Shown piece after piece: positions 1-64,000 of a stretch of DNA of 64,000 nt. This DNA is from Amycolatopsis lexingtonensis. GTDB taxonomy: Bacteria > Actinomycetota > Actinomycetes > Mycobacteriales > Pseudonocardiaceae. A program made the position numbers and the translations under genes. The notes beneath the pieces are model-generated. The model ran no database searches. It saw nothing but the letters and a program-made list of their open reading frames with translations, and was not told where the DNA came from. The stretch is taken from NCBI RefSeq assembly GCF_014873755.1, contig NZ_JADBEG010000001.1, forward strand, positions 10,175,001-10,239,000. The letters are read 5' to 3'. Every line of letters begins with the position of its first letter. Position 1 is the stretch's first letter.

Positions 1-2
1 AG

Positions 3-1061
3 GACCTCGACGGCGTGCTCACCCAGCTGGCCCGCTTCGGCGAGCCGGTCCGCGAACGCCTCGGCGTCCCCCGGCTCGGCCTCGGCCTGTGGCTGGCCCG
101 GCCGGTGGCTTCGGAGCTGGTCGCGAACCCCGCGGCGGTGGCCCGGCTGCGCAGCGAACTGGTCACGCGCGGCCTGGAGGTCGTCACCTTCAACGGGTTC
201 CCGTACCAGGGTTTCCACGACCCGGTCGTCAAGCACAAGGTGTACCGGCCGGACTGGGCGACGCCGGAGCGCACGCAATACACCCTGGACCTGGCCCGGC
301 TGCTGACCGAGCTGATGCCGGAGGATGCCGTGCGTGGCAGCGTCTCGACGTTGCCGCTCGGCTGGCGCACCGAATGGCAGGACGATCGCGGTCAGCTCGA
401 ACTGCTCGCCAAGGGGCTGGCGGAGCTGGAGCGTCCGGTGCGGGTGGCCTTCGAGCCCGAACCCGGGTGCGTCATCGAGACGACCGCGCAGGCCGCGGCC
501 CTGCTGTCCGATGTGGACACCGAGCGGCTCGGCGTCTGCCTCGACACGTGCCACCTCGCCGTGGGCTTCGAGGACCCGGCGGCCGCGCTCGGCCGGCTCG
601 AAGCGGCCGGGCTGGACGTCGTCAAGCTGCAGGCGTCGGCGGCGCTGGAGGCCGCTTCGCCGAAGGATCCCGCGACTCGCCGCGCGCTGGAGTCCTTTGT
701 GGAACCCCGGTTCCTGCACCAGAGCAACGAAGGCGCCCCGCCGGGCGCCGACGACCTCGATCTCGCCCTGGCGGGCGGGCTCCCGGGCGAGGCGCCGTGG
801 CGGGTGCACTTCCACGTGCCGCTGCACGCCGACCCGGCGCCGCCGCTGACGTCGACCCGGCCGGTGCTGGCCGCGACGCTGGCCGAGCTGTTCGGCGGCG
901 CCACCGCGCGCACCGACCACGTCGAGGTCGAGACCTACACCTGGCAGGTGCTCCCGGACGCACCCGCCGACGACGCCGGGCTGGTCGCGGGCATCGCGGC
1001 CGAGCTGGACTGGACCCGGCGTTCCTTGATCGAACTAGGCTTGGAAGAGGATTCCGAATGA
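3..1061 (+). CDS. eboE: EboE-type metabolite traffic protein (5' end outside window)
   Basis: The reading frame is open from base 3 and has no convincing start inside the window, so the N-terminus lies upstream; a GTG at 15 is internal to the conserved part. About 352 residues are visible. It is a xylose-isomerase-like TIM barrel with acidic and histidine residues suited to metal binding (FEPEPGC near residue 150, CLDTCHLAVGFEDP near 180). EboE proteins occur in ebo clusters implicated in moving secondary-metabolite precursors; the biochemical reaction is not established. The stop overlaps the next start as ATGA, which implies translational coupling. Family assignment is fairly secure, function is inferred. 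Confidence 0.8.
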   Translation, partial: DLDGVLTQLARFGEPVRERLGVPRLGLGLWLARPVASELVANPAAVARLRSELVTRGLEVVTFNGFPYQGFHDPVVKHKVYRPDWATPERTQYTLDLARLLTELMPEDAVRGSVSTLPLGWRTEWQDDRGQLELLAKGLAELERPVRVAFEPEPGCVIETTAQAAALLSDVDTERLGVCLDTCHLAVGFEDPAAALGRLEAAGLDVVKLQASAALEAASPKDPATRRALESFVEPRFLHQSNEGAPPGADDLDLALAGGLPGEAPWRVHFHVPLHADPAPPLTSTRPVLAATLAELFGGATARTDHVEVETYTWQVLPDAPADDAGLVAGIAAELDWTRRSLIELGLEEDSE

Positions 1062-2425
1062 GTTTGCTCGTGCTCGACGTCGTCGGGCTGACCCCGCGGC
1101 TGCTGCCGCACATGCCCAACCTGCGCAAGATGGCCGAGCCCGGCTTCACCGCGCAGCTGGACACCGTCTTCCCGGCGGTGACGTGCTCGGTGCAGTCGAC
1201 GTTCCTCACCGGCCTACAGCCGGCCGAGCACGGCATCGTCGGCAACGGCTGGTACTTCCGCGACCTCGGCGAGATCTTCCTCTGGCGCCAGCACAACAAG
1301 CTCGTGCAGGGCGACAAGTTCTGGGACGCCGCCCGCCGCGCGCAGGCCGGGCACCGCGTCGCGAACGTCTGCTGGTGGTACGCGATGGGCATGGACGTCG
1401 ACCTGACCGTGACCCCGCGGCCGATCTACCACGCCGACGGCAAGAAGTCCCCGGACGCCTACACCTACCCGCCGCAGCTGCACGACCGCCTGGTCGGCGA
1501 CCTCGGCGAGTTCCCGCTGTTCACCTACTGGGGCCCGACGGCCGCGATCACGTCGTCGAAGTGGATCATCGCCGCGGCGCAGAAGATCATGGCGGAGGAC
1601 AAGCCGGACACGACGCTCGTCTACATCCCGCACCTCGACTACGACCTGCAGCGCTTCGGCCCGGACGCACCGCAGGCCACGGCGGCCGCCCGCGAGATCG
1701 ACACGGCGTTGAAGCCGCTGCTGGACTTCGCGGCCGCGGGCGGGCACACCGTCGTCGCGCTTTCGGAGTACGGCATCACGAACGCGAGCCGGCCGGTCGA
1801 CATCAACCGGGCGCTGCGCCGTGAAGGCCTGCTCAACGTGTACGTCCAGGCCGGCATGGAGTACCTCGACCCGTGGACGTCGCGGGCGTTCGCGGTGGCC
1901 GACCACCAGGTCGCGCACGTCTACGTCGCCGACTCCGCCGACATCCCGCGCGTGCGGGACATCGTCGCCGGACTGTCCGGAGTGGACGTCGTGCTGGATC
2001 GCGAGGGGCAGGCGGGGATCGGGATCAACCACGAGCGCGCGGGCGAGCTCGTCGCGATCGCCGAGCCGGACGCCTGGTTCACCTACTACTACTGGCTGAG
2101 CGACGACCGCGCGCCGGACTTCGCGAAGACCGTCGAGATCCACCGCAAGCCCGGCTACGACCCGGCGGAGCTGTTCTTCGACCCGAACGACCCGGCGGTG
2201 AAGCTGAAAGCGGCGTCCGCGCTGGCCCGCAAGAAGCTCGGCCTGCGGTACTCGATGCAGGTCGTCCCGCTCGACCCGGCGCCGGTGCGCGGCAGCCACG
2301 GCCGGCTGCCCGACGCACCCGAGGACGGGCCCGTGCTGCTGTGCTCGGACCCCTCGCTCGCGCGCGAAAAGATCCACGCCACCGAAGTCAAGGATCTGCT
2401 GCTCACGGCTATCCGCACCGAGTAG
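1058..2425 (+). CDS. Alkaline-phosphatase-superfamily protein (nucleotide pyrophosphatase-like)
   Basis: This 455-residue protein has the nucleotide pyrophosphatase/phosphodiesterase layout. Asp7 lies in LLVLDVVG, the nucleophile Thr42 in FPAVTCSVQSTFLTG, then HGIVGNGWY, the Asp/His pair in PHLDYD, and a late His in VADHQVAH. The usual SDHG metal motif reads SEYG here, so one metal site may be altered; I believe this is common in the ebo-associated clade but cannot check it. There is no signal peptide, so it should be cytoplasmic. The start overlaps the eboE stop (ATGA) and the isomerase gene follows after 21 bases, giving one operon. It corresponds to the phosphatase-like member of ebo clusters; the substrate is unknown. 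Confidence 0.8.
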   Translation: MSLLVLDVVGLTPRLLPHMPNLRKMAEPGFTAQLDTVFPAVTCSVQSTFLTGLQPAEHGIVGNGWYFRDLGEIFLWRQHNKLVQGDKFWDAARRAQAGHRVANVCWWYAMGMDVDLTVTPRPIYHADGKKSPDAYTYPPQLHDRLVGDLGEFPLFTYWGPTAAITSSKWIIAAAQKIMAEDKPDTTLVYIPHLDYDLQRFGPDAPQATAAAREIDTALKPLLDFAAAGGHTVVALSEYGITNASRPVDINRALRREGLLNVYVQAGMEYLDPWTSRAFAVADHQVAHVYVADSADIPRVRDIVAGLSGVDVVLDREGQAGIGINHERAGELVAIAEPDAWFTYYYWLSDDRAPDFAKTVEIHRKPGYDPAELFFDPNDPAVKLKAASALARKKLGLRYSMQVVPLDPAPVRGSHGRLPDAPEDGPVLLCSDPSLAREKIHATEVKDLLLTAIRTE

Positions 2426-2446
2426 GACGCACCCAGGAGGTCAGAC

Positions 2447-3448
2447 ATGGCACGACCGTTGACGTTGTTCACCGGGCAGTGGGCCGACCTGCCGTTCGAG
2501 GAGGTGTGCGCGCTGGCGAGCGGCTGGGGCTACGAAGGCCTCGAGATCGCTTGCTGGGGCGACCACTTCGAAGTGGACAAGGCGCTCGCCGACGACGGCT
2601 ACGTCCCGGCGAAGCTCGAAACGCTGGCCAAGTACGACCTCAAGGTGTGGGCCATCTCGAACCACCTGGTGGGCCAGGCCGTCTGCGACCACCCGATCGA
2701 CGAGCGGCACGAAGCCATCCTGCCCGCCCGGATCTGGGGCGACGGCGAATCCGAAGGCGTCCGGCAGCGGGCGGCGGCCGAAATGCAGGCCACCGCCCGC
2801 GCCGCGGCGAAGCTCGGGGTGTCCACTGTGGTCGGGTTCACCGGCTCGTCGATCTGGCACACGGTCGCGATGTTCCCGCCGGTGCCGCCGTCGATGATCG
2901 AGCGCGGGTACGCCGACTTCGCCACGCGGTGGAACCCGATTCTGGACGTGTTCGACGAAGTCGGCGTCCGGTTCGCCCACGAGGTGCACCCGAGCGAGAT
3001 CGCCTACGACTACTGGAGCACCGTCCGGACCCTGGAGGCGATCGGGCACCGCCCGGCGTTCGGGCTGAACTTCGACCCCTCGCACTTCGTATGGCAGGAC
3101 CTCGACCCGGCCGGGTTCCTGTGGGACTTCAAGGACCGCATCTACCACGTCGACTGCAAGGAGGCCCGCAAGCAGCTCAACGGCCGCAACGGCCGGATGG
3201 GTTCGCACCTGCCGTGGGCGGATCCCCGCCGCGGCTGGGACTTCGTCTCGACCGGCCACGGCGACGTCCCGTGGGAGGACGTCTTCCGGATGCTCAACGC
3301 CATCGGCTACGACGGCCCGATCTCCATCGAGTGGGAGGACGCGGGCATGGACCGCCTCATCGGCGCGCCGGAAGCGCTGGAGTTCGTCCGCAAGCTCAAC
3401 TTCACCCCGCCCACCGCGGCCTTCGACGCCGCCTTCTCCACGAAGTAG
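2447..3448 (+). CDS. Sugar phosphate isomerase/epimerase, AP-endonuclease-2-like TIM barrel
   Basis: A 333-residue single-domain TIM barrel of the sugar phosphate isomerase/epimerase superfamily. Candidate metal ligands are visible in FAHEVHPSE (Glu/His), [11 protein letters not shown] (Asp/His), YHVDCKE (His/Asp) and SIEWEDAG (Glu). The start follows a clear AGGAGG ribosome site. It is the third gene of the operon, 21 bases after the phosphatase-like gene, and is followed by a secreted sugar dehydrogenase/ThuA protein. ThuA proteins often neighbour such isomerases in sugar-acid or keto-sugar metabolism, so a carbohydrate role is likely. The exact substrate cannot be read from sequence. Confidence 0.85.
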
Positions 3449-3551
3449 CGCTTCTGTTCAACGGGTGACCGCCAGCCCCGTCGGAAGGTGATCGAAACCG
3501 GCTTCGCGCCACTCCGGGGCGAAGCACGCTCAAAATCAGGAAGGATCCAGC

Positions 3552-6500
3552 ATGTCTCCGTCCCCACCGAAGTGGGCGAGGCTGTTCGGCACCGCGCTCC
3601 TGGGCGCCGGCCTCCTGCTCACCCTCGACACCCCGGCCCGCGCGGACATCCCGCCCGCGGACTACCAGCAGGTCGCGCTCGCCACCGGCGCGGCCGAGCT
3701 GGGCGGCGAAGCGATGTCGCTCGCCGTGCTGCCGGACCGCTCGGTCGTGCACACCTCCCGCGACGGCACCGTCCGCGTCACCACCGCGGCCGGTGCGACG
3801 TCGATCGCGGGCAAGCTGAACGTCTACACCCACGACGAGGAAGGCCTCCAGGGCGTCGCCGCCGACCCCGGGTTCGCGGCGAACCGGTTCGTCTGGCTGT
3901 ACTACTCGCCACGGCTGTCCACACCGGACGGTGACGCGCCGACCGAGGGCACCGAGGCGGATTTCGCGCCGTACAAGGGTGAGCTGCACCTGTCCCGGTT
4001 CGTCCTGAAGACCGACAACACGCTCGACCTGGCCAGCGAGAAGGTCGTGTTGAAGGTGGCCAACGATCGCGGCCAGTGCTGTCACGTCGGCGGGGACATC
4101 GACTTCGACGCCGCCGGCAACCTGTACCTGACCACCGGCGACGACACGAACCCGTTCTCCTCGGACAGCTACTCGCCGATCGACGAACGGGCCAACCGCA
4201 ATCCGCAGTTCGACGCGCAGCGCTCGTCCGGCAACACGAACGACCTGCGGGGCAAGCTGCTGCGGATCCACCCGGAGGCTGACGGGACGTACACGGTGCC
4301 GTCCGGCAACCTCTTCGCGCCGGGGACCGCGAACACGCGCCCGGAGATCTACGCGATGGGCTTCCGCAACCCGTTCCGGATGAGTGTCGACAAGCCGACC
4401 GGCGTCGTCTACCTCGGCGACTACGGCCCGGACGCCGGCACGACCGACCCGAACCGCGGGCCGCAGGGGCAGGTCGAGTTCGACCGGATCACCGGGCCGG
4501 GCAACTTCGGCTGGCCGTACTGCACCGGGTCGAACACGACGACCGAGACGTACAACCACTACACGTTCCCGAGCGGCCCGTCCGGCGCGAAGTACGACTG
4601 CGCGGGCGGCCCGACGAACTCGTCGTTCCGCAACACCGGGCTCGCCAAGCTGCCGGTGCCGAAGCCCGCGTGGATCAAGTACGCGGGTGACGAAGGCTCG
4701 CCGCCGGAGTTCGGCAGCGGCTCGGAGTCGCCGATGGGCGGGCCGGTCTACCGGTACGACGCGGCGTCGACGTCCACGGTCAAGTTCCCGCAATCCTTGG
4801 ACGGCAAGTACTTCGCGGGGGAGTACGGTCGCAAGTGGATCAAGGCGGTCACCGTCAACGCCGACGGGACCCGCGGGGCGATCGAGGACTTCCCGTGGTC
4901 CGGCACGCAGGTGATGGACATGGCGTTCGGCCCGGACGGCGCCCTCTACGTCCTCGACTACGGCACCGGCAGCGACAACCAGGCACTGTACCGGATCGAG
5001 TACCTCGCGGGCACGAACCGCAACCCGGTCGCGAAGGCCGCGGCCGACAAGACGTCCGGACCGAATCCCCTGACGGTCAACTTCTCTTCCGCGGGGAGCG
5101 CCGATCCGGAAGGCGGGGCGCTGACCTACCGCTGGGACTTCGGCGACGGTTCCTCTTCGACGGCGGCGAACCCGGCGCACACCTACACCACCAACGGGAC
5201 TTACTCGCCGACCGTGACGGTGTCGGATCCGGAGGGGCTGACCGGAACGGCGAGCCTGGTGGTGACGGTCGGGAACACCGCGCCGTCGGTCACCCTCGGG
5301 TCTCCTGTGGACGGTCAGCTGTTCTCCTTCGGTGACACCGTGCCGTTCCAGGTGACCGGCAGTGATCCGGAAGATGGGCCGCTCGACTGCTCGAAGGTCA
5401 AGGTGACGTACCTGCTCGGCCACGACAGCCACGAGCACCAGATCACGCAAGCGACCGGGTGTTCCGGTTCGATCGCCGTCCCGGTCGACGGGGAGCACGA
5501 CGCCGCGGCGAACATCTACGGCGTCTTCGACGCGCAGTACACCGACAAGGGCGGGCTGACGTCGCACAGCGTCCGGAAGCTGCAGCCGCGGCACCGGCAG
5601 GCCGAGCATTTCGCGGCGCAGTCCGGGATCCAGCTCGCCGACCACGGCGCCGCGGAGGGCGGCCGGACGGTCGGGTACACCGACGACGGCGACTGGATCT
5701 CGTTCACGCCGTACGCGCTGGGCAACGCCACTTCGATCAGCGCGCGGGTGTCCTCGGGCGGCCCGGGTGGCACCCTGGAGGTGCGCGCGGGTTCGCCGAC
5801 CGGCACCCTGCTGGGGTCGGCGGCGGTGGCCAACACCGGGAACTGGGACACCTTCGCCGACGTCACGGCGAACCTGGCGAACCGGCCGGCCGGCACGACG
5901 ACGCTGTACCTCGTGTTCAAGGGCGTGACCGGGCAGGGCAACCTGTTCGACCTCGACGCGTTCACGTTCACCACGGCTTCGGCGGCGATCGAAGGCGAGT
6001 CGTTCACGTCGGGGTCCGGCGTCCAGATCGCGCCGCACGCCGGCGCGAGCGGCGGCAACACCCTCGGCTACATCGAAAACGGCGACTGGGCCGGGTACGC
6101 GTCGGTGAGCACGGCGGGCGCGCGGTCGTTCACCGCGCGGATTTCGTCGGCCGGCGCGGGCGGGACGATCGAGATCCGCTCCGGCTCGGCCACCGGGACG
6201 TTGCTGGGCACGGTCTCGGTTCCGTCGACCGGTGACTGGGAGACGTTCCAGAACGTGACGGCGTCGGTGTCGAGTGGTTCAGGGGCGCTGTTCCTGGTGT
6301 TCCGCGGCGGTTCCGGTTCCCTCTTCGACGTGGATTCCTTTACGCTGAGCGGTATGCCGACTCAGGTGGATCCGACGTACGACGTACTGGTGTTCTCCAA
6401 GACGGCGGGCTTCCGCCACGACTCGATCCCGGCGGGCATCCAGGCGATCCGGGAGCTGGGTGCGGCGAACGGCTTCACCGTGACGGCGACCGAGGACGCG

Positions 6501-7424
6501 TCGGTGTTCACCGCCGCTTCGCTGGCGACTTATGAGGCGGTGGTGTTCCTTTCGACCACCGGCGACGTCCTCGACGCGACGCAGCAGACGGCGTTCGAGT
6601 CCTATGTGGAGGGAGGCGGCGGCTACCTGGGCATCCACGCGGCTGCCGACACCGAGTACGACTGGCCGTGGTACGGGCAGCTCGTCGGGGCGTATTTCAA
6701 GAGCCACCCGGCGATCCAGCAAGCCCGGTTCGTGACGGAGGACGGTACCCATCCCGCCACCGCGAACCTGCCGGCGGTGTGGACCCGCACGGACGAGCTG
6801 TACAACTACCGCACGAACCCGCGCGGCAGCGTGCACGTGCTCCAGACGCTGGACGAGTCGAGCTACACCGGTGGCGAGATGGGTGCGGACCACCCGATCA
6901 CGTGGTGCCACCCGCAGGGGAGCGGCCGGGCGTTCTACACGGGACTGGGCCACACGATCGAGTCCTATTCGGATCCGGTGTTCCAGGCTTCTCTGCTGGG
7001 CGCGATCCGTTATGCGGCCGGGGTTGCTCCGGCTTCGTGCGGGTCGACCTCGTCCACTGTGGAGGGTGAGTCGTTCACCTCGGGTTCGGGCGTGCAGGTC
7101 GCTGCCCACGCCCCGGCGAGCGGCGGCCAGACCCTGGGCTACATCGAGGACGGTGATTGGGCCGGGTACGCGTCGGTGAGCACTTCGGGCATCACACGCT
7201 TCAGCGCGGTGGTGTCCTCGGCGGGCGCGGGCGGCACGATCGAAATCCGCTCGGGTTCGGCGACGGGTGCGCTGCTGGGCACGGTGACGGTGCCTGTGAC
7301 GGGCAGCTGGGAGACGTTCCAGACGGTGTCGGCGCCGGTGACGTCCGGTTCCGGCCCCCTCCACCTCGTCTTCCGAGGCGGCGCGGGTTCGCTGTTCGAC
7401 ATCGACACCCTGACGGTGTCGTAG
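3552..7424 (+). CDS. Secreted PQQ-dependent sugar dehydrogenase / PKD / CBM6 / ThuA multidomain protein
   Basis: A 1290-residue exported protein with a signal peptide (about residues 1-32). Domains in order: a GSDH-type PQQ beta-propeller (about 37-485), a PKD domain (about 489-574, core RWDFGDG), an Ig-like linker (575-680), a first CBM6-like domain (680-811), a second (813-935), a ThuA glutamine-amidotransferase-like domain (940-1163), and a third CBM6 (1167-1290). The second and third CBM6 share long near-identical stretches (for example ESFTSGSGVQ and GDWAGYASVST), so they are recent duplicates. The ribosome site AAGGA precedes ATG. It probably oxidises or remodels polysaccharide-derived sugars outside the cell while bound through its CBMs. 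Confidence 0.88.
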   Translation: MSPSPPKWARLFGTALLGAGLLLTLDTPARADIPPADYQQVALATGAAELGGEAMSLAVLPDRSVVHTSRDGTVRVTTAAGATSIAGKLNVYTHDEEGLQGVAADPGFAANRFVWLYYSPRLSTPDGDAPTEGTEADFAPYKGELHLSRFVLKTDNTLDLASEKVVLKVANDRGQCCHVGGDIDFDAAGNLYLTTGDDTNPFSSDSYSPIDERANRNPQFDAQRSSGNTNDLRGKLLRIHPEADGTYTVPSGNLFAPGTANTRPEIYAMGFRNPFRMSVDKPTGVVYLGDYGPDAGTTDPNRGPQGQVEFDRITGPGNFGWPYCTGSNTTTETYNHYTFPSGPSGAKYDCAGGPTNSSFRNTGLAKLPVPKPAWIKYAGDEGSPPEFGSGSESPMGGPVYRYDAASTSTVKFPQSLDGKYFAGEYGRKWIKAVTVNADGTRGAIEDFPWSGTQVMDMAFGPDGALYVLDYGTGSDNQALYRIEYLAGTNRNPVAKAAADKTSGPNPLTVNFSSAGSADPEGGALTYRWDFGDGSSSTAANPAHTYTTNGTYSPTVTVSDPEGLTGTASLVVTVGNTAPSVTLGSPVDGQLFSFGDTVPFQVTGSDPEDGPLDCSKVKVTYLLGHDSHEHQITQATGCSGSIAVPVDGEHDAAANIYGVFDAQYTDKGGLTSHSVRKLQPRHRQAEHFAAQSGIQLADHGAAEGGRTVGYTDDGDWISFTPYALGNATSISARVSSGGPGGTLEVRAGSPTGTLLGSAAVANTGNWDTFADVTANLANRPAGTTTLYLVFKGVTGQGNLFDLDAFTFTTASAAIEGESFTSGSGVQIAPHAGASGGNTLGYIENGDWAGYASVSTAGARSFTARISSAGAGGTIEIRSGSATGTLLGTVSVPSTGDWETFQNVTASVSSGSGALFLVFRGGSGSLFDVDSFTLSGMPTQVDPTYDVLVFSKTAGFRHDSIPAGIQAIRELGAANGFTVTATEDASVFTAASLATYEAVVFLSTTGDVLDATQQTAFESYVEGGGGYLGIHAAADTEYDWPWYGQLVGAYFKSHPAIQQARFVTEDGTHPATANLPAVWTRTDELYNYRTNPRGSVHVLQTLDESSYTGGEMGADHPITWCHPQGSGRAFYTGLGHTIESYSDPVFQASLLGAIRYAAGVAPASCGSTSSTVEGESFTSGSGVQVAAHAPASGGQTLGYIEDGDWAGYASVSTSGITRFSAVVSSAGAGGTIEIRSGSATGALLGTVTVPVTGSWETFQTVSAPVTSGSGPLHLVFRGGAGSLFDIDTLTVS

Positions 7425-7430
7425 CAGTTC

Positions 7431-7475
7431 GTGAAGGCCACATGAGTGACACTTGGTCCCTCATGTGGCCTTTAC
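7431..7475. terminator. Palindrome between convergent genes, GCCACAT family
   Basis: Sixteen-base arms (7431-7446 and 7460-7475) pair with one mismatch around a 13-base loop. The right arm runs four bases into the end of the minus-strand immunity-like gene. It sits between two convergent genes, so it is probably a bidirectional terminator. The arm sequence GAAGGCCACAT recurs at 12402-12412 and in related form at 20177-20227. Confidence 0.6.
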
Positions 7476-7852
7476 GGCTTTTCGGGGAAGGTGACCCGCG
7501 GTTCGGCGGGTGAGTGGACCCGGACGTGGCCCCAGTCGCCGGCAATCTCGTAGCGGCCGTCGTGGTACTGGAAGCTGTCGATGTTGCCGAGGTCTTCCTC
7601 GCCGGTGGCGTCCCGGTAGGTCTGCGTGGATCGACTGAGCCACTCGATCTTCCGGACACCCGCGATGGTCAGCACAGCGGCGGCGTAGCAGTGTTGTTCA
7701 CCGGATGCCGGATCGTGATACCGCGGGTGCGGCGGGGTGAGGACGATGTCCAGCGTGAAGGAAAGAGACTCAGGAGCTTCGTCGATGCCGAGGACGTAAC
7801 TGTCCTCCAAGTAGACGTGCGCCAGGTCGGCGAATTCGGTGTAATTCTTCAT
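7472..7852 (-). CDS. Putative immunity protein of a toxin operon
   Basis: This 126-residue acidic cytoplasmic protein is not a family I recognise. It has no signal peptide or membrane segment and alternates hydrophobic strands with acidic stretches (SLSFTLDIVLTPP, HDGRYEIAGDWGHVRVH). Its start lies 4 bases after the stop of the WXG-type toxin-like gene, and it is last in a tight four-gene operon, the usual position for an immunity gene. Function is inferred from that position only. It could instead be an unrelated small regulatory or chaperone protein. Confidence 0.6.
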   Translation of the reverse strand: MKNYTEFADLAHVYLEDSYVLGIDEAPESLSFTLDIVLTPPHPRYHDPASGEQHCYAAAVLTIAGVRKIEWLSRSTQTYRDATGEEDLGNIDSFQYHDGRYEIAGDWGHVRVHSPAEPRVTFPEKP

Positions 7853-7856
7853 GAGC

Positions 7857-9074
7857 TCACTGGTCCCAAGTGATCGGCGTGTGGTTGCCGGGGCTCTTCC
7901 GGTTCACTGGATTTCCTTCGGGGTCGACGCGAACTCCGTCCGCGTTGCGCAGTTCGACGTGCGGATTCTCGCTTCCCGGGGCACGGCTGCTGCCTTGCTT
8001 GAGCGTCATCCTGACGACGCCATTGTCGTCGACGTACTTCGGTGGGCCGTTCGGGGTCTGCTGCTTCGTCCATCCTTGCTCCTCGGCGAATCGCCCCAAT
8101 TCGGTCGCTTTGGGCGGGGAGCCACCCGGATCGAAGTACTCCGAAAGCTTCGCCTTCACCGGCGGCCGTCCTTTGACGGGTTCCGGCTTTTCCCCGGCAC
8201 GGGCGCCCTTGAGCACTTTTGCCGCTGCCCCGCCGATGAGCAGGCCACCGACGATCTGACCGGTTGCCCGGCCCGGGTGATCGGCCCAGTCGTCCCAGGA
8301 GATGAGTTGCTTGCCGAAATCCACCGGATGGGTGATGTTGTGCCATGCGGCGGATGCGATGTCGGTCAGTCCCTCATGGTCGGGATTGCCGGGGTCGCCG
8401 ACGGCGAGGACGAGGTTCCACGCTCCCTCGCCGAAACCCTTGAAGGCGTTCCATGTGCCTTCGCCGAAGTCGGCGAAGAAGCCACCGACGTCGTCCAGCC
8501 AATCGGTGGCGGTCGGTGCGCCGCCTGCCTCGTCGGCGGTGGTCGTGGCTGCGCGATCTCCGGCTTCGGTGAGTTGCTGGCGGGCCCGGCCGAGTGTTTC
8601 GCGCGCTGCCTGCCGGATCGCCTCGCCCGGATCCGAGAATGGCGCGGCCGTCACGCGCGCCGGGTCACCATTGGCTGCGCGTCGCCGGTTCTCGGCGTCG
8701 GCGTCGGCGACGTCCTGTGTGTAGCGGTCCTTCGCCTCGGCCGTTGCCGCCTGGCCTTGGGACCACTGCCTGATGGCGTCGTTGGCCTGTCCTTGCGCCC
8801 AGCGCAATGTCTGCGCGTAGCTGGTCAAACTTTCGGCCACCGCGTCGAACGAATCCGAAGCCGCGAGCCATTTGGCGGGCTCGTAGCTGAACTTGTCGTG
8901 GAACTGCGTCGCGGCCGGACCAGTCCAGGAACCGGTGTCGATCTTGCCGAGTCCGTCACCGACCCGCGCGGTGGCTTCGGAACGGTCGCGGAGCACCCGG
9001 GCGTTCTCCTCGATCGCGGCCGGATCGCCTGGCACCAGCGCACGTGGGTCCGAAGTCTCACCCAGCTCGGCCAT
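7857..9074 (-). CDS. Putative T7SS-secreted polymorphic toxin
   Basis: A 405-residue protein. The N-terminal roughly 120 residues are helical and carry a WxG turn (GSWTGPAATQFHDKF), typical of WXG100/ESX secreted effectors. A middle part (about 200-290) has glycine-rich hydrophobic segments, including FGEGTWNAFKGFGEGAWNL. The last 95 residues form a separate charged domain with conserved-looking motifs (GVVRMTLKQG, NPHVELRNADG, SPGNHTPI) resembling small nuclease toxin tips; I cannot name the toxin family. The start overlaps the upstream stop as ATGA, and a presumed immunity gene begins 4 bases downstream. There is no classical signal peptide, which fits type VII export. Confidence 0.65.
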   Translation of the reverse strand: MAELGETSDPRALVPGDPAAIEENARVLRDRSEATARVGDGLGKIDTGSWTGPAATQFHDKFSYEPAKWLAASDSFDAVAESLTSYAQTLRWAQGQANDAIRQWSQGQAATAEAKDRYTQDVADADAENRRRAANGDPARVTAAPFSDPGEAIRQAARETLGRARQQLTEAGDRAATTTADEAGGAPTATDWLDDVGGFFADFGEGTWNAFKGFGEGAWNLVLAVGDPGNPDHEGLTDIASAAWHNITHPVDFGKQLISWDDWADHPGRATGQIVGGLLIGGAAAKVLKGARAGEKPEPVKGRPPVKAKLSEYFDPGGSPPKATELGRFAEEQGWTKQQTPNGPPKYVDDNGVVRMTLKQGSSRAPGSENPHVELRNADGVRVDPEGNPVNRKSPGNHTPITWDQ

Positions 9075-9397
9075 CAGTCGTCCACCGCCGCGGTTCCGGG
9101 ATCCACTCGCATCTGCGCCGCCGCGGCTTCGTCGGTGTCGCGGTAGACGCCGGCGACGTGGGCCAGGCAATCCCCGATGGCTTCTGCGTCCTCGCTCAGT
9201 TTGTCGAGGCCTTGACTCCACCGGGCGCAGAAGTCCGCGAGGGCGTCGTGCAGGCCGGAGTGGCCGTAAAGCTTGGCCTCGCCGCATAAACCGCGAAGAG
9301 CGAACGTCTCCTGGTCGTGCACAGTCTGCGCGATACCGGCAGCGGCACCTTGGAGGGCGTCGACGTCGACGTGGAAGCCCGGCCCGTCCAAGGTCAC
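9074..9397 (-). CDS. Small helical ESX-like protein
   Basis: A 107-residue protein starting with GTG inside a GTGA overlap with the upstream stop, and ending in an ATGA overlap with the toxin-like gene. It is predicted to be mostly helical (VDVDALQGAAAGIAQTVHDQ, then ALADFCARWSQGLDKLSEDAE), matching the length and helix-turn-helix pattern of ESX-family partners, although a strict WxG is absent (ARWSQG sits near the turn). It probably acts as a secretion partner or chaperone of the following gene product. This is inferred from size, helicity and coupling; no homologue was searched. Confidence 0.55.
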   Translation of the reverse strand: MTLDGPGFHVDVDALQGAAAGIAQTVHDQETFALRGLCGEAKLYGHSGLHDALADFCARWSQGLDKLSEDAEAIGDCLAHVAGVYRDTDEAAAAQMRVDPGTAAVDD

Positions 9398-9780
9398 CGC
9401 TCGGCCCGCCGGCGCAGCGTGGCGAGAACCTCCGGCGGCACCATCCGGTCCACCACTGGCATCCGGTGGTCGTCGTCGGGATCGAGCATCACCCCGATGG
9501 CCCTCGGGAGCTGGGCGAGGAGGTCGGCGCCGGTGGTCGCGAAGACGTCGCAGTCGCCGAAGTGCGCAGCGAGCCGCTGGGGTGTGGAGAAGACGAACGT
9601 CCACGTCCCGCGTTCGCTGACTTCGACCACCTCGGCCCCCGGCCGGGCCGGACGACGACCGTAAACCGTCGCCCTGACGAACGCCCGATCGAACTCGCGG
9701 AGAGTGCCGGTCCGCGCTCCGACTGCTTTTGCGCAGGCGGTCACCGCGGGCTCGTCGGTTGCCGGATCCCCCTCTGTCAT
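9394..9780 (-). CDS. SseB-family N-terminal domain protein
   Basis: A 128-residue protein with features of the SseB N-terminal domain found in many actinobacterial secretion-associated loci: an aromatic-rich strand (GTWTFVFSTPQRLAAHFGD) followed by ATTGADLLAQLPRAIGVMLDP. It is first in the four-gene operon and its stop overlaps the next start (GTGA). In actinobacteria SseB-like proteins frequently accompany WXG100 genes; their role is not established. It could act as a chaperone or structural partner of the downstream effector. Confidence 0.6.
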   Translation of the reverse strand: MTEGDPATDEPAVTACAKAVGARTGTLREFDRAFVRATVYGRRPARPGAEVVEVSERGTWTFVFSTPQRLAAHFGDCDVFATTGADLLAQLPRAIGVMLDPDDDHRMPVVDRMVPPEVLATLRRRAER

Positions 9781-9893
9781 GCAGCCAAGTTTACGGACAG
9801 CTGCAAGAGGTCACCTAGTGTGAAGCAAAAAGAAGGTCTCCACCTGCCGGATCGCTCTCGGACACAGACGGTGTCCGAGAGCGATCGAGCCTG

Positions 9894-11042
9894 CTACCGC
9901 ACGCCGAGCAGGTGCTCCAGTGCCAGCTGGTTCAGCCGGGTGAAGTGGTACCCGCGCTGGGCCGCCGCCTCCACGTCGAAGTCGTCGTTCAGGACGTCGT
10001 CGAACGTCTCGCCCGGGGCCAGCGTCGGGGTCGACAGGTCCGGCACCCGGGACGCGGCGAGCGCCTCGACCACTTCCGGGTCGGCCCGGAACGCCGCCGA
10101 CTTCTCCTTCAGGATCAGGTAGGTCCGCATGTTCGCCGCCGCCGAGACCCAGACGTCGGACGGGTCCTCCGTGCGCAGCGGCTTGTAGTCGAAGTGCCGC
10201 GGACCCTCGTAGCCGCCGTTCTCCAGCAGGTCCACCAGGAAGAACGCGCTCTTCACGTCGCCGTGGCCGAAGATCAGGTCCTGGTCGTACTTCGGGCCGT
10301 GCTGGCCGTTCAGGTCGATGTGGAACAGCTTGCCCTGCCACAGCGCCTGCGAGATGCCGTGCACGAAGTTCAGGCCCGCCATCTGCTCGTGCCCGACCTC
10401 CGGGTTCAGCCCGAACATCTCCGGCCGCGCCAGCTGGGAGATGAAGCCCAGCGCGTGCCCGATCGTTGGCAGCAGGATGTCGCCGCGCGGCTCGTTCGGC
10501 TTCGGCTCGAGCGCGAACCGCAGCGAGTAGCCCTTCTCGACGACGTAGTCCGCGAGGAGGTCGAGGCCCTCCTTGTAGCGGTCCAGCGCCGCCCGGACGT
10601 CCTTCGCGGCGTCGGACTCGGCGCCCTCGCGGCCGCCCCACACGACGTACGTCTCGGCGCCCAGCTCGGCCGCCAGGTCGAGGTTGCGGCGGACCTTGCG
10701 CAGCGCGTAGCGGCGGACATCGCGGTCGTTGCTGGTCAGGCCGCCGTCCTTGAACACCGGGTGGGTGAACAGGTTCGTCGTCGCCATCGGCACTTTCAGG
10801 CCGGTCTCGGCCAGTGCCTTGCGGAACGCCTCGATCGCCTTGTCGCGGTCCGGCTCGGTGGCCAGCAGGTCGTCGTCGTGGAAGGTCACGCCGTACGCGC
10901 CCAGCTCCGCCAGCCGGTGGACGCTCTCCACCGGGTCCAGCGGCGGCCGCGTCGCGACCCCGAACGGGTCGTTCGCCGGCCAGCCCACGGTCCAGAGGCC
11001 GAAGGTGAACTTGTCGGCCGGCCGGGGGGCGTAGTCGTCCAT
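9894..11042 (-). CDS. xylA: Xylose isomerase
   Basis: This 382-residue class I xylose isomerase interconverts D-xylose and D-xylulose in the cytoplasm. Signature motifs are VTFHDDDLL (catalytic His and Asp), [10 protein letters not shown] (metal-binding Glu), [11 protein letters not shown] and [15 protein letters not shown]. The ATG at 11042 is preceded by GAAGGGACAG and starts the conserved N-terminus; an upstream extension to 11105 would cross the operator and is rejected. It is transcribed away from a ROK regulator with a 23-base inverted repeat between them. No xylulokinase lies in the window. Confidence 0.96.
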
Positions 11043-11055
11043 GACTGTCCCTTCA

Positions 11056-11078
11056 TTTAGTTCACGTTGTAGACTAAA
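11056..11078. promoter_or_regulatory. Inverted-repeat operator between xylA and the ROK regulator
   Basis: TTTAGT (11056-11061) and ACTAAA (11073-11078) are perfect inverted arms around an 11-base AC-mixed core. The site lies 14 bases before the xylA start, in an AT-rich island of the short divergent region. Arms of this TTTAGT type are typical of actinobacterial ROK/XylR operators. Occupancy would block xylA transcription or initiation and could also autoregulate the ROK gene. Confidence 0.7.
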
Positions 11079-11140
11079 TATGCGCCGTGGGGTCCCGGGC
11101 GTCAAGGGGGCCGGTTAAAGTGCACAGCAGGAGGGGACAG

Positions 11141-12304
11141 ATGACCCAGGCCGTGCGGCACGAGGAGATGCGCGCCCGCAACCTCGAGGTCGTGCTGGGC
11201 GCGGTCCACCGCGGCGGCGCCCTTACCCGCGCCGCGCTCGCCGAGGTCACCGGTCTGACCAAGTCCACGGTGAGCAAGCTGGTCGGCGACCTGGTCGACG
11301 CGGGGCTGCTCGCCGAGACCGGGCCGGCCCGGGCGGGCGAACGCGGCCGTCCCGGCGTGGAAGTCGTGCTCAGCGGGGCCCGCGTGGCGTCGCTCGGGCT
11401 CGAAATCAACGTCGACTACCTCGCCGTGCGCGTGCTCGACCTCACCGGCGGCGTCCGGTTCGCCGCCCGCCGCGAACGCGACAACCGCGGTTCGCGGCCG
11501 AAGAAGGTCTTGGGTGAGCTGCAGGCGCTCGCCACCGAGGCGCTCACCGAGACCCACCGGCTCGGCCTCGAGGTCGCGGGCGCGGTGCTCGCGGTGTCCG
11601 GCCCGGTCGGCGACGGCGTGCTCTTCAGCGCGCCCAACCTCGGCTGGCAGGACGTCCGCCCGGCCGACCTGCTGCGCCTGCCGATCCCGGTCGAGCTGGA
11701 CAACGAAGCGAACCTCGCGGCCCTCGGCGAGCTCTGGTACGGCGACGGCGAACGCGACTTCCTCTACGTCTCCGGCGAAGTCGGCATCGGCGCCGGCCTG
11801 GTCGTCGACGGCACGCTGTTCGCCGGCGCCCGCGGCCTGGCCGGCGAGCTGGGCCACGTCGTGGTCGCACCCCAGGGCCCGCTCTGCCGCTGCGGCGGGA
11901 GCGGTTGCCTGGAAACCTTCGCGGGCCAGGAAGCGTTGCTGGCGGCCGGAAACGCGCCGACGCTCCCCGCGTTCGTGGCGGCACTGGCGGACGGCGACCG
12001 CGCGGCGCGGGATGCGTGCGACGCCGCCGGGAAGGCCCTCGGCATCGCCCTGACGTCGGCGGTGAACCTCCTGGACCTCGACCGCATCGTGCTGGGCGGG
12101 GTGTTCACGCAGCTGTACCCGTGGCTGTCCGGCCCGGTGTCGGAGGTACTGGCCACCCGCCTCGGCGGTCTCCGCGGCGCACCCCCGGTGCTGACGGCTT
12201 CACGCCTCGGCGGCGACGCCGCGACGCTCGGGGCGGCGGGCCGGGTCGTGCACCGCGTGCTCGCCGACCCGGCGCCGTTCGTCAGCCGGGCTCAGGAGGC
12301 GTAA
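11141..12304 (+). CDS. ROK-family transcriptional repressor (XylR-like)
   Basis: A 387-residue protein. An N-terminal winged helix (about residues 12-65; LAEVTGLTKSTVSKLVGDLV) is followed by a ROK sugar-kinase-like domain with the zinc motif CRCGGSGCLE near residue 250. This makes it a sugar-responsive repressor rather than a kinase. The ATG at 11141 follows AGGAGGGG; the in-frame codon at 11087 lacks a ribosome site. Divergence from xylA around an operator points to xylose-responsive control of xylA. The ligand is inferred from the neighbour. Confidence 0.9.
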   Translation: MTQAVRHEEMRARNLEVVLGAVHRGGALTRAALAEVTGLTKSTVSKLVGDLVDAGLLAETGPARAGERGRPGVEVVLSGARVASLGLEINVDYLAVRVLDLTGGVRFAARRERDNRGSRPKKVLGELQALATEALTETHRLGLEVAGAVLAVSGPVGDGVLFSAPNLGWQDVRPADLLRLPIPVELDNEANLAALGELWYGDGERDFLYVSGEVGIGAGLVVDGTLFAGARGLAGELGHVVVAPQGPLCRCGGSGCLETFAGQEALLAAGNAPTLPAFVAALADGDRAARDACDAAGKALGIALTSAVNLLDLDRIVLGGVFTQLYPWLSGPVSEVLATRLGGLRGAPPVLTASRLGGDAATLGAAGRVVHRVLADPAPFVSRAQEA

Positions 12305-12333
12305 GCCTCCACTTCGGACGGCCGCCCGGTGTT

Positions 12334-12422
12334 GTCTGGCGCCCCAAGGCGGCCTTGGTTGCGTCTGGTGCACCGAAGGCCGCCTTGGGTGCGTGTGACG
12401 CACCGAAGGCCACATTGGGGCG
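12334..12422. repeat. Three tandem ~30-bp degenerate repeats
   Basis: Units at 12334-12362 (29 bases), 12363-12392 and 12393-12422 (30 bases each) share the form GTSTGRYGCACCGAAGGC followed by a TTGG-rich tail. The array fills the gap between the ROK gene and the stop of the convergent GH99-like gene, starting 6 bases beyond that stop. The last unit contains AAGGCCACAT, also found in the hairpin at 7431-7475. No coding function is seen. Confidence 0.75.
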
Positions 12423-12427
12423 CGCCG

Positions 12428-13510
12428 TCAACGGGCCTGCGACCCGCTCGCGGTGACCGGCCGCCCCTGCGCCAGGTTGACCGACGCGGGCGGCGGTCCG
12501 CCCAGCTGAGCCGTCCAGTAGCGGGTCCGGTCCAGGTAAGCGGTCTCCGAAGCCGCCCCAGACGTTCCGTAGGCCCCGGCGAACGTCTCGTACCCGGCAG
12601 CAGGCGGCGAAGACCGCGCGGGCTCGATGACCGACCCTTCGTGCCATTCGTTGAACGACGTCACCGAAACCCAGTCGGCCTGCGAAGAAAGCGCGTTCTG
12701 CCACTCGCGGTCGTAGGTCGCGCCGTTGTCGCGCGACAGGGTCGGGGTCGTGTTGCCCGGCACCGCGCGGTCGTCGACGTACCCGGGACCCACCGAAGGC
12801 GCCCACACGAGCCCGTTCGCCTCGCAGTACTCGCCGGCCTCGCGCCAGCCCGGTGCGGTGGCCCCGGCGATCGCGTCGTAGGTGTACATCCCGCCGAAGT
12901 GCGCGACCTTGCTCGTGTCGGTCGTCTGCGCCAGCACGATCGCCGACGAGCGGACCTGGTCCAGTGCCGTCCAGTCGGTGATCCGCAGGCTCTCGAAGAC
13001 GTAGAACGCGCCGCGGCCGCCTTCGCGGTAGAAGGCGGGACTCGAACCGTACCGCCCCAGGATGTAGTTAACGTCGGCCACAGTGGACGCCGCCGTCCGC
13101 CCGCTGTAGGGCTCGAGGTGCCACGCGACCTTGATCCCGTGCCGGGCCGCGGCTTCCAGCACGCCGGCCGCCAGACCGTCCTCATAGGACCCCTGGCCCC
13201 ACCAGCTGTACACGATCACCCCGGCGCCGGACTGCTCGATCCAGCGCATGTGCTGTTCGACCGCACCGGAGAAATCACCGGAGTCGTACGGCCCCAGCAC
13301 CGGGTAGAAGTTCGCGCCGATGTCGGCAGGGGGCGTGTGGCCGCCCTGCGTCCAGTGCCGGTAACCGGTGGAACTGCCGCCGTACCAGGGGTAGTAGAAG
13401 AGGTGGGTCCGGGAAGACAGCGAGGCCGCGTGCGCGGCACCCGGCAAAGTGGCCGCCAGCAAAAGAAGCGCGGCGAAGAACGTCGAAATCCGGCGCATGT
13501 TCCAGACCAT
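12428..13510 (-). CDS. Secreted GH99-like (endo-alpha-mannosidase-type) protein, C-terminal domain truncated
   Basis: About 360 residues. A signal peptide (RRISTFFAALLLLAATLPG, cleaved near AHA-AS) precedes a GH99/GH71-like TIM barrel with FYYPWYGG at the start, VIVYSWWG, and the catalytic-region motif SFNEWHEGSVIEPA. The family cleaves internal alpha-mannosidic bonds. The C-terminus ends within VNLAQGRPVTASGSQ, the usual first strand of an F5/8-type C (CBM32) domain, so that domain has been lost. The ATG at 13510 has GGGGCGGG upstream; an internal ATG at 13498 is also possible. Confidence 0.82.
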   Translation of the reverse strand: MVWNMRRISTFFAALLLLAATLPGAAHAASLSSRTHLFYYPWYGGSSTGYRHWTQGGHTPPADIGANFYPVLGPYDSGDFSGAVEQHMRWIEQSGAGVIVYSWWGQGSYEDGLAAGVLEAAARHGIKVAWHLEPYSGRTAASTVADVNYILGRYGSSPAFYREGGRGAFYVFESLRITDWTALDQVRSSAIVLAQTTDTSKVAHFGGMYTYDAIAGATAPGWREAGEYCEANGLVWAPSVGPGYVDDRAVPGNTTPTLSRDNGATYDREWQNALSSQADWVSVTSFNEWHEGSVIEPARSSPPAAGYETFAGAYGTSGAASETAYLDRTRYWTAQLGGPPPASVNLAQGRPVTASGSQAR

Positions 13511-13586
13511 ACGGACCCGCCCCGAACCAGGGCAACACTTCACCGCACATACGCAAACTTGCGTCGGAAACCCACCAATACAACGA

Positions 13587-13616
13587 AAACCGCCCCGGGC
13601 GAACCCAGGGCGGTTT
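13587..13616 (-). terminator. Hairpin terminator downstream of the subtilase gene
   Basis: Arms 13587-13599 and 13604-13616 pair over 13 bases with one mismatch and a 4-base loop. Read on the minus strand the hairpin follows the protease stop at 13630 and ends in a short run of T (from the AAAA at 13586-13589). It separates the protease from the GH99-like gene. Confidence 0.8.
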
Positions 13617-13629
13617 CCGTTGAGCGGGA

Positions 13630-16600
13630 CTAGCTCACGGCGTTGATCAGCACCAGCGAGGAGCCGACCGTGACACCGGTGTCGGTCTGCACGGTCAGCT
13701 GACCGCGCAGGGTCCGGCCGGCGGCCGGGGCCGCGTTGACCGTCACCGTCGCCGGGACCGTCCACGAGCTGCCCGACGCGTGCGCCGCGTTGGCGTCGGT
13801 CACCGCGACCGAGCCGAAGCCCGGGTTGGTGAACACGTCGAGGTAGTCGAACTCGGTCGTGCCGGCGGGCACCGCGTACCCGTCGACCAGCGCGACCCAG
13901 GTGCCCGCGGCCGGGTTGGCCACGGTCACCGACTCCTCGGAGTCACCGTCCGCGCTGACCGCCGCCTGCACGCAGGAGCCGGTCGTGCAGTTGTACAGCA
14001 CCAGGTCCAGGTCGGCGCCGGTGTCGGACGTCTTGCCGATCGTGGCCGTCAGCGACGTCGAGCCCGGCGTCACCGCGATCTGGTACTGCTGCTGCGCGCC
14101 TTCGCCGATCGACGGCCGCGCCGCCTTCGCGCTGCCCAGCGTGGCGCCGTTCAGCTTTCCGGTGAACGCGCCCAGCGTGTTCGTCACGGTGTAGGACCGC
14201 GCGATCGGCGCGCCCAGCGTGGCCGAGGCGATGGTGTCCGGGTTCGGCGAAATCGCCGTGCCCAGCACCGAAGCCGACAGCTTGTACGCCGCGTCGGCCA
14301 CATCGGACGTCCGGCGCGCCTCGACGACGATCTCCCACACGCCCGGGAGCGGGTTGGCGATCGTGCGGCTGGTCGGCGTGCCACCGGGGCAGCCGGCACC
14401 CGCGTCGGGGAGGTAGCAGTACGTCGTGGACGTGCTGGCCTCGGCCGGGACGCCGGTCGGGTCGTAGCGCAGGAACCGCACCTGGCCCTTGCCCGGGGCG
14501 CCGGCGCCGGCGTCCAGGTCGACCTTCAGCGCGCTGGCGCCCTGCGGCACCCGCACGAAGTAGCTGGTCGCCTGGTTGCGGGCGATCTTGCCGGACACGT
14601 CGACCTGGTAGCCCTTGTCCGCAGTGAACTCCTGCGGCGCGAAGACCGTGTTGAGGGTCTGCACGTCGATGCCGATGGTCAGCGGGTTGTCGAGGTTCAG
14701 CACCGCCGAGTGGGCGCCCGCGGTCTTCGGGTCGACCTTGACGTCGAACTTCACCGGCGTGTTCAGCGGCAGGACCACCGTGGACTTCGACGAGAACGTG
14801 CCGTCGTTGCCGGTCCACCGCGCGAAGTACGGCACCGGCTGCGCCGAACCCGTGGTGCGGGTGATCGTGTACGTGCGGGTGTAGGACTTGCCCGTGGTCA
14901 CGCCTTCGCGGTCGTGGATGCCCACGCCCGTGTTCGGGGTGGCCAGCAGGCCCGACAGCGCGGTGTGCACCTCGACCGACGTCGAAACGGCGTCCGGCTT
15001 CGGGTTCAGCGACAGCGCGACGAACGCGGCCGGGACGTTGAACAGGCCCGCGCCCTGGGCGTACGCGCCGATGCCCGGCACGAACCGCGCGGTCGACTTG
15101 ATGGCCGAGCGCAGCTGCGCGACCGGCGGCCGCTGGCCCTTGTGCGTCGCCTTGTACGCGCTCACCAGCAGTGCCGCCGCGCCGGTCGCCTGCGGCGACG
15201 CCATCGACGTGCCCTGCAGCATCGCGTAGCCCGCGGGCAGGCCGTACGTACCGGCCACCGGGCCTCCCGCTTCCCAGCGCGGGATGGTCGCGATCGCCGC
15301 GCCGGGCGCGATGATGTCCGGCTTGAAGCCGCCGTCCTCGCGCGGGCCGCGCGAGGAGAACGGGTGCAGCGACTCGGCGTTCTTGGTGACCGAGCCGTAG
15401 TTCGACAGCCAGGTCTCCTTGGTGATGTACGAGCCGACCGAGATCGCGTCCGTGGCCACCGACGGGTCGCCGACGGTGTTCGCCCCGGCGCCGCTGTTGC
15501 CGGCCGAGATGAAGATCTGGACGTTGTACTCGGCGATCGTGCGGTTGTAGAGCTCCGCACGGGCGTTGTTGCCGTCGTTGAGCGCCGGCAGGCCGCCGAT
15601 CGAGATGTTGATGACGTCGGCGCCGTGGCTGGCCGCGTAGACGACACCGTCGATCAGGCCCGACGACGTGCAGGCGGTGCCGGTGAGGCAGACCTTGACC
15701 GCCAGGAGCTTCGCGCCCGGGGCCGCGCCGTCCATCTTGCCGCCGAACAGGTCGTTGCCGGCGGCGATGCCCGCGACGTGCGAGCCGTGCTCGGCGCCGG
15801 CGATGCCGATGCCGACGTAGCCCGGCTTGTCGGTCTGGACCACGAAGGCCATCCGCTCGGCGACGTCGGTCGCCGGGTTGTCCGTGCCGAAGAAGCCGTA
15901 GTCGTACTTCTTGGCGTAGTCGGTCATCGGCTTCTCGTCGGTGAAGTCGCCGTTGCCGTTGAGGTCGACCCGGACCTCCTTGGTCGCCGGGTCGAGCAGC
16001 ACGCCCCACGAGTCGGCGCGGTCGCCGTCGCGGTTGATGTCACCGCCGGTCTCGCTGTCCGCGCCGCCCAGGTCGCCCGCGGTCTCGCCGAACACGCCGA
16101 ACGTGTACGGGCCGCCGGTGGCCGGGGCCGTCCAGGTCTTGCCGTTCGCGGTGAAGGTGCCGGTGTAGGTCTGCGTGGACTGCTTGACCCAGGTGCCGTC
16201 GCCGGAGTTGGTGGCGTTGGCGTTGTACCAGTCGACGATCTTGCGTTCGCCGTGGCTGGTGGTGGCCAGCGCGGGGGAGTCGAGGTCGACGCCGGAGTCG
16301 AGCACCGCGACCGTGGTGTCCTTGCCGTCCCAGTTGGGCAGGACCTGGCCGAACTGCGCCGCGTAGGTGTCCCCGGTGGGCAGGTACGGGTTGACGCGCG
16401 GGGTGTCCTTGCCCGGGGCCGGCTGCGGCAGCGGGGTGGTCGCGCCGTCGGGCTTCGGGTCGTCGCGCATGATGAGGCCGTCGACGTCGACGGCGTTGAC
16501 CGCCTTGAGCTTCGCGGCCTTCTCCGCCTTCTCGGGCGGGATGGTGACCTTGACGTAGTCGAGCTTGGTGTCGGTGGACTGGACGACGCCACCGAGCGCC

Positions 16601-16863
16601 TTGAGCTGGTCGACGGCCGCGCCGGTCTGGCCCTTCTCGGCCGCGATCAGCAGCGTGACTTCGGGCTTGCCGGCCTTCTCGGCTTCGGCGACGAGCGCGC
16701 GGTCGTGCTCGTCGAGGGTCTTGCCGTCGGCCGCGCCGGTCGAGGGCGGCGCCTGCTGGGCGGACGCCACGGGAACGGCGACGCCGAGGACGGAGGCGCC
16801 GAGTGCGGTGGCGAGGACGGTGATCCCGGCCCGCCGTCTCCAGCGCGATCTGTGCTGTGTCAC
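13630..16863 (-). CDS. Secreted S8 subtilisin-like serine protease
   Basis: A 1077-residue exported protease. It has a signal peptide ending near ASA-QQ (about residue 36), an inhibitor-like propeptide (about 50-130), then an S8 catalytic domain with Asp in AVLDSGVD (about 189), His in EHGSHVAG (about 359) and Ser in GTSMASPQ (about 553). The long segment between Asp and His contains an insertion with repeated acidic NGNGD/DINRDGD loops that may bind calcium. The C-terminal 450 residues form beta-rich, PPC-like domains. The GTG at 16863 has GAAGGG 8 bases upstream. It is probably an extracellular protein-degrading enzyme; the target is unknown. Confidence 0.93.
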   Translation of the reverse strand: MTQHRSRWRRRAGITVLATALGASVLGVAVPVASAQQAPPSTGAADGKTLDEHDRALVAEAEKAGKPEVTLLIAAEKGQTGAAVDQLKALGGVVQSTDTKLDYVKVTIPPEKAEKAAKLKAVNAVDVDGLIMRDDPKPDGATTPLPQPAPGKDTPRVNPYLPTGDTYAAQFGQVLPNWDGKDTTVAVLDSGVDLDSPALATTSHGERKIVDWYNANATNSGDGTWVKQSTQTYTGTFTANGKTWTAPATGGPYTFGVFGETAGDLGGADSETGGDINRDGDRADSWGVLLDPATKEVRVDLNGNGDFTDEKPMTDYAKKYDYGFFGTDNPATDVAERMAFVVQTDKPGYVGIGIAGAEHGSHVAGIAAGNDLFGGKMDGAAPGAKLLAVKVCLTGTACTSSGLIDGVVYAASHGADVINISIGGLPALNDGNNARAELYNRTIAEYNVQIFISAGNSGAGANTVGDPSVATDAISVGSYITKETWLSNYGSVTKNAESLHPFSSRGPREDGGFKPDIIAPGAAIATIPRWEAGGPVAGTYGLPAGYAMLQGTSMASPQATGAAALLVSAYKATHKGQRPPVAQLRSAIKSTARFVPGIGAYAQGAGLFNVPAAFVALSLNPKPDAVSTSVEVHTALSGLLATPNTGVGIHDREGVTTGKSYTRTYTITRTTGSAQPVPYFARWTGNDGTFSSKSTVVLPLNTPVKFDVKVDPKTAGAHSAVLNLDNPLTIGIDVQTLNTVFAPQEFTADKGYQVDVSGKIARNQATSYFVRVPQGASALKVDLDAGAGAPGKGQVRFLRYDPTGVPAEASTSTTYCYLPDAGAGCPGGTPTSRTIANPLPGVWEIVVEARRTSDVADAAYKLSASVLGTAISPNPDTIASATLGAPIARSYTVTNTLGAFTGKLNGATLGSAKAARPSIGEGAQQQYQIAVTPGSTSLTATIGKTSDTGADLDLVLYNCTTGSCVQAAVSADGDSEESVTVANPAAGTWVALVDGYAVPAGTTEFDYLDVFTNPGFGSVAVTDANAAHASGSSWTVPATVTVNAAPAAGRTLRGQLTVQTDTGVTVGSSLVLINAVS

Positions 16864-17005
16864 TGAAACGACCCTTCGTGAAGATGTGCGTCCGAGCAGT
16901 ACACCGTGTGGGATCTTCGTCAGCAATAAGACAGTTAGCCCAAAGACCGCAATTGGTTGCGAGCCGAATGGCCTAGTGGGCTGACCGGTTAGGCGGCAAC
17001 CCGAA

Positions 17006-17031
17006 GCGGCACTTTCACGTGAAAGTGCCGC
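17006..17031. repeat. Perfect 26-bp palindrome
   Basis: Two 13-base arms with no loop, centred on CAC|GTG, lie between the divergently transcribed subtilase and TetR genes. It could be an operator or, as a folded hairpin, a terminator for antisense reading. It is separate from the two TetR-type palindromes starting at 17047. Confidence 0.6.
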
Positions 17032-17046
17032 CTTGCTATATGTGCG

Positions 17047-17080
17047 TGTAGTCGACTACATTCACATGTAGTCGACTACA
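17047..17080. promoter_or_regulatory. Two identical TetR-type operators
   Basis: The 14-base perfect palindrome TGTAGTCGACTACA occurs at 17047-17060 and again at 17067-17080, spaced 20 bp centre to centre, so both face the same side of the helix. The flanks extend the symmetry so that the whole block from about 17042 to 17089 is itself nearly palindromic. It ends about 10 bases before the TetR start, which fits autorepression of the exporter operon. Confidence 0.8.
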
Positions 17081-17098
17081 CGCACGTATAGGACACGC

Positions 17099-17709
17099 AT
17101 GAGCACCGAAGACCTCACCGCGCGGGCCCGGATCCGCGACGCCGCCATCCGGCTGTTCACCGAACGCGGCATGGAAAAGACGTCGATCCTGGACATCGCC
17201 GAGGAAGCCGGGGTGTCGGGCGGGCTGATCCGCCACCACTTCGGCTCGAAGGACGGCCTGCGCGAGGCCTGTGACAGCTACGTCTTCGACGAGCTAATGA
17301 AGTTCAAGGAAGACGTACTGGCGAAGGGGGCCGCGAACCCGGGGTTCCTCCCGACGTTCGACGCCCGCCAGTTGCTGTACCGCCGGTACCTGGGGCGCGC
17401 GATGATCGACGGCTCCGAAGCCGCGGCGGTGCAGTTCGTGGAGATCGTCGACGAAACCGAACGCTACTTCCGGGAGCAGGGCATGGACGTGCCCGACCCG
17501 CGGGGCGTCGCCGCCGCGCTCGCCGCGATGACCGGCGGGCTGATGATCCTGCAGGACCACGTCGCCCGCGCGCTCGGCGAGGAGCCGGGCACGAGCGAGG
17601 CGATGCTGCGGATGTCAGCGGCCGCCGGGCACCTGTTCCTGAACCCGCTCGCCACCACCGAAGTCCTCGAAAAGGCCCGCGAAGCGCTGGCCGCGTACCA
17701 ACGGAAGGA

Positions 17710-17713
<4 letters not shown>
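17099..17713 (+). CDS. TetR-family regulator of an ABC exporter operon
   Basis: A 204-residue protein with an N-terminal TetR helix-turn-helix ([28 protein letters not shown], then [15 protein letters not shown], about residues 10-55) and a helical ligand-binding C-terminal part. It starts directly after two identical palindromes that are its likely operators, and its stop overlaps the ATPase start as ATGA. The TetR-ATPase-permease arrangement is typical of drug-efflux operons in actinomycetes. The inducing compound is not known. Confidence 0.92.
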
Positions 17714-18611
<898 letters not shown>

Positions 18612-18615
<4 letters not shown>

Positions 18616-20174
18616 CCGGGACCTTCGCCCTGCTGCGGCTGGTGCTCCGCCGCGACCGGCTGCTGATGCCACTGTGGATCGTCGCCTTGACAGCGGCGCC
18701 GATGGGATACCTGTCCTCGATCGAGGCGGCGTACCCGGACGCGGCGTCGCGACAGCACTTCTACGACCTCAACGCCGCTAGTGCGACGTTCGTGGTCCGC
18801 AACGGCCCGCTCTACGGCTCGTCGGTGGGGAACCTGCTCGCCTGGCAGTGCGGGTTCGTCCCGGTCGTGGCCGGGCTGATCGCGCTGCTCACGGTGATCC
18901 GGCACACCCGGACCGAGGAGGAGGCCGGTCGCCGGGAGCTGACCGGCGCGACCGTCGTCGGGCGGCACGCGGGCTTGGCGGCCGCGGTGCTCGCCGCGTG
19001 CGGGGCGAGCCTCGGCTACGGCCTGCTCGTGGGTGCCGGGCTGGCCGCGCAAGGCGTTCCGGTGGCGGGGGCGTTCGCGCTGGGGCTCGGGTTTTCCTTG
19101 TGCGGCTGGGTGTTCGCCGGGGTCGGCGCGGTCGCGGCGCAGCTGACATGGGGTGCGAGCGGCGCGCGGGGGATCGGGATCGGCGGGCTCGTCCTGGCGT
19201 TCCTGCTGCGCGCGGCCGGGGACAGCAGCGACTCGGCGGGGTGGCTCGCGTGGCTGTCGCCGATCGGCTGGGCGCACCGGCTGCGGCCGTTCGCGGGCGA
19301 GCGGTGGTGGGTCCTCGCGCTGGGCGTTTTCGCGACCGTGTTGTTCTTCGCGGCGGCGGTTCTGCTGTCCGCGCGGCGGGACCTCGGCGCGGCGCTGCTC
19401 CCGGCCCGGCTGGGCCGGGCGACGGCGAAGGCGTCGCTGCGCTCGCCGTGGGCGCTGGCCTGGCGGCTGCAGCGGGGGACGCTCGTGGTCTGGACCGGCT
19501 GCCTCGCGCTGATCGGGCTGCTGATGGGCGGGGTCGCGCAGAACGTCACGGGCATGATGCGCGACAACCCCGCCGTCGCGGAGGTGTTCTCCCGCGTGGG
19601 CGGCGGTGGCGCGGTGACGGACGCGTACCTGGCGGGCACGATGACGCTGTTCGGCCTGGCGGCGGCGGGTTACGCGGTGCAGGCGACGCTGAAGCTGCGT
19701 GCCGAGGAGGCGGCGGGCCGCGCGGAACCGGTGCTGGCGACGGCGGTCGGGCGGCTCGGCTGGGCGTCGGCGCACGGGCTGTTCGCGGTGCTGGGCTCGA
19801 CGTTCCTGCTGGCGGTCACGGGGTTGGCGACCGGCGCGGCGTACGGAACGGGTGCGTCACTGGTCCCGGCGGCGCTGGCCCAGCTGCCCGCGGTGTGGGT
19901 GCTGGCCGGGCTGGCGGTGGCGTTGATCGGCTTCGCCCCGCGCTTCGCCGCGGCGGCGTGGGGGCTGCTGGGGGCGTTCCTGCTGCTGTCGCTGGTGGGG
20001 ACGGCGTTGCGGTGGAGTCCCGCGGTGCTGGGGATTTCGCCGTTCCAGCACCTGGCGCGCCTGCCGGGCGGAACGTTCTCGCTGCCGCCGGTGCTCTGGC
20101 TGGTCCTGATCGCGGGCGCGGCCGGCGCCGTCGGCCTGATCGCGTTGCGGCGCCGGGACATCCCGGTCGGGTAA
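18612..20174 (+). CDS. ABC exporter permease (polyketide-antibiotic exporter type)
   Basis: A 520-residue membrane protein with about twelve hydrophobic segments in two similar halves, each beginning with an amphipathic [10 protein letters not shown] or [11 protein letters not shown] segment. This matches the large fused permeases grouped as exporters of polyketide antibiotics. It is the last gene of the TetR-ATPase-permease operon and is followed by a strong hairpin. Substrate is unknown. Confidence 0.9.
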
Positions 20175-20176
20175 AG

Positions 20177-20227
20177 CCGTGAATGCCACATTGAGGGACC
20201 TTAAGTCCGTGGATGTGGCATTCACGG
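20177..20227. terminator. 15-bp perfect hairpin after the ABC operon, GCCACAT family
   Basis: Arms at 20177-20191 and 20213-20227 are perfect complements (core GTGAATGCCACAT) around a 21-base loop that holds its own short GGAC/GTCC inverted repeat. It begins 2 bases after the permease stop and probably terminates the operon. The layout closely matches the palindrome at 7431-7475. Confidence 0.75.
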
Positions 20228-20332
20228 ATGTCGGCGGCAACCGAGGGAGTCGAACCCTGCGCGGCTTGTGAAGGCGGCGCCCATGGACCGGCCCTGACCC
20301 TTCGGCGGGCGACGGCTGCCAGTGGAAACAAC

Positions 20333-20342
20333 ACTAGCTAGT
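20333..20342. promoter_or_regulatory. Short palindrome ahead of the amidohydrolase gene
   Basis: ACTAGCTAGT is a perfect 10-base palindrome in the AT-richer part of the 233-base gap before the amidohydrolase, about 65 bases before its start. It may be an operator or lie within the promoter; there is no further support. Confidence 0.3.
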
Positions 20343-20407
20343 ACCCGGATATTTCCCATCTCAAGCCGTGCTTCACCCGGATGGGGTCCGGCTGGCAAGG
20401 TAACGGC

Positions 20408-21856
20408 ATGGACGATCTCCTGCTGCGCCGCGTGCGCCCCGGGCTCGGCGGCGAGCTCGCGGACGTCCGGGTCAACGACGGCCGCGTCACGGCGATCACC
20501 GAGCCGGGGGCGCCCGGGTTCGCCGCGCGGGTGGTCGACGGCCACGGCGGCACGCTGCTGCCGGGTTTGGTGGACGCGCACGTCCACGTCGTGCAGTGGG
20601 CGACGTCCCGCCGTCGCATCCCCCTGGACGCGGCCCGGTCGGCGGCGCAGGCCATCGAACTGCTGCTGGCGCACCTGCTGGCGACGCCGGCCCCGCAGAC
20701 GGAGCTGGTGGTGGGCGCGGGCTTCCGCGACGGGCTGTGGCCGGACCTGCCGCACAAGGACATGCTGCAGCGCGCGCTCCCCGGCCGCGCGGTCGCGTTG
20801 TTCAGCGCGGACCTCCACACGCTCTGGCTGAGCCCGGCGGCCCTGAAGCTGATCGGCCGCGACCACCCGACCGGCGTCCTGCTGGAGGCCGACTGCATGA
20901 GCGCGACGGCCCAGCTCCCGACCGCGTCGATCGACACCCAGGACGCGTGGGTCGCGGAAGCGCTCGCCGCGGCGGCCGCCCGCGGCGTCACGCAGATCGT
21001 CGACTACGAGTACGCGGACACGGTGGCGGACTGGACCCGCCGGGGCACCCCGGCGACCCGGGTCTCGTGCGTGATCGCGAAGCACCTGCTGGACCAGACC
21101 ATCGAGCGCGGCCACCGCACGGGCGACGTCCTCCCGGACGCCGGCGGGCGCCTCACGGTCGGCCCGTTCAAGCTCTTCGTGGACGGCTCCCTCAACACCC
21201 GCACGGCCTACTGCCACGACCCGTACCCCGGCAGCGAGTCACCGGGACTGCTCGAACTCCCGCCCGCCGCGCTGCTTCCGTTGATGCGGCGGGCTTTCGA
21301 CCACGGCCTGCTCCCGGCGGTCCACGCGATCGGCGACCACGCCAACACGATCGCGCTGGACGCGTTCGAGGAGCTCGGCTGCCCGGGCCGCATCGAGCAC
21401 GCCCAGCTGCTCTCGGCGTCAGACATCCCCCGGTTCGCGGCTTTGGGCCTGGTGGCGTCGATCCAGCCCGCCCACCAGCCGGACGACCGGGACGTCGCGG
21501 ACCGCTACTGGCACGGCCGGACTGAGCGGGCGTTTCCGTACCGTTCGCTGCTGGAGTCGGGCGCCCGCCTGGAGTTCGGCTCGGACGCCCCGGTCGCGCC
21601 CCTCGACCCGTGGGACGGCATCGCCTCGGCCGTCGCCCGGACCGACGACGAGCGGCCGCCGTGGCACCCGGAGCAGTCGATCCCGTTCACCGAGGCGCTG
21701 GCGGCCTCTTCGGGCGGCCGCCGCGGAGTGGCGGTGGGGGACGTCGCGGACCTGATGGTGACGGCGACGGACCCGTCGACGCTGTCGCCGTCCGACCTGC
21801 GGAACCTCCCGGTGACGGCGACCATCCTCGACGGGCACGTGACGCACCTGAGCTGA
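20408..21856 (+). CDS. Amidohydrolase-family protein (YtcJ-like)
   Basis: A 482-residue cytoplasmic metal-dependent hydrolase. It shows the small N-terminal beta domain, the metal motif LVDAHVH (about residue 55), a later HAIGDHAN (His/Asp) and the catalytic Asp in FGSDAPVAPLDP, ending in the returning beta strand typical of YtcJ/exoenzyme-regulatory-like amidohydrolases. These act on N-acyl or cyclic amide substrates; the specific one is unknown. The ATG at 20408 has AAGGTAA upstream. It is transcribed alone, followed by the GH92 gene 83 bases later. Confidence 0.88.
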   Translation: MDDLLLRRVRPGLGGELADVRVNDGRVTAITEPGAPGFAARVVDGHGGTLLPGLVDAHVHVVQWATSRRRIPLDAARSAAQAIELLLAHLLATPAPQTELVVGAGFRDGLWPDLPHKDMLQRALPGRAVALFSADLHTLWLSPAALKLIGRDHPTGVLLEADCMSATAQLPTASIDTQDAWVAEALAAAAARGVTQIVDYEYADTVADWTRRGTPATRVSCVIAKHLLDQTIERGHRTGDVLPDAGGRLTVGPFKLFVDGSLNTRTAYCHDPYPGSESPGLLELPPAALLPLMRRAFDHGLLPAVHAIGDHANTIALDAFEELGCPGRIEHAQLLSASDIPRFAALGLVASIQPAHQPDDRDVADRYWHGRTERAFPYRSLLESGARLEFGSDAPVAPLDPWDGIASAVARTDDERPPWHPEQSIPFTEALAASSGGRRGVAVGDVADLMVTATDPSTLSPSDLRNLPVTATILDGHVTHLS

Positions 21857-21914
21857 GCCGACGTCCGGGGCTTGCAATGTCCACCGGACAACGGAAAGGA
21901 TCTCACCGTTGATG

Positions 21915-21928
21915 TGACAACGTTGTCA
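21915..21928. promoter_or_regulatory. LacI-type operator in the GH92 leader
   Basis: TGACAACGTTGTCA is a perfect 14-base palindrome with the central CG typical of LacI-family operators. It directly abuts the AGGAGG ribosome site of the GH92 gene. A further weaker repeat, TGTCC-ACC-GGACA, lies at 21878-21890. No LacI regulator is encoded in the window, so the repressor must act from elsewhere. Confidence 0.7.
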
Positions 21929-21939
21929 GGAGGACACGG

Positions 21940-24282
21940 ATGGGAACGCGGACGCGCGTCCTTGCCACCCTGCTCGCCGGAGCCACGACGCTGGCCCTCG
22001 CGACGCCCGCGCAAGCCGCCGGGCCGAGATTCGCCGACGACCCCACCACGCTCGTCGACACCTCGATCGGCAACAACGGGGACGGCACCACCTTCCCGGG
22101 CGCCACCACCCCGTTCGGGATGGTCCAGCTCAGCCCGGACACCCAGCTCAAGAAGTACGCGTCCTACGACTACGCCCAGGACACGACCCTCGGCTTCAGC
22201 CACACCCACCTCTCCGGTGTCGGCTGCCAGACGATGGGCAACTTCCGCTTCATGCCCACCACCGGTGCCGTGACCAGCAGCGATCCCGCGCAGTACGGCG
22301 CGAAGTTCAGCCACGCCGACGAGACCCGCGGGCCCGGGTACTACGGCGTCAAGCTCGGCAACGGCGTCGAAGCCGAGCTGACCGCCACCCAGCGCACCGG
22401 CCAGCACCGCTACACCTTCCCGGACGGCGCGAGCCAGAACGTCCTCATCGAGGTCGGCGAGAGCAACGGCTACACCTACGCCGGTGACGTCCACGTCGTC
22501 GGCGACGACACCGTCGAGGGCTGGCTGCAGGGCGGCAACTTCTGCTGGGAGACGCAGAAGGAGCGCTACAAGGTCTTCTTCAGCGCCAAGTTCGACCGCG
22601 CGTTCACCGGCTTCGGCACCTGGACGGACTCGAAGCTGACGCCGAACCAGCGTGACGCGAAGCTCGGCTCCCAGCGCACCGGCGCGTGGCTGACCTTCGG
22701 CAGCGACAAGAAGCAGGTCGGCGCCTCCGTCGGCCTGTCCTACACCTCGATCGACGGCGCCCGGCTGAACCGCGCCGCCGAGCAGCCCCGGTCGTTCGAC
22801 AAGGCGCGCAACGCGGCTCACGACACGTGGAAGGACGAGCTGAACCGGCTGCGCGTCGCCGGCGGGACGACCGCCGACCAGCGCACCTACTACAGCGCGC
22901 TGTACCGGTCGCTGCTGCACCCGTCCGTCGGGTCCGATGTGGACGGTTCCTACCGCGGCTTCGACGACGCCGTGCACCGGAGCCGGGACACGTACTACCA
23001 GATGTTCTCGCTCTGGGACACCTACCGTTCGCAGAACCAGCTCGTCGCGCTGCTGCACCCGGACAAGGCCGCGGACATGACCAAGTCCGTCCTCAAGATC
23101 TACCAGGACGGCGGCTGGGTCCCGCGCTGGGCGCTGGGCGGCGGCGAGACGAACGTGATGAGCGGCGACCCCGTCACGCCGTGGGTGGTCGACAACTACC
23201 GCCGCGGCATCCTGGACGACAAGACCGCGCGTCAGCTCTTCGACGCGTTGTGGCGCAACGCCAACGAAGTCCCGAAGGACCAGTCGATCTTCCGCGGCCG
23301 CGACGGCAACCCGAGCTACGTGAAGAACGGCTGGATCGGCTACCAGGACCTCCCGGGCTACACCTACGGTGACACCCGCCAGGCCGGCTCGGCGACCCTC
23401 GAGTACGCCCTCGCCGACTGCGCGCTGTCGACCATGGCGGCCGGGCTGGGCTACCGCGACAAGGTGGCGACGCTTTCCGCGCGCTGCGGCAACTTCGCGA
23501 AACTGTGGGACACCAGCGTCGAATCCCACGGCTTCACCGGGTTCCCGCGCACGCGCGCGGCGGACGGCACCGGCGTGGGCGACCCCGACCCGGCGCAGTC
23601 GACCGGCTTCCACGAAGGCACGCCGTGGCAGTACCAGTGGCTCGCCCAGCAGGACACCGCGAAACTGTTCGGCCTGATGGGCGGCCCGGCGCAGGCCGAA
23701 AAGCGGCTCGACACGTTCTTCGACATCCCGCTGCTGCTGACCGACCCGGCGAAGGCCGCCAAGGACTCGTGGGTCCACGGCGCGTACGACTACCACAACA
23801 ACTTCGCCTTCAACCCGAACAACGAACCCGACCTGCACGCGCCCTGGATGTACAGCTGGACGGGCGCGCCGTGGAAGACCTCGGCCGTGCTGCGCGCGGC
23901 GCGGACGCTCTTCACCGACACGCCGTACGGCATGCCCGGCAACGACGACCTCGGCACCATCTCGTCGTGGCTCGTCTTCGGCATGACCGGCGTCTTCGAA
24001 GCCCAGCCCGGCTCCGGGACGTACCTGCTCAGCACGCCGATGTTCGAGAAGGTCGAGATCCGCCCGGCCGGCGGCCGCAAGATCGAGATCGAGGCACCCG
24101 GCGCGAGCGCGGCGAAGCTCCAGTACACAAAGGACGTCCGGATCGGGTCGCGCGGTTACGACCGCAGCTGGATCTCTCACGCGGACCTGCTCCGCGCGGG
24201 CAAGATCCGGTTCTCGCTGAGCGACGCTCCCACGGAATGGGGCACGACGTCCGTTCCGCCCGCTCTGTCCCAGGTGCGCTGA
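21940..24282 (+). CDS. Secreted GH92 alpha-1,2-mannosidase
   Basis: A 780-residue exported glycosidase with a signal peptide (ending near AQA-AG, residue 27), an N-terminal beta-sandwich and an (alpha/alpha)6 catalytic part. GH92 signatures are GNNGDGTTFPGATTPFGMVQ at the start, NEPDLHAPWMYSWTGAPWKT and GNDDLGTISSWLVF near the C-terminus. GH92 enzymes are calcium-dependent inverting exo-mannosidases acting on mannans or N-glycans. The strong AGGAGG ribosome site is overlapped by a LacI-type palindrome. With the GH99-like gene at 12.4-13.5 kb it suggests use of mannose-rich glycans. Confidence 0.95.
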   Translation: MGTRTRVLATLLAGATTLALATPAQAAGPRFADDPTTLVDTSIGNNGDGTTFPGATTPFGMVQLSPDTQLKKYASYDYAQDTTLGFSHTHLSGVGCQTMGNFRFMPTTGAVTSSDPAQYGAKFSHADETRGPGYYGVKLGNGVEAELTATQRTGQHRYTFPDGASQNVLIEVGESNGYTYAGDVHVVGDDTVEGWLQGGNFCWETQKERYKVFFSAKFDRAFTGFGTWTDSKLTPNQRDAKLGSQRTGAWLTFGSDKKQVGASVGLSYTSIDGARLNRAAEQPRSFDKARNAAHDTWKDELNRLRVAGGTTADQRTYYSALYRSLLHPSVGSDVDGSYRGFDDAVHRSRDTYYQMFSLWDTYRSQNQLVALLHPDKAADMTKSVLKIYQDGGWVPRWALGGGETNVMSGDPVTPWVVDNYRRGILDDKTARQLFDALWRNANEVPKDQSIFRGRDGNPSYVKNGWIGYQDLPGYTYGDTRQAGSATLEYALADCALSTMAAGLGYRDKVATLSARCGNFAKLWDTSVESHGFTGFPRTRAADGTGVGDPDPAQSTGFHEGTPWQYQWLAQQDTAKLFGLMGGPAQAEKRLDTFFDIPLLLTDPAKAAKDSWVHGAYDYHNNFAFNPNNEPDLHAPWMYSWTGAPWKTSAVLRAARTLFTDTPYGMPGNDDLGTISSWLVFGMTGVFEAQPGSGTYLLSTPMFEKVEIRPAGGRKIEIEAPGASAAKLQYTKDVRIGSRGYDRSWISHADLLRAGKIRFSLSDAPTEWGTTSVPPALSQVR

Positions 24283-24308
24283 CCTGCGGTTTGTGCTGAG
24301 CTGGGAGC

Positions 24309-24785
24309 ATGACGGAAGCGAAGACCACGGCGACGGAGAAGTTCTTCCGGATCGCCATCGCGATCAAGGGCCTCGACGGCGCTCTGCAGGTCGTCGGGGC
24401 CCTGATCCTCGCCTTCATCCCGGCGTCGGCCGTCAGCGGCTTCACCCACGCCGTGATCACCCGTGACCTGCTCGGCGACCCCTCGGGCACGCTGGCGCGG
24501 CACCTCCAGTCGGCGACCGAGAACTTCATCGACGGCGACACCAAGACGTTCGCCGTCGCCTACCTGCTCGCCCACGGGCTCATCAAGCTCGGCCTGGTGT
24601 GGGCGCTGGCCCGGAAGATCGTCCGCGCCTACCCCGTGGCGGCCGTCATCCTCGCCGCCTTCGTGGTCTACGAGATCTTCCGGGCCGTGCACACCCACTC
24701 GATCGCGCTCCCGTTCTTCGCCGCGCTGGACGTCGTGATCATCGTCCTCGTGCTGCGCGAGTACCGGCAGCTGAAACGCGGCTAA
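24309..24785 (+). CDS. DUF2127 membrane protein
   Basis: A 158-residue integral membrane protein with about four hydrophobic segments (around residues 18-38, 75-95, 100-118 and 125-145). It contains the family-typical start FRIAIAIKGLDGALQVVGA and the HGLIKLGLVWAL segment that characterise DUF2127. Its function is unknown. It follows the GH92 gene by 26 bases and is convergent with the PP2C phosphatase gene. Confidence 0.8.
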   Translation: MTEAKTTATEKFFRIAIAIKGLDGALQVVGALILAFIPASAVSGFTHAVITRDLLGDPSGTLARHLQSATENFIDGDTKTFAVAYLLAHGLIKLGLVWALARKIVRAYPVAAVILAAFVVYEIFRAVHTHSIALPFFAALDVVIIVLVLREYRQLKRG

Positions 24786-24791
24786 CCGGCG

Positions 24792-25502
24792 TCACGCGGC
24801 GACGGGAAATCGCACCGTCGTGGCGCCGGCCTCCAGGGGTTCGACGTAGATGGCGGTCGCGTTGTCGGAGCCGCCGCGGGCCAGCGCCGCCTCGACGAGT
24901 TCGGCGGCACCGGTGCCCGGCTGGGCCAGCACGGCGCGGATGCCGCTGCCGGCGAGCGGCTTGTGGATGCCGTCGCTGGTCAGCAGCAGGCCCGCGCTCG
25001 TGGTCTCCGCCGTGCCGATCTCGTGCGGTTCGGCGGTGCGGACGCTGGTCGTGACGACGTGCTCCATCCGCGGCGTCACCGGCTGGTGGCGAGCGCGGAA
25101 GTACTCCGCGAGCGTGTGGTCGGTGGTCAGCCGCGAGAGCGTGGTGCCGTCCCAGGAGTACGCGCGGGCGTCGCCGACCCAGGCGATGCGGTAGCCGCCG
25201 TGCCCGGCGGGCATCGCGACGACGAGCACGGCGTCCCCGCCGGTCTGCTCGCGCACGGCGCGCTGCGCGGCGAGCACGGCCTCGACCGGTCCTTTGTGGA
25301 CCGGAGTCCGAGCGGCGGCCGCGGCGGCGGCACGGGCGGCTTTGGCCGCGGCGGGATCGTCGCCGACCCCGTCGGCGAGCGCGAAGACGACGCCGGGCCC
25401 ACCGGCGGCGGCGTACGCCCCGACGGCGTCGGCGTTGAGCGAGCGGGGGCCCTGCGCGCTCGCGGTGTGCCAGCGCGGGTACCCCGGACGGGTGGTGATC
25501 AT
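24792..25502 (-). CDS. PP2C-family serine/threonine protein phosphatase
   Basis: A 236-residue soluble phosphatase. PP2C motifs are present in a somewhat relaxed form: RSLNADAVGAY in place of RxxNED, FALADGVGDD (metal Asp and Gly), IAWVGDARAY, LLTSDGIHK and GGSDNATAIYVEP. Manganese- or magnesium-dependent dephosphorylation of Ser/Thr is expected, probably opposing Ser/Thr kinases encoded elsewhere. The ATG at 25502 follows GAGGAGG. It is divergent from the SARP-like regulator with a 104-base shared promoter region. Confidence 0.88.
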   Translation of the reverse strand: MITTRPGYPRWHTASAQGPRSLNADAVGAYAAAGGPGVVFALADGVGDDPAAAKAARAAAAAAARTPVHKGPVEAVLAAQRAVREQTGGDAVLVVAMPAGHGGYRIAWVGDARAYSWDGTTLSRLTTDHTLAEYFRARHQPVTPRMEHVVTTSVRTAEPHEIGTAETTSAGLLLTSDGIHKPLAGSGIRAVLAQPGTGAAELVEAALARGGSDNATAIYVEPLEAGATTVRFPVAA

Positions 25503-25606
25503 CGCGGCCTCCTCATCCCCTCTGACTGCCATGATCCGCGCCGAACCTGTGGGCCGTCTGAGACTTCGCTGTGCTGTTCCGCGTACGGTGGGAACGGGGT
25601 GGGGGC

Positions 25607-26341
25607 ATGGAGTTCCGGATGCTCGGGCCGCTGGCGGTGTCGCGTGCCGACGGCCGCCCGGCGGTGCTCGGCGGGCGCACGCCGAGGACGCTGCTGGCGG
25701 CGTTGCTGCTGGCCCGCGGTCGGGTGGTGCCCGACGAGCGGCTGGTTTCGCTGCTGTGGGACGCCGAGCGGCCGTCGACCGTGGACGCGCAGGTGTGCAC
25801 GTACGTCTCCCGCCTGCGCACCGCGCTGGGCCGGCCCGCCCGGCTCGTCCGCTCGGGCGGCGGCTACCTGCTGACCCCGTGCGGCACGGTCGACGCCGAG
25901 GAGTTCGAGCGGCTGGCCGAGACGGGCCACAACGACCTGCGCGCGGGACGGCCGGGCCCCGCGGCGAAGGCGTTTCGCGCCGCACTGGAGCTGTGGCGCG
26001 GCCCGGTGCTCGCCGACGTCGCCGAGCCGTTGCGCGCGGGCGAGTCGGCGCGCTTCGAGGAACTCCGGCTGGCGGTCCTGGAAGGCCGGATCGAGGCGGA
26101 AGTGGCGTCGGGCGAACACTTGCGGGCGGTGCCCGACGCGACCGCGCTCGTCCTCGAACACCCGCTGCGGGAACGCGCCAGGGCCCTGCTCATGGCCGGG
26201 CTCTGCGCGAGCGGCCGCCAGGCGGACGCGATCGAGGCCTATCACCACGGCCGGGCGTTGCTGGCCGAGCGACTCGGCATCGAGCCGGGCCCGGAGCTGC
26301 GGGCGGCGTACCAGCGGGTGCTGGGAGTTCAGGCGGGGTAG
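25607..26341 (+). CDS. SARP/AfsR-type BTAD transcriptional regulator
   Basis: A 244-residue protein with an OmpR-like winged-helix DNA-binding domain (about residues 1-95; EFRMLGPLAVSRADGRPAVLGG and VCTYVSRLRTALG) followed by the bacterial transcriptional activation domain (about 100-240; LRERARALLMAGLCASGRQADAIEAY). It lacks the NB-ARC and TPR parts of full-length AfsR, so it is a small SARP. Such proteins often activate secondary-metabolite clusters, but none is obvious here. Its end overlaps the 3' end of the following convergent pseudogene by 13 bases. Confidence 0.88.
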   Translation: MEFRMLGPLAVSRADGRPAVLGGRTPRTLLAALLLARGRVVPDERLVSLLWDAERPSTVDAQVCTYVSRLRTALGRPARLVRSGGGYLLTPCGTVDAEEFERLAETGHNDLRAGRPGPAAKAFRAALELWRGPVLADVAEPLRAGESARFEELRLAVLEGRIEAEVASGEHLRAVPDATALVLEHPLRERARALLMAGLCASGRQADAIEAYHHGRALLAERLGIEPGPELRAAYQRVLGVQAG

Positions 26342-27063
26342 GGCGCCGACCGGAAGTCCCTGTCGAGTTGTCGAGGAGACCGCGGCAGCCAGTAGCGGGC
26401 CAGCGCGCGGACCTGCTCCCGCGGCAGGCCGGGGTTGACGTGCCGGTGGTCAGGTTTCGCGATCGACTGCAGCGCCCAGGCGAACCCGAGCAGCGGATCG
26501 ATCGCGGCCCACCGCCGCCGGTCGATGTCCAGGAGCATCTGCGCGCGCTGGACGGCGTGCCAGAAGTGGTACCCGTTCGGCGGATCACCGTCCATGGTGT
26601 GCACCTCCGACTCGACGGGCGCCCGTCGCGGGTCGAAGAGCACCCCCTGCCCGAAAGCGGCGAACGCGCCGATGAGGCCCGGTTCGTCCCCGCGGTAGAA
26701 GCGGTCGAAGTTCCCCAGTTGCAAGGTCGAGAGCGTTCGCAGCGGCTGTTCGACGGGCTTGACGAACTCGGCGTAGTTCCCGGGGTAGCCCGGTTCCAGG
26801 CTCAGCGCCCGCCACTTTTCGTACAGGCCTTCCGGCGCGTTCAGCCGGATGAAGGGGAAGAGGACGGAATAGGCGTCCTGGACCTCCTGAGACGGGTGGT
26901 ACAGCGCGATTTCGTCGAGCTGGTATCAGAGTTCGTTGGCCCGCCGGTCCCCTTGCATCCCCGGCACCGGCGGGAGTCCGGTGTCGGCGGTGGCGGTCCC
27001 TTCGAGAAGAACGGCCCCGGCGACGGTGGCGACGCCGATCTTGAGCAGCTTTCGTCGATCCAT
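26329..27063 (-). pseudogene. Tat-type exported hypothetical protein broken by an in-frame TGA
   Basis: A continuous frame runs from ATG at 27063 (MDRRKLLKIGVATVAGAVLL, a twin-arginine-like signal) to a stop at 26329, but is interrupted by one TGA at 26926-26928. Reading through gives ANEL-stop-YQLDEIALYHPSQE, and protein-like sequence continues for about 200 residues with tryptophan- and tyrosine-rich segments (FYRGDEPGLIGAFAAF, GYHFWHAVQRAQMLLDIDRR). A TGG-to-TGA change would explain it. The intact product would be about 244 residues and secreted; I do not recognise the family. Confidence 0.75.
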
Positions 27064-27174
27064 GGTGCACCCCCTGACCAGCGGCCCCCTGCCGCCGTTC
27101 GCCGCCAAGCTACGGAAGGTACTTATACTTTCTCTGTAAGATCGTTTTGTGGACGACTACCGGGGCAGTTGTTC

Positions 27175-27495
27175 ATGGGCAGCGGAGGATCGCTGCGGGG
27201 CGCGGCGGCGGAGCGAATGCTGCGCGACACGGTGATTGTGTACGAGGACGGCACACCCCGCACGAAGCACGTGACGACGAACGTGGCCGTGGAGGTGACC
27301 GGGCCGACGGCTGCGGGGAGTGCTTACTTCACGGTGCTGCAGGCCGTCCCGGGATTCCCGCTGCAGACGATCGCGGCGGGCCACTACGCCGACCGCTTCA
27401 CGTAGACGGAGACCGGCTGGCAATTCACGGAGCGCCGGGCGACGGTGGACCTCGTCGGCGATGTGAGCCACCATCTGCGCGCGAAGTGGGCGTGA
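27175..27495 (+). pseudogene. SnoaL/NTF2-like protein remnant with an in-frame TAG
   Basis: The frame encodes TKHVTTNVAVEVTGPTAAGSAYFTVLQ and AGHYADRFT, then a TAG at 27403-27405, then TETGWQFTERRATVDLVGD to TGA at 27495. This is the typical C-terminal half of a SnoaL-like NTF2-fold protein, with the usual R(H)VTTN strand and the final WRFTERR strand. The N-terminal alpha-helical part (about 50 residues) is also missing. With the broken gene next to it this marks a decaying segment. The first credible ATG is at 27175, but no intact start is certain. Confidence 0.7.
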
Positions 27496-27532
27496 GCGCC
27501 GGATCGCGCTCACGCCCCCTTGGTGCGTGCGG

Positions 27533-29377
27533 TCAGCTCTGCAGGTCGTACACCGTCTGGCCGTCGACCGTGGTGGCGGTGAAGTTCGCCGTCACCCAAT
27601 CCGTGATCTCCGACGAACCACCGCCGGGCCCACCACCCCGGCCTCCTTCGACGTAGTACTTGATCTCGCCCGCCGCCACGTACGCCTTGAACTCGTCCAG
27701 CGTCGGCGCCGGGTCCGAGCCGCTCCAGCCGCCGATCCCGATCACCGCCTTGCCGCTGGCCAGTTCCAACGACGCCGCGCTCTGCGAACCCGTCGTCGCC
27801 GCGGCCCACTTGGTCGTCGTCTTGGCCAGCAGCGAACCGATCGCGCTCGACGACGAATCCTCACCACCGAAACCACCGCCGGCGCCGAAGCCGCTCGACG
27901 TCGGGCCGGACGTCGGGATCGAGCCGCTGTGGGCCACCGACGCCGTCTCGACGCCGTACGCCGCGGACGACACCCCGATGGTCAGGACCAGCACCGCCGC
28001 CACTACGGCGACCAGCCGGCGAGCCGCGGGCACGCCCATCACCAGCACCGTGCCGGTCAGTACGCCCAGCACCGCGACGATCCACTTCAGCGCCGGGAAC
28101 CAGTCCGGCGTCCGGTCCAGCAGGATGAACGACCACACCGCCGTCGCCACGACCATCCCGGCCAGCGTCGCCCGCGGCGCGAGATTTCCCCGGCCCTGCC
28201 ACAGCGCACGGCCCGAAATCGCGACCAGCCCGGCGATCGCCGGCGCGAGCGCCACCGAGTAGTACGGGTGGACCGTGCCGCTCATGAAGCTGAACACCAG
28301 CGCCGTCACGACCAGCCAGCCGCCCCACAGGACCAGCGCCAGCCGGGTGCGGTCGGTGCGGGGCGCGCGGCGGGTGAACCACAGCCCGGCGACCAGCCCG
28401 ATCAGCGCGGCGGGCAGCAGCCAGGAGATCTCCGTGCCGAAGCTGGCGCCGAACATCCGGAACAGGCCGGTCGACCCGCCGAACCCGGTGTTGCCGCCCA
28501 TGCCACCACCGCCCATGCCGCCGTTGCCCTCGCCGCCGAAGATACGACCCAAACCGTTGTAGCCCAACGCGAGTTCGAGCAGACTGTCCCCTTCGGACCC
28601 GCCGATGTAGGGCCGCGACGACGCCGGCCACAGCTCGACCAGCGCGACGAACCAGCCCGCCGAAACGACCAGCGAGACGACCGCGCCGCCGAGGTGCAGC
28701 AGCCGCTTGCCCAGCGACGCCGGTGCCGCGAGCAGGTACGCCAGCCCGAACGCCGGCAGCACCAGGAACGCCTGCATCATCTTCGTCAGGAAGCCGAACC
28801 CGATCGCGGCACCGGCCAGCGCGAGCCACCCCGGGCTCGCCTTTTCCGTGGCGCGCACGACGAAGTACGCACCCGCGACCATGATCAGGACGAGCAGCGC
28901 GTCCGGGTTGTTGAACCGGAACATCAGCGCCGCCACCGGCGTCACCGCGAGCACCGCGCCCGCCAGCAGCCCGGCGACCGGGCCGGCGGTCCGCTTCACC
29001 GTCAGGTACAGGATCCCGACCGAAGCGACACCCATAAGCGCTTGCGGCGCCAGCACGGTGAAGCTCGAGAACCCGAAGATCCGCGCGAACGCCGTGCCGA
29101 CCCACAACGCGGCCGGCGGCTTGTCGACGGTCAGGACGTTGCCCGAGTCGAGCGACCCGAACAGCCACGCCTTCCAGCTCTGCGTCCCGGACTGCACGGC
29201 CGCCGCGTAGAACGAGTTGCCGTAACCGGACGCGGTCAGGTTCCAGAAGTAGAGGACGGCGGTCGCGGCCAGCAGCCCGAACACCGCCGGCCGGACCCAG
29301 CGCGGCGGCGCGTGCGCCACGGAATCCCTGCGGTGGCGCGGTTCCCGCGTCACGGGACCGGACAGGACGGCGGTCAT
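27533..29377 (-). CDS. ArnT-like membrane glycosyltransferase (GT39/PMT-like), copy 1
   Basis: A 614-residue protein with about twelve membrane segments and an ArnT/PMT-type catalytic loop (YAAAVQSGTQSWKAWLFGS, then VDKPPAALW). It ends with a glycine/serine-rich linker and an extracytoplasmic C-terminal domain of about 110 residues (IGIGGWSGSDPAPTLDEFKAYVAAGEIKYYVEGG). It should transfer sugars from a polyprenyl-phosphate donor on the outer face of the membrane. The start overlaps the stop of the upstream GT2-GtrA gene (ATGA), so a donor-making enzyme and a transferase form one operon. It is a paralogue of the gene at 36129-37997. Confidence 0.9.
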   Translation of the reverse strand: MTAVLSGPVTREPRHRRDSVAHAPPRWVRPAVFGLLAATAVLYFWNLTASGYGNSFYAAAVQSGTQSWKAWLFGSLDSGNVLTVDKPPAALWVGTAFARIFGFSSFTVLAPQALMGVASVGILYLTVKRTAGPVAGLLAGAVLAVTPVAALMFRFNNPDALLVLIMVAGAYFVVRATEKASPGWLALAGAAIGFGFLTKMMQAFLVLPAFGLAYLLAAPASLGKRLLHLGGAVVSLVVSAGWFVALVELWPASSRPYIGGSEGDSLLELALGYNGLGRIFGGEGNGGMGGGGMGGNTGFGGSTGLFRMFGASFGTEISWLLPAALIGLVAGLWFTRRAPRTDRTRLALVLWGGWLVVTALVFSFMSGTVHPYYSVALAPAIAGLVAISGRALWQGRGNLAPRATLAGMVVATAVWSFILLDRTPDWFPALKWIVAVLGVLTGTVLVMGVPAARRLVAVVAAVLVLTIGVSSAAYGVETASVAHSGSIPTSGPTSSGFGAGGGFGGEDSSSSAIGSLLAKTTTKWAAATTGSQSAASLELASGKAVIGIGGWSGSDPAPTLDEFKAYVAAGEIKYYVEGGRGGGPGGGSSEITDWVTANFTATTVDGQTVYDLQS

Positions 29378-30630
29378 CAGAACTCCTTCTGGGTGGCCTG
29401 GCGGCGCGGGTTGAAGACCCAGCCGCGCAGGAGCAGGAAGCGGAGCACCGTGGCGGCGAGGTTCGCCAGCACGAGCACGGTGATCTCCAGGACGAGGCCG
29501 GGCGTGGTGGACCCGTTGAGCAGGGCCAGCGAGCCGCTCGTGAGCGCCAGGCCGAGGCCGAACACGATCAGCCCTTCGAACTGGTGCCGCCCGGCGCCGG
29601 TGCGGCCGCGGATGCCGAACGTGAGCCGCCGGTTCAGCGCGGTGTTCCCGATCGCCGTCACCAGCAGCGACGCGAAGTTCGCCGCCTGCGCGCCGACGAC
29701 GGTCCGCAGCAGCAGGAACAGCACGAGGTAGGCGAGCGTGCTGCTGACGCCGATCGCGGCGAACCGCACCAGCTGCGTGACCAGCCGCGGCGGCACCCCC
29801 GGCGCGTCGACGCCGATCGGCTGGCGGCCGAGCTGCTCGCGCAGCTTGCTGACCGGGATCTCGCCGGTGAAAGTGGCCTTCGTGACGCGGGCGATGCCCT
29901 TGAGGTCCTCGGTGGCGGTCTTGACGATGTTGACCGACGAGTCCGGGTCGTCGACCCAGTCGACCGGCACCTCGTGGATCCGCAGCCCGGCGCGCTGCGC
30001 CAGGACGAGCAGTTCGGTGTCGAAGAACCACCCGGTGTCCACCACGTGCGGGAGCAGCTCGCGGGCGACGTCAGCGCGGATCGCCTTGAACCCGCACTGC
30101 GCGTCGCTGAACTTCGCGGCCAGCGTCGAGCGGAGGATCAGGTTGTAGCACCGGGAAATGAACTCGCGCTTCGGCCCGCGCACCACTCGCGCCCCCCGGG
30201 CGAGCCTGCTGCCGATGGCGAGATCCGAATGCCCGGACAGCAGGGGCGCGACGAGCGGCCCGAGCGCGGCGAGATCGGTGGAGAGGTCGACGTCCATGTA
30301 GGCGAGGACAGCGGCGTCGGACGCTCGCCAGACGGCGTTGAGCGCGCGGCCGCGGCCCTTCTCGTCGAGGTGGTGGACGGCCACCTCGGGGAACTCGCGG
30401 GCCAGTCTTTCCGCCACCTGCAGCGTCGCGTCGGTGCTCGCGTTGTCGGCGACGGTGATCCGGTAGGGGTAGGAGACGTGTTCGGCCAGGTGCGCGTGCA
30501 GCCGTCGGATGCACGGTTCGAGGTCGGCCTCTTCGTTGTAGACCGGGATGACGACGTCGAGAACGGGCCGCGGGCCGGCCAGGTCGACCGGGACGGTCCC
30601 GGGCCGCGGTGCGGGGGCGGTGGCTGTCAT
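29377..30630 (-). CDS. Fused GT2 polyprenol-phosphate glycosyltransferase and GtrA-like protein
   Basis: A 417-residue protein. The N-terminal part (about 20-260) is a dolichol-phosphate-mannose-synthase-like GT2 with VVIPVYNEE, ADNASTD and MDVDLSTD. The C-terminal part (about 285-410) is a four-helix GtrA membrane domain (RFAAIGVSSTLAYLVLFLLL). It should make or flip a polyprenyl-phosphate sugar for the ArnT-like enzyme encoded by the overlapping next gene. Three CACA units at 11-bp spacing lie 35 bases upstream. Confidence 0.92.
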   Translation of the reverse strand: MTATAPAPRPGTVPVDLAGPRPVLDVVIPVYNEEADLEPCIRRLHAHLAEHVSYPYRITVADNASTDATLQVAERLAREFPEVAVHHLDEKGRGRALNAVWRASDAAVLAYMDVDLSTDLAALGPLVAPLLSGHSDLAIGSRLARGARVVRGPKREFISRCYNLILRSTLAAKFSDAQCGFKAIRADVARELLPHVVDTGWFFDTELLVLAQRAGLRIHEVPVDWVDDPDSSVNIVKTATEDLKGIARVTKATFTGEIPVSKLREQLGRQPIGVDAPGVPPRLVTQLVRFAAIGVSSTLAYLVLFLLLRTVVGAQAANFASLLVTAIGNTALNRRLTFGIRGRTGAGRHQFEGLIVFGLGLALTSGSLALLNGSTTPGLVLEITVLVLANLAATVLRFLLLRGWVFNPRRQATQKEF

Positions 30631-30653
30631 GCCCCTACGGTCGCGGGTGCCGC

Positions 30654-30692
30654 TTTGGTGATCGTGTGATCTCTCTGTGCGGTAGCTGTGTG
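30654..30692 (-). promoter_or_regulatory. 11-bp phased CACA direct repeats, site A
   Basis: On the plus strand TGTG occurs at 30665, 30676 and 30687 (a weak TTTG at 30654), exactly 11 bp apart. On the minus strand this reads CACAG/CACAC repeats directed at the GT2-GtrA start at 30630, with the nearest full unit 35 bases from it. Such 11-bp direct repeats are the hallmark of OmpR/PhoB-type response-regulator binding. Confidence 0.65.
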
Positions 30693-30733
30693 CCGCGCCC
30701 GGTGCCCGAGACGCGGGACACCGGGCGCAGTGC

Positions 30734-31240
30734 TCAGCTGTGGGCGCGCAGCGGCACGACGTTGCTCGGCAGGGAAGCCCGGCCCGGCTCGCGCTTCGGC
30801 GCGTCCGCGCTGATCGTGAGCGTCACCAGGCTCGCGTACCGCGGGTGCCGGTCGACGTAGACCTCCGGCACCGAGCACGCCGCCGCCAGGACCGAGCGGT
30901 GGCGGTGCAGGTGGTCGAAGGCCTCGCGCCCGTACAGCGACACGACGACGTCACCGCCGCGGGGACGGCTCCACAGGATGGTCGGCCGGCCGCCGGGCAG
31001 GCGCAGGTGCGGGAACACCGCACGCAGCCGGTGCTGCAGCGCCACCGCCTTGAACCGGGCGCGGACCTGGCGCCGGCGCAGCACCGCCCAGCCGAGCGTG
31101 CCGGCCAGGAGCAGCGACGCCCACAGCGGACCCGCCCACAGCGCGAAGGTCACGACGCCGTAGGGGAGCAGCGTGACGGCCAGGATCTCCCACCGCCAGT
31201 GGTAAATCCGCAGCGGGAACGATGGCTGCCTGCTGGTCAT
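30734..31240 (-). CDS. Hypothetical membrane protein, cyclase-Crp operon
   Basis: A 168-residue protein with two adjacent membrane helices (about 15-55; YHWRWEILAVTLLPYGVVTF then GPLWASLLLAGTLGWAV) and a basic cytoplasmic tail (RRRQVRARFKAVALQHRLR) followed by a compact domain of about 90 residues. I do not recognise the family; it resembles small membrane proteins of actinobacterial integrative elements only loosely. The ATG at 31240 follows AAAGGAG and is chosen. An in-frame ATG at 31354, overlapping the upstream stop (ATGA), would add 38 residues and is a real alternative. It is last gene of the operon. Confidence 0.65.
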   Translation of the reverse strand: MTSRQPSFPLRIYHWRWEILAVTLLPYGVVTFALWAGPLWASLLLAGTLGWAVLRRRQVRARFKAVALQHRLRAVFPHLRLPGGRPTILWSRPRGGDVVVSLYGREAFDHLHRHRSVLAAACSVPEVYVDRHPRYASLVTLTISADAPKREPGRASLPSNVVPLRAHS

Positions 31241-31350
31241 CTCCGTGCTCCTTTCGGTTGGCCGGCGGCGGAAAACGCCGCCGAGGTGCTTGAGGAGACG
31301 TCCGGCGCCGGTGGCGGCCACGATGGCCGCGACGATCGCCGGCGCGGACG

Positions 31351-31620
31351 TCATGTCGGGATCCGGGTCTTGGGGGCGGGCTGAACGTCCTTGTCCTTGC
31401 CGAGCCGCCAGGTCCACCGCCACCCCGCCCAGATCGCGGCGACGGATCCCATCAGGACGAGCACGACGGCCTGGCCGACGAGGCCTTCGAGCGGCGCGAG
31501 CCGCAGCAGCACCAGCAGTGCCCACAACTGGGACGCGGTGAACGGGATGACCAGCCCGGCGGCGTAGACGCCGCGGCGCCAGCGGCTGCCGCGCGGTGCG
31601 GCGGTGGTGTTGGGGTCCAT
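31351..31620 (-). CDS. Small two-helix membrane protein
   Basis: An 89-residue protein with two membrane segments (about 17-40, VYAAGLVIPFTASQLWALLVLL; about 48-68, AVVLVLMGSVAAIWAGWRW) and a lysine-rich cytoplasmic tail. The ATG at 31620 has an excellent GAGGAGGAGGG site. It lies 79 bases after the Crp/Fnr gene and overlaps the next possible start. No family is recognised. Its placement with a nucleotide cyclase and a cyclic-nucleotide-type regulator suggests a membrane effector or regulated transporter, which is inference. Confidence 0.65.
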   Translation of the reverse strand: MDPNTTAAPRGSRWRRGVYAAGLVIPFTASQLWALLVLLRLAPLEGLVGQAVVLVLMGSVAAIWAGWRWTWRLGKDKDVQPAPKTRIPT

Positions 31621-31672
31621 GAGTGCCCTCCTCCTCGGTGGATCCAGGAAACCTCCGGAATGCCGCGCCTTG

Positions 31673-31688
31673 TGTGTCAGGTGACTCA
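31673..31688. promoter_or_regulatory. Imperfect CRP-like inverted repeat
   Basis: TGTGTC-AGGT-GACTCA is an inverted repeat with one mismatch and matches 7 of 10 defined positions of the TGTGA-N6-TCACA consensus. It lies between the Crp/Fnr gene and the two membrane-protein genes, where a Crp-type regulator could act on its own operon. Confidence 0.35.
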
Positions 31689-31699
31689 GAAGGCGGGAT

Positions 31700-32365
31700 T
31701 CAGCTCGCAAGACGTCGAAGTTCGGCCAGGCGGTGGATCGTGACCTGTCTCCGGCCGGTGCTGATCACCCCTTGCCGCCGCAGGTCGCGCGTCGCGCGCG
31801 CCCAGGACTCCCGGGAGATCGCGGCGGTCATGGCCAGCTCGGCCTGGGTGGCCGGAACGGCGATTTCGATGTCCCGTCCGCGCGCCACGCCGTGCTGGAT
31901 CGCCAGCTGCATGAGCTGAGCGGCGACCCGCCGCGCGGTGGCCCCGCCCCCCACGTCCAGCCACTGCTTGCCGACGGACCGCAGCCGGGTGGAGAGGACG
32001 AGCAGAAGCGCCCAGGACATCCGCGACCGCGTCCGGCACAGTGTGGCGAACCGATCGCCGGGTACCTCGAGAATTTCGAGGTCTTCGAGTGCCTCCACCG
32101 TCGCCGACCGCGGCAGCTTGTCGATCGCGGCGAGCTCCCCGATGACATCCCCTGCCCCGCGCACCGCGGCGATGACCTCGCGTCCGTCCGGTGTGCCGTA
32201 GAGGATCCGCGCGTGCCCGGCGAGGAGCACGAGCACGACGTTCGAGCGGTCGCCTTCCCGGCACAAAGTGTCGCCGTGCCGGTAGGAGCGCCGCGTGGCC
32301 GCCTCCGCCAGCGCCCGCTGGTCGGCCGGGGTCAGCCCGGCCCAGAAGCTCGTCGGTTCCACCAT
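31700..32365 (-). CDS. Crp/Fnr-family transcriptional regulator
   Basis: A 221-residue protein with an N-terminal cyclic-nucleotide-binding beta-roll (about 10-115) that keeps the phosphate-binding cassette GELAAIDKLPRSATV (Glu and Arg-Ser of the ligand site). A dimer helix and a C-terminal winged helix follow (about 165-215; QAELAMTAAISRESWARATRDL). Ligand binding is therefore plausible, unlike Fnr types that use an iron-sulfur cluster (no cysteine cluster present). The ATG at 32365 is placed correctly after AAGGAGG. It lies 19 bases after the cyclase-like gene, so the two are probably a signal-and-receiver pair. Confidence 0.9.
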   Translation of the reverse strand: MVEPTSFWAGLTPADQRALAEAATRRSYRHGDTLCREGDRSNVVLVLLAGHARILYGTPDGREVIAAVRGAGDVIGELAAIDKLPRSATVEALEDLEILEVPGDRFATLCRTRSRMSWALLLVLSTRLRSVGKQWLDVGGGATARRVAAQLMQLAIQHGVARGRDIEIAVPATQAELAMTAAISRESWARATRDLRRQGVISTGRRQVTIHRLAELRRLAS

Positions 32366-32384
32366 CCCCACCTCCTTCGCGGTC

Positions 32385-33002
32385 CTAAGCGGTCAGACCT
32401 TCTCCGTCCTGGGTCGCTTCTGGGGTGTGGAACCACCCGCGGAGCCGTTGAGCACCGACTTTGACGTGCACCACTTGGATGAAGTCGTCCTGGTGGATGC
32501 CCGGGTAGCCGTGCCGGACGACCGACCGGTGCATCTCCGCCGAAACGACGAGCGCGATGGGCTGGGCGCTGATACGCAGCCGACGCTTGAGCTCGGGGGC
32601 GTCGACGAACCGGCAGGCGATGTCGATGTCCTCTCCGTAGGGTCCGCGAGAGTCGTAGTGCACCTCTCCGGCGTGTACGGCGACGCGCAGCCGGAAGGCC
32701 AGATCCGGCCGGTTCTCGGCGTGCTTTTCGAGGAGTTCGGACAGCGCGGGCATGACGGTGGCGAACAGGACGGGCTTGGGTGCCTGGTCGACCGGGCGGA
32801 TCAGGCAGAGCGCGCCATCGCCGCGGTCGACGAATCCGTCGCGGTACTTCTTGGTGATCCCGCCGGCCAGGAAGGCCTCGTCGAGCAACTCGAAGAGGGC
32901 GGTGCGGAGCTGAGCTCGAGCCGGGTTGGTCCGCGTCGTCGAGCCTTCGATGTCGACCGCCACGATGATCCGGTACCGGGGTATGTCGCCTGAGCTGTCC
33001 AT
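32385..33002 (-). CDS. Class III nucleotide cyclase-like protein
   Basis: A 205-residue, single-domain soluble protein. Class III cyclase landmarks are the first metal Asp in VAVDIEGST, the second in DRGDGALCL, and RVAVHAGEVHYD; the transition-state region reads GEDIDIACRF, with Asp where many cyclases have Asn. Cyclic nucleotide formation is plausible but activity and base choice cannot be told from sequence. Pyrimidine cyclases of Pycsar defence are also small class III enzymes. It is first gene of an operon with Crp/Fnr and two membrane proteins; AGGAG precedes its ATG. Confidence 0.75.
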   Translation of the reverse strand: MDSSGDIPRYRIIVAVDIEGSTTRTNPARAQLRTALFELLDEAFLAGGITKKYRDGFVDRGDGALCLIRPVDQAPKPVLFATVMPALSELLEKHAENRPDLAFRLRVAVHAGEVHYDSRGPYGEDIDIACRFVDAPELKRRLRISAQPIALVVSAEMHRSVVRHGYPGIHQDDFIQVVHVKVGAQRLRGWFHTPEATQDGEGLTA

Positions 33003-33024
33003 GGCCGGCTCCTGCCTTCAGGTA

Positions 33025-33040
33025 TGAACTGAAGTTCAGT
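33025..33040. promoter_or_regulatory. Palindrome in the cyclase promoter region
   Basis: Overlapping symmetric elements TGAACTGAAGTTCA (33025-33038) and ACTGAAGTTCAGT (33028-33040) lie 22 bases ahead of the cyclase start. A TTGACT hexamer on the minus strand (33038-33043) overlaps the edge and could be a -35 element. It is a likely repressor site in the 236-base divergent region, which otherwise holds only the XRE-gene leader. Confidence 0.55.
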
Positions 33041-33238
33041 CAACTTCACTGTAGGACCTGAGATGGTCTGGAGCAACGGACGTGGATTGCTGTTACTTGT
33101 TTGATGTCAGCCATTTTGATAGGTCGTAACGTGGCTGTAGGCCAACCCGGCGAGGCGGCGCAGCGTTTCCCGTCGAGGGGGAGTAGTATCAGCGCACCCG
33201 TTTGCAGGGCTGAAATTTACTGAAAGGGTGGCGAGGTT

Positions 33239-34297
33239 GTGTCCCCGATCGCGCCCCGACCCGCGCTCGCCCGTCGATTGAGGGCGCTGCGGGAGACGCA
33301 CTGGCCGGAAGCCGGCATCACCCAGGCGCAGCTCGCCGACGCACTCGGCGCCGGCAGGCCGCTAAGCGTCTCCCTAATCTCGTCGTGGGAGAACGCCGAC
33401 AAACCCGTCCGCCCGCCCGCTCGGCGGCTCGAGGCGTACGCGACGCTGTTCGCGACACGGCGCTCCCTCGACGGTGGGCGTGTTCAGGTCCTGTCTCTCG
33501 AAGAGCTGACGGACGAAGAGCGCGTCCAGCGGAAGGAGCTGCTCGCCGAGCTGCTGTGGCTTCGTGACGGCATCGAGACAGAGGCCGAGACAGTGGCCGA
33601 CCTCTGGACCTTCCCCAAGGGGCAGGACGTCACCATAGTTTGCGCGCCGTTCCCGGAGAAGTTCCGGAAGTCTCTTCCCTACACGGACCCGGACAGCGCT
33701 GACTTCGTCTCCCTGTACACGTACGCCGACCCGGATGCCTTGATCGAACTGTTCGGCCACATCCGTGCGCGGAACCCCGGTAACAAAGTCACGTTCCACA
33801 CCGCCGACGAGCTGACCACGGATGACTACACCACCCACTTGATCTTGCTCGGGGGTGTCGATTGGAACTCCGTGACCCGCGATGTGATCGAGCGGGTCGA
33901 GTTGCCGGTGGCTCAAGTCGGTCGGCAGGCGGACGCAGAACACGGCGGGTTCCTGGTCAAGGAGAACGGCCGGGAGCGGCTCATCGAGCCCCAGCTCGAT
34001 GAGAACGGTCACCTGCTGGAAGACGTCGCGCACTTCTACCGAGGGGTGAGTCCGTTCAACCGGAAGCGCACTGTGACCGTGTGCAATGGCATGTACGGGC
34101 GCGGGACGCTGGGTGCGGTCAGAGCACTCACCGACGAACGCTTCCGGGACCGCAACGAGTCGTACGTCCGAGGACGGTTCGGCGACGACGAGCTGTTCAG
34201 CATCATCAGCCGCGTCCTCGTCGTGGACGGCAAGGGACTGACGCCCGACTGGAGCATCGACGAGTACCGCCTACACGAATGGCCCGAAGCTGGATGA
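33239..34297 (+). CDS. XRE-type HTH protein with an uncharacterised C-terminal sensor domain
   Basis: A 352-residue protein. An N-terminal HTH (about 8-70; ITQAQLADALGAG, SLISSWENADKPVRPP) is joined to a C-terminal domain of about 230 residues with alternating strands and helices (DVTIVCAPFPEKFRKSLPY, THLILLGGVDWNSVTRDVI, RTVTVCNGMYGRGTLGAVRA), suggestive of a Rossmann-like nucleotide- or ligand-binding fold. I cannot name this domain. The GTG at 33239 has GAGG upstream. Its stop overlaps the glycosyltransferase-like gene (ATGA), so the two products probably work together. Confidence 0.8.
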   Translation: MSPIAPRPALARRLRALRETHWPEAGITQAQLADALGAGRPLSVSLISSWENADKPVRPPARRLEAYATLFATRRSLDGGRVQVLSLEELTDEERVQRKELLAELLWLRDGIETEAETVADLWTFPKGQDVTIVCAPFPEKFRKSLPYTDPDSADFVSLYTYADPDALIELFGHIRARNPGNKVTFHTADELTTDDYTTHLILLGGVDWNSVTRDVIERVELPVAQVGRQADAEHGGFLVKENGRERLIEPQLDENGHLLEDVAHFYRGVSPFNRKRTVTVCNGMYGRGTLGAVRALTDERFRDRNESYVRGRFGDDELFSIISRVLVVDGKGLTPDWSIDEYRLHEWPEAG

Positions 34298-35472
34298 ACG
34301 CCCGGCAGCATCAGTCGCACCAAGATCTGCTGACCCACGTCGAAGCGGTCGAGGCACCCTCTGCCGCGCTGGACGCGATCATCGTGCCCAACGGGCGGCC
34401 CCCGGCGTATCTCGCCGAGGCGATCGCGGCGGCTCGGAAGCTCGATGTGCCGTTGCTGTTGTTGTGCAGCAAGCGGGCCAGTGCTTCGAGCGCGGCTCTG
34501 GAGGCGAAGCGGTCCGGCGCCCGGGTGCGGGCCATCGACGTGGATCTGCTTCCCGAACCGCTCGTCCCGACGTTCAGCACCGACAAGCTGCTCCGCGCCG
34601 GCCGGTTCCACCGGCCGGTCGACACCAGTCTCAAACGGAACCTCGGCCTGCTCATCGCGATCGTTGCCGGATGGCGTCGTGTCCTCTTCCTCGACGACGA
34701 CATCGTCCTGCCCGATCCCGGCGATCTCGACGCCGCGGCCGGACTGCTCGCCAGGCATCCGGTCGTCGGGCTCGCGAACGCCGGTATGCCGGACAACTCG
34801 GTCGTCTGCCACGCACTTCGCGATGTCGGCGCAGCCCAGGACACGTTCATCGGCGGCGGTGCGCTGGTCGTCGGCGAAGCCGCGTTCGACTCGTTCTTCC
34901 CCAACATCTACAACGAAGACTGGTTCTTCCTCTTGGACGGCCTGACCCTGCGGTCGCCGGCGGTTGTGGGTTCGGCGATCCAGCACCCTTACGACCCGTA
35001 CCGCGACGCCTCGCGAGCCCGTGGTGAAGAATTGGGCGACACGCTCGCCGAAGGCGTCTACGCGCTGCTGGACAACGGGTTGGGACTACCTGACGCCGAT
35101 GAAGGCTATTGGCGCGAGTTCCTCCCCGCCCGGCGGGAAGTAATCATGACGACCATCAGGCGGGTCCAGTCGGCGGCGATCGAACCCGGGCAGAAGGCGC
35201 GGATGATCGCCTCCCTCAAAGCCGCGATCGGACGCAACCACCACATCACGCCGGAGTTGTGTGTGCGGTACCTGCGTGCCTGGCAGGCGGACACCGTGCG
35301 CTGGCGCCGGCACGTCGGCGACCTCCGCAGGGACCACCGCTCGGGTTTTGGCGTCGATCACGCCTTGGCCGCGCTGGGTGTCGCACACCTCGCTCAGCCC
35401 GGTGTCGACGGCCGGATCGGCACTACGCCGAAACGCCGGCCGTCGCGGCCCCGTGCGGCGATGCGGACTTGA
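34294..35472 (+). CDS. Glycosyltransferase-like protein coupled to the HTH sensor gene
   Basis: A 392-residue soluble protein with a GT2-like nucleotide-sugar fold: an N-terminal AIIVPNGRPPAYLAEAIAAA strand-helix, the acidic metal motif VLFLDDDIVLP (about residue 130), and a conserved YNEDWFFL segment (about 210). The C-terminal half is helical and basic. Neither acceptor nor donor can be told. It is translationally coupled to the HTH gene and its last 50 bases overlap the convergent acetyltransferase gene. Membership of a two-gene unit with a cytoplasmic sensor is unusual for a cell-envelope GT. Confidence 0.72.
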   Translation: MNARQHQSHQDLLTHVEAVEAPSAALDAIIVPNGRPPAYLAEAIAAARKLDVPLLLLCSKRASASSAALEAKRSGARVRAIDVDLLPEPLVPTFSTDKLLRAGRFHRPVDTSLKRNLGLLIAIVAGWRRVLFLDDDIVLPDPGDLDAAAGLLARHPVVGLANAGMPDNSVVCHALRDVGAAQDTFIGGGALVVGEAAFDSFFPNIYNEDWFFLLDGLTLRSPAVVGSAIQHPYDPYRDASRARGEELGDTLAEGVYALLDNGLGLPDADEGYWREFLPARREVIMTTIRRVQSAAIEPGQKARMIASLKAAIGRNHHITPELCVRYLRAWQADTVRWRRHVGDLRRDHRSGFGVDHALAALGVAHLAQPGVDGRIGTTPKRRPSRPRAAMRT

Positions 35473-35968
35473 GGTCCTTCACTAGCACGTGGCACTTCTC
35501 CGGCTCGCGGACGACGCTGCCGTCCGGCTGGACCTCGTAGGTGTAGCAAACGATCTTGCCGCCACCCCAGTCCCGATAGCCGAGCCGGTCGTACAGCGCG
35601 GCGGCGCGGGTGTTGTCCTCGTGGACCGCCAGCGCGACCTGTTCGTGGCCGCCAAGGTCTTCGAGGTAGCGCTCGGCGTGGTCCATCAACTCGGTGCCGA
35701 CGCCCTTGCTGCGCAGCGGCGGCAGGACTTCCAGATGGGTGAGCAGTGCGACGCCCGGCAATGCCGCGGCGATCTCCTGCTCCTCGGCCTCTTCGAGCCA
35801 GAGGTAGAGCAGCCCGGCCGGGACGTCGCCGGACCACGCTGTGAACAGCACGCCGAGACCGTTCGTCTGCCGGTTCAGCCGGTCCTCGAGGAAGTGCCGG
35901 TCGCCGAACTTTTCGCTGAGCAGCTCGATGTCGTCGCGCCGGACCGGTCGCACGAGGTATCGACTCAC
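35423..35968 (-). CDS. GNAT-family N-acetyltransferase
   Basis: A 181-residue acetyltransferase with the acetyl-CoA loop VLPPLRSKGVGTELM (R/QxxGxG/A type), a preceding strand ALLTHLEV and the late motif ALYDRLGYRDWG. The substrate is unknown. The 3' end overlaps the convergent glycosyltransferase-like gene by 50 bases; both frames look real, so the overlap is probably genuine. Confidence 0.85.
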   Translation of the reverse strand: MSRYLVRPVRRDDIELLSEKFGDRHFLEDRLNRQTNGLGVLFTAWSGDVPAGLLYLWLEEAEEQEIAAALPGVALLTHLEVLPPLRSKGVGTELMDHAERYLEDLGGHEQVALAVHEDNTRAAALYDRLGYRDWGGGKIVCYTYEVQPDGSVVREPEKCHVLVKDLKSASPHGAATAGVSA

Positions 35969-36044
35969 CGTTGGGGACTCCTGTCGTTTCGGGCGCCAGC
36001 CGTGCGCCCGCAGAACATATCCCGGCCCGGTCGAGAATCTGGCG

Positions 36045-36065
36045 TTCTCCGCTGGTCGCGGAGAA
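36045..36065 (-). terminator. Hairpin after the second ArnT-like gene
   Basis: Eight-base perfect arms (36045-36052, 36058-36065) with a 5-base loop lie 64 bases beyond the minus-strand stop of the ArnT-like gene. There is no strong T-run; terminator role is inferred from position. Confidence 0.5.
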
Positions 36066-36128
36066 GGCCGGAGTTTGCCACGGGCGATCGGAGATATCCA
36101 GTCCGCGGGGCATCGGTTACCGGATTGT

Positions 36129-37997
36129 TCAGCCGATCGAGATCAGGTCGTAGACGGTAACCCCATCCACGGTGGATGCTTTGTAGTTTTCGGCCACCCA
36201 TTCGGCGATCTGCTGGGCCGCGTCCGAGCCGCTGCTGCCCTGCATCGTCATGCCTTCACCGAGGAAGTAGTGGATCCGGCCATCAGCCACGTACTGCTGG
36301 AACTGAGCCAGCGTCGGGTACGGGTCGGTCCCGTTGAACCCACCCACCGCCATCACCGGCGCTCCGCTGGCCAACTGGTACCCGGCGGCGGCGTTCGACA
36401 ACACCGTCGCCGCGGTCCACGTGTACTGGGACGCGTCCTTCTGCAGCAACGCCGTCAGTGAAGCGCCCGGCATGGTCGTGCTCAGCAGCGACCCCGGCCC
36501 GCCGCCACGACCGCCGCCGGCGAAGCCGCCTGGGCCGCGGCCGCCGAAGCCGGATGACGGGCCTGCCGACGGGATTGCGCCGCTGTGCGTCACCGACGCT
36601 GTGGCCAGGGTGTACGCGCCGGTGCCCGACAAAGTCACCACGAGGGCCAGGACGGCGACCGCGGTAGCCGCCCAGCGGGTCAAGTGGGCCGCGAAGAACA
36701 GGGCCGCCGCGGCCAGCAGGCCGCCCACCAGGATCGTCGGGGCCAGCCACGGCTGCCACGTCGAGCCCGACAGCACCAGGTACGCCGTCAGCGCCGTCAG
36801 AGCCACGCCGCCGCTCAACAGGCCCGAGGCCGCCGGGTTCGAACGCAGGCGCCACAGCTGGACCGCCGCCGTGCCGACGAGCGCCGCGATCGGCGGGGCC
36901 AGTGCCACCGTGTAGTACGGGTGGATGATGCCGCCCATGTAGCTGAACACCAGCGCCGTCACCACGAGCCAGCCGCCCCACAGGAGCAGCGCCGCGCGGG
37001 AGCGGTCCGTGCGCGGGGCGCGGCGGGTGAACCACAGACCCGCGCCCAGTGCCAGGAGCGCCGCCGGCAGCAGCCACGCGATGCCGCCCGCCATCTCGCT
37101 GCCGAAGAGCCTGGTCAGGCCGGTCGAACCCCAGCCGCGGCCCGCGCCGCCGCCTACGCTGCCGACCTCGTCGCCCGTGATGCGGCCGAAGCCGTTGTAG
37201 CCGAAGACCAGCTCCCACAACGAGTTCGTCTGGGAGCCGCCGATGAACGGGCGGTCCGCAGCCGGCCACAGGGCGACCACCAAGAGGTACCAGCCCGCGG
37301 CGGCCACCGTCGAGACGAACGCGCCCAGCAGGTGCAGCAGCCGCTTGCCGAGCGGCACCGGCGCCGCGATCAGGTAGGCCAGCGCGAACGCCGGGAGCAC
37401 GAGGAACGCCTGCAGCATCTTCGCCAGGAACCCGAACCCGACCGCCACGCCCGCCAGCGCGAGCCAGCGCGGGCTCGCCTTCTCGCCGGCGCGGACCACG
37501 CAGTACGCGGCCGCGACCAGGAGCAGCACCAGCAGCGCGTCCGGGTTGTTGAAGCGGAACATCAGCGCGGCGGCCGGGGTCAGGGCCAGCACGAGCCCGG
37601 CGACCAGGCCCGCGGCCGGGCCGGACGTCCGGCGGACCGTCGCGTACAGCAGCCACACCGAACCGACGCCCATCAGCGCCTGCGGCACCAGGACGCTCCA
37701 CGCGTTGACGCCGAACAGCCGCGCCGACAGGCCCATCACCCACAGCGCGGCCGGGGTCTTGTCGACCGTGATCGCGTTCGCCGCGTCGCTGGAGCCGAAG
37801 AACAGCGCCTTCCAGCTCTGCGAACCCGCCTGGGCGGCCGCCGAGTAGAAGGCGTTGGCCCAGCCCGACGCGCCGAGGCCCCACAGGTACAGCACCGCCG
37901 TGCCGAGCAGGAGGACGGCCAAAGCCGGGCGGTGCCAGGTGGGGCGTGCGGGAACAGAAGGGGTCACGACGGTTTCGCGTGACGCGAGTGCGGTCAT
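36129..37997 (-). CDS. ArnT-like membrane glycosyltransferase, copy 2
   Basis: A 622-residue paralogue of the gene at 27533-29377. It has the same twelve-helix plan, the catalytic loop YSAAAQAGSQSWKALFFGS followed by VDKTPAALW, and the C-terminal extracytoplasmic domain ending in STVDGVTVYDL (copy 1: TTVDGQTVYDL). It should glycosylate an unknown envelope acceptor from a polyprenyl-linked donor. The gene starts 4 bases after the histidine-kinase stop, so they are co-transcribed. A three-unit CACAG array sits 35 bases upstream, inside the kinase 3' end. Confidence 0.9.
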   Translation of the reverse strand: MTALASRETVVTPSVPARPTWHRPALAVLLLGTAVLYLWGLGASGWANAFYSAAAQAGSQSWKALFFGSSDAANAITVDKTPAALWVMGLSARLFGVNAWSVLVPQALMGVGSVWLLYATVRRTSGPAAGLVAGLVLALTPAAALMFRFNNPDALLVLLLVAAAYCVVRAGEKASPRWLALAGVAVGFGFLAKMLQAFLVLPAFALAYLIAAPVPLGKRLLHLLGAFVSTVAAAGWYLLVVALWPAADRPFIGGSQTNSLWELVFGYNGFGRITGDEVGSVGGGAGRGWGSTGLTRLFGSEMAGGIAWLLPAALLALGAGLWFTRRAPRTDRSRAALLLWGGWLVVTALVFSYMGGIIHPYYTVALAPPIAALVGTAAVQLWRLRSNPAASGLLSGGVALTALTAYLVLSGSTWQPWLAPTILVGGLLAAAALFFAAHLTRWAATAVAVLALVVTLSGTGAYTLATASVTHSGAIPSAGPSSGFGGRGPGGFAGGGRGGGPGSLLSTTMPGASLTALLQKDASQYTWTAATVLSNAAAGYQLASGAPVMAVGGFNGTDPYPTLAQFQQYVADGRIHYFLGEGMTMQGSSGSDAAQQIAEWVAENYKASTVDGVTVYDLISIG

Positions 37998-38001
37998 GGG
38001 A

Positions 38002-39537
38002 TCAGCTTCCGGTGCCGAGCTGGGGCCGGGTTGTGCCGATGCTGTGCGCTCGCTGTGCGGGCACGGCCACCGGCAGGCGCACCGCGAACTCGGTCCGTCC
38101 GGGACGGCTGTGCACCTCGATGGTGCCGTCGTGGGCGAGCACGACGGCGGCCGCGATCGCCATGCCGAGCCCGGTGCTGCCGGCGGTGCGGGAACGCGAC
38201 GAGTCGCCGCGCGCGAACCGTTCGAAGACCTCCGGGAGCAGGTCCGGGTCGATGCCGGGGCCGTCGTCGGTCACCGTGAGCACCGCGCTGCCGTCAGCCG
38301 AGCGGGCCAGCGTCGTCACCACCGTGGTGCCGGGCGGCGTGTGCGTGCGCGCGTTGGCCAGCAGGTTCGCCAGCACCTGGTGCAGGCGCTGGACGTCGCC
38401 GTGCACCAGGACCGGGTCCGGGGGCAGCTCCAGGAGCCAGCGGTGGCCGCGGCCGGCGACCTGGGCGTCGCCGACCGCGTCGGCGACCAGGCGGGTGAGA
38501 TCGACGTCGCGGACGTCGAGCGGGCGGCCCGCGTCGAGCCGGGCGAGCAGGAGGAGGTCCTCGACGAGCGCCGACATCCGGACGGCCTCGGACTGGATGC
38601 GGCCCATCGAATGGGCCACGTCGGGCGGCACCAGCGCGCTGCCGCGGGCGGCCAGCTCGGCGTACCCGCGGATCGCGGCCAGCGGCGTCCGCAGCTCGTG
38701 GCTGGCGTCCGCGACGAACTGCCGGGCGCGGATCTCGCTGCCGTGCCGGGCTTCGAGGGCCTGTGCGACGTGGCCGAGCATGAGGTTGAGCGCCGAGCCG
38801 ACCTGCCCCACCTCGGTGCGCGGGTCGGTGTCGGACTCCGGGACGCGGATGGACAGCGCCACCTGGCCGCGGTCGAGCGGCAGCTCGGTGACGCGCCCGG
38901 CGGTGGCCGCGACACGGTCGAGGGGGCGCAGCGTGCGGCGGACCGCGAACGCGCCGAGGAAGGCCGCGCCGAGGACGCCCGCGGCCGCGACGCCGAACAG
39001 GATCAGCCCGACGGTGACCAGCGTGGCGGTGACCGGCGCCAGCGGCAGGCCGGTGACGACGACTTCGCCGGTGCCGGTGACCGGCAGCGCCATCAGCCGG
39101 TACTCGCCGAGGTCGTCGAGGGACACCGTGTGCGGCTTGCCGTCGGCGGGCACCGAGAGCAGGACGGCCTGCTGGGCCGCCGTCAGCTGCAGGCGCTCGC
39201 CGTGCTCGGAGATGCTGTCGTCGTGGACGAGGCGCCGTCCGTCGAAGGTGCCGCTCACCGTGCCGACGTTCTGCCCGAGCGGGTGCTGACCCTGGTCGCC
39301 GGGCAGCGGGCCGGCGTCCGGCGGGCGGGCGTTGCTCGCGAAGACGAGGGAGCGGGTCGCCGCGGCGGACAGCTGCTGGTCGACCTGGCGGGTGAGGAAG
39401 AGGTTCAGCGCGAACTCGCTGACGACGCCGACGATCAGGCACACCACGGTGAGCAGCACGACCATCGACCCGGTCAGCTTCGCGCGCAGCGAAAGCCGCC
39501 CCCGGCGGGGGCGTGACGAGACGGTTCGCGCGGCCAT
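38002..39537 (-). CDS. Sensor histidine kinase without an adjacent response regulator
   Basis: A 511-residue membrane kinase. Two membrane helices (about 22-45 and 172-200) flank an extracytoplasmic domain of about 125 residues, followed by HAMP, HisKA (phospho-His in FVADASHELRTPLAAIRGYAEL, about 272) and HATPase (NLLANARTHTPPG, DDGPGI, STGLGMAI). Kinases of this type normally follow an OmpR-class regulator gene, but upstream here is a divergent membrane-protein gene, so the partner is elsewhere. It is co-transcribed with the ArnT-like gene. Four TGTG units at 11-bp spacing lie in its promoter. Confidence 0.93.
   Translation of the reverse strand: MAARTVSSRPRRGRLSLRAKLTGSMVVLLTVVCLIVGVVSEFALNLFLTRQVDQQLSAAATRSLVFASNARPPDAGPLPGDQGQHPLGQNVGTVSGTFDGRRLVHDDSISEHGERLQLTAAQQAVLLSVPADGKPHTVSLDDLGEYRLMALPVTGTGEVVVTGLPLAPVTATLVTVGLILFGVAAAGVLGAAFLGAFAVRRTLRPLDRVAATAGRVTELPLDRGQVALSIRVPESDTDPRTEVGQVGSALNLMLGHVAQALEARHGSEIRARQFVADASHELRTPLAAIRGYAELAARGSALVPPDVAHSMGRIQSEAVRMSALVEDLLLLARLDAGRPLDVRDVDLTRLVADAVGDAQVAGRGHRWLLELPPDPVLVHGDVQRLHQVLANLLANARTHTPPGTTVVTTLARSADGSAVLTVTDDGPGIDPDLLPEVFERFARGDSSRSRTAGSTGLGMAIAAAVVLAHDGTIEVHSRPGRTEFAVRLPVAVPAQRAHSIGTTRPQLGTGS
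38032..38064 (-). promoter_or_regulatory. 11-bp phased CACAG direct repeats, site B
   Basis: Plus-strand TGTG at 38032, 38043 and 38054 gives minus-strand units CACAGCGAGCG, CACAGCATCGG and CACAACCCGGC, each 11 bases. The array lies within the histidine-kinase coding end, and its nearest unit is 35 bases from the ArnT-like start, the same distance as at site A. It may drive extra ArnT transcription within the operon. Confidence 0.6.
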
Positions 39538-39560
39538 GGGTTCAGCGTCCGGCCGGGCCG

Positions 39561-39604
39561 TGTGTGCGGGTTGTGTGCTGCCTGTGAGGCGGCTGTGCGG
39601 TGGA
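39561..39604 (-). promoter_or_regulatory. 11-bp phased CACAG direct repeats, site C
   Basis: Plus-strand TGTG at 39561, 39572, 39583 and 39594 forms four contiguous 11-base units directed at the histidine-kinase start at 39537. Minus-strand units include CACAGCCGCCT and CACAGGCAGCA. The second unit is 35 bases from the start, repeating the spacing of sites A and B. Confidence 0.7.
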
Positions 39605-39625
39605 TGGCGCCCGATCCCCGCCGGT

Positions 39626-39669
39626 CACAGGAACGGCTGACGGCGGGCACAGTCCGCGCACAGCGACGG
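39626..39669 (+). promoter_or_regulatory. 11-bp phased CACAG direct repeats, site D
   Basis: CACAG occurs at 39626, 39648 and 39659, spaced 22 and 11 bases, with a degenerate CTGAC at the missing position 39637. The units face the plus-strand gene at 39716 and mirror site C across a 22-base gap. Together sites C and D make a symmetric eight-unit array between the divergent genes. Confidence 0.65.
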
Positions 39670-39715
39670 GCTCCACCGTGGATCGCACCGAAGGATCTCG
39701 TTAAGGAGCACCACC

Positions 39716-40270
39716 ATGACCACACCGCAGGCACCGTCCACACCGGACCAGACGTGGGGCGCGGCGCCCGCACCGGGCACGCCGCCGCGGGCGAGCTGGT
39801 CCCCGGGCAAGAAGATCGCGGCGGGCGCCGTCGCGGCCGTGATCGTGGCCGGCGGGGGCGCGGCGGTCTGGGCCGCTTCGTCGTCGGCGTCGACCGACAC
39901 GGCCACGGGTCCCGGCGGGATGAACGGCGGCCCCGGGAGCATGATGGGCGGCCCGGGCGGTGGCTTGGGGTCGGCGTTGCACGGGGAGTACGTGTCCTCC
40001 GACGGGAACGGCGGCTACGTCACGAAGATCATGCAGACGGGCGAGGTGACGGAGCTGAGCGCGACGTCGCTGACGGCGAAGAGCGACGACGGCTTCTCGA
40101 AGACGTACACGATCACGTCGGCGCAGGCGACGGGCCTGGCGACCGGGGACACGATCACGGTGGTGGCGACGGAGTCGGGCGACACGGCCACGGCGACGTC
40201 GGTGACGGAAGGCCAGACGGGCGCCCAGCCGGGCGGCGGCCAGGGAACCCCGCCCACCCAAACCGGCTGA
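39716..40270 (+). CDS. Membrane-anchored DUF5666-like protein
   Basis: A 184-residue protein with a short cytoplasmic proline-rich start, one membrane helix (about 32-55; KIAAGAVAAVIVAGGGAAVWA), a Gly/Met-rich linker and an extracytoplasmic beta domain (about 105-165; GEVTELSATSLTAKSDDGF) resembling DUF5666. ATG follows TTAAGGAG. It is divergent from the histidine kinase and shares its CACAG array, so it is probably controlled by the same signal; it might be the sensed or responding envelope component, which is inference. Confidence 0.75.
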   Translation: MTTPQAPSTPDQTWGAAPAPGTPPRASWSPGKKIAAGAVAAVIVAGGGAAVWAASSSASTDTATGPGGMNGGPGSMMGGPGGGLGSALHGEYVSSDGNGGYVTKIMQTGEVTELSATSLTAKSDDGFSKTYTITSAQATGLATGDTITVVATESGDTATATSVTEGQTGAQPGGGQGTPPTQTG

Positions 40271-40291
40271 CGGCGTGGCGGCCCCCGGAGG

Positions 40292-42373
40292 TCAGCGGCG
40301 GTCGTAGTCGACCGCGACCTCCGGGGTCGTCGCCCGGGCCCGGCACGTCAGGATCCGGCCCGCCGCCGCGTCGTCCTCCGTCAGCGCGTAGCGGACGTCC
40401 ATGTCGACCTGCCCGTGCAGGAGCGTCGCCTGGCACGTGCCGCACGCGCCGCCCTGGCAGGAGTACGGGACCTCGAAGCCCACGCGCAGGGCCGCGTCCA
40501 GGATCGTTTCGCCCGCGGCGGCCGGGACGGACGTCGTCGTGCCGCCCAGGGTCACCGCCACCGTGGCCGCCGGCCCCGCTGGGTCGCGCAGCGGTGCCGC
40601 GCCGCGGAACAGTTCGAAGTGGACGCTCTCCTCCGGGACGTCCGCGTCCGCCAGCGTGCGGCGGGCCATGTCCGTGAGGCCGCGCGGCCCGCACAGGAAC
40701 CACTCGTCGACCTTCGCCGGGTGGAGGCGGTTCTGCAGGAGGGCGCGCAGCCGGGTGCCGTCGAGGCGGCCGCGCTGGTAGCGCTCGTGGGAAATGGCCA
40801 GCGCCTCGCCGACCACGTCGAACTGGCGGGGCCGGTGCGCGTGCAGGTCCGGGTCGCGCTCGTCGGTGCGGTAGTGCACGACGTGCAGGCGGCCGCCGAA
40901 ACCCTCGGCCAGCGCGGTCAGCTCCTTGGCGAACAGCGTCGTCGCACCCGAGGTGTTCACGTACAGCAGCGTCGCCCTGCTGTGCGGCTCCGCCGACAGC
41001 GTGCTGACCAGGATCGACAGCACCGGCGTGATCCCGCTGCCCGCGGCCAGCGCCACGTAGTGCGCGGTCCGCGCCGGGTCCGGGGTGTGCGTGAACCCGC
41101 CCGACGGCGGCAGGACGTCGAGGAAGTCGCCCTCCGCCAGCGCCGTCGTCGCGTGGCTCGAGAACGCGCCGCCCGGGCGGCGCTTCACCGCGATGCGCAG
41201 CTCCCCGGACTCCGCCGGCGCGCAGATCGAGTACGTCCGCCGCACCGGCTGCCCGTCGAGCACCGCGCGGACCGCCACGTGCTGGCCGGGGGTGAACCGG
41301 AACTCCTCCTTGAGCTGTGGCGGGACGTAGAACGTGATCGCGACGGCGTCCGCGGTCAGCGGCCGGATCTCGCGCACCCGCAGCCGGTGGAAGCGGCTCG
41401 GCCCGAGCGCCGGGGGTGCCGGGGCCGGTTCGCCGCCGAGGTCGCACGTCAGCCGCCGCCACGCGCGGTACTCCGCCGCGGTCAGCTCGCGGCCCCACGC
41501 CGTGGTGATCGGGACGTCGCGGGCCAGGTACGCGTCCCGGTTGTCCTTCCACGCCCGCAGGTAGCGGTAGAACGGCACGGCGGGATGAAGATGGTGGACC
41601 AGGTGGTAGTTCTGGTACAGCATCATCGGCGTCATCAGCCACTCCAGCCCCACCCGCACCCGCGTGGTGCCGAACTTGTCGCGGGGCTTCGCGGCGGGCA
41701 GCCCATGGTGCGGCAGCCAGTCGAACCACCACGCCAGCACGGCCAGCCCGAGCCGCTGCGGCAGCACATAGCCCAGCAGCAGCTCGACGCCATAGCCGTC
41801 GGCGATCAGCGTCGCGGCCGCGGCGAACGCCAGCGACAGCACGACGATCGTCTCCGCGCGCTCCTGCGGCGGGCGGGTCCGGACGCGGGCGGTGTAGAAC
41901 CGCGCGTACCAGAAGTCGATGGTCAGCCACCGGAACGGCAGCGACCACCATGCACCCTGGGACGTCCACGCGTCCGGGTCGGTGCGCGAGTCCGCGTTGG
42001 TGTTGCGGTGGTGTTCGCTGTGGATGAACCGCAGCAGCGGGAACGACGAGTAGGCGGCGACGAACGGCATCGCGAGCCGGCCGAGCACCTCGTTGACCCA
42101 CGTCAGCTTCCCGGCCGCGTGGTGCGCCGACTCGTGCACCACGGTGAACATCGTGAAGGTGACGACCGCGTGCAGCGGCACGGTGACCACCGGCGGCGCG
42201 ATCCCGCCCAGCAGCAGCCAGGTCGCGGTGATCCACAGCGTGACGCCGCCGGCGAACAGCAGGAGCGTCGGCACCGACGCGCGGGGGAGCGGGATGCGGG
42301 GCGAACGCACCGCGCGGGACGGCACCGGCGACGACGTCCCGGTGCCGCGCGGCGGGGTCTCGACGACGGGCAT
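40292..42373 (-). CDS. Fatty-acid-desaturase / ferredoxin reductase / [2Fe-2S] ferredoxin fusion
   Basis: A 693-residue protein. Residues about 35-320 form a membrane desaturase/hydroxylase with His boxes H80ESAHH, H118SEHH and YHLVHHLHP. Residues about 325-580 are an FAD/NAD(P) reductase (RRTYSICAP, GSGITPVLSI, FLCGPRGL). The last roughly 90 residues are a plant-type ferredoxin with CQGGACGTC and a fourth Cys in ILTCRA. Electrons can thus flow from NAD(P)H to the di-iron site within one chain. In mycobacteria the equivalent desaturase and reductase are separate proteins. It is divergent from a TetR gene. Substrate is uncertain; lipids or carotenoids are possible. Confidence 0.9.
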   Translation of the reverse strand: MPVVETPPRGTGTSSPVPSRAVRSPRIPLPRASVPTLLLFAGGVTLWITATWLLLGGIAPPVVTVPLHAVVTFTMFTVVHESAHHAAGKLTWVNEVLGRLAMPFVAAYSSFPLLRFIHSEHHRNTNADSRTDPDAWTSQGAWWSLPFRWLTIDFWYARFYTARVRTRPPQERAETIVVLSLAFAAAATLIADGYGVELLLGYVLPQRLGLAVLAWWFDWLPHHGLPAAKPRDKFGTTRVRVGLEWLMTPMMLYQNYHLVHHLHPAVPFYRYLRAWKDNRDAYLARDVPITTAWGRELTAAEYRAWRRLTCDLGGEPAPAPPALGPSRFHRLRVREIRPLTADAVAITFYVPPQLKEEFRFTPGQHVAVRAVLDGQPVRRTYSICAPAESGELRIAVKRRPGGAFSSHATTALAEGDFLDVLPPSGGFTHTPDPARTAHYVALAAGSGITPVLSILVSTLSAEPHSRATLLYVNTSGATTLFAKELTALAEGFGGRLHVVHYRTDERDPDLHAHRPRQFDVVGEALAISHERYQRGRLDGTRLRALLQNRLHPAKVDEWFLCGPRGLTDMARRTLADADVPEESVHFELFRGAAPLRDPAGPAATVAVTLGGTTTSVPAAAGETILDAALRVGFEVPYSCQGGACGTCQATLLHGQVDMDVRYALTEDDAAAGRILTCRARATTPEVAVDYDRR

Positions 42374-42444
42374 CGAACGGTCTCCTCGGTCGAGAAGCTC
42401 CTGGCGAGGCGGGAGTCACCGTAGACAACCCGGCGTGGTTTGTA

Positions 42445-42490
42445 AACGTTCTGGCAGGCTTCGAAAAAAGGGGCCCGCCAGCGGAACGTT
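42445..42490. promoter_or_regulatory. Paired AACGTT elements between desaturase and TetR genes
   Basis: GTAAACGTTC (42443-42452) and GGAACGTTAG (42483-42492) each contain the palindrome AACGTT, 40 bp apart, and the flanks TGGCAGGC / GCCCGCCA are also inverted. The whole forms an imperfect large inverted repeat across the divergent promoters and is the likely TetR operator. Confidence 0.5.
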
Positions 42491-42511
42491 AGCGGTGGGT
42501 AAGCTCGCCTT

Positions 42512-43102
42512 GTGAAGGCCGTCACCCACCCCGCCCCGGCGCGCACCCGGGAACGGCTGCTGGCCGCGGCGGCGGACGTCATCGCCGCGGACGGCTGGGC
42601 CGCGCTGACGATGGGCAAGCTGGCCGCGCGGGTCGGGGTCAGCAGGCAGACCGTCTACAACGAACTCGGCTCCAAGGCCGAGCTCGCCGAGGCGCTGATG
42701 CTCGCCGAGACCGACCGCTTCGCCGCGCGCGTCACCGCCGACGTCGCCGCGCACCCGGACGACCCGGTCGAGGGCGTCACCGCGGCCTTCCGGCACACCC
42801 TCGAAGCCGCCCGCGCCAACCCGCTGGTCCAGATCGCGCTCGGCGGCGTGCCGGGCGGCCGCGACGACTTCCTCCCGTTGCTCACCTCCCAGCCGGAAGC
42901 GGTGCTCGGCCGGGCCGTCGACGCCGTGGCCGCGTTGTTCGCGAACGCCTACCCCCAGGTCCGGCTGACCCCGTCGGAGTGGGCGGTGGCGGTCGAAGCG
43001 TTCGTCCGGTTGCTGCTGTCCCACCTGGTGCAGCCCAGCGGCTCGGCCGAGCACGCGAGCGGCCAGATGCGCTGGGTGATCGGCCGGATGCTCGGGTCCT
43101 GA
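42512..43102 (+). CDS. TetR-family regulator next to the desaturase fusion
   Basis: A 196-residue protein with an N-terminal HTH (TRERLLAAAADVIAADGWAALTMGKLAARVGVSRQTVYNE, about 10-50) and an all-helical C-terminal ligand domain. It starts with GTG at 42512. Position and paired AACGTT elements suggest it represses the divergent desaturase fusion in response to a lipid-like ligand, an inference from arrangement. Confidence 0.9.
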   Translation: MKAVTHPAPARTRERLLAAAADVIAADGWAALTMGKLAARVGVSRQTVYNELGSKAELAEALMLAETDRFAARVTADVAAHPDDPVEGVTAAFRHTLEAARANPLVQIALGGVPGGRDDFLPLLTSQPEAVLGRAVDAVAALFANAYPQVRLTPSEWAVAVEAFVRLLLSHLVQPSGSAEHASGQMRWVIGRMLGS

Positions 43103-43230
43103 CGCCGCAGGTGGCCCCCGGCCCGGCGGCGCGGGCCACTGGCCTAGACTCGGACGTCCCGGTCTGCAGGTGACCGGGGCCATTTCCGCAGGATTGTCCT
43201 ACACAATCGTTACCGCTCGAGGAGAAGACC

Positions 43231-44622
43231 TTGAAGAGCACCGTCGAGCAGCTGAGCCCGACGCGAGTCAAGATCAATGTCGAGGTGCCGTTCGACGAGC
43301 TCAAGCCGAACTTCGACCGCGCCTACCGCAAGATCGCCCAGCAGGTGCGCATCCCGGGCTTCCGGCCCGGCAAGGCGCCCGCTCGCGTCCTGGAAAGCCG
43401 GATCGGGCGCGGCCCGGTGCTCGACGAGGTCGTCAACGAGGCCATCCCGGCCAAGTACATCGAGGCCGTCCGCGAGAACGAGGTCCGCACGCTCGGCAAC
43501 CCCGAGTTCGACGTGACCAAGCTCGAGGACCGCGACGTCCTGGAGTTCACGGCCGAGGTCGACGTGCGCCCGGAGATCGAGCTGCCCGACCTCGAAGGCT
43601 TCGCGGTCACCGTCGACGACGTCGAGCTGACCGACGCCGAGGTCGACGAGCAGCTCGACGAGCTGCGCGCCCGCTTCGGCACGCTGACCGGCGTCGAGCG
43701 CCCGGCCGAGACCGGCGACTTCGTCTCGATCGATCTGTCCGCGACCGTCGACGGCGAGGCCGTCGAGGAGGCGAGCACCACCGGGCTGTCCTACGAGATC
43801 GGCTCCGGCCAGCTCGTCGACGGCATCGACGAGGCCATCGTGGGCGCGACCGCCGGCGAGACCAAGACGTTCACCACCCAGCTCGTCGCCGGGGAGCACG
43901 CCGGCAAGGACGCCGAGGTGACCGTGACCGTCCAGTCGGTCAAGCAGCGCGAGCTGCCCGAGGCCGACGACGAGTTCGCCCAGATGGCGAGCGAGTTCGA
44001 CACGATCGAGGAGCTCAAGGGCGACCTCCGCGAGCGCCTGGGCCGCGTCAAGAAGATGCAGCAGGGCGTCCAGGCCCGCGACAAGGTGCTCGACGAGCTC
44101 CTGGAGCGCACCGAGGTGCCGATCCCGGAGAAGGTCCTCGACGCCGAGATCGAGAACCGCAAGCACGACGCGATCCACCCGTTCGACCACGACGAGGCCC
44201 AGTTCGCCAAGGCCCTCGAGGCCGAAGGCCGCACCCTCGAAGAGTTCGACAGCGAGACCCGCACCGAGTCGGAGAAGGCCGTCCGCACGCAGCTGCTTCT
44301 GGACACCATCGCCGACAAGGAAGAGGTTTCGGTCAACGACGGCGAGCTCACCGAGCGGATCATCTACCAGGCCCAGCGCTTCGGCATCAGCCCGGACGAG
44401 TACGTCCAGCGCGCCCAGCAGTCGGGCCAGCTGACCGCGATCTACGCCGACGTCCGCCGCGGCAAGGCCCTCGCCTCGGTGGTCCGCAAGGCCGCCGTGA
44501 CCGATGGCTCCGGCGCCGCGGTCGACCTCTCGGAGCTGTTCGGCTCGGACGAGCCCGCCGCCGACGAGGCAACCCAGGAGACGCAGGTCACCGACGAAAC
44601 GGCGAAGACTCCGGCGGAGTGA
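43231..44622 (+). CDS. tig: Trigger factor, ribosome-associated peptidyl-prolyl isomerase chaperone
   Basis: A 463-residue chaperone that docks at the ribosome exit tunnel. Its ribosome-binding domain (about 1-115) carries the signature [13 protein letters not shown], followed by an FKBP-type PPIase domain (about 155-240; [17 protein letters not shown]) and a helical substrate arm. The acidic C-terminal tail ([17 protein letters not shown]) is typical of actinobacteria. It starts with TTG at 43231 after GAGGAGAAG; a TAGACT at 43144 may be the -10. It precedes the clp genes, the conserved actinobacterial order. Confidence 0.97.
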
Positions 44623-44631
44623 AGCTGTGAG

Positions 44632-44673
44632 CGAACTTGGGCGGTGTCAGGCATTCTGCACCGCCCAAGTTCG
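44632..44673 (+). terminator. 15-bp perfect hairpin between tig and clpP1
   Basis: Arms 44632-44646 and 44659-44673 are perfectly complementary around a 12-base loop, starting 10 bases after the tig stop. Only a weak T-run follows. It should separate tig from clpP1P2, whose own promoter could be the GGATACAAG region at 44681-44689. Confidence 0.8.
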
Positions 44674-44760
44674 TTAGGGTCGGATACAAGATCTCAAGCA
44701 TCTGAAACGACAGCGGTGGCCGTCAGCACCGGGCCACCGCCGGCGAAAAGGCAGGCAGAC

Positions 44761-45366
44761 GTGACGCAGCACACGCCCGAGGCGCGGACCGGCACCGCAG
44801 GGCTCACCCTCACCGACTCGGTGTTCGAGCGATTGCTCCAGGAGCGCATCGTCGTCCTCGGTTCCGAGGTCAACGACGAGATCGCCAACCGGATCACCGC
44901 GCAGCTGTTGCTGCTCGACGCCGACGACGCCGAGTCCGACATCCGCTTCTACATCAACTCGCCGGGTGGTTCGGTCACCGCCGGGTTCGCGATCTACGAC
45001 ACCATGCAGCTGATCCGCCCGGACGTCGCGACCTACGCGATGGGCATGGCGGCCTCGATGGGGCAGTTCCTGCTCTCCTCGGGCACGCCGGGCAAGCGGT
45101 ACGCGCTGCCGCACGCGCGCATCCTGATGCACCAGCCGTCGGCCGGTGTCGGCGGCACCGCGTCGGACATCGCGATCCAGGCGGACCTGTTCAACAAGTG
45201 GAAGCTGGAACTGGCCAAGATCACGGCGGACCAGACCGGCCAGACGGTCGAGCAGATCATCAAGGACGGCGACCGCGACCGCTGGTTCACCGCTCAGGAG
45301 GCGAAGGACTACGGGTTCGTCGACCACGTCCTCACCGCCGACATCGCCCGTCCGGGCTCGAACTGA
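44761..45366 (+). CDS. clpP1: ATP-dependent Clp protease proteolytic subunit 1
   Basis: A 201-residue subunit of the heteromeric ClpP1P2 peptidase. The catalytic triad is visible: Ser99 in GMAASMG, His124 in ARILMHQPS, and a downstream Asp. The GTG at 44761 gives the expected short N-terminus; the frame extends upstream to 44644 but across the terminator region. It is co-transcribed with clpP2, 26 bases downstream. In actinobacteria ClpP1P2 with ClpX or ClpC1 is essential. Confidence 0.97.
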
Positions 45367-45392
45367 GCGCGAAGCACACAGGAGACTCGATC

Positions 45393-46046
45393 ATGAGCAA
45401 CTTCAGGCTCCCGGGTGACTTCCGGGCTCCGAACACCCCCCAGTCGCGGTACATCCTCCCGTCGTACGTCGAGCGCACCAGCTACGGCGTCAAGGAGTCG
45501 AACCCGTACAACAAGCTGTACGAAGAGCGGATCATCTTCCTCGGTGTGCAGGTGGACGACGCATCGGCCAACGACGTGATGGCGCAGATGCTGCACCTCG
45601 AGCACGAGGACCCGGACCGCGACATCACGATCTACATCAACTCGCCGGGTGGCTCGTTCACCTCGCTGATGGCGATCTACGACACCGCGCAGTACATCCG
45701 GCCGGACATCCAGACGGTCTGCCTCGGCCAGGCCGCCTCGGCCGCCGCGGTGCTGCTCGCCGCCGGCAACCCGGGCAAGCGCTTCGCCCTGCCGAACGCG
45801 CGCGTGCTGATCCACCAGCCCGCCACCGAGGGCACGTACGGCCAGGTCTCGGACCTCGAGATCCAGGCGAACGAGATCCAGCGCATGCGCCGCCAGATGG
45901 AGGTCATCCTGGCGAAGCACACGAACAAGGACCCGGACCAGATCCGGGCCGACATCGAGCGCGACAAGATCCTCACGGCCGAGGAGGCCAAGGCGTACGG
46001 CATCATCGACGAGGTGCTGCCGTACCGGAAGGCGTCGGCTCTGTAG
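45393..46046 (+). CDS. clpP2: ATP-dependent Clp protease proteolytic subunit 2
   Basis: A 217-residue subunit with Ser in [11 protein letters not shown] and His in [13 protein letters not shown], plus the longer N-terminal region ([23 protein letters not shown]) that distinguishes ClpP2. It forms the second heptamer ring of ClpP1P2. The ATG at 45393 follows AGGAGA. A perfect 13-bp hairpin comes 10 bases after the stop, separating it from clpX. Confidence 0.97.
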
Positions 46047-46056
46047 ATCCGCCAGG

Positions 46057-46088
46057 CCGGTGTGTGTCGAGAAGACGACACACACCGG
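46057..46088 (+). terminator. 13-bp perfect hairpin after clpP2
   Basis: Arms 46057-46069 and 46076-46088 are perfect complements (CCGGTGTGTGTCG and its complement) with a 6-base loop. The downstream TCCTGGTTT is only weakly U-rich. It probably limits read-through into clpX, which has its own 185-base leader. Confidence 0.85.
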
Positions 46089-46273
46089 CATCCTGGTTTA
46101 GGGTCGTCCTCTGACGTGCTCCCGGAGCGTGTGGGTGTTCCCGCCCACGGCATCGGACGGGTACCGTCAGTGGCAATGCGTGAGGCTCCGCTCGGTCACA
46201 GGTGGCCGGGGCCGCACCGTCGCAACACAGTCAGGCGTGGAAACCCGCGCCGGAGGGGACGAGGTCAACGGCC

Positions 46274-47569
46274 ATGGCACGGATCGGTGACGGCGGAGAC
46301 CTGCTGAAGTGTTCTTTCTGTGGGAAGAGCCAAAAGCAGGTGAAGAAGCTCATTGCCGGCCCCGGGGTCTACATCTGCGATGAGTGCATCGACCTCTGCA
46401 ATGAGATCATCGAGGAGGAGCTGGCCGAGGCCGGCGACGTCAAGCTCGACGAGCTGCCCAAGCCCGCCGACATCCACGAGTTCCTCGAGCAGTACATCAT
46501 CGGTCAGGAAGACGCCAAGCGGACGCTCGCGGTAGCGGTCTACAACCACTACAAGCGGATCCAGGCGGACGACAAGGCCGGGCCGAAGGACTCCAAGGAG
46601 GAGTCGGTCGAGCTCGCCAAGTCGAACATCCTGATGCTCGGCCCCACCGGGTGCGGCAAGACCTACCTCGCGCAGACGCTGGCGAAGCTGCTGAACGTCC
46701 CGTTCGCGATCGCGGACGCCACGGCGCTCACCGAGGCCGGGTACGTCGGCGAGGACGTCGAGAACATCCTGCTCAAGCTCATCCAGGCGGCGGACTACGA
46801 CGTCAAGCGGGCCGAGACCGGGATCATCTACATCGACGAGGTCGACAAGATCGCCCGGAAGAGCGAGAACCCGTCGATCACGCGCGACGTGTCCGGCGAG
46901 GGTGTCCAGCAGGCCTTGCTGAAGATCCTCGAAGGCACCACCGCTTCGGTCCCGCCGCAGGGCGGCCGCAAGCACCCGCACCAGGAGTTCATCCAGATCG
47001 ACACGACGAACGTGCTGTTCATCGTGGCCGGCGCGTTCGCCGGGCTGGAGAAGATCATCAACGAGCGGGTCGGCAAGCGCGGCCTCGGCTTCGGCGCGGA
47101 GATCCGCACCAAGACCGAGATCGAGGAGAGCGACGTCTTCTCCGACACCATGCCGGAGGACCTGATCAAGTTCGGGCTGATCCCGGAGTTCATCGGCCGC
47201 CTCCCGGTCGTGGCGACGGTGAACCACCTGGACAAGGACTCGCTGGTCAACATCCTGACCCAGCCGCGCAACGCCCTGGTGAAGCAGTACAAGAAGCTCT
47301 TCGAGATGGACAACGTCGAGCTCGAGTTCACCAGCACCGCGCTCGAGGCCATCGCCGACCAGGCGGTCCTCCGGGGCACGGGCGCCCGCGGGCTGCGCGC
47401 CATCATGGAAGAGGTCCTGCAGCCGGTCATGTACGACATCCCGAGCCGCGACGACGTGGCGAAGGTCGTCATCACCGAGCAGACCGTCCGGGAAAACGTG
47501 AACCCGACGATCGTCGCCCGGCAGCCGACCCGGCGCGCACGCAGCGAGCGCGGCGAAAAGTCGGCCTGA
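46274..47569 (+). CDS. clpX: ClpX unfoldase, ATP-binding subunit of Clp protease
   Basis: A 431-residue AAA+ unfoldase. The N-terminal zinc domain has CSFCGKSQ and CDECIDLC (about 12-40). Walker A is GPTGCGKT (about 125), Walker [11 protein letters not shown], and the pore/RKH and sensor regions ([27 protein letters not shown]) follow. It recognises substrates and feeds ClpP1P2. The ATG at 46274 lies after GGAGGGGACGAGG. A terminator hairpin follows at 47578. Confidence 0.98.
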
Positions 47570-47577
47570 CGCCGGCC

Positions 47578-47605
47578 GTCTCCGGGCCACCACGGGCCCG
47601 GAGAC
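47578..47605 (+). terminator. 11-bp hairpin after clpX
   Basis: Arms 47578-47588 and 47595-47605 are perfect complements (GTCTCCGGGCC and its complement) around a 6-base loop, 8 bases after the clpX stop. The following gene starts at 47622, so read-through may be partial. Confidence 0.7.
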
Positions 47606-47621
47606 CGACAGGAAAAGCTGA

Positions 47622-48032
47622 ATGACTGCTGATTCTTTCCCGGGTACCGGGGGCACCACCCCCGGTGGCGGCGTCCAAGCGCCGCCGCCACCGGCCCCGG
47701 TCGCCGAGCCGGTGGCCGCCGGGCCGGTCCTCGGGTTCCGCGAGCTGAGCGAACGCGTGATCGCGTCCGCCTTCGAGCGGTACCCGTGGCTGAACCGCGT
47801 GCTGATGGGCGTGCTGGCCGTGTGCACCGGCACGTGCGTCGTGGCCGTGGTGGCCCGGCTGTCGCCGTTGCCGCTGATCCCGGTGCCGCTGTTCCTCGTC
47901 GCGGGTTACGGGCTGTGGCAGGCTCGCGGCGTGACCGAGCGGCGTCAGCTCGTCAACTGGGTGCTGCTGTTCGCCCTCGCGGCCCTGGTCGGCTTCTGGC
48001 TGATCTCGGTCGTCGGCCGCTGGGTGGAGTGA
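47622..48032 (+). CDS. Hypothetical membrane protein downstream of clpX
   Basis: A 136-residue protein with a proline/glycine-rich cytoplasmic start and three membrane segments (about 60-80, 83-100, 110-130; VLMGVLAVCTGTCVVAVV, LIPVPLFLVAGYGLWQA, WVLLFALAALVGFWLISVV). No function is recognised. GGAAAAG precedes the ATG. It follows the clpX terminator by 16 bases and is likely read partly from clpX. Confidence 0.75.
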   Translation: MTADSFPGTGGTTPGGGVQAPPPPAPVAEPVAAGPVLGFRELSERVIASAFERYPWLNRVLMGVLAVCTGTCVVAVVARLSPLPLIPVPLFLVAGYGLWQARGVTERRQLVNWVLLFALAALVGFWLISVVGRWVE

Positions 48033-48085
48033 AGACCCGCCTTTCGCAGGGTTTGGTGCCGGTGCCGCCTGGGTACGCCTGACAC

Positions 48086-49009
48086 GTGGTAGCTGCCCTC
48101 AAGCCGTTCCGGCATCCGGCACTGTTCTACCGCGGTGACACTGAGTATCTCGATGGTGTCATTCCGTTCCTGCTCGAAGGCCTCGACCGCGGGGAGCCCG
48201 CCGCCGTCGCCGTTCCGGGCCGCAACCTGATGCTGGTCGAGAAGGCGCTGGGGGACCGGGCCGACGAGGTCCTGCTGATCGACATGGGCCGCGCGGGCCG
48301 CAACCCCGGCGCCATCCTGCCCTCGGTGCTGGACGCCTTCGCCGGTGAGCACGCCGGCCCGGTGCGGATCGTCGGCGAGCCGATCTGGGCCTGGCGCACC
48401 GACGTCGAGTACCCGGCGTGCGTGGAGCACGAGGCACTGATCAACAACGCTTTCGCGGGCCGCGACCTGGCGATCCTCTGCCCGTACGACGTCGCGGCGC
48501 TGACCCCGTCGGTCCTGGCCGACGCGGAGCGCACCCACCCCGAGCTGTGGGGCCTGGCGGGCCCGTTCGAAAGCCCGCGCTTCGACCCCGACGGCGTCCG
48601 CGCGGACCTGAGGCGCCCGCTGCGGCCCCCGGCCGGCGCGGTGGAGCGCTCGTTCGACCTCTCCCAGCTGGCGTCGCTACGGGGCTTCGCGGAGATCTGG
48701 GCGGCCCGCCACGGCCTGCGCCGCCCGCGCCGCGACGACTTCGCGCTGGCGATCGCCGAACTGACGGCGAACAGCGTGCTCTACGGCGGCGGCACGGGTG
48801 TTTTGCGGCTGTGGACGGCCCCGGACGAGGTGGTCGGCGAAGTGAGCGACGCCGGCACGATCGCGGACCCGCTGGCCGGCCGCGTCCCGCCGTCGGCGTC
48901 GACGCTGGGCGGGCGCGGCCTGCTGCTGGTGAACCGGCTGGCCGACCTGGTCCGGACGTACTGGGTTCCGGGTACGACGACGACCCGGGTCCACTTCCGC
49001 TGCGGCTGA
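48086..49009 (+). CDS. MEDS-domain / HATPase anti-sigma-type regulator (RsbA-like)
   Basis: A 307-residue soluble protein. An N-terminal MEDS domain (about 8-165; HPALFYRGDTEYLDGVIPFLLEGL) is followed by an RsbW-like HATPase domain (about 195-305) with FALAIAELTANSVLYGG and TLGGRGLLLVNRLAD. Such proteins act as anti-sigma or anti-anti-sigma switches in stress signalling, the MEDS part sensing a small molecule. The GTG start at 48086 has a poor ribosome site. No sigma factor or antagonist gene is adjacent, so its partner is elsewhere. Confidence 0.85.
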   Translation: MVAALKPFRHPALFYRGDTEYLDGVIPFLLEGLDRGEPAAVAVPGRNLMLVEKALGDRADEVLLIDMGRAGRNPGAILPSVLDAFAGEHAGPVRIVGEPIWAWRTDVEYPACVEHEALINNAFAGRDLAILCPYDVAALTPSVLADAERTHPELWGLAGPFESPRFDPDGVRADLRRPLRPPAGAVERSFDLSQLASLRGFAEIWAARHGLRRPRRDDFALAIAELTANSVLYGGGTGVLRLWTAPDEVVGEVSDAGTIADPLAGRVPPSASTLGGRGLLLVNRLADLVRTYWVPGTTTTRVHFRCG

Positions 49010-49039
49010 CCTCGCCTGCCCGCACGGGGTCCACCGCGT

Positions 49040-49092
49040 GTCTTGAATGAGTCATTCAGGACCTCCGAAGACCTGAATGACTCATTCAAGAC
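49040..49092. terminator. 21-bp perfect hairpin with nested palindromes
   Basis: Arms 49040-49060 and 49072-49092 are perfect complements around an 11-base loop. Each arm contains its own 15-base symmetric element, TGAATGAGTCATTCA or TGAATGACTCATTCA. It lies between convergent genes and probably terminates both. Confidence 0.8.
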
Positions 49093-49139
49093 GTCTGCCG
49101 GTGCTCGCCGCCGGGTACTTCGGCTGCCGCCAAGCTGGG

Positions 49140-50123
49140 TCAGTCCGTACGCGGGACGTGCTTGCCGAGGAAGCTGATCAGGCTCGGCACCACCGTCCGG
49201 TTGAACGGGTCGCCGTGCTTGCCGTGCGCCGTGTGGGCGACCGCCGGGTGGGCCGCGTCGATGTAGCGGCGGACACCCGTGATGAACGAGTCCTCCGTGC
49301 CGCACCAGATGCCGTTCGGGACGCTCTTGGTCTCGTCGATGTGGCGCAGCGGGTCGAGCGCCGTCCAGTCCTGGATGTCCGGGAAGATGTGGCGCTTGGC
49401 CATCTCCGGCCACGACGTGATCAGCGCCGGGGCCAGCGTCGCCACCGCGGACGGCGGCTGGCGGCGCTCCACGCGGCGGCGGGTATACACCAGGGCGCCG
49501 AAGCCGCCCATCGAGACGCCCGTGCAGGCGAAGGGCAGGCCGGTCGGGCCGGCGAAGCCGCGGGCCCGCAGCCACTGTGGGACCTCCTCCAGCAGCATCG
49601 CCATCGGGTCGTCGCCCGGGTGGACCTGGTGCCAGTAGTTGTCGCCGCCGTCGACGGCCACGAAGCCGAACGACGGGACCGCCTTGCGGGCGACGTCGCT
49701 GGCCAGCTGCTTGAGCGTGCCGGTCGGGGCCGCGCTGCGGGCGTTGCCGTGCAGGCCGTGCAGCACGAGCGACATCGGCAGCCCCTTCGGCGGGGTCTTC
49801 GACGGCAGGATGAACACCAGGTCGACCATCCGGCCGCGGGCCGCGGAGTAGACGCGTTCGACGCGCGTGCTGCCCAGCTGGGTCGTCGGGTTGGACGACG
49901 CCACGCCGAGCGCGCGCTGCAGGGCCTGGCTGAACGGCAGCTTGCCGGTCGCCGTCCCGACGGCCAGCCCGGTCACGGCCAGGCCGGACGCGCCCGCGAT
50001 CAGCACCGAGCGGCGGCTCAGCCAGCGCCGCGCGCCCTGGACCGCCGCCTCCGCGACCGCCTTCGCGGGCTGCGGCTGGTCCCCACCGCCCGCGCGCTCC
50101 GCGTCCCCGTTTTCCTCGTTCAC
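49140..50123 (-). CDS. Tat-exported alpha/beta-hydrolase, esterase-like
   Basis: A 327-residue protein with a twin-arginine-like signal (RRWLSRRSVLIAGASGLAVT, about 32-55) and an alpha/beta-hydrolase domain. The nucleophile elbow is GVSMGGFG, the oxyanion strand LVLHGLHGN and a late His in HTAHGKHGD. It resembles esterase D/PHB-depolymerase-like families; mycolyltransferase-like activity cannot be excluded. The GTG at 50123 follows GGACGGAG; the longer frame to 50213 overlaps the TetR gene and is rejected. Confidence 0.8.
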   Translation of the reverse strand: MNEENGDAERAGGGDQPQPAKAVAEAAVQGARRWLSRRSVLIAGASGLAVTGLAVGTATGKLPFSQALQRALGVASSNPTTQLGSTRVERVYSAARGRMVDLVFILPSKTPPKGLPMSLVLHGLHGNARSAAPTGTLKQLASDVARKAVPSFGFVAVDGGDNYWHQVHPGDDPMAMLLEEVPQWLRARGFAGPTGLPFACTGVSMGGFGALVYTRRRVERRQPPSAVATLAPALITSWPEMAKRHIFPDIQDWTALDPLRHIDETKSVPNGIWCGTEDSFITGVRRYIDAAHPAVAHTAHGKHGDPFNRTVVPSLISFLGKHVPRTD

Positions 50124-50199
50124 CTGTCTCCGTCCCCCGCCTGCTCCCTTAGGACGCCGCGGACCTGCTCCGCGTTCCCCTCGCGTCCCGCTCGCCGGG

Positions 50200-50907
50200 T
50201 TAGTCGTTCCCACCCTGCCCGGCGTTTCGGGTCCTCGCGCGCCAAGCCGCCTTGGCTGCGTCGGTGGAGCGTTCGGCCCTGTCCACAGTGTCCCCGAGAC
50301 CCACGGCGAGTGTGATGCCGAGGGGTATCAAAATGTGGTCTATGCCCTGTTCGCCGGGCCCGAAGTGCCCGGAAGCCTCCAGGGTGACGAAGCCGTGGAG
50401 GGCGCTCCACAGCTGGGCGGCGGCCTGGTACTTGTCCGCGGGCCGGAAGCGGCCCGCCTCGATGGCCCGTTCGGTGGCCCGGACGATGTGCTCGAACGCC
50501 TCCAGGCCCTCCGGAGCGGCCTCCCGGCCTTCTTCGGTGGTGAGGTCGGACAGCGTCGCCCGCTTGCCGCCGGGCGCGGACTGGCCGAACGTGACCGCGA
50601 ACAGCTGGGGCTGCTCGGCGACCGCCTGCCGGTAGGTGCGGGCGAGGCTGAAGATGTCCGCGACCGGGTCCTCGGTCTCGCCGACCTCGGCCAGCCACTC
50701 CGAAAGCCGCAGGAAGCCGGCGCGCGCCACCTCGTCGACCAGCGCGGCCATGCCGCCGAAGTGCGTGTACACCGCCATCGTCGAGACGCCGACCTCCGCC
50801 GCGAGCTTGCGGGCCTGCAGGGTTTCCGGGCCGCCGTCGTCGAGCAGCCGGATGGCGGCCTCGACGAGCCGGGCCTTGACGTCGGTCGCGCGCGGTTTGG
50901 GGCTCAT
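50200..50907 (-). CDS. TetR-family regulator divergent from carotenoid oxygenase
   Basis: A 235-residue protein with a TetR HTH (about 10-55; LQARKLAAEVGVSTMAVYTHFGG) and a C-terminal TetR_C domain. It is divergent from the carotenoid oxygenase across a 74-base gap holding two ATAAC-N3-GTTAT palindromes, so it is the likely repressor of that gene and of itself. The ligand may be a carotenoid or cleavage product, by inference. Confidence 0.92.
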   Translation of the reverse strand: MSPKPRATDVKARLVEAAIRLLDDGGPETLQARKLAAEVGVSTMAVYTHFGGMAALVDEVARAGFLRLSEWLAEVGETEDPVADIFSLARTYRQAVAEQPQLFAVTFGQSAPGGKRATLSDLTTEEGREAAPEGLEAFEHIVRATERAIEAGRFRPADKYQAAAQLWSALHGFVTLEASGHFGPGEQGIDHILIPLGITLAVGLGDTVDRAERSTDAAKAAWRARTRNAGQGGND

Positions 50908-50922
50908 GCTTGCCAGTGTCCC

Positions 50923-50960
50923 ATAACCCTGTTATACCTGTATCCATAACTCAGTTATGG
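50923..50960. promoter_or_regulatory. Two ATAAC-N3-GTTAT operators
   Basis: ATAAC-CCT-GTTAT at 50923-50935 and the extended CCATAAC-TCA-GTTATGG at 50944-50960 are perfect inverted repeats of the same core, centred 23 bp apart. They fill the gap between the divergent TetR and carotenoid-oxygenase genes. Confidence 0.8.
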
Positions 50961-50981
50961 AACGCGCGGAGGGGTCACGCC

Positions 50982-52421
50982 ATGGGCAACAAGTTCCTCG
51001 AAGGAAACTTCGCCCCGGTCAGCCGGGAGCACACGATCACCGAGCTCGCCGTCACCGGGCGGATCCCCGAGTTCCTCGACGGCCGCTACCTGCGCAACGG
51101 CCCCAACCCGCTGTCCGAAGTGGACCCGGCGGCCTACCACTGGTTCATGGGCGACGGCATGGTCCACGGCGTGCGCCTGCGCGACGGCAAGGCCGAGTGG
51201 TACCGCAACCGCTGGGTGCGCAACGCGTCCGTGACCGCCAAGCTGAACGGCGAGGACGCGAGCCGGTTCTGCGGCCTGGACGCGCTCGGCGCCAACACCA
51301 ACGTCATCGGCCACGCCGGCAAGACGCTCGCGCTGGTCGAGGCGGGCGCGCCGATCTACGAGCTGACCGACGAGCTCGACACCCTCGGCCGCTGCGACTT
51401 CGACGGCACGCTCCCGGGCGGCTACACCGCCCACCCCAAGCGCGACCCGCGCACCGGCGAGCTGCACGCCGTCTCGTACTTCTTCGGCATGGGCAACAAG
51501 GTGCAGTACTCGGTGATCGACGCGGCCGGCCGCGCCCGCCGCATCGTCGACGTCGAGGTCACCGGGTCACCGATGATGCACGACTTCTCGCTGACCGAGA
51601 AGTACGTCGTGTTCTACGACCTGCCGGTGACGTTCGACGCCGGGATGGCGGTGGCGACCGGCGTGCCCGGCGCCTTGCGCGCCCCGGCGAAGCTGGTGCT
51701 CTCGGCGATGGTCGGCAAGGTCCGAGTGCCGGACCCGGTGTCCGCGATGATGGCGAACAAGATCGGCGCGAACGGCGGCCTGCCCTACCGCTGGAACGAG
51801 AAGTACCCCGCGCGGATCGGGGTCATGCCGCGGGACGGCCAGAGCCGCGACGTCCGCTGGTTCGACGTCGAGCCGTGCTACGTCTTCCACCCGCTCAACG
51901 CCTACGACGACGGCGACAGCGTCGTCCTCGACGTGGTGCGCCACCCGAAGATGTTCGACCGCGAGCTGCACGGTCCGGGCGAGGGCGGCCCGACGCTGGA
52001 CCGCTGGACCGTCGACCTCACCGCGGGCAAGGTCATCGAGGAGCGGCTCGACGACCGGGGCCAGGAGTTCCCGCGGGTCGACGAGCGGCTCGTCGGACGG
52101 CACCACCGCTACGGCTACGCGATCTCGACCGACGGCGAAGCGAACCCGGGCAGCTCCCTGTTCAAGCACGACTTCCGCACCGGCTCCCGCCAGGAGCGCG
52201 CGTTCGGCGGCGGACGGCAGCCGGGCGAGTTCGTGTTCGTCCCGCGCCACGAGGACGCGGCCGAGGACGACGGGGTGGTGATGGGCTTCGTCTACGACCC
52301 GGCGTCGCAGCGCAGCGACCTGACGGTGCTCGACGCGGGAACCCTGGAGACCGTGGCGGCGATCCACCTGCCCGACCGGGTACCCAACGGCTTCCACGGC
52401 AACTGGGTCGCGTCCGCCTAG
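50982..52421 (+). CDS. Carotenoid oxygenase (RPE65 family)
   Basis: A 479-residue non-haem iron dioxygenase. The four iron-binding histidines are visible in GGYTAHPK, SPMMHDFSLT, CYVFHPLNAY and the C-terminal NGFHGNW. The family cleaves carotenoid or stilbene double bonds. The ATG at 50982 follows GGAGGGG; the longer frame crosses the operators. It is regulated by the divergent TetR. Carotenoid biosynthesis genes are not in the window, so the substrate is open. Confidence 0.94.
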   Translation: MGNKFLEGNFAPVSREHTITELAVTGRIPEFLDGRYLRNGPNPLSEVDPAAYHWFMGDGMVHGVRLRDGKAEWYRNRWVRNASVTAKLNGEDASRFCGLDALGANTNVIGHAGKTLALVEAGAPIYELTDELDTLGRCDFDGTLPGGYTAHPKRDPRTGELHAVSYFFGMGNKVQYSVIDAAGRARRIVDVEVTGSPMMHDFSLTEKYVVFYDLPVTFDAGMAVATGVPGALRAPAKLVLSAMVGKVRVPDPVSAMMANKIGANGGLPYRWNEKYPARIGVMPRDGQSRDVRWFDVEPCYVFHPLNAYDDGDSVVLDVVRHPKMFDRELHGPGEGGPTLDRWTVDLTAGKVIEERLDDRGQEFPRVDERLVGRHHRYGYAISTDGEANPGSSLFKHDFRTGSRQERAFGGGRQPGEFVFVPRHEDAAEDDGVVMGFVYDPASQRSDLTVLDAGTLETVAAIHLPDRVPNGFHGNWVASA

Positions 52422-52438
52422 GGGTGCTGCCCAGCCCG

Positions 52439-52615
52439 TCAGCGACGCTTCCTGGGCAGGAGGCGGAACAGTTCCGCGAGGGCTCTGATGATGGCGGGCC
52501 GGTCGCGCGGGTCGGTGCCGCGCAAGGCGACGACGAGCGCGATGACTCGGACCGCCGGGGCGAGCAGGGCCAACCCGACCACCAGGACCGGGTCGGTGCC
52601 GGACAAGACGTACAT
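52439..52615 (-). CDS. Small membrane protein under a hairpin leader
   Basis: A 58-residue protein with one strongly hydrophobic stretch (TDPVLVVGLALLAPAVRVIA and onward, about 7-33) and a basic C-terminus ending LFRLLPRKRR. The ATG has GGAAGGGG 6 bases upstream, and that site lies in the 3' arm of a perfect hairpin at 52622-52646. A TAAAAT (minus strand, 52806-52811) could be the -10. The gene lies between convergent larger genes and is a real coding candidate with no known family. Confidence 0.55.
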   Translation of the reverse strand: MYVLSGTDPVLVVGLALLAPAVRVIALVVALRGTDPRDRPAIIRALAELFRLLPRKRR

Positions 52616-52621
52616 GCAACC

Positions 52622-52646
52622 CCTTCCAGCCGAGTCGGCTGGAAGG
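52622..52646 (-). promoter_or_regulatory. Hairpin covering the ribosome site of the small membrane protein
   Basis: CCTTCCAGCCGA and its complement form a 12-bp perfect stem with a one-base centre in DNA (a short loop once folded). On the minus strand the 3' arm contains GGAAGG of the ribosome site and ends 6 bases before ATG. Folding would hide the site; whether a ligand or temperature opens it is unknown. The 181 bases upstream to 52827 hold only the promoter candidate. Confidence 0.5.
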
Positions 52647-52827
52647 AGACTCCGCTCGCCCGGCGAAATCCGCTCCAACCGATCCAAGGCGTGCTTGGTC
52701 GGTCGGAGGTCTCTTCCGCCAGCAGAGCTGACCGATGGCCCCGAGGACGCCAGGACGTCCCTCAGACGAAGCCACCGCGAAGGAATACTCCCCTCACTGC
52801 TGAGGATTTTAGCATCGCGAGCACAGT

Positions 52828-53652
52828 TCAGGTCAGGACGCGGTGGTCGCCGGTGTAGAGGTTCATCGAGTCGCCGCGCAGGAAGCCGATGAGCGTCATG
52901 CCGTTCTCCTCGGCCAGTTCCACGGCCAGCGACGACGGCGCGGACACCGCCGCCAGCAGCCCGATGCCGGCCATCGCGGCCTTCTGCACCAGTTCGAACG
53001 ACGCGCGCCCGGACACCAGGAGGCCGTAGCCGGGCGCGGGCACCCGGCCCTCCAGGACGGCCCAGCCGAGCACCTTGTCGACCGCGTTGTGCCGCCCGAC
53101 GTCTTCGCGGACGACCGCGAGTTCGCCGTCCGGGGTGAACAGCGCCGCCGCGTGCAGGCCGCCGGTGCTGGCGAAGACCTTCTGCCGGGTGCGCAGCGCG
53201 TCCGGCAGGCCGGCCAGCGTCTCGCTCTTCACGGCGAAGGCCGCGCCGGCGGGGGAGAAGCGGGTCTTGAGCTTGACCGCGTCGAGGGCGGCCTTGCCGC
53301 AGACGCCGCACGACGAGGTGGTGTAGAAGTTCCGCTCGACGCCGGTGTCCGGCGGGGCCACGCCGTCGGCCAGCGCGATGTCGAGGACGTTGTAGGTGTT
53401 GCGGCCCTGGTCGTCGACGCCGTCGCAGTAGCGGGCGACCGCGATGTCCTCGCGGCCGCCGATCACGCCTTCGGACAGCAGGAAGCCGTGGGCCAGCTCG
53501 ACGTCGTGGCCGGGCGTGCGCATGGTGACGGCCAGCGCCTTGCCGCCGACCCGCAGCTCCAGGGGCTCTTCGGCGGCGAGCGAGTCGGGACGGCGCCGAT
53601 CACCGGCCGCGGAAATCCGCCGCACCGGCCTGCGCACGGTCACCCTGCCCAT
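52828..53652 (-). CDS. fdhD: Formate dehydrogenase accessory sulfurtransferase FdhD
   Basis: A 274-residue sulfurtransferase that moves sulfur to the molybdenum cofactor of formate dehydrogenases. It carries the active-site loop [12 protein letters not shown] and the conserved [12 protein letters not shown]. The ATG at 53652 has AAAGG upstream. It is divergent from an oxalate/formate-antiporter-type MFS gene and lies 5 kb from an FdhF/YdeP-type molybdoenzyme that is its probable client. Confidence 0.95.
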
Positions 53653-53754
53653 CTGCACACCTTTCGCCGCCCGAACGTTCGACACCCGTATGGTGCAACA
53701 CCGGGTATTTAGTAATACATTCCCTCCATCATCCCCAGAGTACGGAGGGAACCG

Positions 53755-55107
53755 ATGGCTCTCGGCTTCCTGGACCGATCCCGGATAGTGGCACCGCCGA
53801 CGTGGACGCGCTGGCTGGTGCCGCCGGCGGCCCTCTCGGTGCACCTGTCGATCGGGCAGGCCTACGCGTGGAGCGTGTTCAAGACCCCGCTCGAGAAGAC
53901 GATGCACCTGAACGGCACGCAGAGCTCGCTGCCGTTCCAGCTCGGCATCGTCATGCTCGGGCTGTCCGCGGCCTTCGGCGGCACGCTCGTGGAGAAGAAC
54001 GGCCCGCGCTGGGCCATGTTCGTCTCGATGTGCTGCTTCGCCACCGGGTTCCTCGTCTCCGCCCTCGGCGTGGCGACCGGGCAGTTCTGGCTGGTCGTCC
54101 TCGGCTACGGCGGGATCGGCGGGGTCGGGCTCGGCATCGGCTACATCTCGCCGGTGTCGACGCTGATCAAGTGGTTCCCGGACCGGCCGGGCATGGCCAC
54201 CGGCATCGCGATCATGGGCTTCGGCGGCGGCGCGCTGATCGCGTCGCCGTGGTCGTCGTCGATGCTCGGCAGCGCGCCCACCACCGGCACCATCGCCACG
54301 GCGTTCCTCGTGCACGGCGTCGTCTACGCGGTGTTCATGTCGATGGGCTGGCTGCTCGTGCGGGTGCCGGCCGACGGCTGGAAGCCGGCGGGCTGGGAGC
54401 CCAAGACCGACCACGGCAAGGCGATGATCAGCACCGCGAACGTCTCGGCCGCCAACGCGATCAAGACGCCGCAGTTCTGGTGCCTGTGGGTCGTGCTGTG
54501 CTTCAACGTCACCGCGGGCATCGGGATCCTGGAGAAGGCGTCCCCGATGATCGTCGACTTCTTCAAGAGCACGCCGACGCCGGTCGGCACGGCCGCGGCG
54601 GCCGGGTTCGTCGCGCTGCTGTCGCTGTGCAACATGCTCGGCCGGTTCGTCTGGTCGTCCACTTCGGACCTGGTCGGGCGCAAGAACATCTACCGCACCT
54701 ACCTCGGCGTCGGCGCGGTGCTGTACTTGGTGATCGCGCTCACGGACAACTCGTCGAAGCTCGTGTTCATCCTGTGCGCGATGGTGATCCTCTCCTTCTA
54801 CGGCGGTGGGTTCGCGACGGTTCCGGCCTACCTGAAGGACCTCTTCGGCACCTACCAGGTCGGCGCGATCCACGGCAGGCTGCTCACCGCGTGGTCGGTG
54901 GCCGGCGTGCTCGGCCCGCTGATCGTCAACCGGATCGCCGACAGCCAGAAGGCGGCGGGCAAGTCCGGGCCGGCGTTGTACGAGCTGTCCTTCTACATCA
55001 TGATCGGCCTGCTGGTGGTCGGCTTCGTGGCCAACGAGCTGGTGCGCCCGGTCAAGGAGAAGTACCACGAGCCGGTCCCCGCGGCCGCGAGGAGTGAAGC
55101 CCGATGA
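53755..55107 (+). CDS. OFA-type MFS transporter (oxalate:formate antiporter family)
   Basis: A 450-residue transporter with twelve membrane helices. OFA-family features are [12 protein letters not shown] near the start, [24 protein letters not shown] and the [10 protein letters not shown] cytoplasmic loop. It likely moves formate, oxalate or another small carboxylate. The stop overlaps the next start as ATGA, coupling it to a small-subunit gene. It is divergent from fdhD across about 100 bases. Confidence 0.92.
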
Positions 55108-55232
55108 GCGAGCCGTCGACGTCGAAGCCCAACCGGACCCCGCTGATCGTGCTCACCTGGGCGTGGGTCGTCCTGCCGTTCGGGTACGGCGTGTACCAGC
55201 TTTTCCTGAAGCTGGTACAGCTGTTCGGATGA
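55104..55232 (+). CDS. MFS transporter small subunit (42 residues)
   Basis: A 42-residue protein: a charged start ([12 protein letters not shown]) then one membrane helix ([20 protein letters not shown]) and [10 protein letters not shown] at the end. It is coupled on both sides, overlapping the MFS stop and the SDR start (ATGA twice). Small one-helix proteins of this kind, called MFS transporter small subunit, commonly follow OFA-type transporters in actinobacteria. They presumably stabilise or assist the carrier. Confidence 0.85.
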
Positions 55233-55981
55233 GCAACGGAATTCTCGTCACCGGCGCGTCCCGCGGTATCGGGCGCGCGGTGGCCACGGCGTTCGCGGCG
55301 CGGGGGGACCGGGTGGCCGTCCACTACGGACACCGCGCCGCGGACGCCGAGGAAACGCTTTCGCAACTGCCCGGCGAAGGACACCTGCTGATCAGCGGCG
55401 ACCTCGCCGACCCGGAAGCGGCGCGGAAGCTCGCCGACGCCGCCGAAGCCGGGCTCGGCGGGGTCGACGTGCTGGTCAACAACGCGGCCGTCGCGACGTC
55501 GGCGGAGACCGCGCACCCGGTCGACGGGGTGTCCTACGCGGACTGGCAGCGGATCTGGCGGCGCACCCTCGACGTCAACCTCGTGGGCGCCGCGAACCTG
55601 AGCTACTGCGTCGCCCGGCACCTCATCGGGCGCGGCGCGCCCGGCCGGATCGTCAACATCGGGTCGCGCGGGGCGTTCAAGGGCGAGCCCGACCACCCGG
55701 CGTACGGCGCGAGCAAGGCGGCGCTGCACGCGTTCGGCCAGTCGCTCGCCGTTTCGCTGGCGCCGCACGGCATCTCCGTGACGTCGGTCGCACCCGGCTT
55801 CACCGCCACCGAGCGCGTGGCGGACCGGATCGACGACGCCCTGCGCGCGCAGAGCCCGTTCGGGCGGGTCGGCACGCCCGAAGAGGTCGCCGCGGCCGTC
55901 GTCTACCTGGCTTCCGCCGAGGCGACCTGGGCGTCCGGCGCGATCCTCGACCTCAACGGCGCCTCGCACCTGCGCATGTGA
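55229..55981 (+). CDS. SDR-family oxidoreductase
   Basis: A 250-residue short-chain dehydrogenase with the NAD(P)-binding GASRGIG, NNAA, catalytic Ser in VNIGSRGAF and YxxxK as YGASKAA. The C-terminal GAILDLNGASHLRM resembles beta-ketoacyl reductase-like SDRs. It overlaps the small-subunit stop (ATGA), so it is the third gene of the transporter operon. Its substrate is unknown; the position does not show a formate role directly. Confidence 0.92.
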   Translation: MSNGILVTGASRGIGRAVATAFAARGDRVAVHYGHRAADAEETLSQLPGEGHLLISGDLADPEAARKLADAAEAGLGGVDVLVNNAAVATSAETAHPVDGVSYADWQRIWRRTLDVNLVGAANLSYCVARHLIGRGAPGRIVNIGSRGAFKGEPDHPAYGASKAALHAFGQSLAVSLAPHGISVTSVAPGFTATERVADRIDDALRAQSPFGRVGTPEEVAAAVVYLASAEATWASGAILDLNGASHLRM

Positions 55982-56029
55982 CCTGCCTCACCCGTGCAGC
56001 ACGACGGGCCGCGCGGGCGTCGATAGGGC

Positions 56030-57439
56030 GTGCATCCTCTGGGCAAGATCGTCGTCTCCGGGCTGGCGCTGGTCGTCTTGTGCGGCACCGCGTACGGCTA
56101 CGTGAACCTCCAGGCCCTCGACGAAGTCACGCGCGACAGCGTGATCGACGCCGACGGCGAGACGAAACCGGGGGAGCAGCCCGCCGACGGTTCGCTGGAC
56201 GTCCTGCTCGTCGGCCGGGACGCCCGCACCGATCCCCAGGGCAACCCGCTGTCGCCGGACATGCTCCGCGAACTGCGGGTCGGTCCCAACGGCGACGACC
56301 TCACCGACACCCTGATCGTGCTGCGGATCCCGAACGGCACGAAGGAGGTGAAAGCGTTTTCCATCCCGCGCGACAGCTACGTGTCGATGCCCGGCGGGAA
56401 GGGGAAGATCAACGCCGCTTTCGGGCGCGCGAAGGCCGCCGAGGCGCGGCGGCTGCGCACCGCGGGGGAGACCGACAAGGCGAAGATCGACCAAAGCGCG
56501 CTCACGGCCGCGCGGCGCGCGACGCGGCAGGCGGTCGAGGACCTCACCGGCGTCAAGATCGACCACTTCGCCGAAGTCAACCTGCTCAGCTTCTCCGAGA
56601 TCAGCAAGGCGGTCGGCGGCGTCGACGTCTGCCTGAAAGCGCCCACCCAGGACCGGAACTCGGGCGCGAACTTCCAGGCCGGGCCGCAGCGGATCTCGGG
56701 CGCGGACGCGCTCGCCTTCGTGCGGCAGCGCGACAACCTCCGCGGCGGCGACTTCGACCGCGTGCGGCGGCAGCAGGTCTTCCTCGCCGGGCTGGCGCGG
56801 CAGGTGCTGTCGGCGGGGACGCTGGGCGACCCCGGGAAGCTTTCGGACCTCATCGACGCGGTGAAGCGCTCGGTGGTGCTCGACTCCTCCTGGAACCTCC
56901 TCGACTTCGTCGCGCAGATGCGCGGGGTCAGCGGCGGCGGCATCCGGTTCGAGACGATCCCGGTCGTCAACCCCGACTACCGCTACGACCCGGACGACCG
57001 CAAAGCGACCGCGGTGCAGGTCGACCCGGCCGCGGTCAAGGCGTTCGCGGCGAGCCTGATCGGGCCGGCCGCACCGACGGGGTCGCCGACGGCCCAGGGG
57101 CCCACGGTCGACGTCTCCAACGCGGGACCGCGGCCGGGGCTCGCGGCGCGCGTGTCCGGTTTGCTGCGCGACAAGGGGTTCACGCCGGGTGCCACCGGCA
57201 ACACGGCCTCGCGGCGGACCTCGGTGGTCCGGTTCGGTCCCGACCTCGCGGACCGCGGCGCCGAGGTGGCGAAGCTGCTGGGCGGCCTGACGACGCAGGA
57301 GTCCGCGTCGGTGCCCGCCGGGCACATCGAGGTCGTGCTCGGCACGGTGTACGCGGGCCCGGGAGCGGCCGGCGGCGGGGGCGCCCCGGCGGCCGGTGAC
57401 GACGCGATCACGTCGGACGGAGTCGTCTGCGTGAATTGA
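56030..57439 (+). CDS. LCP-family cell-wall polymer ligase with LytR C-terminal domain
   Basis: A 469-residue protein with an N-terminal signal anchor (KIVVSGLALVVLCGTAYGY), an LCP domain (about 58-300; VLLVGRDARTD, LTDTLIVLRIP, SIPRDSYVSMP, ALAFVRQRDNLRGGDFDRVRRQQ) and a LytR_C domain (about 355-450). LCP proteins attach arabinogalactan or teichoic-type polymers to peptidoglycan. The GTG at 56030 is the start used. It lies between the SDR and lipoprotein genes and is not obviously part of either operon. Confidence 0.93.
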   Translation: MHPLGKIVVSGLALVVLCGTAYGYVNLQALDEVTRDSVIDADGETKPGEQPADGSLDVLLVGRDARTDPQGNPLSPDMLRELRVGPNGDDLTDTLIVLRIPNGTKEVKAFSIPRDSYVSMPGGKGKINAAFGRAKAAEARRLRTAGETDKAKIDQSALTAARRATRQAVEDLTGVKIDHFAEVNLLSFSEISKAVGGVDVCLKAPTQDRNSGANFQAGPQRISGADALAFVRQRDNLRGGDFDRVRRQQVFLAGLARQVLSAGTLGDPGKLSDLIDAVKRSVVLDSSWNLLDFVAQMRGVSGGGIRFETIPVVNPDYRYDPDDRKATAVQVDPAAVKAFAASLIGPAAPTGSPTAQGPTVDVSNAGPRPGLAARVSGLLRDKGFTPGATGNTASRRTSVVRFGPDLADRGAEVAKLLGGLTTQESASVPAGHIEVVLGTVYAGPGAAGGGGAPAAGDDAITSDGVVCVN

Positions 57440-57669
57440 CCGCGCACGGGGTGAAATTGCGCGAAGTTTTTCCGTGAAGCACCGCGATCTCGTTTTCCGC
57501 CGACCGGACCACGGCGGACCACGAGGGTGAGTGGTCTTGACGCTGCCTGCCTGGTGAGGCAATGTGCGGTGACCGTCGGCGGCAGTGCCGCGGGACGGGC
57601 CGGAAAAGATCACCGGATCGGTGGCGGACCGGAAAAACGATTTCAGGAAATAAGGAAAGTCCGGAACCT

Positions 57670-58284
57670 ATGCGCATCAGCGTTGCCCGCGGAGGGTGGC
57701 TCCTTCCGGTGCTCGCTTCCGCCGTTCTGTCCGCCGGGTGCCAATCGGCGTCCGGTACGGCGCACTACCCCGAGTCGATCGACGCCTGCAAGCTGCCCGG
57801 CGCCGACACCCGCGACCGGCTGGCCCCCGGCACCGTCGAAGTCCCGCCGGACTCGATCAAGACGGCCGACGCCAAGGTGGTGCCGCAGGACCGCTCGACC
57901 GAGGGCAACGAACTCACCGGCTGCAAGCGCCTGTTCGCCCGCGACCTCGGCGGCGGGAAGCCGAACCCGCAGGACTACCGGGTCGTCACGATCGCCGTCG
58001 TCCGCTTCACCGACTCCGACACCGCCAACGCGGCTTCCCAGGCCACCCAGCTGATGACCGACGCGCTCGGCGACCACTCGGGCGTCCGCCTCGCCACCGG
58101 CGTCGGCGACGAGGCCGGCTTCTCCGAGCAGTGGGCCGCCGTCCGCTCCGGCAACGTCGTCCTCGGCCTGGCCATCGCCGACGGCGGCACCGAGGCGGCC
58201 CTGATCCCGCCGGCGACCCTCGACAACGTCCAGGCCGTGGTCACCGGCATGACCGACACCCTGCAACGCGACTACCGGGGCTGA
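57670..58284 (+). CDS. Secreted lipoprotein, DUF3558-like
   Basis: A 204-residue lipoprotein with a signal peptide and lipobox LSAGC (Cys about 23). The rest is a mixed alpha/beta domain with two conserved cysteines (IDACKLPG and TGCKRLF), typical of actinobacterial DUF3558-like lipoproteins. Function is unknown. Its end overlaps the convergent FdhF/YdeP-type gene by 13 bases. The 230-base gap upstream holds a TTGACG-containing promoter-like stretch (57537-57542) and an imperfect TGCCT/AGGCA repeat. Confidence 0.8.
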   Translation: MRISVARGGWLLPVLASAVLSAGCQSASGTAHYPESIDACKLPGADTRDRLAPGTVEVPPDSIKTADAKVVPQDRSTEGNELTGCKRLFARDLGGGKPNPQDYRVVTIAVVRFTDSDTANAASQATQLMTDALGDHSGVRLATGVGDEAGFSEQWAAVRSGNVVLGLAIADGGTEAALIPPATLDNVQAVVTGMTDTLQRDYRG

Positions 58285-60581
58285 GGCTCCAGCCGCACCA
58301 CGATCGCCTTGGAGACCGGGGTGTTCGACTTGTCCGCCACCGAGTCCAGCGGGACCAGCGCGTTCGCCTCGGGGAAGTACGCCGCCGCGCAGCCGCGGGC
58401 CGTCGGGTACGCCACGACGCGGAACGCCGGTGCCCGGCGGTCGCCGTCGCGCCACTCGGAGACCAGGTCGACCATCCCGCCGTCCGTCAGGCCGAGCGCC
58501 GCGATGTCGGCGGGGTTGACCAGCACGACCCGGCGGGCGTTGTCGATGCCGCGGTAGCGGTCGGAAAGGCCGTAGATCGTGGTGTTGTACTGGTCGTGGC
58601 TGCGCATCGTCTGCAGCAGCAGCCTGCCCTCGGGCGCCTGCGGGTACTCCAGCGCCGAGACCGTGAAGTTGCCCTTGCCGTTGGCCGTGCCGGTGAACTC
58701 GCGGGAGTCGCGCGGCGCGTGCGGCAGCACGAACCCGTCGGGCTCGCGGACGCGGCGGTTGTAGTCGTGGCAGCCCGGCACGACCCGCGAGATCCGGTCG
58801 CGGATCAGGTCGTAGTCGGTCTCGAACGTCCGCCACGGCACCGCGTGGCCCGCGCCGAACAGCTTCTCGGCGAGCCGGCTGACGATCGCGACCTCGGAGA
58901 GCAGGTGCTCGCTCGCGGGCTGGAGGCGGCCGCGGGAGGTGTGCACCTGCGACATCGAGTCCTCGACCGTGACGAACTGCTCGCCGCTCGCCTGGACGTC
59001 CCGCTCGGTGCGCCCGAGCGTCGGCAGGATCAGCGCGGTGCGGCCGTGGACGACGTGGGAGCGGTTCAGCTTCGTCGAGACGTGCACGGTCAGCGAGCAC
59101 GACTCGAGCGCCTTCTCGGTGGCGTCCGTGTCCGGGGTCGCCGACGCGAAGTTGCCGCCGACGGCGAAGAAGACCTTGCCGCGGCCGTCGCGCATCGCGC
59201 GGATCGTGTCGACGGTGTCCAGGCCGTGCTCGCGCGGGACTTCGATGCCGAACTCGGCGGCGAGGGCGTCCATGAAGGACTGCGGCATCTTCTCCCAGAT
59301 GCCCATCGTCCGGTCGCCCTGGACATTCGAGTGCCCGCGCACCGGGCAGAGACCCGCGCCCGGCTTGCCGATCATGCCGCGCATCAGCGCCAGGTTCGCG
59401 ATCTCGGAGATCGTCGGCACGGCGTGCTTGTGCTGCGTCAGGCCCATCGCCCAGCAGTAGATCGTGCGCTCGGAGGACGCGATCATCCGCGCGACGCGCT
59501 CGATCTGCTCGCGCGGCAGCCCGGTGGCGAGCTCGACCTCCGGCCAGTCGATCTCCCGCAGGTGCTTCGCGTAGTCGTCGAAGCCATCGGTGGCGTTCGC
59601 GACGAACTCGCGGTCGACGATCGCGCCCGGCGCCTCTTCGTCCCAGGCGAGCAGCAGGTGCCCGACGGCCTGGAACAGCGCGAGGTCGCCGCCGAGGCGG
59701 ATCTGGGCGAACTCGTCGGCCAGCGGCGTGCCCTTGCCGACTACGCCGCGGACGTTCTGCGGGTTCTTGAACCGCATCAGCCCGGCTTCGGGCAGCGGGT
59801 TCACGGCGATCACCTTCGCGCCGTGGCCCTTGGCGACTTCGAGCGCCGAGAGCATCCGCGGGTGGTTGGTGCCCGGGTTCTGCCCGACGACGACGATTAG
59901 GTCGGCCTTGTGGATGTCAGCCAGGCTCACCGAGCCCTTGCCGACGCCGGTGGTGGCCGACAGCGCCGCGCCCGAGGACTCGTGGCACATGTTGGAGCAG
60001 TCCGGCAGGTTGTTGGTGCCGAAGGAGCGCACCATCAGCTGGTAGAGGAACGCGGCCTCGTTGCTGGTGCGCCCGGAGGTGTAGAAGAACGCCTCGTTCG
60101 GGTCGGTCAGCGCCTTCAGCTCGCCGGCGACGAGCTCGAACGCGTCGTCCCAGGAGATCGGCTCGTAGTGCGTGGCGCCTTCGCGCAGCACGAACGGCTC
60201 GGTGATCCGGCCCTGCTGGCCGAGCCAGTAGTCGGTCTTGTTCCGGAGGTCCTCGATCGGGTGCTTCGCGAAGAAGTCGCGGTCCACCCGCCGTTTCGTG
60301 GCCTCCTCGGCCACGGCCTTGGCGCCGTTTTCGCAGAACTCGGCCAGCTTGCGCTTCTCGCCGTCGATCTCCCGCGGTTCCGGCCACGCGCAGCCCGGGC
60401 AGTCGAAGCCCTCGCGCTGGTTCAGCAGCCGCAGCGCCTTGATCGTCCGGCCGGTGCCCATCTGCTCGACGCTGCGCGCGAGCGACACGGCGACACCGGG
60501 TATCCCGGCCGCCCAGCCCTTCGGCTTGCCCACCTCGAGGCGGGTCTCGTCCACGTCCTGCGCCGGCGCTTCACGAGTCAT
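58272..60581 (-). CDS. FdhF/YdeP-family molybdopterin oxidoreductase
   Basis: A 769-residue molybdoenzyme of the YdeP-like branch. It has the N-terminal DCPGCAWPEP (Cys61-x2-Cys64), a cysteine in SNMCHESSGAALS at the molybdenum region, and molybdopterin-binding segments (VVGQNPGTNHPRML, GHSNVQGDRTMGIWEKMP, AVGGNFASATPDTD, MRSHDQYNTTIYG). It is the likely client of FdhD, 5 kb away. Formate oxidation is possible but YdeP-type substrates are not settled. The ATG at 60581 has a weak ribosome site. The enzyme is soluble and lacks a Tat signal. Confidence 0.9.
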   Translation of the reverse strand: MTREAPAQDVDETRLEVGKPKGWAAGIPGVAVSLARSVEQMGTGRTIKALRLLNQREGFDCPGCAWPEPREIDGEKRKLAEFCENGAKAVAEEATKRRVDRDFFAKHPIEDLRNKTDYWLGQQGRITEPFVLREGATHYEPISWDDAFELVAGELKALTDPNEAFFYTSGRTSNEAAFLYQLMVRSFGTNNLPDCSNMCHESSGAALSATTGVGKGSVSLADIHKADLIVVVGQNPGTNHPRMLSALEVAKGHGAKVIAVNPLPEAGLMRFKNPQNVRGVVGKGTPLADEFAQIRLGGDLALFQAVGHLLLAWDEEAPGAIVDREFVANATDGFDDYAKHLREIDWPEVELATGLPREQIERVARMIASSERTIYCWAMGLTQHKHAVPTISEIANLALMRGMIGKPGAGLCPVRGHSNVQGDRTMGIWEKMPQSFMDALAAEFGIEVPREHGLDTVDTIRAMRDGRGKVFFAVGGNFASATPDTDATEKALESCSLTVHVSTKLNRSHVVHGRTALILPTLGRTERDVQASGEQFVTVEDSMSQVHTSRGRLQPASEHLLSEVAIVSRLAEKLFGAGHAVPWRTFETDYDLIRDRISRVVPGCHDYNRRVREPDGFVLPHAPRDSREFTGTANGKGNFTVSALEYPQAPEGRLLLQTMRSHDQYNTTIYGLSDRYRGIDNARRVVLVNPADIAALGLTDGGMVDLVSEWRDGDRRAPAFRVVAYPTARGCAAAYFPEANALVPLDSVADKSNTPVSKAIVVRLEPQPR

Positions 60582-60671
60582 GTGCCCATCGTGCGCCTCG
60601 CTGATCGCGACCGCTAACAGGGGTGGGTCACACGACCGGCGCGCCACTTTCTCCAGGAAAGAGGCATCGCC

Positions 60672-61982
60672 TCACGCGGACTTCACCTTCGCGGCGCGCA
60701 GCCCGCGGTCGAAGACGGTGACTCCCAGCAGGGTGACGCTGATGACGACCAGCGCGACGGCCAGCCGGTGCAGCCCGGCGGAGTCCGCGTGCGGCCCGTA
60801 GCAGAGGGCGATGAGCGTCGAGGCCACGATCGCGCCCAGGTACTGGGCCGTCCGGAACAGGCCGCTCGCGGTGCCCATCTGCTCGGCGGGCGCCTCGCCG
60901 TAGAGCGTCGTCTGGTTCGCGACGCTGGTCAGGCCCTGCGCCAGGCCGAACAACGCGGCCAGCGCGAGCAGCGCGCCGGCCCCCGTGCCGTCGTGGACGA
61001 ACAGCAGCAGCGCCGAGCCGCCGGCCAGCGCGACCGCCACGGTGACCAGCCGCGCCTTGATCCCGGACCCGCGCCCCGAAAACGCCGCGGCGCAGACCGC
61101 CGTGCCCGACATCGGCAGCAGCATCAGCCCGGCGGCCTCCTCGGACAGCCGTCGCGTGGTCTCGAGCCATTGGACGTAACCGAACATGATCGCGTAGATG
61201 GCCATGAAGCTCAGCGCCTGCCGCAGGTAGGTGCGCAGGATCGCGCTGTTGGCCGCGAGCATCCGCAGGTCGAGGAAGGGGTGGTCACGCCGCAGCTCGA
61301 CGAGCGTGAAGGCGGCCCCGAAGGCGGCGACGACGGCGAGCAGCCACGTCTCGGCGCCGGGGTCCATCAGGAAGAACAGCAGCGCCAGCAGCGTCGCGGA
61401 GAACAGCGTGATGCCGAGCACGTCGATCCGGGTGGCGGTGCGCGCGCCGCGGTCGTTCTTCGGCACCCACGCCCAGGCCAGCACCAGCGACAGCCCGGCG
61501 AGCGGGATGTTGACGGCGAAGATCGCCGGCCAGCCGAAGAGCCCGATCAGCAGGCCGCCCAGCGTCGGGCCGATCACCATCACCGTCTGCGCGGACATCG
61601 ACAGCACCGAAAGCACGCGGGCGGGCACGCCCTGGCCGTTCGCTTCGGCGTGGTGGCGCAGCACGGCCATCGCGGCCGGGAACCCGGCGCAGGTGCCGAG
61701 GCCGAGCACGACCCGCACACCCGTCAGCCAGCCCACCGAAATCGGGACCATCCCGGCGATCCCGGCCACGATCACCAGCGTCGCGCCGGCCAGCAGCACG
61801 CGGCGGGCGCCGTAGCGGTCCACCAGCAGCCCGACGACCGGCTGGCCGACCGCGGTGGCGAGGTACAGCGCCGAGATCAGCCAGGCGGTCTGGCCGGGAC
61901 CGGCGCCGAAGCTCTGCCCGATCGGCACGAGCGCGACGGCGATGAGGGTGGAGTTGATCGGGTTGAGCACCGCGCCGGCCAC
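60672..61982 (-). CDS. MFS drug-type transporter (14-helix-like), unusual start
   Basis: A 436-residue transporter with twelve or more helices; motif A is LLVDRYGARRVLLAG. The only standard start codon is GTG at 61982, which sits inside the first helix. An AAGGAG site instead lies 6 bases ahead of an ACG at 62036, which would restore the normal N-terminus (TATVTAPAKFGARLVTPL and so on). A mutated ATG or a non-canonical start is therefore likely. It is coupled to the upstream MarR gene, a common efflux arrangement. Confidence 0.85.
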   Translation of the reverse strand: MAGAVLNPINSTLIAVALVPIGQSFGAGPGQTAWLISALYLATAVGQPVVGLLVDRYGARRVLLAGATLVIVAGIAGMVPISVGWLTGVRVVLGLGTCAGFPAAMAVLRHHAEANGQGVPARVLSVLSMSAQTVMVIGPTLGGLLIGLFGWPAIFAVNIPLAGLSLVLAWAWVPKNDRGARTATRIDVLGITLFSATLLALLFFLMDPGAETWLLAVVAAFGAAFTLVELRRDHPFLDLRMLAANSAILRTYLRQALSFMAIYAIMFGYVQWLETTRRLSEEAAGLMLLPMSGTAVCAAAFSGRGSGIKARLVTVAVALAGGSALLLFVHDGTGAGALLALAALFGLAQGLTSVANQTTLYGEAPAEQMGTASGLFRTAQYLGAIVASTLIALCYGPHADSAGLHRLAVALVVISVTLLGVTVFDRGLRAAKVKSA

Positions 61983-62046
61983 CAGCGGGGTGACCAGGCG
62001 GGCGCCGAACTTGGCGGGTGCGGTGACGGTGGCCGTGAGGACTCCT

Positions 62047-62484
62047 TCAGTGCTGGGCCACGCGCTGCAGCAGCGGCAGCGCGCGCGTGACGACGTCGAG
62101 CTCGGCGGGGGACAGCTCGTCCAGCAGCGCCTGGGCCAGCCACTCTTCGCGGTGCTGCTGGATGCCGCGCACGGTGTCGCTCCCGGCGGGGGACAGGCTG
62201 ATCACCACGCGCCGCCGGTCGGCGGGATCGGGCGTGCGGGCGAGGTAGCCGAGCTCGTCGAGCACGCCGAGGGTGGCGGCCATGGACTGCTGCCGCACGT
62301 GCTCGGCCGCGGCCAGCTCACCCTGGGTGGCCGGCCCGGCCCGGTGCAGCCGGTTCAGCACCGCGGACTGCGACGGCGTGAGGATCCCGGCGTTGTCGAC
62401 CTGGCGCAGCCGCCGGTGCAGCTGCCCGACGACGCCGCGGATCCAGCCGGCGCTCTCGGCCACGTGCGGAGGTACTTCGCCCAT
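62047..62484 (-). CDS. MarR-family transcriptional regulator
   Basis: A 145-residue winged-helix protein with the MarR DNA-binding pattern (TPSQSAVLNRLHRAGPATQGELAAAEHV, then RTPDPADRRRVVISLSPAG for the wing). It is directly upstream of the MFS gene and probably represses it. An ACTGTACAGT palindrome 13 bases before the start and a TTAGACT -10-like sequence very close to the ATG suggest leaderless, autoregulated transcription. GTG at 62490 is an alternative start. Confidence 0.9.
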   Translation of the reverse strand: MGEVPPHVAESAGWIRGVVGQLHRRLRQVDNAGILTPSQSAVLNRLHRAGPATQGELAAAEHVRQQSMAATLGVLDELGYLARTPDPADRRRVVISLSPAGSDTVRGIQQHREEWLAQALLDELSPAELDVVTRALPLLQRVAQH

Positions 62485-62496
62485 GCACACAGTCTA

Positions 62497-62506
62497 ACTG
62501 TACAGT
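62497..62506. promoter_or_regulatory. MarR promoter palindrome
   Basis: ACTGTACAGT is a perfect 10-base palindrome adjoining the MarR start and overlapping the presumed promoter. It is a candidate MarR operator. Confidence 0.5.
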
Positions 62507-62556
62507 CCAGGCTGTGCATCTGGGTGTGACGCACTCCCGACCGGGGGTGCGGTGGC

Positions 62557-63549
62557 TCAGTGGCAGTCGTCGAGGGTCGGCACCGGGTACTTGGGGTCGT
62601 AGTAGCCGGGAGCGTCCTGGTCGCCGTCCGACGGGGCGGCTGGCGGGTTGGCGTAACCGGGGGCCAGGAAACCCTCCAGCGCGGCGGCGCAGCCGACCGA
62701 CGAAGTCGCGCTCTGCCCGCCGTCGAGCCACAGCCCACGGCTGGTCTTCGCGACCCGGGAGCCGGTGGCCACGACGTAGGTCTCGTCCACGCGCAGGAAG
62801 CTGACGATCTCGTTCGGGCTGGTCAGCGTCTCGGGGTGGACGTTGTCGAAGGCGTAGGCGACGACGTACTTGGCGTCCACGGCCAGCTCACCGGGCTTGT
62901 CGCCGGCGCGCGCGGTGAGCGTGCCGAACGTGCGGGGGCCCGCGTCGAGCAGGTGGTAGCCGTCGGCGATCTCGGTCAGGTAGGAGTCGAGGCCGGCCTT
63001 GTCCTTCGCCGGCTTCTCGGTCAGCCGCGGCGCGAGCTGGTCGCGCTGGTCCGGGGCGAAGAGCGCGAGGTAGGCCTTCGGGTCGTGCGCGACCAGCACC
63101 GCGGGGTCGAGGTGGGCGGCGGTGATCGCCTGGCGGGCCTGCGCGTAGGCGTTCGCGACCGCTTCGGCCTTGAAGGCGCCGACCGGTGCGGCGGCGGGCG
63201 AGGTGATGCCGTCCAGGCCCTTCGGCCACGCGTCGGCGGGGGTGTTCGCGTACGGGTGCGCCAGGTCGACGCGGGCGAACTGCGCCACCTGCGTCGGGTT
63301 CGGCGGCGCGGCCACCGGGGCGGGCCGCCGCCCGACGTACACGATCGCCGCCGTGGTCACGCCCAGGATCAGCACGAACACGGCGAAGATCCACCAGCGG
63401 CGCCGTGGCTTCCCGGTCGCGCGTTTCCGCTGCTTGCGGAACTGCTTGCGGTCCTTCTTGGCGCCCAGCCAGGCGTCGGTCTGCGCGTGCTTGCGCCACT
63501 CCGGGTCCATCAGGTCCGGGTGTGAATCGAGCAGGTTGTCGTCGTCCAC
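62557..63549 (-). CDS. Membrane-anchored hypothetical protein with HPDLMDPEW motif
   Basis: A 330-residue protein. A cytoplasmic start with HPDLMDPEWRKHAQTDAWL and a basic KKDRKQFRKQRKR patch leads to one membrane helix (about 52-72; WWIFAVFVLILGVTTAAIVYV) and an extracytoplasmic domain of about 250 residues with no family recognised. The GTG at 63549 follows GGGGGA and aligns best; an in-frame ATG at 63582 is an alternative. The neighbouring gene at 63602 shares the N-terminal motif. Confidence 0.75.
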   Translation of the reverse strand: MDDDNLLDSHPDLMDPEWRKHAQTDAWLGAKKDRKQFRKQRKRATGKPRRRWWIFAVFVLILGVTTAAIVYVGRRPAPVAAPPNPTQVAQFARVDLAHPYANTPADAWPKGLDGITSPAAAPVGAFKAEAVANAYAQARQAITAAHLDPAVLVAHDPKAYLALFAPDQRDQLAPRLTEKPAKDKAGLDSYLTEIADGYHLLDAGPRTFGTLTARAGDKPGELAVDAKYVVAYAFDNVHPETLTSPNEIVSFLRVDETYVVATGSRVAKTSRGLWLDGGQSATSSVGCAAALEGFLAPGYANPPAAPSDGDQDAPGYYDPKYPVPTLDDCH

Positions 63550-63601
63550 GTCGCTTTTCCCCCAGGGTCGATGCCTGATCATCGACGGCGGGGGCCGCGC
63601 G

Positions 63602-63904
63602 TTACGAGCCGAAGAAGACGAAGGGGTCTTCGTTGACGCCGATGCCCTGGATCTGGTGCACGATGATCGCCGCGGCGACCAGTCCGGCCACGACGAGCAG
63701 GGCCAGCACGCCCGGCCAGCGGCTCTGCCCCGGCCGCTGGTAGCCGCCCGCGCGCTGCTCCCGCTTGCGGCGCTTCTTGAGGTCCTTCTTGGCGCCCAGC
63801 CAGGCGTCCCGCTCGGCGTACTTCTGCCAATCCGGGTTCATCAGGTCCGGGTGCGTCTCGAGGCGCCGGTCGTCCGGATCCTGCGGCTGCTGAGGCTGTG
63901 CCAT
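63602..63904 (-). CDS. Small membrane protein with HPDLMNPDW motif
   Basis: A 100-residue protein with HPDLMNPDWQKYAERDAWL then KKDLKKRRKREQR and one membrane helix (about 65-85; GVLALLVVAGLVAAAIIVHQI), leaving a short outside tail. The N-terminal 40 residues closely match those of the gene at 62557-63549, so the two are partial paralogues. It is probably co-transcribed with it (gap 52 bases). Function is unknown. Confidence 0.7.
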   Translation of the reverse strand: MAQPQQPQDPDDRRLETHPDLMNPDWQKYAERDAWLGAKKDLKKRRKREQRAGGYQRPGQSRWPGVLALLVVAGLVAAAIIVHQIQGIGVNEDPFVFFGS

Positions 63905-63960
63905 CCCGAGTGCCTTCCCCCTGGGTGACCCGCCGTGACGGGTTCGTAGACTTGTCCATT

Positions 63961-64000
63961 GTGACCGAGAACGCTCCGCAGCAGACCACCGACCTTCCGG
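63961..64000 (+). CDS. valS: Probable valyl-tRNA synthetase, first 13 codons
   Basis: Only the start is inside the window: GTG at 63961 then codons for TENAPQQTTDLP, running off the end. This resembles the N-terminus of actinobacterial ValS (MTEN...LP...W), and valS commonly lies downstream of clpX in these genomes. Thirteen codons cannot prove it. Confidence 0.5.
   Translation, partial: MTENAPQQTTDLP

Follow-up and report, generated by a model that had tools for sequence, protein, structure and literature searches.

Repeat arrays ahead of envelope-glycosylation genes in Amycolatopsis lexingtonensis: very probable binding sites of one distantly encoded regulator

The stretch of chromosome analysed here (the window; 64,000 nucleotides, 10175001-10239000) looks like a second branch, without a regulator gene, of a cell-envelope control circuit that is widely conserved among bacteria. 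Judged by sequence, the repeat arrays that tag its genes very probably serve as binding sites of a single regulator, whose gene lies about 2.4 million bases away. The explanation that best covers the whole, and which we hold with good confidence, is that the arrays are operators of a single PhoP-like regulator of the OmpR/PhoB class, encoded at 7808492-7809241.

RESULTS

Arrays in the window

An earlier note had reported CACA(G) units at exact 11-base intervals, and these were confirmed at 30665-30690 (A), 38032-38057 (B), 39561-39597 (C), and 39626-39662 (D), with all four arrays facing the gene that they precede, as claimed. The units it listed all stand, but its counts for A and B omitted a fourth slot in register. 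With that slot included, array A (30647-30690, minus strand) reads CACAG, CACAG, CACAC, and a degenerate CAAAG upstream of a GT2-GtrA gene, and array B (38014-38057, minus strand) reads CACAG, CACAG, CACAA, and a degenerate CCCAG ahead of the ArnTb gene. Array C (39554-39597, minus strand), upstream of a kinase gene, has four CACA units (CACAG, CACAG, CACAA, CACAC). Array D (39626-39669, plus strand), upstream of a divergent membrane protein gene, reads CACAG, CTGAC, CACAG, CACAG; the degenerate unit described earlier is its second slot, CTGAC, so D too has four slots in register. The third unit stands 34 nt from the ATG in A, B, and C, which is the previously reported 35 bases when counted by subtraction; the distance is 23 nt from the fourth unit of C and 53 nt in D.

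The pattern CACA-N7-CACA-N7-CACA matched four times in the window (arrays A, B, and C, with the four-unit C counted twice) and in none of 100 dinucleotide shuffles. When one skipped slot was permitted, all four arrays were recovered, against a mean of 0.01 and a maximum of 1 in 100 shuffles. The four arrays are real, placed as claimed, and beyond chance.

The proposal of a shared OmpR/PhoB-type 11-bp repeat is supported. Mycobacterium tuberculosis PhoP is described as binding TCACAGC repeats whose spacer is strictly 4 bp (TCACAGC-N4-TCACAGC), and more tightly at three or four repeats (PMC4832192). The arrays conform to the sequence pattern of this type of box (a TCACAGC-like unit, a 4-bp spacer, tandem arrangement), sharing with it the CACAG core, the 11-bp period, and tandem three- and four-unit sites; CACAG is constant among the units, and the first T and last C of TCACAGC vary. 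The PHO box of Streptomyces coelicolor PhoP, which serves the phosphate regulon, is described as GTTCACC in 11-bp repeats (PMC9019756). By that account, it resembles the arrays in its 11-bp direct repeats and OmpR-class regulator, but we rejected it as their identity because their constant core is CACAG and not a GTTCACC unit.

Genes under the arrays

Array A precedes a GT2-GtrA fusion glycosyltransferase (29377-30630, minus strand; Pfam PF00535 and PF04138), by family a polyprenyl-phosphate sugar synthase plus a flippase domain. The end of this gene is overlapped by the start of ArnTa, an ArnT-like GT39 glycosyltransferase (27533-29377, minus strand; PF13231 and PF24878 on ORF 27533-29488) without an array of its own. 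ArnTb, a YkcB-like member of the same ArnT-like GT39 kind (36129-37997, minus strand; PF13231 and PF24878), follows array B, and array C precedes a sensor histidine kinase (38002-39537, minus strand; HAMP, HisKA, HATPase_c) that has no neighbouring response regulator. Downstream of array D starts the gene of a divergent small protein (39716-40270, plus strand) with one N-terminal helix predicted at low confidence, a Gly-rich linker, and a C-terminal OB-like beta domain (about residues 89-165); it had no match in Pfam or NCBIfam. GT-A, GtrA flippase, and GT-C, the parts of a multi-component transmembrane glycosylation system, are encoded together (PF00535, PF04138, PF13231, PF24878), and their genes are contiguous in relatives' loci L111, L113, L121, and L124.

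Across the 10.74-Mb genome, arrays with three intact units amounted, by the two patterns searched, to eight promoters plus the replication origin. The eight promoters precede a response regulator gene, two divergent genes, two ArnT genes, the orphan kinase gene, GT2-GtrA, and an intradiol-dioxygenase-like gene. The earlier note had named random scatter of such arrays as evidence against its reading. Seven of these eight non-origin arrays precede the gene families seen in the window and at the regulator's locus and one the dioxygenase-like gene, an outcome in its favour. The idea of a set of envelope-glycosylation genes under one regulator is likewise supported.

Promoter geometry

In layout the arrays resemble promoters that depend on an activator. 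Each has four 11-bp slots of CACAG-N6, of which one is often degenerate, at a fixed distance from a -10 with A at -11, T at -7, and never T at -12, and there is no -35 hexamer. The predicted -10 elements on the minus strand are GACCGT for A (30637-30642), GAAGCT for B (38004-38009), and GACGCT for C (39544-39549), and the corresponding predicted +1 positions, 30630, 37997, and 39537, are each the A of an ATG. The GT2-GtrA, ArnTb, and kinase genes begin at the predicted +1 and so are probably leaderless. Promoter D has a predicted -10 of CACCGT (39674-39679, plus strand) and a predicted +1, 39686, that precedes the ATG by 30 nt, and would be leadered.

The spacing is conserved in orthologous promoters, which favours the earlier reading. 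The survey took in 199 arrays from 97 genus and family loci, picked because they had arrays or regulator orthologues. Counted from unit 1, an A at +49 together with a T at +53 occurred in 184 of them, and the next best offset reached 26; T at -12 was found in 0 of the 184. Of 148 ungapped arrays, 123 had their first ATG or GTG at the predicted +1 or +2. Nearly all arrays (198/199) matched TTGACA at no more than three of six places, a test partly forced because CACA units occupy the -35 place. In a hold-out of 70 named loci, the -10 rule fitted 53 of 63 arrays and missed 10, though many of these loci come from closely related Streptomyces and hence are not independent.

Two other readings of the arrays bear on this geometry. 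Since the array covers the -35 region, the regulator could instead be a repressor whose occupancy there blocks polymerase. We consider this improbable, as promoters without a -35 and without T at -12 are expected to be nearly silent unaided, like promoters that need an activator, and a repressor needs no such weakness. It is scarcely credible that the arrays, instead of being operators, represent repeats of coding sequence, DnaA boxes, or RNA elements. Three pattern matches of the genome do fall at the origin, and array B does sit within coding sequence, the 3' end of the kinase gene. However, a -10 in either of two registers accompanied 191 of 199 arrays, whereas none of 20 located elsewhere, those at the origin among them, had one (six arrays common to both sets fail the register). 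CACA gave 88 arrays in 80 named loci where five other four-base words at equal spacing gave 0 or 1, and an Rfam search of 30000-40500 returned no match at the gathering threshold.

Candidate regulator

The earlier note had placed the regulator outside the window, and we found a candidate, P0002, at 7808492-7809241 (7.81 Mb); searching the window with P0002 returned no response regulator. P0002 is of the OmpR/PhoB class, with receiver (PF00072) and winged-helix Trans_reg_C (PF00486) domains, and its locus bears arrays in the order divergent gene, response regulator, kinase, ArnT. Its best PDB match is M. tuberculosis PhoP, likewise OmpR-class, most of whose recognition-helix contacts it keeps: equivalents of N212, E215, Y217, Y220, and R237 are present, and the base-contact set N212, V213, E215, S216, Y217, Y220 becomes N, I, E, L, Y, Y (4/6 identical). 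We nevertheless rejected P0002 as the PhoP orthologue. A genome of the same order, G161, has a PhoP that is nearly identical (459 bits) and, besides it, a P0002 orthologue (269 bits to PhoP). In the tree, the PhoP of G161 belongs to a clade that excludes P0002 (99/97, subject to long-branch warnings). By this placement, P0002 is a paralogue of PhoP in a different regulator clade. The PhoP targets named in PMC4038636 (mcr7, pks2, pks3, lipF, and narK1) are other genes than those under the arrays.

Among 120 family genomes, arrays were present in 50 of 56 with a P0002 orthologue and in 13 of 64 without (Fisher P = 5.8e-15). Six regulator-positive genomes had no pattern match, and in 4 of the 13 regulator-less genomes the match lay within 2.5 kb of a contig start. 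G011, the sole pattern-negative genome among 40 of the genus, has no regulator above 54% identity. The arrays extend to Streptomyces, Actinoplanes, and Terrabacter. Most Streptomyces loci have a three-unit array solely before GT2-GtrA, so autoregulation is not universal, and 20 of the 80 named loci lack a three-unit array.

Another OmpR-family regulator could read the arrays, with the 7.81-Mb regulator gene merely one target. The genome encodes about 30 nearly full-length relatives, and the N/E/Y/Y contact set is kept by 4 of 30 regulators checked in it, P0002 and those at 8.10, 8.44, and 8.74 Mb. We regard such a reader as quite improbable, because the locus of the 7.81-Mb regulator itself bears arrays and the orthologue of this regulator tracks the arrays over the 120 genomes (a co-occurrence run for P0002). 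Moreover, locus L126 of G013 unites response regulator, kinase, ArnT, and GT2-GtrA in one operon, with arrays before the regulator, ArnT, GT2-GtrA, and the divergent gene.

Duplication of the kinase

The window kinase is 57-59% identical to the kinase beside the 7.81-Mb regulator and, on this comparison, is its duplicate. The six orphan kinases included in the tree form one clade (99/100) inside the group of this system's kinases. A second regulator-less kinase copy with arrays, in G046, appears to have arisen independently. The earlier note took the window kinase for the sensor; as the 7.81-Mb regulator has its own neighbouring kinase, the window kinase would be at most a second input.

The arrays could be operators of the 7.81-Mb regulator while the window kinase is a mere target gene that signals elsewhere or acts as a phosphatase. 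Compared with the 7.81-Mb kinase, its DHp region has 15 differences in 66 positions, and the N-terminal parts are identical at just 125 of 263. We judge this somewhat unlikely, given that the DHp region, at 51/66 identical, is nearer to the 7.81-Mb kinase than to three others compared (27, 37, and 38/66), and that a regulator-less copy with arrays arose again in G046.

DISCUSSION

From the arrays, their register to the -10, their conservation, their co-occurrence with the regulator, and the paralogy, all read from sequence, we infer binding, activation, and start sites as follows. Phosphorylated P0002 would align as tandem dimers on the 11-bp slots, substitute for the absent -35 in the manner of class II activation, and bring RNA polymerase to a weak -10 (SANNNT), so that transcripts of kinase, ArnTb, and GT2-GtrA would begin at their start codons. 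The window would be a second branch of an operon of divergent OB protein, response regulator, kinase, ArnT, and GT2-GtrA. Its set would be a duplicated kinase-ArnT-GT2GtrA-ArnT that kept the operators and has no regulator gene; two kinases therefore probably feed one regulator, with phosphotransfer from both. The likely output would be a polyprenol-linked sugar moved onto an envelope polymer or lipid.

More speculatively, and with somewhat less than even confidence, there may be an unnamed, Actinobacteria-wide envelope-glycosylation regulon. In it, a PhoP-like regulator and a four-slot operator before most genes, even inside the preceding coding end, would fire activator-dependent leaderless promoters. 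On at least two occasions the kinase would have been duplicated while the regulator was not, which would have produced branches with two sensors and one regulator, and M. tuberculosis PhoP would be a specialised paralogue keeping the ancestral glycosylation box.

The repeat becomes a testable regulon: one genome now has a candidate regulator, a precisely defined operator layout, and eight promoters predicted to respond to it. The box familiar from PhoP of mycobacteria is now linked to polyprenol-linked glycosylation across Actinobacteria, and the window offers a clean natural case of a kinase duplicated where the regulator was not. A search for further members in other actinomycetes can start from the promoter rule: four slots and no -35, with S at -12, A at -11, T at -7, and a +1 that coincides with the start codon.

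In Bacillus subtilis, YclJ/YrkP are described as controlling ykcBC, a GT2 plus YkcB GT-C pair (PMC5836110; PMC10128005). Two-component control of a GT2 and a YkcB GT-C is a likeness to the window, where such control is predicted. PMC8035078 lists YkcC as having an unknown flippase partner; the window differs in having GtrA fused to GT2 and in its non-Bacillus host. The same source describes multi-component transmembrane glycosylation systems of GT-A, GtrA flippase, and GT-C, such as CsbB-GtcA-YfhO. The window resembles this type in its GT2 and GtrA domains and PMT-2/YkcB-like GT-C, and departs from it in joining GT2 and GtrA in one protein and in its actinobacterial host.

Arrays in the window and across the genome

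Direct reading of the sequence reproduced exactly the coordinates that the earlier note had given for four arrays of CACA(G) units at an 11-bp period, which precede a GT2-GtrA gene (A), ArnTb (B), an orphan kinase (C), and a divergent gene (D). The pattern CACA-N7-CACA-N7-CACA matched four times in the window and never in 100 shuffles; permitting one skipped slot recovered arrays A to D, against a shuffle mean of 0.01. By Pfam, the genes concerned encode a GT2 plus GtrA protein (29377–30630), two YkcB-like GT39 proteins, ArnTa (27533–29377) and ArnTb (36129–37997), and a HAMP-HisKA-HATPase kinase (38002–39537). No Pfam family was assigned to the divergent protein, whose predicted model shows a high-confidence beta domain (block means of 92–97 at residues 91–160; whole-model mean 62.7) that resembles OB folds.

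Across the single 10.74-Mb contig, of which the window covers 10175001–10239000, the three-unit pattern gave 11 matches, against 2 for the reversed control: four in the window, three at the origin, one each at 1424438 and 7808432, and two overlapping at 7811030. The gapped pattern (slots 1, 3, and 4, with or without slot 2) matched five times genome-wide, against once for the control, at the origin, two divergent genes, and two full four-unit arrays. Combined, the patterns mark the origin plus eight promoters, namely those of a candidate OmpR-type response regulator (RR), divergent gene c, ArnTc, the window divergent gene, the orphan kinase, ArnTb, GT2-GtrA, and a gene whose product carries PF00775 (intradiol dioxygenase) and, by eye, a Tat-like signal. 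This last gene, with a putatively secreted product, is a non-glycosylation member. Gene and array are kept in three genus genomes (L012:7439-8390, L154:4968-5920, and L155:4535-5494), where the −10 is in register of the last unit.

A candidate regulator outside the window

At 7.81 Mb, a divergent small gene is followed by RR (P0002), kinase, and ArnT. Arrays precede three of these genes: the divergent gene, the RR, and the ArnT. Named Amycolatopsis proteins match P0002 at 99% identity, the basis on which the genus is taken as Amycolatopsis. The kinase there shares 57–59% identity with the window kinase (57% by blastp; next nearest kinase, 41%), identity to ArnTc is 55% for ArnTb and 58% for ArnTa, and the two divergent proteins are 54% identical over 94 residues. 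On these identities, the window locus is a paralogous set that lacks an RR.

The window kinase has H, N, and G boxes. Its DHp region shares 51 of 66 positions with the 7.81-Mb kinase, versus 27, 37, and 38 of 66 with three further kinases; in the N-terminal part, just 125 of 263 positions are identical to the 7.81-Mb kinase. From this, we infer that the window kinase would serve the same regulator in response to a different signal. A tree that included six orphan kinases, four from this genus and two from genus g26, places them in a single clade (99/100). A regulator-less kinase in another relative (G046) has that genome's own RR-linked kinase as its nearest relative (100/100), apparently reflecting an independent duplication.

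Conservation of arrays and regulator

A scan of related Amycolatopsis genomes for three-unit arrays found matches in 39 of 40 genus genomes (352 in total, origin ones counted, versus 54 for the reversed control). The sole genome without a match, G011, has RRs all at ≤54% identity. The family set of 120 genomes gave 154 array matches versus 34 for the control. RR orthologues were found in 55 of these genomes (E ≤ 2.2e-116, identity at least 77%; paralogues, E ≥ 5.6e-88), or 56 with a partial match in G093 counted as present, and arrays occurred in 50 of 56 RR-positive versus 13 of 64 RR-negative genomes (Fisher P = 5.8e-15). Among the best 80 RR loci of named genomes, 60 carried a three-unit array and 74 either that or at least two CACAG units; array-bearing loci include Streptomyces, Actinoplanes, Terrabacter, and Saccharothrix, and among the Streptomyces loci, most have the three-unit array ahead of GT2-GtrA rather than of the RR.

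Kinase, ArnTb, GT2-GtrA, and ArnTa are contiguous in four relatives (L111, L113, L121, and L124), where ArnTb and GT2-GtrA adjoin, unlike in this genome. In G013 (L126), one operon comprises RR, kinase, ArnT, and GT2-GtrA; of these, RR, ArnT, and GT2-GtrA are each preceded by an array.

Several other features were observed. Between ArnTb and GT2-GtrA, the window holds about 5 kb of other genes (30734–35968), by eye including a CRP-like regulator. A gene (40292–42373) that joins a fatty-acid desaturase to a ferredoxin-reductase-like module has no array; this fusion gene stays close to the orphan-kinase locus in many relatives. G019 has duplicate copies of the regulator's array (L132:4787-4878; L133:8284-8309), 66 bp apart with an N between, and another about 2.9 Mb off.

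Promoter register

We aligned 199 arrays from 97 loci, picked for arrays or RR orthologues, on unit 1. An A at +49 plus a T at +53 occurred in 184 of 199 (next best offset, 26); these positions correspond to −11 and −7 in a primary-sigma −10 element. With the last-intact-unit register also permitted, a post hoc addition, 191 of 199 arrays had the −10 in register, not all tied to a named gene; six of the eight misses are not before regulon genes, and two are duplicated arrays of one genome. None of 20 arrays elsewhere (origin counted; 6 shared with the 199) fit the −10 register. In a hold-out of 70 named loci, many from related Streptomyces, 53 of 63 arrays were in register. In two genomes (L147, L148), an acyltransferase-like membrane gene is preceded by a CACAG triplet that has no −10 in register.

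T at −12 was absent from all 184 arrays, and a −35 match of at least 4/6 occurred in 1 of 199, versus 14 of 199 with shuffled flanks, a scarcity partly forced by the CACA units. The −35 position is filled by the slots closest to the −10, as with class II activators such as PhoB. In 123 of 148 ungapped arrays, the first ATG/GTG in any frame fell at +60 or +61, where the +1 or +2 is predicted; in the window, the genes under A, B, and C begin precisely at this +1. Gapped arrays, mostly of the divergent-gene class, had no ATG/GTG at +56 to +65 in 28 of 44, so genes of this class are probably leadered.

Functional context

In Bacillus subtilis, ykcBC is a member of the YclJ and YrkP regulons (PMC5836110). 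There, SigM, a sigma factor of carrier stress, is activated when the lipid-linked sugar is produced but its GT-C partner is missing, which PMC11081497 interprets as carrier-lipid trapping. Speculatively, such trapping could account for an operator ahead of each gene.

Relation to PhoP and sister regulators

The best PDB match of P0002 was Mycobacterium tuberculosis PhoP (263 bits). The sites bound by PhoP are TCACAGC repeats whose spacer is strictly 4 bp, and its affinity is higher for three and four repeats than for two (PMC4832192). P0002 retains the recognition-helix N, E, Y, and Y and the wing R of PhoP; the N/E/Y/Y set also occurs in three of 29 other regulators checked. The box and promoter class are already known; in the portions of the open-licence literature covered, no earlier description was found of the regulon, of the four-slot layout with leaderless starts, or of the duplicated branch that lacks a regulator.

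P0002 is not orthologous to PhoP: a genome of the same order (G161) encodes PhoP (459 bits) alongside a distinct orthologue of P0002 (269 bits); in a tree, its PhoP falls in a clade without P0002 (99/97, with long-branch warnings). Given the near identity of its PhoP to that of M. tuberculosis, G161 is probably mycobacterial. There (L420:123-6073), GT2-GtrA and ArnT-like genes come after the PhoP-PhoR pair, and two TCACAG units lie upstream of phoP; G194 showed no such arrangement at its corresponding gene (L421).

A sister regulator clade (G102, G065, and others) adjoins GT2/GT39 genes and, by eye, TTCCCAG-like repeats. In loci L405 to L413 (e.g., L406 and L411), from genomes without arrays, a paralogous PhoP-like regulator stands beside GT2/GT39 genes with such repeats upstream, possibly representing a sister regulon with a changed box.
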